Source of the DNA: a virus
Reading direction: 5' to 3' (one strand)
Virus record (IMG/VR): IMGVR_UViG_3300023236_000046
Span: 1 to 20,039 of that record
Length of the DNA stretch: 20,039 nt
Positions 1 to 20,039 of this stretch are shown one piece after another; the first letter of the stretch is position 1; the number at the start of each line of letters is the position of its first letter. The notes below the pieces were generated by a model. That model saw only the letters and a program-made list of their open reading frames with translations. It was not told the origin of the DNA and made no database searches. Made by a program: the position numbers and the translations under genes.

Positions 1-3000
1 ACTCTACCCAGCCCTGAGTCATCTCAATAGTGCTTTGTCTAATTTCTTTAAGTCTCCCGAGAAGATCATCAAGATCTGAGGCTTTGGGGCCTCCTCCACC
101 GCTGCCGCTAGCCTCTTCTTCCACCTCTACGTCTTCAAAGGTGGCGTCTACCGATGAAAGCTGGCTGGTAACCTTGTCCCCCATTGACTCTGCATACAGT
201 CTTTGCCACTTTGCAAGGCTGTGTCTTCCTGGGAAGGGTCCATTAACCTGTCCTTCGTCTCCTGTCCATTTTTTAAAGTCATCGCTAGCTATAAGCTCTG
301 CCTGATCCATTTCAAGAATCATGCTGACTGTTTTTACATACTGCTCTTTATCGGTTTCTGGGAGCATATCAAAGTACAGTTCGTCAAAAGCCTCTGCGTT
401 TTGTAGTTTTGGATTAATTTCGTAAGCCTGATTAGTAGTTATTACCCCCATGTCTGCACGGTTAAAAATTTCTTCTAGTTTTTCAGAAACCTCTTCGTTT
501 TCAGAAACATATCGAAGAATTACGTCGGTATCAAAGACTGCGTCTTGTTTTTGTATTTCTCTTACAAAGTCTAAAATTTCTTGAGCTTCTTGCTCATTTC
601 CTGCACTAGAAATTTTAACAAAAATATCTGCCGCAAGACTTTCGTCGTCGACTAAGGATAGGATTTGTCCCGCTTCGTCTGCGAAGACTCCTCCAAACGT
701 ACCAAAGATATTTAGAAGAGCGTCTTTCTGAGCTCCATCTTCGCCTATAAAAGTAAGTAAAGAATTTAAAGCTTGTGGAGATATAGCTCCAGTTGCTAGC
801 TCTAAATTAATCATATCTTTATCTGCTTCTTCAAAGGTCTTTAGCAATGCTTCAATTCCTGGCATTACTAGCTTTGCGTCTGCATCGTCTTGGAACCTAG
901 TTTCTATTGCTGCGCTGACACCGGCTCTGGCTGCTTCTGCACCCGGTCCGCTTATGACTCCCTTCATTTTTTCCCGGAGAGCCATCTCTTGCTCAGACAT
1001 TTCCACTTTCTTTTCTTCAAACTCTACCTGAAGTCTCATCTGCTCGGTAATGTCGCCGTTAATCTTTGCCTCGTCTATTTTTTTAATATAGAGTGCATCG
1101 ACAGCGTCTGAGAGCTCTTGCTGTTGTTGCAAAGAATTTGTTATTGATCCGACAACCGCACCAGAAAGTTTTCCAGCCTCTTCTGCCGCATCCTTCAAAG
1201 CAAAGAACCCCCCTATGGCACCCCCGATGGCTCCGATCGTGGCACCCATGGCGACAGTCAACGGGGCCAGGGGGCCACCGATAAGGCCCAGGGCTGCTCC
1301 TGCAGCCGCACCCGCACCGGCCAGGCCAAGTACCCCAGCGGTCGCTTCGCCCACGGTATCCCCAAAGACACCATCTAGGTTTCTATTCATTACATCTATC
1401 TGCTTATCTACGGCATCCATGTTATCCAGGTTAACCTGAGCAGAAAACTCTACGAGGTTTCCGGCAGAAATATCTTCTCCATTAGGACCAACAAGCCCTG
1501 AAATATTGGCACGAACCTGTAATCCAATTTCCATGTTGTTAAGAGCAAACCCAAGGTTTGCGGCCATACTGGAGGCCTGCTCCTTAGTTAGCACTCCGGT
1601 CATCACGGCTGTAGATAGCTGGCTAGTCAAGGAGTTTATTGTAGCAGAGACATCTCCGGTTTGAGCAATTTGGGTCTTCGCCGCTTCGATTAGGGCTTGC
1701 CCCCTTTCATCTGCAACAAAAGACTCTCCAAATGTTGTTTTCCCGGGTGCTGTGTTCACACCCTTTAGCCTGTCTTCTCTGGCTTTGTCCATGAACTCTC
1801 CAGCAGAAACTGTACCTGCAAAATCTGCCAAAGACTTCATGGCTTCTGTCCCAGACCCCAAAGCCTTGGCTAGCTCCATAGCTTCTTTCTGAGATGACTT
1901 CATTTTATTATTAAGCATAAACACCGCGCCGATAACTGCCAAGATCGCTGCGGCCACGGCTATTAGTGGGCTCTGAAGTGCCTGGAATAGCATTGGGGCG
2001 GCAGATAGTGCCATCAATGCTGGCATAAACTTTTGAGCCTGCTCTCCTAGGGCTCCCGGTGCCATTGATGCTCCCATTGTTAAAGCACTCAGCCCCATGC
2101 TTAGCCCAGCACCGCCACCAGTAATTCCTTTTCGCTTTGGCTTTGGAGCATCCCTATTGCCCGTTTTTCCTTGGCGGCCTCCCCCACTGCCGCCGCCGGT
2201 AGCGTTCATCTCTGCACTGCTTTGTGTAGCAGCATCTCCATTTTCTCTAACTGACTGTGTATGTTGATCAACGTTAGTCGAAGCCTCTTGAGATGTATTT
2301 CCAAGCTCCATAATGTCTACATCAAGAACGCTAAACGAGTCTTTTAGCCCCTCCATTTTCCCAGTGGTGGTGGCAAACATGGTACCGGTCTGCTGATCAA
2401 AAGTAGCGAGCCTGTTATCAACCAATGCCTGGTTTCTTGCTTGGATTTCAGCAATACTTTCACCTGGAGGAACTTGTCTCGGAGCTCTTTGTGTTTGCTG
2501 TTGTTCTGGGGCAGAAGAAACAACCTTACCCTTACTATTAACAATGTCGCCACCGCTAGTTTCTGCAAAGTAGTTTCCAACGCTTTGGCCAGGGCCAGTC
2601 TCCATAAACCTATCTAGGGCTTCGTTTCCGATACTTTTTGCTTTGTCTTTAAAGTTAGAGAATCTACCACGTTTTTGGTTGCCAGCAGATCCTCCAAGTG
2701 GCGGTGGTGGTGGAGGAGCAAGAGAGCCAGATTGTCCACCGGCTGCGACGTCAAAATTTTCTCGATATTCTTTGCCATCGTCTGATCCATCTTGACCGGA
2801 AAGTCTGTGTGGACTACTTCTATCTCTAATTCTTGGATAAGGATCATCTTCTGGAGTTACAGCAGATTCTGCTCCCTCAATGTAGGCCTCCATGTCCTGC
2901 ATTCCGTCTGGACCTGGCAGTGCCTCGGAAGGTTGCTCGGAAAGTATTTGCTTGTTTTTTTCTGCAAGCTCTGCCTGACGCTGAGCCTGCTCTTCAGAGA

Positions 3001-5935
3001 GCCCTACTTTCTTCCTTCCACCGTAAGATTTTGGAAGGCCTCCACGGTCTTTGGTTACCGTAGCTTCTGTGGCCTTTAGTCTTCCATTGCTACTAACACG
3101 TCCAATCTTAACACCGTCTTTAGTAACAACCTCTTTACCGCTTGAAGTTAGTTCGGCATCTCCCGCATCAATTCTTGCTTGCAATTCTTCTGGAGCATTT
3201 TCAAACTTACTCCTTGTCTTTCCGGCAGAAGTTCTTCTCTCTTCTAGCCCCTCACCGGCTTTTCTTTCTGTTGGATCTTCCGATTTACGCAATATGTCAA
3301 TTTCTTCTTTTGCAGCGGCGGCTACAATTTCATCGGTTACCGTTGTTCCAGCAGCGGTCGCCATTGCGGCGGCCCTATCAACAACCCTTTGCTGAATACC
3401 GTCTGCAAGCTTGTCAACATCTGGGCCAATTTGTCCCATTGCAGCTTCTAATGTTTTTCTAAATGCACCAGGAATTGCGTCTAGAGACATTGCCTCTGTC
3501 CAAATTGCTGGATCTACCCCCTGGCCCCCCTCTTTCAAAGCTTGATTTATCCAGCTTGGCATGTCAATGGTCAAGTCTGGCAGGAACATAATGTTCGGGT
3601 CTACAATATCTTTTTCAGAGAAACCTTGGTTAACTAGTTTTTCGAATATGGCTGGGTCTGCTGTATCGAGCTTTGGAGCCATGTGTCCGCGTTGAGTTGA
3701 TGATGTATCTGCCCCTGGTTTTCCACCATTGTATCCGGGAATGTTTCCGGATATCATTCCTTCAATTATTGGTGCGTATCTCTTTGCCATCTCTGCCGGA
3801 ATAACAGCTTCTCCCGGAGTAAGAAGTGATAGCTCAGTATCTTTATTTCCTGTTCCTGGAACTGAAAAAATTCCATCTGCATATTTTGGTGGCATAAACG
3901 GATTGGTAGATGGCTTTGGTGCCCTAATCGCCGCCCCACCAGCTGCTTTTGCTGTTGCTGAAGCTGCAGGCGAACCCTGAGCTGACAAGAATGCCTGCTG
4001 AGCAGTAATGGCTCTTCCGTATGCGCCGGTCAGGTTTGCAACCGCCCCTGCTTCAGCGTTAAATGTTTGAATAAGTGTTTGATGAACCTGGTCAAGCGAG
4101 GCGGCTATGGCGGAAGACTCAATTTGCTCAGAATTCATGTAATTTATTTGTTCAGTTAGAACATTCGATGCCCCGCCGACTTTGCTAAACGCTCCAGAAA
4201 TCTTAGTGCCAAATAGCAACAGGTTGGCTATACCGTTAGCCAAAAGACCAATAACCATAAGAACTGCTGGGGCAACAACTCCCATTACTGCTACAAGGCC
4301 TACTACGAACTGTTTTGCCCCGTCACTCATACCGTTAAAGCGATCAAGAATTTTTGTTCCAAATTCAAGAATCGGAGTTGCTAGCTTTAAGAATGCTTCG
4401 CCTAGAGGTGCAAGAGCTACCTGAAACTCTTCTAAGGCTTTTTTGAACTGGAACATTGACGAGGCTTCAACTCTGCCAAGCTCTCTTTCGGCAATAACTC
4501 CAAGCTCTCTAGCATTGCTCGAAGCAATTTCTAAAGTTTTGCTTGCCTGGCTTCCCTCTTTAGTTATGTTTTGAAATAACGTAGAAATACGAGCAAACTG
4601 AAACTTTCCAAACAGCTGCTCAATTGCCCTAGCTCTGTCTAGTGCATCTAAGTTGTTTAGCGCACCAGCGAGAGACATTACCGTTCCACGAAGATTCCCT
4701 GCATTCTGATCGACAATTCCAACAACATCAATTCCAAACTCTTTCATCTTGTCGATAGACTGCTGAGTTGGGTTAATAATACTGGCAAGACCAGACTTTA
4801 GTGCGTTAGCCGACTCGCTTGCGTTAATGCCACCTTCACGCATTGCAGTCAAGAAAAACGCTAGATCTTCAACGTCTCCACCCAACTGTTGAATAACAGC
4901 ACCGGCTTTTGGAATTGCAACGTTAAAGTCTTCAATTGAAAGAATGGTCTGGTTTTCTACGGCATTAAGAAAAGCAATCTTGTCTGAAAGCTCTTCCGTT
5001 GACAAACCAAAGGCATTAGTCAAGGAGATAGTGGTATCTAGTGCCTCTTCCTGTTCGATACCGCCCAGCACAGCAAGTCTGGTGGCCTGTGTGACCTGGT
5101 TTGTTAGGTCTGTTCCAGTTGAACCTAGCTGTGCAACCGTAGCGGCGAGTTCTACTGTTTTTTCTACTGCTATGCCGTATTTGGTAAACTCTGTAGCAAG
5201 CTGTTTTATGTCTTCAATTGCTTTTTCAGTTTCTGCCTCGGAGGTGAACATGTCTCCATAAACACGCTTAAACCGAATAGCCTGCTCTTCTAGCTTCATG
5301 AACTCTCGGCCAGCCATAGCCCCCATGATTGTCAGTGGAATAGTAAAGCCAACCATAAGTTGACGACCAGCCCACTGAGTGTTCTTACCCCAGTTAAGCA
5401 GGTTTATTGAACCCTGTCTAACTAGCTGATTTAAAAGTGCTTGTTTTTGAGCAGCTATTGCTGTTTGTGTTCCAAGACTTTGAAGATCTAGAGTAAGTGG
5501 ACGAACTCGGATTGCCTGCATTGCGCCATTGGCATCACGACCCATCTTGATATACTGAGTCTGAAGACCTTTAACTCTTTCTCGGGCGACCTTGTTGATT
5601 GTGTTAAATTCAGACTTGAACAGCCTTCCAAAACTTTTTGTAGACGCTCCAGCAAACCTAAAATACTGTCCCATGGACAGCTTGTTTTTTTCTAGGGCAT
5701 TCGTAAAAGACTCAGTAGTGCTGCTAATTCGAGTCATATTAGCACTAAACTGGCCAGTAGCATTTATGCCATTGACCAGATTGCGCTGTAGATTTTGAGC
5801 TTGAGCAGCGGCGGCGGCACCGCCTTTTGACATTGTTGAATGGAAAAGGGATATCTGCCGTTGCAGCTGCTTAATTTGTGCTAACGCTGCTGACGCATCA
5901 ACATCTATTCTAATATTGGCGTTGGTATCAGCCAT
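1..5935 (-). CDS. Tape measure protein (3' end outside window)
   Basis: Sets tail length and acts as the scaffold on which the tail tube polymerises; probably also ejected during infection. The reading frame is open from ATG 5935 to the window edge (1978 codons seen, no stop). Residues about 190-420 match the TP901-type tape measure core (WAGRQLMVGFTIPL, then a helix-rich stretch with TREGGI-like AMREGGINASESANAL). Hydrophobic segments lie near residues 541-577, 1314-1342 and a Gly/Ala-rich one near 1523-1580, typical of tape measures. Residues about 697-725 carry the motif PGTGNKD followed by LTPGEAVIP, common in Gram-positive phage tape measures. The middle (about 760-1250) is charged, low in structure and has a run of prolines near 1072. 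Start chosen because GAAGGG lies about 10 nt upstream; it begins 27 nt after the short chaperone gene, the normal place for this gene. Identity is firm; the C-terminus cannot be seen. Confidence 0.94.
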   Translation of the reverse strand, partial: MADTNANIRIDVDASAALAQIKQLQRQISLFHSTMSKGGAAAAAQAQNLQRNLVNGINATGQFSANMTRISSTTESFTNALEKNKLSMGQYFRFAGASTKSFGRLFKSEFNTINKVARERVKGLQTQYIKMGRDANGAMQAIRVRPLTLDLQSLGTQTAIAAQKQALLNQLVRQGSINLLNWGKNTQWAGRQLMVGFTIPLTIMGAMAGREFMKLEEQAIRFKRVYGDMFTSEAETEKAIEDIKQLATEFTKYGIAVEKTVELAATVAQLGSTGTDLTNQVTQATRLAVLGGIEQEEALDTTISLTNAFGLSTEELSDKIAFLNAVENQTILSIEDFNVAIPKAGAVIQQLGGDVEDLAFFLTAMREGGINASESANALKSGLASIINPTQQSIDKMKEFGIDVVGIVDQNAGNLRGTVMSLAGALNNLDALDRARAIEQLFGKFQFARISTLFQNITKEGSQASKTLEIASSNARELGVIAERELGRVEASSMFQFKKALEEFQVALAPLGEAFLKLATPILEFGTKILDRFNGMSDGAKQFVVGLVAVMGVVAPAVLMVIGLLANGIANLLLFGTKISGAFSKVGGASNVLTEQINYMNSEQIESSAIAASLDQVHQTLIQTFNAEAGAVANLTGAYGRAITAQQAFLSAQGSPAASATAKAAGGAAIRAPKPSTNPFMPPKYADGIFSVPGTGNKDTELSLLTPGEAVIPAEMAKRYAPIIEGMISGNIPGYNGGKPGADTSSTQRGHMAPKLDTADPAIFEKLVNQGFSEKDIVDPNIMFLPDLTIDMPSWINQALKEGGQGVDPAIWTEAMSLDAIPGAFRKTLEAAMGQIGPDVDKLADGIQQRVVDRAAAMATAAGTTVTDEIVAAAAKEEIDILRKSEDPTERKAGEGLEERRTSAGKTRSKFENAPEELQARIDAGDAELTSSGKEVVTKDGVKIGRVSSNGRLKATEATVTKDRGGLPKSYGGRKKVGLSEEQAQRQAELAEKNKQILSEQPSEALPGPDGMQDMEAYIEGAESAVTPEDDPYPRIRDRSSPHRLSGQDGSDDGKEYRENFDVAAGGQSGSLAPPPPPPLGGSAGNQKRGRFSNFKDKAKSIGNEALDRFMETGPGQSVGNYFAETSGGDIVNSKGKVVSSAPEQQQTQRAPRQVPPGESIAEIQARNQALVDNRLATFDQQTGTMFATTTGKMEGLKDSFSVLDVDIMELGNTSQEASTNVDQHTQSVRENGDAATQSSAEMNATGGGSGGGRQGKTGNRDAPKPKRKGITGGGAGLSMGLSALTMGASMAPGALGEQAQKFMPALMALSAAPMLFQALQSPLIAVAAAILAVIGAVFMLNNKMKSSQKEAMELAKALGSGTEAMKSLADFAGTVSAGEFMDKAREDRLKGVNTAPGKTTFGESFVADERGQALIEAAKTQIAQTGDVSATINSLTSQLSTAVMTGVLTKEQASSMAANLGFALNNMEIGLQVRANISGLVGPNGEDISAGNLVEFSAQVNLDNMDAVDKQIDVMNRNLDGVFGDTVGEATAGVLGLAGAGAAAGAALGLIGGPLAPLTVAMGATIGAIGGAIGGFFALKDAAEEAGKLSGAVVGSITNSLQQQQELSDAVDALYIKKIDEAKINGDITEQMRLQVEFEEKKVEMSEQEMALREKMKGVISGPGAEAARAGVSAAIETRFQDDADAKLVMPGIEALLKTFEEADKDMINLELATGAISPQALNSLLTFIGEDGAQKDALLNIFGTFGGVFADEAGQILSLVDDESLAADIFVKISSAGNEQEAQEILDFVREIQKQDAVFDTDVILRYVSENEEVSEKLEEIFNRADMGVITTNQAYEINPKLQNAEAFDELYFDMLPETDKEQYVKTVSMILEMDQAELIASDDFKKWTGDEGQVNGPFPGRHSLAKWQRLYAESMGDKVTSQLSSVDATFEDVEVEEEASGSGGGGPKASDLDDLLGRLKEIRQSTIEMTQGWVE

Positions 5936-5962
5936 TCATTAGCATCCCTTCAAGTTTTTTGT

Positions 5963-6280
5963 CTACGTATTAACAATATTGTTAATAGCAGACATGTTTA
6001 CCCCCGAGGCCTCTTCAACAATCTTATAAACTGTTGGCAAATCTAGGCTGTCCTCAAGTGCTTTTGCGTCTCCAGCGATCTCTGGCTTGTACTGCTTCAT
6101 AGCGATCTGTACGCACTCCATTAGGATATCCATAGACTTGTCGTTGTTCTCGGCAACCTTTGCGATGCCTTCAAATTTCTTCATAAATTCTCTTAGTAGT
6201 GAAATTTTTAGTGGTCTGACTTGTAGCTCTGTTCCATCAAGGAGCTGTACTGTTTTTGCTTCGTTAACTGTTGTAGTCAT
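5963..6280 (-). CDS. Short tail assembly chaperone (G-like, paralogue of the next upstream gene)
   Basis: A 105-residue protein just upstream of the tape measure gene, the usual place of the lambda gpG-like chaperone that binds the tape measure during tail assembly. It aligns end to end with the first ~97 residues of the 225-residue gene upstream: shared LLREFM/FLREFM, IAMKQY, LED and LDLPTVYKI blocks in the same order. It has no T-like domain and stops at TAG 5963. An AAAGGA Shine-Dalgarno sequence lies about 12 nt before ATG 6280, and an extended -10 box lies about 37 nt upstream. Chaperone assignment rests on position, size and paralogy with a protein that carries a T-like C-terminus. I see no frameshift signal before its stop. 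Confidence 0.82.
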   Translation of the reverse strand: MTTTVNEAKTVQLLDGTELQVRPLKISLLREFMKKFEGIAKVAENNDKSMDILMECVQIAMKQYKPEIAGDAKALEDSLDLPTVYKIVEEASGVNMSAINNIVNT

Positions 6281-6316
6281 TTGTTTGTTTTTTCCTTTCG
6301 ACGAGCTACATCTATA

Positions 6317-6325
6317 ATTATAGCA
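6317..6325 (-). promoter_or_regulatory. Extended -10 promoter for the short chaperone
   Basis: Minus strand reads TGCTATAAT, a perfect extended -10. No convincing -35 is seen 17 nt upstream (TATAAA). A start of transcription near 6310 would give a leader of about 30 nt that includes the AAAGGA ribosome binding site. Confidence 0.6.
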
Positions 6326-6340
6326 TAGCTGGATTATCTT

Positions 6341-7018
6341 TTATAGCTTTTTGTAGTCGAGGCCCATCCCAATTCCAAAGCCAGCTTTAGCAGCAGTTTG
6401 TCCCTGCAAAGCCAAAACGTCATTTGGATCCGATGTTCCTCCACCACTGAATACCCTTGCTTTCATTTCTTCCCAAGCATTATTCTTTCGGTTGTTCTTA
6501 TCTAGATCTACCCCTTGAATTGCGGCAAGAAATTTTTTCTCTTGGTAATCGATGTCTCTCTTAGAAGAAAGTATAGCAGTTATTTCTGGCATTGACAAGG
6601 AGGACTCCAGCTCTTCGTAGTCTTTCCATATACCCAGTAAAAATACCTCAGACTCTAAGCCGACCAAGTCTAGTGTTTTCCAAGTCTCGCCGCTGCTTTG
6701 GGCCTGCTCTTTAACTGGCTCGCTTTTATCTTCGTTAACTTTAATTCCTGCAGCAATATCAATTATCTTGTATACCGTTGGCAGGTCTAGATTGTCTTCT
6801 AAGTCTTCTATTGTTTTAATAGACGGATAGTACTGTTTCATTGCTATCCTTGCACACTCAGAAAGAACTCCTACGGCATCTTCGTTATCTGAAATACTGT
6901 CTAGCTTTTCAAAAGCCTCCATAAACTCTCTTAAGAATTTAATCTTCAATGGCGTAATATATACCTCGGTGTTATCTACCAGTTTAATTGTTGTTGACTC
7001 ATATACCATGGTTGCCAT
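6341..7018 (-). CDS. Long tail assembly chaperone (fused G-T type)
   Basis: A 225-residue protein. Residues 1-97 are the same domain as the short chaperone downstream (PLKIKFLREFM, IAMKQY, LDLPTVYKI). After a short linker (about 98-115) comes a second domain with EVFLLGIWKDYEELE, LSMPEI, EKKFLAAIQGVDLD and WEEMKARVFSGG, resembling the T part of G-T chaperones of actinophages. In most siphoviruses that part is reached only by ribosomal frameshifting; here it is in frame from the start. ATG 7018 was preferred over the TTG at 7060 because the extra 14 codons lie inside the preceding terminator and upstream of the predicted transcription start. ATG 7009 is a possible alternative. No Shine-Dalgarno sequence; the promoter -10 ends 6 nt before the ATG, so a leaderless mRNA is likely. 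Family call is good; the exact role split between the two paralogues is inference. Confidence 0.83.
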   Translation of the reverse strand: MATMVYESTTIKLVDNTEVYITPLKIKFLREFMEAFEKLDSISDNEDAVGVLSECARIAMKQYYPSIKTIEDLEDNLDLPTVYKIIDIAAGIKVNEDKSEPVKEQAQSSGETWKTLDLVGLESEVFLLGIWKDYEELESSLSMPEITAILSSKRDIDYQEKKFLAAIQGVDLDKNNRKNNAWEEMKARVFSGGGTSDPNDVLALQGQTAAKAGFGIGMGLDYKKL

Positions 7019-7024
7019 TACTCT

Positions 7025-7053
7025 AGTATAGCAAAATAAAATCGCCCTGGCTA
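7025..7053 (-). promoter_or_regulatory. Extended -10 promoter of the long chaperone, leaderless
   Basis: Minus strand has TGCTATACT at 7033-7025, six nt before ATG 7018. With the usual 6-7 nt from the -10 to the start of transcription, the mRNA would begin on or next to the ATG. A 4/6 match to a -35 (TAGCCA, 7053-7048) sits 17 nt upstream, inside the terminator hairpin of the previous gene. Confidence 0.65.
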
Positions 7054-7066
7054 ATGCCAAGGCGAT
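7033..7066 (-). terminator. Rho-independent terminator after the major tail protein
   Basis: On the minus strand ATCGCCTTGGC (7066-7056), loop ATTA, then GCCAGGGCGAT (7051-7041): an 11-bp stem with one G-U pair, followed at once by TTTATTTT (7040-7033). It begins 27 nt after the tail-protein stop codon. The T tract runs into the promoter of the next gene. Confidence 0.85.
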
Positions 7067-7092
7067 CTTATTGTTATTAAGTTGTTGCGGTA

Positions 7093-7749
7093 TTAGCTAC
7101 CAGCTGGGATGGTACGGTCCACAATCTGTCCGTAGGATGCGGAGGCATCTGCGGGGAGAAGTCTAAACGATACCTCGAACATTGTTGGCTCGTCGCGCTT
7201 AGCTGATACGGTAACGCTCTCAATTGAGAGTGCACGGTATGCAACATAAATACGCTCGATCTGGTCACCAAGTGCACAGTCTCCTGTACCTGGGCCAACC
7301 GCTACCAAGCCACGCTCGACAGCACACTCTCCAATGTCACCGGCGGACATGTTCATTACTGGGTTACCAATAGCGAATCCGGCTGTAGACGTTGCGAGGT
7401 CTGCATCTTTACCGGCGAGGGCAAAGAGAAGATTCTCTAGAGTGGACTCAGCAAATGCTGTGTTTAGATTAACCTGCATACCTTGCTTGTAGAGTTTAGC
7501 TACGTCAAGGAGCTGGTCAACCTGGACCTCACCAAAGTCGGGCTGGAAAACAATTTCCAAACCGTTCATGGTGTACCCAACGTTACGAAAATCTGTGTCC
7601 GTTGATAGTGTTTCACGGAAAGATACATCGTCAATAACGTCTGGCAGGTCTGCTTCAGAAAGCTCGGAAGCTCCTGCAGCTGGCTCGTATGTAAAGAGTG
7701 CTGCTGCACCAACAATAATGTTAGCACTTGATCCTCTTGAATATGCCAT
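7093..7749 (-). CDS. Major tail (tube) protein
   Basis: A 218-residue protein between the connector genes and the chaperone/tape measure genes, the usual place of the tail-tube subunit. It starts MAYSRGSSANIIVGAAALF, is rich in short beta-like stretches and in small and acidic residues, and ends with a section reading FEVSFRLLPADASASYGQIV, consistent with tail-tube proteins. Strong expression is implied by its own promoter, a GAGGTG ribosome binding site 7 nt before ATG 7749 and a clean terminator after the stop. Assignment rests on position, size and expression signals; no catalytic motif is expected. A contractile phage would have a sheath gene beside it and none is present. Confidence 0.82.
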   Translation of the reverse strand: MAYSRGSSANIIVGAAALFTYEPAAGASELSEADLPDVIDDVSFRETLSTDTDFRNVGYTMNGLEIVFQPDFGEVQVDQLLDVAKLYKQGMQVNLNTAFAESTLENLLFALAGKDADLATSTAGFAIGNPVMNMSAGDIGECAVERGLVAVGPGTGDCALGDQIERIYVAYRALSIESVTVSAKRDEPTMFEVSFRLLPADASASYGQIVDRTIPAGS

Positions 7750-7756
7750 TTTTTTT

Positions 7757-7762
7757 CACCTC
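7757..7762 (-). promoter_or_regulatory. Strong ribosome binding site of the major tail protein
   Basis: Minus strand GAGGTG followed by seven A residues and ATG 7749; an A-only spacer of optimal length, in line with high translation. Confidence 0.75.
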
Positions 7763-7799
7763 TTTCTTGTGTTAGAAATGGGCGCGTTTCCTCGTTATA

Positions 7800-7808
7800 A
7801 GTATAACA
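7800..7808 (-). promoter_or_regulatory. Extended -10 promoter for the major tail protein
   Basis: Minus strand TGTTATACT. Predicted transcription start near 7793 gives a leader of about 44 nt. No good -35 at the normal distance. It lies in the 75-nt gap after the tail terminator gene. Confidence 0.6.
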
Positions 7809-7824
7809 GCCGTTTTACAATATT

Positions 7825-8445
7825 TTAAGATTCTTCTGGTGGTACATTGAGGTACCTGGAAACAGGAGATGGGTTAAAGTCTGGAGCATGATAGCAATAG
7901 TCGATGATTATCTTATTCCCAAAATAAGTTTTTGCTGTAGCAAAATCTATAATGTCCCTAGTCTCTTCTAGCTGAAAAACTTTGGTATTATGAAAGTATG
8001 GAAGAAGAAAGTCTAACCCATCGAAATCTACGGTCTTAGGTTCGGTGCCTGGAGACTGCTCGGCTTTCTTCGCAATCCAGTAGTTAAGCTCCTCAGCTGA
8101 CTCATCTCCTCTATCTAATAAATTATAAATCATATCAGTTGTTTCAAACAAAATCCCTGCTTGAACTGCGTCTGTTAGGGACCCGTTCTTGTAAAGATAA
8201 TACAGCACCTGCTCGTCTTTCTTATGAGGAAAGGGGCCACGACTCATTCTGAACATTCTTTCGTATACCGCAAATGGCTGGTCTTCGTTAGCCTGGGGAA
8301 AGCCCTCATACAAAGCCTGAATATCGGTAGGGGTTGATGGAACAAAAAACATCGGCATACCAAAATAATCTGGCAAAACCTCTTCAATTTTTTCTGCTAA
8401 AAATTTATTTATAAAAACTGCTGGGTTTGAAACTGGTCTGTGCAT
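7825..8445 (-). CDS. Probable tail terminator / tail completion protein
   Basis: A 206-residue protein of the head-tail junction block, last before the tail-tube gene, where siphoviruses normally encode the tail terminator that caps the tube. The open frame extends to an ATG at 8508, but that start overlaps the upstream gene by 62 nt; ATG 8445 (MHRPVSNPAVFINKF) sits one nt after the upstream stop and has AAGAAGG about 9 nt before it, so it was chosen. The sequence is mixed alpha/beta with an N-terminal helix (FINKFLAEKIEEVLPDYFG) and a C-terminal YLNVPPEES. No motif proves the function; the call comes mostly from gene order and could equally be another neck component. Confidence 0.55.
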   Translation of the reverse strand: MHRPVSNPAVFINKFLAEKIEEVLPDYFGMPMFFVPSTPTDIQALYEGFPQANEDQPFAVYERMFRMSRGPFPHKKDEQVLYYLYKNGSLTDAVQAGILFETTDMIYNLLDRGDESAEELNYWIAKKAEQSPGTEPKTVDFDGLDFLLPYFHNTKVFQLEETRDIIDFATAKTYFGNKIIIDYCYHAPDFNPSPVSRYLNVPPEES

Positions 8446-8446
8446 G

Positions 8447-9118
8447 TTATCCTGCCTTCTTAGATATCCACTTGTAGCCGACACTATAGCCAGCGGACCT
8501 TCCACCATGTTTTCCTCTATTAAGATTTCTCTTAAATGGTACTGGATTATTTAGGTGATCAAGTATCCCTGTTGTTCTTAAAAAAGATTGCTTAAAATAT
8601 ATATTAAAGAAAGCATCAAAGGCTCTTTCAAATCCCCCCTCTGCATCCTGACCTCCTGGATCTGTTATAGTAATTGGTTTTTTAGTAAAAACCTGTTTTT
8701 CATTATCGTTAAAAGAAAGAACTTCTGAGGATACCGGCCTAATAGTTACAGGAATTCCATTTTCTATTATTTGAGCTTTGTTATAAAATGGAACTTTTGA
8801 TCCACTTTTAATACTTACGGATTGCCTGAAAGTAGAGTTAAAAGAAAGACCTATCTGATTGCTAATATAATTAATGTCAAATAGTCTTGCTGCTGGGCTT
8901 CCTGTCTGGTACCACTCATATACATGGTGCAATGCGGTTGGGTTTACTCTTGCGTTTGCATCAATAAAATCTTTGATACCCTCAACAACCTCTACTCCAA
9001 TATTGCCCAACAAGGCAGTCTTCCCCTGATTCACACCTTCAATAAAACCTGTAGAGTAATTAACAATATTGTTTAAATCTTTTGCAAACTGTTTGTTATT
9101 AAATTTTACGACAATCAT
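8447..9118 (-). CDS. HK97 gp10-like neck / tail completion protein
   Basis: A 223-residue protein with an N-terminal helical part (FAKDLNNIVNYSTGFIEGV) and a middle containing ALHHVYEWYQTGSPAARLF, reminiscent of the HK97 gp10 family that links the connector to the tail. The C-terminus is basic (KRNLNRGKHGGRS). The gene starts by a TAATG overlap with the head closure gene; AGGGG lies 8 nt before the ATG inside a small inverted repeat (9125-9138). Order after the adaptor and head closure genes fits. Function is inferred from position and loose similarity. Confidence 0.6.
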   Translation of the reverse strand: MIVVKFNNKQFAKDLNNIVNYSTGFIEGVNQGKTALLGNIGVEVVEGIKDFIDANARVNPTALHHVYEWYQTGSPAARLFDINYISNQIGLSFNSTFRQSVSIKSGSKVPFYNKAQIIENGIPVTIRPVSSEVLSFNDNEKQVFTKKPITITDPGGQDAEGGFERAFDAFFNIYFKQSFLRTTGILDHLNNPVPFKRNLNRGKHGGRSAGYSVGYKWISKKAG

Positions 9119-9564
9119 TATAGAATCCCCTGATTCTCTGATCTACGCAGCACTACCGTGTAGTGTTCAATTTTTCTAAACGGATTTATGAATGGTTGCT
9201 GTGTAGCAATTTCAAAGACAGTACCCTGTCCTTTTCTTTTCCCAGAGCTTTCAGAATAGTACAAAGTTTCGTCTGTATGCCTGATGTTTGTAATAAGAAT
9301 ATTTGTAAGACCATTTTCTTCTTGGGAATCTGCAATTCTCAAGTCTGTTCTTACCCTTGCAATAAGTAAAGACTCTTGGGTTAAGTCTATGTTTACAATA
9401 AGCTCTTCTTTTGTTTCTGCTCCAGCACGAATAAAGTTACCGGCTATAGTCCTGTCCAAAAGCCAGCTTTTAGATATTGCACCATATGCTCCCGGTTCGA
9501 TAACGGGATGGTATACATCTGCCAACATTGGAAACTTAAAGCTTGTAAGCTCACAGCTAACCAT
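9118..9564 (-). CDS. Putative head closure (stopper) protein
   Basis: A 148-residue, beta-rich protein placed right after the helical head-tail adaptor, the standard position of head closure proteins such as SPP1 gp16, which seal the portal channel after packaging. The start of the mature part (MLADVYHPVIEPGAYGAI) looks like the opening strand and loop of that family. ATG 9564 overlaps the upstream stop as TAATG and has GGAG 7 nt before it; an internal Met13 is a possible alternative start. The stop overlaps the next ATG the same way, so the set is translationally coupled. Confidence 0.6.
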   Translation of the reverse strand: MVSCELTSFKFPMLADVYHPVIEPGAYGAISKSWLLDRTIAGNFIRAGAETKEELIVNIDLTQESLLIARVRTDLRIADSQEENGLTNILITNIRHTDETLYYSESSGKRKGQGTVFEIATQQPFINPFRKIEHYTVVLRRSENQGIL

Positions 9565-10442
9565 TACAGAACTCCGATGATTCGGATTGATTTTGCATAC
9601 TTAGACAGAATCTTATCCACTATCATATTGCCAGTTCCCTCAAAAACCCTATCGTCAAATTTAATCTTAAATTGATCAGTGTTGTAGTCTTTAATATATC
9701 TTCCAGCATAATCTAGGTTGTTGCACTTAATGTCTTCAACCAGCAATTCTGCGGCTCTTATAATTTCTGAGGGGACCTTCTTGTATCCAACTTCTAAATG
9801 AATTGTATAATCGAATGTTTTTGCGAATCCACGGTAACCAAATGTCATGTCCCACAAATCAGACATTGCTTGCGGTAGGACCAAGTTGGCTCCTTCGGCC
9901 CTATTGATTTGACCGTTATAGTCAATAGTGATTGCGGTCTTGTCGTCGGTTAGCTTATATAACATAGACGCATTATCCAAGTCTGACGAGTCATACATTA
10001 AAACATTGTTTTCATAAAGTTTGTTTAGTTTCTTGACGTTAAGCCACATGGGAAGATAGTCTGCACCGAGTCCGACTATATCTATGACTCTTTTCTTGTA
10101 ATAAAATCCTTCTATTACGACAGAGTCTATAATTGCTCTGGCTAGCTCTTCATGCCTCGTGTACTCTGCTACCTCGCTAAAATTTGAGGCTATCTTATTT
10201 GGGTCTACGTATGGTCTTACCACGGTAAAGAAATGCTCTGATCCATCTACAACAACTCTATATTCACTATCATAGTGACTAGAGAAAGAAACAGTTATTT
10301 CAGAATCACCGTTAGAGGTTGTGGCTCCAGAAATACTAGATGAATCTGAAAGATTTAAAATAGTATAATTATACTCTGTAGCAGCTTCAGAAACCTCAAT
10401 AGTAGCTTGGGGCTCTGAAGAAGCAATTCTTAATATTTCCAT
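9564..10442 (-). CDS. Head-tail adaptor (connector) with extra N-terminal beta domain
   Basis: A 292-residue protein. From about residue 75 it is mostly helical, with a C-terminal section (IIRAAELLVEDIKCNNL, then YNTDQFKIKF and GNMIVDKILSKY) that resembles adaptor proteins of the HK97 gp6/SPP1 gp15 type, which form the ring below the portal. Residues 1-74 form a Ser/Thr-rich, strand-like segment ending in FFTVVRPYVDP that looks like a small Ig-like or beta-sandwich addition; usual adaptors are about 100-200 residues, so this one is long. It starts 3 nt after the upstream stop, without a clear ribosome binding site, so re-initiation is likely. Function is supported by position and the C-terminal pattern. 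Confidence 0.62.
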   Translation of the reverse strand: MEILRIASSEPQATIEVSEAATEYNYTILNLSDSSSISGATTSNGDSEITVSFSSHYDSEYRVVVDGSEHFFTVVRPYVDPNKIASNFSEVAEYTRHEELARAIIDSVVIEGFYYKKRVIDIVGLGADYLPMWLNVKKLNKLYENNVLMYDSSDLDNASMLYKLTDDKTAITIDYNGQINRAEGANLVLPQAMSDLWDMTFGYRGFAKTFDYTIHLEVGYKKVPSEIIRAAELLVEDIKCNNLDYAGRYIKDYNTDQFKIKFDDRVFEGTGNMIVDKILSKYAKSIRIIGVL

Positions 10443-10445
10443 GTA

Positions 10446-10868
10446 TTACAAACCAAACTCTGATGCAACCTCTTCTGGCGTAGCCTCTCTCACATGGTTA
10501 CGAGTAAGCCATTTGTCTGCCTGATCTTTGGTTACAATATTATAGCCCTTGGAAATTTTTCCTACACCTATCCAAGATACATTGCGATCAGAGTAAATAG
10601 CTACGGTTGGCTTTTTGTGCCCCGCTTTTGCGGATGGCTTTTGGGTTTCCCCATTTGTTCCTATTACGGATGACTTGTTTTGTGTTTTTAAAAATGGAGT
10701 TTTGTCTTCTGTTGATCTTTCCTTAGAAGAAATTGCAGAAGCTCTATTTTTCTCTTGTAATTCTTTTACCTGCTTTGTGTATTTTTCAGCTAGCTCTTTT
10801 GGAATAAGAGCTTCTCCATCTTGAAGTTTGGCGAGTTGTATATCCGCAGATACCTCTGTTTTTGCCAT
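10446..10868 (-). CDS. Virion-locus protein of unknown function (140 aa), after the capsid gene
   Basis: Function not recognised. ATG 10868 (MAKTEVSADI) was chosen over the in-frame ATG 10895 because AAAGG sits 7 nt before it and the longer start overlaps the promoter. Residues 12-45 hold LAKLQDGEALIPKELAEKY followed by a charged helix; residues about 46-85 are Ser/Lys/Thr-rich and look disordered; residues about 86-140 look like a compact domain (VAIYSDRNVSWIGVGKISKG and LTRNHVREATPEEVASEFG). It is first in the connector operon, between capsid and adaptor genes, so a head-decoration, capsid-binding or connector role is plausible but unproven. The N-terminal motif resembles one in the tape measure protein. 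Confidence 0.75.
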   Translation of the reverse strand: MAKTEVSADIQLAKLQDGEALIPKELAEKYTKQVKELQEKNRASAISSKERSTEDKTPFLKTQNKSSVIGTNGETQKPSAKAGHKKPTVAIYSDRNVSWIGVGKISKGYNIVTKDQADKWLTRNHVREATPEEVASEFGL

Positions 10869-10894
10869 AATAAAACCTTTCTGTTCTACATACA

Positions 10895-10903
10895 ATTATA
10901 TCA
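10895..10903 (-). promoter_or_regulatory. Extended -10 promoter of the connector operon
   Basis: Minus strand TGATATAAT between the post-capsid hairpin and ATG 10868. Predicted start near 10888 leaves a leader of about 20 nt containing the AAAGG ribosome binding site. No good -35; that region is the tail of the hairpin. Confidence 0.62.
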
Positions 10904-10913
10904 GAATAATAAT

Positions 10914-10951
10914 GAATAAGGGGGCGGAGACGATGTCCCCACCCCCTATTC
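10914..10951 (-). terminator. Strong hairpin after the major capsid gene (probable terminator)
   Basis: Minus strand arms GAATAGGGGGTGGGGAC (10951-10935) and GTCTCCGCCCCCTTATTC (10931-10914) pair over 17 bp with one bulge and two G-U pairs around a 3-nt loop. It is followed by ATTATTATTC rather than a pure T run, so termination may be partial; it could also protect the capsid mRNA 3' end. Confidence 0.7.
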
Positions 10952-10967
10952 GGGTATTACCTAAGAA

Positions 10968-12095
10968 TTAGGAATCTGAAGCTGCATCGGCAAATGCGAT
11001 GGCGTCTTCTTCTTCCAACTGAATACCAAAGCGAACGAACACTGTGTATTCAATGGTGTCTTTCTTAGCAACATATTCACGGTTTACTGTGATGTCTCTC
11101 TGGAAGCCCCAAATACGGTTTGCGGGGAAGGTTAGGTCCACGAAACCATCTGGGTAGTAAGGAACCTCCATGACGTCGATACCCAAGACACGAGTGGTGC
11201 GAGCTGCACCGAATGTCTGACCAACACCGTCAAGGTATGACTGAGTGTTTGCCTGAGTATTTCCGTTGGTTCCTAGTGCTTCAGCGATAGCATCTGACAG
11301 AGTACCGTTGTTCTTTACAATGCCCTGGAATGCGTCGGTACCTGCGTAGAACTTAAGGTTGTTCTTAAGTGCGCGATACTTACGAGGCATTGCCAAGATA
11401 ATGTCCTGCATGACGTCTGGAGTCCAAGCGTCATCGGTTACGGTTACAACAGACTCGTGAGCATCGCCACCAGTCTTTTCTTTGTTAACGAACCCGTCCA
11501 TAATAGACAAGAAGTTACCGGTTGCACCGTCACCGTTAATGGCTAGGTCTTCAATGTCATTTGCAAATGCATTTGTCATCAAACGAACCAGGTGGTCTTC
11601 TAGAGCAGCACCTTCGACGTTGTCTTCTAGCGCTTCTGCTGTAACCTCCCAGTCAAGACGAATCTTACGAGTTGTAAGTTCTACCTTGCTGAATGTTGCA
11701 CCAGAGTTGGTGTAGTCACCAATGCCTTGTGAAGCTGCACGAATAACGCGCTCTCCAACATTGACCTTTTCGAGCTCCATGGTGTTGGCACGCATAGTTA
11801 CGCGACGACCATCTTTGGCGAGAACAGTACCGTCCCAAACATAATCGATAAAACGACGTGCTTGTTCTGGACGTAGGATACCACTAGCTGCATCACCCGA
11901 AGGATTTACGGCGTTGGGTCCGGTTGTCAAACCAAACTCGGCGTTTGGAATGTTTCCTAGTGTGTTTGCACCAGGATCTGTTACTCCTCCAATGCCACCA
12001 GATGCGAATCCACCCTGGGCCTGAAAGTTACCAGGAGCAGTTGCGCCTAGTTCAGCAGCTTCACCTGGCTGATTTTTGATAATCTCTTCCGACAT
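10968..12095 (-). CDS. Major capsid protein (HK97 fold)
   Basis: A 375-residue protein that forms the icosahedral shell. It follows the protease/scaffold gene directly. The first ~75 residues are Gly/Asn/Pro-rich and look flexible (FASGGIGGVTDPGANTLG); then comes an HK97-type body with a long-helix region and the segment MTNAFANDIEDLAINGDG (about residues 173-192), typical of capsid proteins of this fold, and a C-terminal part with LGIDVMEVPYYPDG and VNREYVAKKDTIEYTVF. The N-terminus lacks a long charged delta domain, which fits a separate scaffold protein. Arginine codons are almost all CGT/CGC, unlike the AGA-rich neighbours, and the ribosome binding site is perfect, both pointing to very high expression. 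Confidence 0.92.
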   Translation of the reverse strand: MSEEIIKNQPGEAAELGATAPGNFQAQGGFASGGIGGVTDPGANTLGNIPNAEFGLTTGPNAVNPSGDAASGILRPEQARRFIDYVWDGTVLAKDGRRVTMRANTMELEKVNVGERVIRAASQGIGDYTNSGATFSKVELTTRKIRLDWEVTAEALEDNVEGAALEDHLVRLMTNAFANDIEDLAINGDGATGNFLSIMDGFVNKEKTGGDAHESVVTVTDDAWTPDVMQDIILAMPRKYRALKNNLKFYAGTDAFQGIVKNNGTLSDAIAEALGTNGNTQANTQSYLDGVGQTFGAARTTRVLGIDVMEVPYYPDGFVDLTFPANRIWGFQRDITVNREYVAKKDTIEYTVFVRFGIQLEEEDAIAFADAASDS

Positions 12096-12100
12096 TTTGT

Positions 12101-12109
12101 CACCTCCTA
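12101..12109 (-). promoter_or_regulatory. Consensus ribosome binding site of the capsid gene
   Basis: Minus strand TAGGAGGTG with AGGAGG 7 nt before ATG 12095, in a 24-nt gap after the scaffold stop. I see no promoter in that gap, so capsid mRNA probably starts upstream, at 13460 or inside the scaffold region. Confidence 0.85.
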
Positions 12110-12119
12110 AGTGATTTTG

Positions 12120-12698
12120 TTAGTTAAATAAATCGGCAGTTTTGAGGAAACGACCGCCCCATAGGGATTTTTCAACCATATCTGGTTGATCCTGCACGAT
12201 CTCGCCTAGATCGCCAGACTTGCGGAAAGCGGTGTCTTGCTCTACAGCATCGACCCTCTTTCCAAACTCATCAAATTTTTCGGTAGCAGACTGAAGATCC
12301 TGCTTGGCTGCAGTCACATCTTCAGTAATACCGCTCATTGATTTCTTCAATTCAGAGACCTGCTCGTTAAGAGACTTAATGGTTTCTGACAGATCGCTAA
12401 AGGCTGATGTAAGAGTGTTCTTGATTTCAGTTACTGTCTCTGCGACAATAGCGTCATCTGATTTTGACACCTCTTCGGTTTCTTCAGATTTGGCAACTTC
12501 TTCATTTTCTTCAAATGGAGCTTTTTCTGCCTTCTCTGCGTCTTCCTCTTCATCTTCCATTTTCTTGTCTTTTGCACTCTTCATTTCTTCTTCTGAGTGC
12601 ACAGACTTTTCAACGTTAGACTCTGTGGCATCTGCCTCTGGAGCGACCTCATCTGATTTTTCTACAACCTCTTCGAGGTTATTGGTTTCATCAGTCAT
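12120..12698 (-). CDS. Nested scaffold protein from internal in-frame start
   Basis: A 192-residue product in the same frame as the C-terminal part of the protease gene. Its ATG (MTDETNNLEEVVEKSDEV) is preceded by AAAGGAGGT, one of the best ribosome binding sites in the window, while the parent gene has none. The product is highly acidic for its first ~95 residues and then coiled-coil, ending WGGRFLKTADLFN, as expected of a capsid scaffold. Nested scaffold genes inside protease genes are known (lambda Nu3 within C). That the site is used is inference from the strength and spacing (8 nt) of the signal. Confidence 0.78.
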   Translation of the reverse strand: MTDETNNLEEVVEKSDEVAPEADATESNVEKSVHSEEEMKSAKDKKMEDEEEDAEKAEKAPFEENEEVAKSEETEEVSKSDDAIVAETVTEIKNTLTSAFSDLSETIKSLNEQVSELKKSMSGITEDVTAAKQDLQSATEKFDEFGKRVDAVEQDTAFRKSGDLGEIVQDQPDMVEKSLWGGRFLKTADLFN

Positions 12699-13457
12699 GG
12701 GGTTTACCTCCTTTGTCATCTCAATTGTATTAATGCCTTTAGCACTATCAATTAAGAACTTTATCATATCTGTTTTTTCGCTGTCATTTTTTTCAACGAA
12801 ACCTATGTTGTCCATTGGCTCACCGCTAATTGGGCTAAGCTCTTTTTCGTTAGAAGATACAGTTACAAGGCCAGACTCTTTATCCCAGAATACATTCTCT
12901 AGTTCTGTTTCTAGAGATGCAGACTTAACAACGTCTACCCCGTCAACTTTTTCAATGGAAAGAATATTTGCAAACTGATTTGCTGGATTGTCAACTAGTG
13001 AGAGCTCTACCAGGTCGTACTCTTTAACAATACGAATCTGTGCATCCATCTTCTCGTCATAAGCGTCATCCCACTTGTTCATCTTTCCGCCAATGGAAAA
13101 ACCAGAAAGAGTGCCGTCAAGAACCTTCTCCCAAGTGTCCTGTGCACCCTTAGATACGTATGCAGATACATACACGCCACTATAAAACTTTTTGCTGTCT
13201 GGATCAAAGTATTTGTCTTCTTTGAAGTTCACCATTTTACCTACCGCTGTGGGCTGGTGCATTTCTCGAATGTTACCTCTAAAACGAGTAAAGGCAGATA
13301 CGCTAGCCTCTGAGGTAACGATGTCTGCCTGTTTGTCTACGTTGTCAAGGGTCGCAAAGCCGGAGACAATGCGTCTCTCAATATCAACCTTGCTGAAGGG
13401 GACAGAGAAACGAACGTTCTCGCCTTCCGTGTCCCAATGTGATTTGAACATAGTCAT
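12120..13457 (-). CDS. Prohead serine protease fused to scaffold domain (XkdF/HK97-like protease)
   Basis: A 445-residue protein. Residues about 20-170 are a prohead maturation protease: VSGFATLDNVDKQADIV, then REMHQP with a likely catalytic His67, then LSGFSIGG with a likely nucleophile Ser121, then DLVELSLVDNPAN, the order seen in the herpes/HK97 protease fold. Residues 171-253 form a linker. Residues 254-445 are an acidic Glu/Lys/Ser-rich segment followed by a long coiled coil (about 350-420), i.e. a scaffold. The protein would be incorporated with the scaffold and cleave it during maturation. ATG 13457 follows an extended -10 by 9 nt with no ribosome binding site, so a leaderless start is expected; ATG 13451 is the alternative. 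An internal start yields the scaffold alone. Confidence 0.86.
   Translation of the reverse strand: MTMFKSHWDTEGENVRFSVPFSKVDIERRIVSGFATLDNVDKQADIVTSEASVSAFTRFRGNIREMHQPTAVGKMVNFKEDKYFDPDSKKFYSGVYVSAYVSKGAQDTWEKVLDGTLSGFSIGGKMNKWDDAYDEKMDAQIRIVKEYDLVELSLVDNPANQFANILSIEKVDGVDVVKSASLETELENVFWDKESGLVTVSSNEKELSPISGEPMDNIGFVEKNDSEKTDMIKFLIDSAKGINTIEMTKEVNPMTDETNNLEEVVEKSDEVAPEADATESNVEKSVHSEEEMKSAKDKKMEDEEEDAEKAEKAPFEENEEVAKSEETEEVSKSDDAIVAETVTEIKNTLTSAFSDLSETIKSLNEQVSELKKSMSGITEDVTAAKQDLQSATEKFDEFGKRVDAVEQDTAFRKSGDLGEIVQDQPDMVEKSLWGGRFLKTADLFN
12706..12714 (-). promoter_or_regulatory. Internal ribosome binding site for the nested scaffold
   Basis: Minus strand AAAGGAGGT inside the protease reading frame (codons around residues 249-251), 7-8 nt from ATG 12698. 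It encodes Thr-Lys-Glu-Val in frame, so the coding frame accommodates a full anti-16S match. Confidence 0.8.
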
Positions 13458-13466
13458 ACTAACTTA

Positions 13467-13495
13467 ATTATAGCATCATTTTTACAAAGTTACAA
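13467..13495 (-). promoter_or_regulatory. Promoter of the protease-scaffold gene, leaderless
   Basis: Minus strand TTGTAA (13495-13490), 17-nt spacer, and an extended -10 TGCTATAAT (13475-13467), then 9 nt to ATG 13457. This is the only promoter here with both elements in a reasonable form. A short direct repeat (TTGTAAC, TTTGTAA) covers the -35. Predicted start of transcription is 0-3 nt before the ATG. Confidence 0.7.
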
Positions 13496-13503
13496 TAAAG
13501 TAA

Positions 13504-15102
13504 CTATTCTGATGCCCGTCCCTCTCCCTGTGCATTTCTACCACTAATTGTAGCAGATCCATCGGACTGATTATTAGATCTTTCTGTGTCTCTTTCTCTG
13601 TTTTGATTTGTGTTAGCCCTAGTGTCTGTTGCTTGTCTTGGAGACATACTAAATGGTTCGTCTCCATCTTTTCTTTGAGGAAGGCCGAGAGATTCCCTAG
13701 CTTCGTTAGGTGTCATGATTTGCATCTTGACATACCGCTCAAGAATCTGTGACTGTGCAATTTCATCTGTAAGAGTTAGCTCATTAAACTTAAAGTTAAC
13801 AATGTCTGTTTTTTCTTTTACCATTTTGCCAATGATTTTTTCTAGATTCTTTTGAGCTGGTCTTGCAACCTGTTCTTTAAACGTTCTATCCTGAGCAAGA
13901 GCTGATGCAATGTTTGCGGTATCAGATCCACCAATCTTGGACAACGGAACCTGGTGTGCCATCAAGACATTGTCTCTGTTTTGCTTAGAATATTCTTTGA
14001 AGGATGCTTCCTGGATACCGCTCTCGATTGGCTCCATCTTAAATTCAACCTTGTTGCTGTCGCTATCTCCTGGAAGGGGAATGTACAGAGTTCTGTGAGA
14101 CTGACCTTTCAAGCTTGTCTGCAAGAAACGAAACATCTTGTCTTCGGCATCAGAAGAAAGCTTTGCCCCCTTAAGTGTTACAACATATCTTGGAACAGCT
14201 TTGTTTCCAAAGTAGTCAATGTTATATTGTGAAGCTAGCTGATCCCCGTGCAAAGAAGTAATAGCAGACATAATGTCTGGAATTCCATAGAATGTATTTA
14301 GAGGAGAGTATTCTTTAAAATGAATAATTTCATTTGGCCTTGCGTCAGTAGTAATGGGGTTAGGGTTCTTTGCCCCGAAGTTTCTAAAGTATACAACCTT
14401 CTGACCAATGATTTGGACATACCCATCCTTAAGTCTACGAACTCTCATTGTTGTTGCTGGTATGTGACCAAGGTAACCAATATCTCCATTTACTTTTCTA
14501 CCAACTTCAAGGTAGCCGTTTCCGGTGGCCTGAACGTCTGTATAAAATTTCATCATAGTTCCAGTAAAAGAATCATCTTGATTAAGATTCTCTAGCCAAT
14601 CTCTTAACTCAATTTTAGATCTTTCAATTCTTTTTCTTGCTCTGTCAGTAGAAGCTTCGTCAGTATTTGATTCTAGTCTTAAGACTGTTCTTTGTGAAAT
14701 TTCAAAATCATACCCAAGGCCTACAATGTTTTCTACCTTGGCATCAATAGCTGCGTGATTTGCAAATGATGTGTCATAATAGTTTGCTAGTTCGTAAAGA
14801 TTCCACGGAGGTGTAATGACGTCAAACATGCCGTAGCCATTACGGAATACGGTTCCTGGATTGATCTGATTCGACTGTGCCCCATCTTGACCGGCGGGGA
14901 CAGCTCTTGCACTCGCTAGGTAGGCATCTGTTGGCTCTACGGACTTTGCTATGCGTGAAGCTCTACGTTTAAAATTAGCATCCAAACCAGAAAAAGACTT
15001 AATGCTATCCCAAGATTGTGTAAAAGGATCTTGCTTTTTAAAGACATCCTCTTCTTTTGCCAGCTCGTCAACACTTGCCCCTATGATCCACTCGCTAGAC
15101 AT
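13504..15102 (-). CDS. Portal protein
   Basis: A 532-residue protein forming the dodecameric ring through which DNA is packaged and ejected. The body matches the phage portal (SPP1/HK97, PBSX-type) pattern: an N-terminal helical part, a wing segment with YYDTSFANHAAIDAKVENIV, then ATGNGYLEV, a central IIHFKEYSPLNTFYGIPDIM, and LMAHQVPLSKIGG followed by the stem/crown helices. The last ~60 residues are Arg/Asn/Ser-rich and probably disordered. ATG 15102 overlaps the upstream stop (TAATG) with GAGG just before it, so the portal is translated by coupling from the 126-residue gene. It ends in TAG, 46 nt before the protease gene, and that gap holds a promoter. Confidence 0.92.
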   Translation of the reverse strand: MSSEWIIGASVDELAKEEDVFKKQDPFTQSWDSIKSFSGLDANFKRRASRIAKSVEPTDAYLASARAVPAGQDGAQSNQINPGTVFRNGYGMFDVITPPWNLYELANYYDTSFANHAAIDAKVENIVGLGYDFEISQRTVLRLESNTDEASTDRARKRIERSKIELRDWLENLNQDDSFTGTMMKFYTDVQATGNGYLEVGRKVNGDIGYLGHIPATTMRVRRLKDGYVQIIGQKVVYFRNFGAKNPNPITTDARPNEIIHFKEYSPLNTFYGIPDIMSAITSLHGDQLASQYNIDYFGNKAVPRYVVTLKGAKLSSDAEDKMFRFLQTSLKGQSHRTLYIPLPGDSDSNKVEFKMEPIESGIQEASFKEYSKQNRDNVLMAHQVPLSKIGGSDTANIASALAQDRTFKEQVARPAQKNLEKIIGKMVKEKTDIVNFKFNELTLTDEIAQSQILERYVKMQIMTPNEARESLGLPQRKDGDEPFSMSPRQATDTRANTNQNRERDTERSNNQSDGSATISGRNAQGEGRASE

Positions 15103-15482
15103 TAGCCCTCGTCTCCGTATACCTGTAATGTTTTCTTTGCCGCAATAAGAGCTCCTAGATCATTCATGCTAGGAAGCAAGCCCTGAGACATTCTGTCTAC
15201 CTGCTCGCTGTGCTCTTCTTCGGAGATCTTACGCATATTGGGATAGAATACCGCTTTACCCTCTGACTGCCCCCAGTGAATGGCGGCATCTTTAAGTTCT
15301 TTTACTCTAGATTTGTCATCTCTCATTGACTCAATAGAAAGAGCATTGCCCTGACCGTCAGTAAAGGCTTTGCCATTAGGCTTGTGCCAAACATACGTTC
15401 CAAAGTTAGAAAACTTTTCCTCTACAACTTGTACTTTGGTTTCTCCGACTTGACCGGGAAATCGTGGTTTATTCCTTTTCAT
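15102..15482 (-). CDS. Small protein of unknown function preceding portal (126 aa)
   Basis: Function not recognised. The protein is hydrophilic, begins with a basic MKRNKPRFPGQ, has GTYVWHKPNGKAFTDGQGN near residues 28-46, a charged middle (MRDDKSRVKELKDAAIHWG) and a helical C-terminus ending KKTLQVYGDEG. No signal peptide or membrane segment. ATG 15482 was chosen over the upstream GTG 15488 because the promoter -10 ends at 15490, so the GTG would lie before the transcription start. There is no ribosome binding site; the mRNA should be leaderless. It is the first gene of a two-gene unit with portal, which suggests a head or packaging role, but nothing in the sequence proves it. Confidence 0.78.
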   Translation of the reverse strand: MKRNKPRFPGQVGETKVQVVEEKFSNFGTYVWHKPNGKAFTDGQGNALSIESMRDDKSRVKELKDAAIHWGQSEGKAVFYPNMRKISEEEHSEQVDRMSQGLLPSMNDLGALIAAKKTLQVYGDEG

Positions 15483-15489
15483 AACCACT

Positions 15490-15498
15490 AGTATACCA
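15490..15498 (-). promoter_or_regulatory. Extended -10 promoter of the 126-aa/portal unit, leaderless
   Basis: Minus strand TGGTATACT, then 7 nt to ATG 15482. It sits in the 18-nt gap after the large LamG-type gene. No clear -35. Confidence 0.65.
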
Positions 15499-15500
15499 TA

Positions 15501-18500
15501 TTAAACAGGAGTGGTCGTACTCTGTGTCCATCCCAAACCATTGAATATACTATACTGATAGTCTTTAAGAGTAAACAGTTGATCGCTTTCTGAAATTGTT
15601 CTGTTTGTTCCGGTATATATATCATATATATTTCCAGCATCAAGTTCTTCCCTCAGGGTTGTTGACAAGAACAGCACCTCCTGCCAGTCAAAAGCTTCTC
15701 CTACAGGAACAGTCTCTTCACCAATGACCTCTTTACCGGCCCAGTATCCCCAATCAATAGGGTCTCCCAAAAAACTCCTAACTGCAAACCACTGCCTAAA
15801 ACCAAAACGCTCTTCGTCGTCTGCAAGTGTTGTTTGATAAAAGCTAAAATTGTTAAACATTATTGGGCTTGTTATTCTGAGTGCTCCGACAAAGCCTCCG
15901 ATATCAAGAAATCCTGGGAAGGATAAACCTATGGCATTCCAGGTATTAGAATAAAGAACTGGTCTTTTAGACGGCACACCATTATTAAAGAAAACAAGGT
16001 TACCCGATAGTTGGTTTGTTCTTGCATTCAGCGCATAGATTTGACCACGTTTTCTATTTGCACTATCTGCTATTAAGAAAAACTTGATGTAAACATCTCC
16101 AGACTCTATTTCAAATATTTTTACAGGAACTTCTGGGAACAGATCTTCTCCATACTTTAGGGAGATCTGTAGAGAGCCAATCTTGAAAAATGAAGATGCG
16201 TTTGTATTGAGGGGAATAGAGATACCGGCATTATTTCTATTATCATATGTTGTCCTAACTTCTATACCGCTATTTGAGGTGTTGTATAGGTATGGGCTAC
16301 TTCCTTTATAGATTGCAAATGGGGGAGCTGATCTATAGTCGAAGTACCGACCAACCTTTCTAAAGGGTACTAGGTTGGTTCCAAACTTTGTTCCAATCTT
16401 ATTAGGGGAGTTGCTGAATGCTTGAGATGATATTTGTAAAGATCTTGTTGTAACTGGGCTAAACCTTATACCGTCTATTTCGTATTCTAAATAAAGATTT
16501 ATTGAAATATTTTTAAAATTTACATTTGGAGGTGGGTAAACAATAGTTCCGTCAACAACCTCATATTTTGTATTGAGCCAACTTGAGTTTGGTCTTACGA
16601 TACCTGAAGAGTCTAGCAATTGCTTGCTGGTAAAATTATCCTCTACAGAGTTAGAACCATCTCTTAGGTATTGGAATGCTACATAGGCTTTTACTAAATT
16701 CTGAGATGTGTCATACTTGTTAGCAGAATTAAAAATCTTCATATTGGGATAATCTAGGTTTACCTGCAAAAAGTCAACCCTGGATTGCTTCCTTCCAAAA
16801 GCGTTTACAATTTCCTTGGAGAAGTAAGATAGTGGAACATAGTCTTCCCAGAAAGAATTAACGGCAATGTCTAACATAAACATCCCCATGTTTATTTTTG
16901 GCAAAAGGGTATAGGTTGCTATGTGGTCAATAGCCCTTATTGCTTGGAAGTCGTAGGGGTCTCCGCCGTCCAGGGCAAGTTCCCAGTAGTCTGGGTCGTT
17001 GCCAAAATATTCATCCCCCGCATCATATATACTGGGGCCAAAATGCTCAAACACATTTTCGTAATCTACGGGTATCCCATCTTCATTAAATAGATGGGAT
17101 ATTTTTTTAAGATTTCTTGCACTAGTAAAACCAATCCTATAAATATACCCACTAAAGGTATTAGCTAGATTCTCTGATCCAGCAATGTATATTGCTAAAT
17201 TTTGCCTGCTTCCAAAAAAGTTTCCTAACTCTCTTCCATTTTGCCTTACAAATCTTGGCAAATGTATTCCAGCCATAAACTTTTTTCCAACAGAGTGTCC
17301 TGGAGCGGTATAGAATATAGTATCCTTAAAAGAACCGTTGGCTAACTTAGTTATAAAAGAATAATAAATAGTTGAGTCATAAGCATAGATCAAGTCTGTG
17401 TCTGCTACTGCTTCTATAGTTGTAGCTTGATTTGCCTGAACTTGATAAGAAAGCGAAGTATCCGATATTACGAATATTTGATAAAATCCTGTGGGGACTG
17501 TTTGAGAGCCTTCAATAAGAATCTTCATACCAGTCTTGAGTCCATGCCTTATTCCAGATACGGTTACTGTTTGTCCTAACTGACTAACTGTTATTGAGTT
17601 ATCTAAAAATGGACCTATTGGGTTACCTCTGTAATACACCTCTACTGTGTTAGAAGTTGTAGAGTTTGTTACTTGAAATAAAGTTTGTTTACTTAAGGAT
17701 ATTTCCTTTGATTCAAATACCCCATAGAATGATCTTGTTTGTTCTTGCAAAAAGTTCATGTTGGGAAACGATAGATGTCCCCCAGTGCTATCCCAAGAAC
17801 CGTTGGGCTTTAGAGTAATTTTTAAATTTTCTAAATCTTGTGACGCTTCTAGATCAGAGAGCCATCTGGACTCTGTCTTGTCTGTGAACCTAACCGTTGG
17901 GGTTGGGTGATTTGGGGGGCCTAGTGCGTCTCGCTCTGTTACAAGATTTTCCAAGCTTCCATTAGCCCATCTGCTGGATGATGGAAAATAAAAGTTTTTT
18001 GGATACTTGGCAAATGGGTAATCTACAAAAACAGAAGAGGAAGAGTCTAGCCCTTTAATATCTACGGGAACCTGAACACCTTGGCCATATATCCATCTTC
18101 TTTTTGCAACTATGGCTGCTACCTCGTATGGGTAAACTCCAACGCAATCTATTTGAATAAGTGGGACATCTTCGTAAGCATAGAAACCTAGCCAGTCTTG
18201 ATCTAATCCATCCTCTATACTGGCTGGGAAGGCGTATGACGAGGGATCGAGGTCTAGTTCAAGCAATATGGCACCGTTAATTATAAGCTCCCCCTTAGTC
18301 GCTGAGAGCCTTATATCAACAAGCATGGGCCTATCCCATTCTCTAATAAAGTGTGACACAACCTGATTCCCAATTCTTAATTTTAAGAATGGTCCTTCTA
18401 CATAAAGTCCGTCAGTAGACTGGATCGGGCCAAAGATTCTTCTAGCAACTATGGCAGAAGATTTTATCTTAATCCAGAACTCAGCAGTGAGTCTGTTTAG

Positions 18501-19352
18501 CTGACCTGACCTATTCATAAATCCAAAACCTGGAACAATCAAGGAGGGAGAGTTTGCTTTAGGAGTAAGGTAGGTTGCATTTTGAGACCCAAAGACTAAG
18601 GGTAACCCATAGTTTCTAGCTACCAGGGCGTTATCATCTGCAATGTAGTATCCATTTGTGCCCGGCAAGCCGTAAGGCTGTGCCTCTATTCCTTTTGTTG
18701 CTTGTATTGCAATGCTATCTGGAACATCTATAAGCTGTGCACCAAATGATCTAAGCTGAAATTCTTCTGCCCATTGACCAGCGGTAATACCGTTAATTGA
18801 AAATTCGTATGAAGAGTTTTGATCTTCATAATAAATTTCAAATATTAGCTCTAAGTCTTGAAAGCTTGTCGGCAAAATAAAAGTTTCCGATACCGCTGCC
18901 CATGCCAGTGCGGAGCTCAAAGCCGCCGCTTTAATTACTTCATTTACTTCTGAGGTATCTGGATCTGTATACCTAAATCCAACTCTAAAGTCTAGAATTT
19001 TGTCAAATGAATAAACATATGCAGATGCAGAAAATGTTTGCTGTTCTGCGTTTACGTCTGCTGGATTTATAGCAAATGGGCTAGTAAAAGTGACAAGACC
19101 GTTATTTGTTGGATCAGTAATAACTCCATTGGCAAACCTGTCGGAGAATGGAAAACTTGGGGGAATAAGAGAAAACACCTGATCATCTCTTGCATTTACA
19201 ATGCTTGTGACACCGGTGCTTGTCCAATTACTCAATTGTTGATCTGAATCAGACAAGAAAGATATGTAGTCGGCCTTGTCGTCCAATGCCCACAAACCTA
19301 GAGGGTGCTCAGAAAAAACCTTAGTGGCATATAGATTTAAAGGATTAGCCAT
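15501..19352 (-). CDS. Large LamG/concanavalin A-like virion protein (probable adhesin or appendage)
   Basis: A 1283-residue, strand-rich protein. Residues 1-12 (MANPLNLYATKV) start a region ending in HPLGLWALDDKAD, a pattern often seen at the front of LamG-type proteins. Residues about 287-425 form a concanavalin A-like jellyroll (LTAEFWIKIK, then DRPMLVDIRLS, GELIINGAILLEL, VGVYPYEVAAIVAKRRW). A second jellyroll-like stretch spans about 500-760 and is interrupted near 585-647 by a small beta domain (VTVSGIRHGLKTGMKILIEG). A third strand-rich part lies near 1030-1190. No signal peptide, no coiled coil and no catalytic motif found. Such proteins are structural and often bind glycans at the host surface. 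ATG 19352 is 7 nt from an extended -10 and lacks a ribosome binding site. Its place before the portal gene is unusual. Confidence 0.8.
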   Translation of the reverse strand: MANPLNLYATKVFSEHPLGLWALDDKADYISFLSDSDQQLSNWTSTGVTSIVNARDDQVFSLIPPSFPFSDRFANGVITDPTNNGLVTFTSPFAINPADVNAEQQTFSASAYVYSFDKILDFRVGFRYTDPDTSEVNEVIKAAALSSALAWAAVSETFILPTSFQDLELIFEIYYEDQNSSYEFSINGITAGQWAEEFQLRSFGAQLIDVPDSIAIQATKGIEAQPYGLPGTNGYYIADDNALVARNYGLPLVFGSQNATYLTPKANSPSLIVPGFGFMNRSGQLNRLTAEFWIKIKSSAIVARRIFGPIQSTDGLYVEGPFLKLRIGNQVVSHFIREWDRPMLVDIRLSATKGELIINGAILLELDLDPSSYAFPASIEDGLDQDWLGFYAYEDVPLIQIDCVGVYPYEVAAIVAKRRWIYGQGVQVPVDIKGLDSSSSVFVDYPFAKYPKNFYFPSSSRWANGSLENLVTERDALGPPNHPTPTVRFTDKTESRWLSDLEASQDLENLKITLKPNGSWDSTGGHLSFPNMNFLQEQTRSFYGVFESKEISLSKQTLFQVTNSTTSNTVEVYYRGNPIGPFLDNSITVSQLGQTVTVSGIRHGLKTGMKILIEGSQTVPTGFYQIFVISDTSLSYQVQANQATTIEAVADTDLIYAYDSTIYYSFITKLANGSFKDTIFYTAPGHSVGKKFMAGIHLPRFVRQNGRELGNFFGSRQNLAIYIAGSENLANTFSGYIYRIGFTSARNLKKISHLFNEDGIPVDYENVFEHFGPSIYDAGDEYFGNDPDYWELALDGGDPYDFQAIRAIDHIATYTLLPKINMGMFMLDIAVNSFWEDYVPLSYFSKEIVNAFGRKQSRVDFLQVNLDYPNMKIFNSANKYDTSQNLVKAYVAFQYLRDGSNSVEDNFTSKQLLDSSGIVRPNSSWLNTKYEVVDGTIVYPPPNVNFKNISINLYLEYEIDGIRFSPVTTRSLQISSQAFSNSPNKIGTKFGTNLVPFRKVGRYFDYRSAPPFAIYKGSSPYLYNTSNSGIEVRTTYDNRNNAGISIPLNTNASSFFKIGSLQISLKYGEDLFPEVPVKIFEIESGDVYIKFFLIADSANRKRGQIYALNARTNQLSGNLVFFNNGVPSKRPVLYSNTWNAIGLSFPGFLDIGGFVGALRITSPIMFNNFSFYQTTLADDEERFGFRQWFAVRSFLGDPIDWGYWAGKEVIGEETVPVGEAFDWQEVLFLSTTLREELDAGNIYDIYTGTNRTISESDQLFTLKDYQYSIFNGLGWTQSTTTPV

Positions 19353-19359
19353 ATATACA

Positions 19360-19368
19360 ATTTTATCA
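19360..19368 (-). promoter_or_regulatory. Extended -10 promoter of the LamG-type gene, leaderless
   Basis: Minus strand TGATAAAAT, then 7 nt (TGTATAT) to ATG 19352. A start 6-7 nt after the -10 falls on the ATG. No good -35. Confidence 0.58.
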
Positions 19369-19391
19369 CAGTAGTGGATAAAATATCTGGA

Positions 19392-20039
19392 TTAAGCTTG
19401 TGCTTCACCCCATGATAGTTTTGCAGATGTTCTGGTGTCATTCCCAGTAAGTCTGGAAACTGCTACCGTCAAAATGTCTGGACCATCGGGGAAGATGTTA
19501 TCTCCACCTAGGATAGAGTTAGACAACTCAAACAGCTGATCGATGTTTACCGATGTTGTCCCCTTGTTTCCTCCAGTTCCACCTTCTGCCTGGAAGTTAT
19601 AAACCTGAATACCCCCGGAAATTGTATCCTGTGGTGTATGCTCAACCAACTCAACCAGTGACGGATTGGGCATTGCCGTAAATCCAAGGTTGTTCAGTCT
19701 TCCATTAAGGACTAGCTTAACTTCTACTAGCTCATCAGTGGATACTCCAATTTCGTTCATCCGTAGCTGCATTCGGTTAATAATATCTCTATCTCCAAGT
19801 TTTCCGGTAATGCCAGAGTCTGCTGATGGAGAAAGCCTAATCGAAATTAGTGGCTGATAGTTTGGTCCAGAAGTGTTGTTTAGCGAACCGTTTGGATACA
19901 AGAAGTAGGTGTACTGGGTGTTACCCTGTGTCGTAAAGTTTAATACTTCTGATATAAGTGCGTTTGGTGCTGGTGTAGACTCAACAGTAAAGCTTCCTGT
20001 AGCCGGGAATGTGAAACTCGTTCCATTTATTATTGTTAC
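19392..20039 (-). CDS. Unidentified structural protein, C-terminal part (5' end outside window)
   Basis: The frame is open from the window edge to TAA 19392, giving 215 codons; a TTG at 19901 is internal and not a likely start because the frame upstream stays open and has the same composition. The visible part is Ser/Thr/Asn/Gly-rich and strand-like (GSFTVESTPAPNALISEVLN), then a helix (DIINRMQLRMNEIGVSTDEL), then strands (EVKLVLNGRLNNLGF) and a C-terminal FELSNSILGGDNIFPDGPD. Composition and neighbourhood suggest a virion protein paired with the LamG-type protein downstream. Specific role not recognised. Confidence 0.72.
   Translation of the reverse strand, partial: VTIINGTSFTFPATGSFTVESTPAPNALISEVLNFTTQGNTQYTYFLYPNGSLNNTSGPNYQPLISIRLSPSADSGITGKLGDRDIINRMQLRMNEIGVSTDELVEVKLVLNGRLNNLGFTAMPNPSLVELVEHTPQDTISGGIQVYNFQAEGGTGGNKGTTSVNIDQLFELSNSILGGDNIFPDGPDILTVAVSRLTGNDTRTSAKLSWGEAQA

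Follow-up and report, generated by a model that had tools for sequence, protein, structure and literature searches.

Two genes with nested promoters probably replace the programmed -1 frameshift at a tail assembly chaperone locus of uncultured phages

The window analysed here is the whole stretch of 20,039 nucleotides of the IMG/VR virus record IMGVR_UViG_3300023236_000046, in which the structural phage genes lie on the minus strand. Between the gene for the major tail protein and a long frame at the tape-measure position there are two genes for tail assembly chaperones, one encoding a fused long form (G-T) and the other a separate short form (G). This placement matches the order in annotated relatives. 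The features of the locus, in the direction of transcription and with promoters as predicted from their motifs, are as follows.

7093..7749, minus strand: major tail protein gene, the upstream context (PHROG 2175, E 2.8e-30)
7041..7066, minus strand: hairpin of an intrinsic terminator, located past the major tail protein gene and ahead of the long gene (-19.6 kcal/mol, z -5.3)
7025..7033, minus strand: putative extended -10 promoter of the long gene, TGCTATACT, with exactly 6 nt between its end and the long ATG
6341..7018, minus strand: tail assembly chaperone G-T, the fused long form (225 aa in a single uninterrupted frame)
6317..6325, minus strand: putative consensus extended -10 promoter of the short gene, TGCTATAAT, 36 nt before the short ATG
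6293..6298, minus strand: AAAGGA, a Shine-Dalgarno-like motif ahead of the short ATG
5963..6280, minus strand: separate short-form chaperone G, 105 aa, 48% identical to long-form residues 1-95
1..5936, minus strand: downstream frame at the tape-measure position, leaving the window and assigned by position only

The major tail protein of the window is 45% identical to annotated Streptomyces phage major tail proteins. The downstream frame has its start codon about 27 nt past the stop of the short gene, and is read as the tape-measure gene because that gene follows G/T in Karimac and Yaboi. An initial annotation of this DNA had described the two chaperone genes as following each other from long to short along the direction of transcription, with the short product resembling the N-terminal part of the long one and a T-like second domain present, in frame, in the long form only. 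All three observations hold. In BLASTP, residues 1-97 of the short form align with residues 1-95 of the long form (47/97 identical, 70/97 positive, E 3e-30). Similarity between the two proteins had been set beforehand as a point on which the proposal could fail, and at 48% over 97 residues it is strong. The G domain of the long form covers residues 1-97 and the T domain about 113-225. The G parts of both forms match PHROG 10504, and the C-terminal half of the long form matches PHROG 10474 (E 4.9e-15); both families are labelled as being of unknown function, and the PHROG 10474 match corresponds to the T open reading frame of Streptomyces phages. When aligned, the T domain is 41% identical to the T of Karimac. 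A Pfam search gave no usable match for either protein, and sequence searches of the PDB with the chaperone proteins gave chance matches only. Predicted structures of the two forms have a mean pLDDT of 75 each, and for both models the HK97 chaperone 2ob9 ranks first in the PDB list, with weak Z scores of 4.1 and 4.5. The G-T protein of N15 is among the matches to viral models (BFVD, E 8e-3). Purifying selection acts on all three parts in relatives, where the median dN/dS is 0.07 for the G part of the long form, 0.05 for the T part and 0.07 for the short G.

Few features of long-tailed phages are as conserved as the low-frequency frameshift between G and T, and in the lambda system it is usually the fixed ratio that is argued to be what counts. 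Relatives of the locus were searched for by tblastn, using the two halves against 50,697 phage records. Matches were found in 127 Streptomyces phage records and a few Rhodococcus phages, mostly in genes annotated as tail assembly chaperones, and genes 59 and 60 of Enygma are among the homologues (42% identity over 90% of the query, E 9e-32). Seven cultured phages were inspected, and in each the open reading frames of G and T overlap, T lies in the -1 frame and a second G is absent; the joined frameshift product is annotated in the records of Yaboi, Sham, NiceHouse and Francesca. Four scans of IMG/VR, taking the best 80 matches per query, gave 320 loci. Two of these scans used the T domain alone as query, so that they are unbiased as to the presence of a second G. 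After duplicates were removed, and with the window and the phage records included, 237 distinct loci were listed. Across these the two-gene and the frameshift architecture are mutually exclusive. The G-T frame is single in all fused loci listed, and one further G accompanies each fused gene whose downstream sequence can be read (183/183); five fused genes that have no second G stop at a contig end. The overlapping-frame loci listed have a single G in 46 of 46 cases, 43 of them with ample downstream sequence. Sequencing error was considered as a source of the fused or split frames and discarded, because in no readable locus do the architecture and the occurrence of the second G disagree. A scan of genome contigs found no relatives, so no host can be assigned by that route. 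Judged by the sequence relatives that were found, which are actinophages, the two-gene group is a large uncultured group of actinophage-related phages. The phage collection that was searched yielded no isolate of this group.

The two architectures also differ in their slippery sites. Among the loci listed, all 46 of the frameshift type have a slippery motif in the G/T overlap, 36 of them a strict heptamer (CCCAAAY, CCCAAAA, GGGAAAC or GGGAAAA) and 10 the motif CCCGGAA. In fused genes of the window type, G and T share one frame instead of T lying in the -1 frame. A conserved slippery site that makes both forms from one gene was looked for in the long and the short gene and found in neither: heptamers of the form XXXYYYZ occur near the junction in 18 of 109 long genes, and a slippery heptamer is present in just 1 of 109 short genes. 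The 18 heptamers could be taken as a sign that the long gene still makes both forms, either by dnaX-like slippage to a truncated G or by proteolysis, in which case the short gene would have another function, for example in capping or regulating G-T. We hold this to be very improbable, as the heptamers are scattered and share no common position, and the history of the two G domains, discussed below, speaks against it as well.

Each gene has its own characteristic start signals. The hairpin upstream of the window long gene is followed by a T-rich tract (7040-7034), and a terminator-like hairpin precedes 182 of the 187 long genes listed and none of the shuffled upstream sequences. This count depends on an explicit stem search, which gave 104/107 and later 182/187, while a strict tail rule gave 43/107. 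The long genes listed all start with ATG (187/187), where it should be kept in mind that the start-site choice in the scripts favours an ATG close to the domain start. A -10 element lies 5-9 nt before this ATG in 186/187 of them, and its spacing is exactly 6 nt in 88/107, against 1.1 expected from shuffles; it is an exact TATAAT in only 45/187. No Shine-Dalgarno sequence was found upstream of the window long ATG, and among the long genes listed a Shine-Dalgarno-like motif occurs in 1/187. With a -10 element this close to the start codon and the motif this rare, the mRNA of the long gene is probably leaderless or near-leaderless. No literature linking leaderless messages to tail assembly chaperones was found. 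A candidate internal promoter in the long gene, at 6570-6578, was rejected, being present at that place in only 1/109 relatives.

The short genes are organised differently. Among those listed, an extended -10 element is present in 185/185 and is an exact TATAAT in 182/185, at a distance of 23-50 nt, and a Shine-Dalgarno-like motif is found in 184/185. A terminator precedes the short gene in 1/185, and no terminator-like hairpin was found between the long and short genes in the 107 loci checked. The contrast that had been drawn from the window alone, between a leaderless-type long gene and a Shine-Dalgarno-led short gene, thus extends to the relatives (motif in 1/187 versus 184/185). Given the exact TATAAT in 182/185 short genes versus 45/187 long genes, the short-gene promoter would be the stronger of the two. 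In frameshift-type loci, G has a Shine-Dalgarno sequence in 45/46 cases and a -10 element mostly 22-36 nt away, and half of these genes start with TTG or GTG. This start layout resembles that of the short gene, which would therefore have retained the ancestral one. It is conceivable that the contrast between the two genes merely reflects how the phage starts many of its genes and is unrelated to the dosing of G versus G-T, as TGNTATAMT also precedes a number of other structural genes in the window, and the copies at 15490 and 13467 lie near a start codon. We regard this as improbable. Among other open reading frames of these loci, counted from a length of 150 aa upwards, few have a -10 element 6 nt before their first ATG (10/511), and nearly all loci preserve the contrast between the long and the short gene.

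The trees of the individual domains give some insight into how the two genes arose. In the T tree, frameshift lineages are basal. The G trees place all long G domains in one clade and all short G proteins in a second (support 97 for each, both branches starred); with more rows in the trees, support is 93 for the long and 51 for the short G. When both are compared with the nearest frameshift G among the loci listed, it is short G that comes closer in 98-100% of cases, and mean pairwise identity is 70% for short G, 54% for long G and 69% for T. Being closer to frameshift G, more conserved and equipped with the same start layout, free G probably retains the ancestral role and arrangement, and it would be the G part of the fusion that diverged. 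The proposal of a duplicated G domain stands in so far as there is a second G gene, and is refined in that the copy resembling ancestral G is the short gene, and the one that evolved faster is the G of the fusion. Within one genome short and long G are only about 42% identical, a distance that would also suit the idea of a long gene making both forms beside a short gene with a separate function; against that idea, it is the short gene and not the long G domain that is nearer to ancestral G; its promoter and Shine-Dalgarno sequence are also laid out in the ancestral way, and the short gene is never missing.

Whether the two-gene layout arose once is less clear-cut. In a free tree of T and the major tail protein, two frameshift groups (L197/L204 and L208) nest among the fused loci, and the starred branches force at least two changes; in the G trees, the L197/L204 group adjoins short G. 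The layout could accordingly have arisen repeatedly, or some lineages could have reverted to frameshifting through recombination with relatives. We consider this unlikely, if by no means negligible. The compared genes are short and phages recombine, long G and short G each form a single clade, and a tree that holds the fused loci together is 17.4 log units better and is not rejected (p-AU 0.72). A single origin in the ancestor of the group is the simplest reading of this likelihood comparison and the most likely one. It is worth noting that the nearest frameshift-type relatives fall into two sets, one consisting of L189, L197, L204, L252, L256, L261, L264, L291, L294, L314, L323 and L326 and the other of L208, L220, L231, L232 and L241. 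Both are nested inside the two-gene group in one tree, and they may record a switch or a reversal.

Taken together, we think it very likely that the programmed -1 frameshift at this tail assembly chaperone locus has given way to a pair of genes that rely on nested promoters and on their own translation starts. This reading builds on what was observed of gene content and frames, of motifs and selection, and of the distribution of the two layouts; the promoters, the leaderless start and the ratio of G to G-T are deduced from the sequence. The terminator would shield the fused gene from transcription of the structural genes upstream, and the promoter abutting the long ATG would give a leaderless or near-leaderless G-T message. 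As there is no terminator between the genes, this message would continue into the short gene. The second promoter, nearer to the -10 consensus, would provide extra messages for G alone, to be translated from the Shine-Dalgarno site. Readthrough together with the second promoter would mean that G is transcribed at least as much as G-T. In this way, nested promoters and translation starts could maintain the excess of G over G-T that was once given by the frameshift. If the change was one event in the ancestor of the group, the G part of G-T would then have been free to diverge from free G. A further-reaching version, which we offer tentatively and would sooner doubt than defend, is that nested promoters and opposite translation modes replaced slippage in one step, that the G of G-T became specialised, and that the coat of the tape measure consists of two different G subunits.

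The lambda-type G / G-T systems related to this locus are those of the Streptomyces phages Karimac, Yaboi, Sham and Enygma (Stanwilliamsviridae). They have in common with the two-gene group the position of the locus, homologous G and T, and short and long forms that share G. The Stanwilliamsviridae have a single G gene and reach T by a -1 frameshift, whereas in the two-gene group the frames are fused, a second G supplies the short form and the conserved slippery site is absent. Similar solutions have been described elsewhere. According to the part of PMC10274946 that reports Vladimirov, Gautam and Davidson (2022), some T4-like phages have a short chaperone gene and a fusion gene that repeats the short part, without a frameshift. 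The window locus fits this scheme, with its short gene, its fusion repeating the short part and no frameshift, although T4-like phages are a different phage group and the likeness is one of description only (PMC10274946). In Microbacterium EA1 phages such as Figueroism, the relevant statement in PMC11659878 is that the chaperones are two separate genes, and by this description alone they and the window locus are alike. Gordonia papers considered as possible further cases of separate genes concern lysis genes. With short and fusion genes already reported in T4-like phages, in the account just cited, the two-gene principle is not new. What is new is the independent setting, together with close relatives that frameshift, start signals that are opposite in the two genes and conserved, and two G domains that have diverged.

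In the window group, the ancestral frameshift state is still present in close relatives. This amounts to a natural experiment, in which close relatives have the same proteins and one set uses frameshifting, the other two genes with nested promoters. It makes testable whether the ratio of G to G-T alone matters or slippage itself, and whether the G of the long form must equal free G. There is also a warning for annotation, as a second G gene next to a fused G-T is neither an error nor a redundant duplicate.

Some minor observations concern other parts of the window and of the related loci. The head-gene region contains, upstream of the portal gene, a 1283-aa open reading frame (15501-19352, minus strand) without a Pfam or PHROG match. 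The element TGGTATACT is found at 15490-15498 (minus strand), 7 nt before the ATG at 15482 of gene 15482-15102 (PHROG 9394, unknown function), which suggests another leaderless message. In L031, L039, L058-L061, L082, L145, L149 and L151, a -10-like element lies exactly 6 nt before the ATG of a second gene, near the start of an open reading frame of 174-190 aa located upstream. TGCTATAAT occurs a second time in the window, at 13467-13475 (minus strand), 9 nt ahead of the ATG of gene 13457-12120, which encodes the head maturation protease; the C-terminal part of this protease is acidic and coiled-coil-like.

Follow-up and report, generated by a model that had tools for sequence, protein, structure and literature searches.

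How do the structural genes of a tailed phage come to have promoter elements lying almost on their start codons, and does this placement contribute to setting the amounts of the proteins? The question is raised by a stretch of viral DNA of 20,039 nucleotides, analyzed as a whole and referred to below as the window. In the first-pass annotation of the window, seven extended -10 boxes had been assigned to the small gaps before genes, four of them close to an ATG without a Shine-Dalgarno (SD) sequence and three ahead of a leader containing one. All seven boxes were found on the minus strand at the positions reported, and the distances to the four ATGs and the three SD motifs were correct (Table 1). 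Six boxes match TGnTATAmT exactly; the seventh, located before the large gene, has one mismatch.

Table 1. Features of the 20,039-nt window discussed in the text.
Feature	Position	Strand	Remarks
Extended -10 box TGATAAAAT	19360..19368	-	7 nt 5' of the ATG of the LamG-type gene; no SD
Large gene, 'LamG-type' in the first-pass annotation	15501-19352	-	
Extended -10 box TGGTATACT	15490..15498	-	7 nt 5' of the ATG of the 126-aa gene; no SD
126-aa gene	15102-15482	-	
Extended -10 box TGCTATAAT	13467..13475	-	9 nt 5' of the protease ATG; no SD
Head maturation protease	12120-13457	-	PHROG head maturation protease
SD AGGAGGTG of the major capsid gene	12101..12108	-	
Major capsid gene	10968-12095	-	No promoter of its own
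Terminator-like hairpin after the capsid gene	10914..10951	-	Directly 5' of the next promoter; -28.7 kcal/mol, z -5.1
Extended -10 box TGATATAAT	10895..10903	-	Leader with AAAGG (10876-10880)
Gene behind the TGATATAAT leader	10446-10868	-	
Extended -10 box TGTTATACT	7800..7808	-	Leader with GAGGTG (7757-7762)
Tail protein gene	7093-7749	-	PHROG 'protein with Ig domain'
Terminator-like hairpin	7035..7072	-	T tract running into the next -10 box; -25.7 kcal/mol, z -8.9
Extended -10 box TGCTATACT	7025..7033	-	6 nt 5' of the ATG of the long tail assembly chaperone; no SD
Long tail assembly chaperone	6341..7018	-	225 aa; in-frame fusion of a G-like N domain and a T-like C domain
Extended -10 box TGCTATAAT	6317..6325	-	36 nt 5' of the ATG of the short chaperone; AAAGGA (6293-6298) between
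Short tail assembly chaperone	5963..6280	-	105 aa; N domain only

On the coding strand, TGNTATAMT occurs 6 times in 465 nt of gap sequence versus once in about 19.6 kb of coding sequence; on the opposite strand of the whole window, it occurs in no gap and once in coding sequence. Dinucleotide-shuffled gaps contained the slightly looser motif TGNTATANT 0.17 times on average (maximum of 3 in 5000 shuffles). The box observation in the window is thereby confirmed. The signal resides in the placement of the boxes rather than in their total number, since a search of the whole window allowing one mismatch was at chance level (78 matches versus 68 expected). Two boxes are followed by a start-stop ATG-TAG pair (6306-6311 and 10886-10891); these pairs were considered as regulatory mini-ORFs and treated as chance occurrences because no such pair was present in the short-chaperone upstream regions of the relatives inspected.

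The same geometry was found in related phages. Eighty related contigs contained 260 boxes in the sense and 17 in the antisense orientation, with an ATG at a spacer (the nucleotides between box and start codon) of 6 in 40 cases, of 7 in 38 cases, and of 8 in none. All of the spacer-6 and spacer-7 ATGs opened ORFs of at least 50 codons. These counts were anchored on the motif and are independent of start calls. Twelve large relatives contained 128 box-spacer-ATG sites versus 5 for the reversed pattern. In six large relatives and the window, a box at spacer 6-9 preceded 81 of 216 SD-less gap genes (shuffle control: mean of 1.8, maximum of 9 in 2000), the absence of SD in such genome-wide leaderless counts being partly by construction. 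Among the SD genes of the same records (n = 226), a box was located at 15-36 nt 95 times and at 6-14 nt once. Part of this scarcity of close boxes follows from the way the class is defined, as a box at spacer 6-9 fills the stretch in which an SD is sought; this does not apply to the 95 far boxes or to the peak at 6. Leaderless-type genes number 12 to 18 per large record and mostly lack a -35 element (at least 5 of 6 matches before 1 of 74 genes). Thus, both the many small promoters predicted within the structural region and the two initiation modes are conserved across relatives. The restriction to late genes made by the first-pass annotation did not hold, as the arrangement is genome-wide, occurs on both strands, and is also present before non-structural-looking genes of the larger genomes.

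Other phages served as controls. In phage lambda, one SD-less gap gene matched with a TG box, and a direct scan gave three matches, including the start of cI, whose mRNA is the textbook example of a leaderless transcript. There was no SD-less gap match in T4. In phiC31, there was none with a TG box and one TANNNT lacking TG at spacer 7. In a weak test on LukeCage, TANNNT at spacer 6-7 preceded 4 of 23 SD-less gap genes (about 0.7 expected), and TANNNT preceded 4 of 37 SD genes (about 1.8 expected).

The individual genes of the window were followed in their relatives. The large gene was leaderless-type in 14 of 18 distinct upstream regions (13 with spacer 9, one with spacer 6); the box was farther off in the other four, three of which were called SD-led. 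The label 'LamG-type' is that of the first-pass annotation and is unconfirmed, a Pfam scan of 10 window proteins having returned no family. The 126-aa gene displayed spacer 7 in 26 of 39 distinct upstream regions, a count in which most of the 13 odd rows reflect the choice of another in-frame start by our script and were kept. In relatives of the protease gene, the spacer of the -10 was about 9-10, or the start was a GTG with a spacer of 6, and the TG was often absent; some rows with a misplaced start were also kept in these counts. With spacers of 9-10 in most relatives, the protease and LamG-type genes may have leaders of 2-4 nt. The capsid gene had an SD and no promoter in 34 of 35 distinct relatives, and the gene at 10446-10868 a far box and an SD in 12 of 16 distinct upstream regions.

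Automatic choice of start codons is uncertain; the genes were called with a script of our own, several of whose start calls were wrong. The apparently leaderless genes might therefore have true starts downstream, behind ordinary SD sites. We regard this explanation as highly improbable since an in-frame ATG or GTG combined with an SD-like site was present within the first 40 codons in only 1 of 44 long-chaperone loci, conservation at the three codon positions of codons 2-15 (0.70/0.83/0.58) is as expected if coding begins at the ATG, and the motif-anchored counts require no start calls.

The long chaperone gene provided the most uniform case. Its spacer was 6 in 44 of 44 loci, the letters of the spacer varying and its length being fixed. 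In a second set, the gene was leaderless-type with a spacer of 6-9 in 65 of 73 loci, and the remaining eight had TANNNT at spacer 6, only the TG being absent. (Seven of the 80 contigs of the second set, shared with the first set, were excluded, leaving 73.) The short chaperone gene was preceded by a box at 25-38 nt from the ATG and an SD in 43 of 43 loci, the 44th (L079) having been left out as its upstream letters were those of the long gene. In the second set, a far box and an SD were present in 72 of 72 loci, no short gene having been found on one of the 73 contigs.

Both chaperone genes were present in 43 of 43 loci. Gene order in the window and synteny with LukeCage place the pair between the genes for the tail tube and the tape measure. 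The two products share the N domain (48% identity) and the long one has an additional T domain, as in the lambda-type gpG/gpGT pair. In the window, as in each of the 17 rows aligned, one uninterrupted frame encodes the long form, which is not the configuration of a programmed frameshift; the short form has a paralogous gene to itself in 43 of 43 loci. In a phylogenetic tree, the short copies formed one clade (support 100/99), and the clade of long copies was weakly supported (88/0; 90% of bootstraps). In 43 of 43 relatives, the sequence ahead of the long gene's promoter folds more stably than its counterpart ahead of the short gene (mean hairpin energy of -23.1 versus -3.8 kcal/mol).

These hairpins bear on the possibility that the boxes are weak or late-activated promoters providing minor internal starts, most structural mRNA resulting from readthrough from one distant promoter. 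Many structural genes do have an SD and no promoter of their own, and therefore depend on readthrough. However, strong hairpins predicted to act as unit ends follow the capsid gene and precede the long chaperone gene, the leaderless-type genes have no SD for translation of a readthrough mRNA, and box and spacer are conserved while the letters of the spacer drift. Readthrough as the main source of structural mRNA thus appears improbable.

No phage sigma factor reading the boxes was found with two Pfam families (Sigma70 r2 and r4) in 13 records, nine of which encode WhiB, pointing to the host RNA polymerase as the most likely reader, although a highly divergent sigma factor could have escaped these two families. 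The actinobacterial setting suggested for leaderless starts finds support in a freshwater actinobacterial MAG, in which 20 of 59 SD-less gap genes (one of the 59 with the TG extension) and 0 of 19 SD genes had TANNNT at spacer 6. This MAG is only a candidate host, the link being one 4.9-kb contig of a relative present in the bin. The gene-anchored test replaced a count of TANNNT-spacer-ATG over the whole MAG, which was uninformative, the control being higher (987+978 versus 711+717).

As described for the TA-led genes of Actinobacteria (Zheng et al. 2011, PMC3160421) and for mycobacterial leaderless mRNAs (Shell et al. 2015, PMC4633059), genes of this type carry TANNNT some 10-12 nt upstream of the start codon, as is the case here. 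The leaderless-type window genes and the long chaperone gene further resemble TA-led genes by the lack of an SD and by a predicted mRNA that starts with ATG or GTG; they differ by residing in phage genomes and by the near-consensus TGnTATAmT, whereas the candidate host MAG displays a loose TANNNT. Cluster O mycobacteriophages (Corndog group) likewise have host-type promoters, some with the predicted +1 on the start codon. However, 8-9 predicted SigA-like promoters with -35 boxes, a few of them leaderless, are listed for that group (PMC4351075), compared to the 12-18 leaderless-type genes, mostly without a -35, per large record here. In the portions of the literature available to us, leaderless mRNAs of actinophages were described only singly or by prediction.

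The window, a 20-kb fragment, resembles Streptomyces phage LukeCage (Stanwilliamsviridae) in gene order and in the sequence of the capsid protein (about 42% identity) and chaperone (40%). In related Streptomyces phages such as LukeCage, the chaperone has a split frame and is apparently made by frameshifting. Lambda gpG/gpGT (PMC5009743) and the LukeCage proteins share with the lake-phage pair the location between tail protein and tape measure genes and the short G and long G+T forms, the domains being homologous to those of LukeCage; in contrast, the lake phages have two paralogous genes, each with its own promoter and initiation mode, instead of one frameshifted gene. In the literature collection searched, no paper joined tail assembly chaperone, frameshift, and gene duplication; the one match for paralogs instead of duplication concerned a Lactobacillus mobilome. 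The combination of two chaperone genes with split initiation modes seems to be the new part.

T4-like phages likewise rely on a pair of paralogous genes rather than on a frameshift: Vladimirov et al. (2022, cited in PMC10885494) reportedly described that their tail assembly chaperones are made by another mechanism, and the T4 chaperones gp26 and gp51 could be aligned (E = 1.7e-6). Separate origins of the T4-like and lake-phage pairs seem likely, and we know of no leaderless/SD split in T4-like chaperones.

Taken together, these data lead us to propose, with considerable confidence, a model in which the window would belong to the structural genes of a large tailed phage infecting freshwater actinobacteria, and the sigma-70-type RNA polymerase of the host would transcribe short units from many extended -10 promoters. 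A -10 ending 6-9 nt before an ATG or GTG would place the transcription start on the start codon or no more than about 3 nt from it, and the resulting leaderless or nearly leaderless mRNA would be translated by the ordinary leaderless pathway of the host; a -10 located about 15-40 nt away would leave a leader carrying an SD. Strong hairpins at some promoters would end the preceding unit. A leaderless SD-less gene would be translated only from its own promoter, upstream readthrough therefore adding little. Following an old duplication, the long form (G and T domains in one frame) would be leaderless behind a terminator, and the short form (G only) would be made from its own promoter and SD leader as well as by readthrough from the long promoter. 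We infer that this arrangement makes the short form exceed the long one, an excess obtained in lambda by programmed frameshifting. The sequences themselves show the boxes and their spacing, the two modes, the hairpins, the duplication, and the conservation of these features; start sites, the reading polymerase, protein amounts, and function are deduced from them.

Two initiation modes would accordingly replace frameshifting in setting the long-to-short ratio, and the tail-chaperone pair makes it plausible that the two modes set protein amounts. The leaderless mode alone need not lower the long form, since leaderless translation in mycobacteria is reported to be about as robust as leadered translation (PMC4633059); in another study, it was weaker than one strong leader (PMC7148126). 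Alternatively, the leaderless starts could be real and reflect a mere compact promoter layout with no role in ratios, the chaperone pair being fixed by descent. Unrelated genes without an evident stoichiometry are numerous among the leaderless families, the mycobacterial robustness just cited fits this explanation, and other families are equally fixed, such as a 135-aa family (11/11) and the 126-aa gene (leaderless-type in 7/7 in the genome-wide family count). Initiation mode can nevertheless change, since both leaderless and SD forms occur among relatives of the LamG-type gene and within several other families, but no chaperone copy has switched in 44 + 73 long and 43 + 72 short loci. We hold a mere layout to be quite possible while leaning against it. 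The specific proposal that a widespread group of lake actinophages replaced the frameshift, which is otherwise widely conserved, by duplication, with the ratio fixed by a terminator-insulated leaderless promoter for the long form and an SD-led promoter for the short form, is advanced tentatively, belief and doubt being close to balance.

If this is true, a widespread group of lake viruses would not just tolerate leaderless translation but employ it in controlling virion assembly. The duplicated chaperone bears on the long-standing question of whether phages need frameshifting as such or merely the protein ratio that it provides. In addition, the box at spacer 6 allows start codons to be placed in many genes of uncultured phages of this type, and two families of unknown function, phrog_10504 and phrog_10474, can be named as G-like and T-like chaperone domains, respectively.

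The window comprises 20,039 bases with a G+C content of 42.5%. Every gene of the called set is carried by the minus strand and the content corresponds to the structural genes of a tailed phage. The capsid protein displayed about 42% identity, across 77% of its length, with those of Streptomyces phages including LukeCage, which is classified under Stanwilliamsviridae, and up to 91% identity with those of uncultured IMG/VR contigs.

Genes of the window in the direction of transcription, and the single TGNTATAMT motif in coding sequence
Feature	Position	Strand	Remark
Partial gene		(-)	
LamG-type gene	15501-19352	(-)	1283 aa; label from the first-pass annotation
126-aa gene		(-)	
Portal		(-)	named by synteny with LukeCage
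Head maturation protease		(-)	named by PHROG
Major capsid protein		(-)	
Five small genes		(-)	
Tail protein with Ig domain		(-)	named by PHROG
Long chaperone	6341-7018	(-)	
Short chaperone	5963-6280	(-)	
Tape measure		(-)	named from size and place
TGNTATAMT	6570-6578	coding strand	inside the long chaperone gene

The first-pass annotation had placed seven extended -10 boxes in the gaps before genes, and all seven were confirmed at its coordinates. On the coding strand, TGNTATAMT had a density of 12.9 per kb in gaps (six occurrences in 465 nt) versus 0.05 per kb in coding sequence (a single occurrence), and dinucleotide-shuffled gaps contained the pattern TGNTATANT 0.17 times on average (maximum of 3 in 5000). 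ATG-TAG start-stop pairs were present 3-5 nt past two leadered boxes (6306-6311 and 10886-10891); no such pair was found in relatives of the short chaperone. Downstream from the capsid gene, a terminator-like hairpin (10914-10951) is associated with a promoter (10895-10903) and a Shine-Dalgarno (SD) leader; similar arrangements recur in large relatives and, in a similar form, upstream from LukeCage gp52.

A first survey of box placement, which did not depend on start calls, counted each ATG downstream of a box across 0.91 Mb of related viral sequence (80 loci). Boxes were found 260 times in the sense orientation versus 17 times in the opposite one. Spacers of 6, 7, 8, and 9 nt between box and ATG were observed 40, 38, 0, and 5 times, every one of these ATGs starting an ORF of at least 50 codons, and larger distances formed a broad hump at about 17-27 nt. 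The 14 ATGs at spacer 1 were at least partly accounted for by an in-frame ATG preceding the spacer-7 ATG of the 126-aa gene (ATGGTTATG). Box-N5-8-ATG was present in each of 12 large records (64-123 kb), with 128 occurrences versus 5 for the reversed pattern. The protease ATG is at spacer 9-10 in most relatives; in four loci (L036, L050, L047, and L026), its start may be a GTG at spacer 6.

In a second survey, genes of the window and of six records taken whole were called with a codon-usage script. Retaining the ATG genes whose gap measured 15 nt or more, or whose neighbour lay on the opposite strand, gave a set of 442, of which 216 were without and 226 with an SD-like site. In the SD-less genes, TGnTAnnnT was found at spacers 6, 7, 8, and 9 in 46, 13, 10, and 12 cases, i.e. 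81 versus a mean of 1.8 (maximum of 9) in mononucleotide shuffles. In the SD genes, 95 cases were at spacers 15-36 and a single one at spacer 6, with none at 7-14. The scarcity of close boxes in this class is partly by construction since such a box fills the SD window; neither the distribution in SD-less genes nor the far boxes of SD genes arise by construction. With the same script, no SD-less gap gene had a box in T4 (50 kb), none had a TG box in phiC31, and one had a TG box in lambda. Direct scanning of lambda gave three matches, including the start of cI, the textbook leaderless mRNA. Leaderless initiation has been found in lambda (PMC3160421).

Genes with a box at spacer 6-9 and no SD, designated leaderless-type, amounted to 94 of 968 in the six records and the window. 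They belonged to 49 families on both strands and included, judging from the look of the proteins alone, apparent oxygenases, a carbamoyltransferase, and a kinase; the designation 'late genes' in the first-pass annotation was therefore too narrow. The initiation mode of a gene can change among relatives, several families being mixed: the LamG-type gene, leaderless-type in the majority of relatives, has an SD-like leader between box and ATG in L046, L022, and L054. All 11 members of a 135-aa family (G005:89774-90181; records G001-G005), multicopy in several records, were leaderless-type.

The two chaperones, of 225 aa (long) and 105 aa (short), are paralogs (48% identity over 97 residues), both matching phrog_10504. 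This family and phrog_10474, both catalogued as of unknown function, were assigned to G-like (N) and T-like (C) tail assembly chaperone domains, respectively, based on homology and synteny with LukeCage gp58 and gp59. LukeCage has a single G gene (gp58, annotated as tail assembly chaperone) and, like lambda, encodes the T part in a different frame; the 30 matches listed, all from Streptomyces phages, likewise consisted of two pieces at one place per record. In contrast, long and short genes were separate and in tandem in the 43 of 43 loci of the window's group containing both. Short copies formed one clade (100/99); long copies formed one side of a weakly supported branch.

The two copies differed in initiation mode. 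The long gene had a box at spacer 6 in 44/44 loci (one with GTG) and the short gene an SD and a box at 25-38 nt in 43/43, although these counts and those that follow are not independent since the loci are related. Fixed motif columns upstream of the 44 long genes were invariant, whereas spacer letters varied (0.45-0.70). In a second set, selected by the long protein alone and from which 7 contigs shared with the first were dropped, 65 of 73 long genes (54 distinct upstream sequences) had a box at spacer 6-9, including 49 at 6; the remaining 8 had, as read by eye, TANNNT without TG at spacer 6. The short gene had a far box and an SD in 72/72. A strong hairpin preceded the long promoter (mean of -23.1 kcal/mol, versus -3.8 before the short promoter; 43/43 loci).

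T4-like phages reportedly produce tail assembly chaperones without frameshift, and T4 gp26 could indeed be aligned with gp51 (E=1.7e-6). Chaperones without frameshift are also described for some Microbacterium EA subclusters (PMC7302621). Actinobacterial leaderless genes, and individual phage genes predicted to be leaderless, have been described as well (PMC4351075, PMC11373665). In the largely non-subscription literature searched, we found no report of paired chaperone genes divided between leaderless and SD initiation, nor of leaderless starts to this extent in a phage group.

Neither Sigma70_r2 nor Sigma70_r4 domains were found across 13 records, in contrast to isolated 'Ca. Planktophila' phages, which encode a sigma-70 factor (PMC10202952). 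WhiB, an actinobacterial mark, was present in 9 of the 13, and the only capsid match in a genome collection was a contig belonging to the bin of an Actinomycetota MAG. In 178 kb of this candidate-host MAG, 59 SD-less gap genes included 20 with TANNNT at spacer 6 and 4 with it at spacer 7, versus none of 19 SD genes at either spacer, with the TG extension in just 1 of the 59. Thus, box and start codon are spaced in the phage as in the candidate host, the -10 boxes of the phage being stronger. A -35 matching at five or more of six positions accompanied 1/74 leaderless-type versus 20/82 leadered boxes.

The box positions, spacing, SD absence, conservation, duplication, and hairpins, all read directly from the sequences, are consistent with a scheme in which the host polymerase would transcribe from the boxes, starting at the ATG, and leaderless genes would be silent on readthrough mRNA. 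The short chaperone would be in excess over the long one since it would be translated from an SD-bearing mRNA produced by two promoters. Frameshifting in lambda gives a 30:1 ratio between the two chaperone forms (PMC5009743). Publications differ as to whether leaderless translation is the weaker mode: in M. smegmatis it was lower than with one strong leader and similar to another (PMC7148126), and it is termed 'comparably robust' in PMC4633059.

LukeCage gp47 (L143 9232-9262), the positional counterpart of the 126-aa gene, may begin five codons ahead of its annotated start, at an in-frame ATG located 6 nt past a TATGAT box. LukeCage gp46, gp53, and gp63 (L143, upstream of 7444, 14438, and 28589) have TATAAT exactly 6 nt ahead of the ATG, in two cases behind terminator-like hairpins; the box-on-start arrangement may therefore predate the freshwater group.
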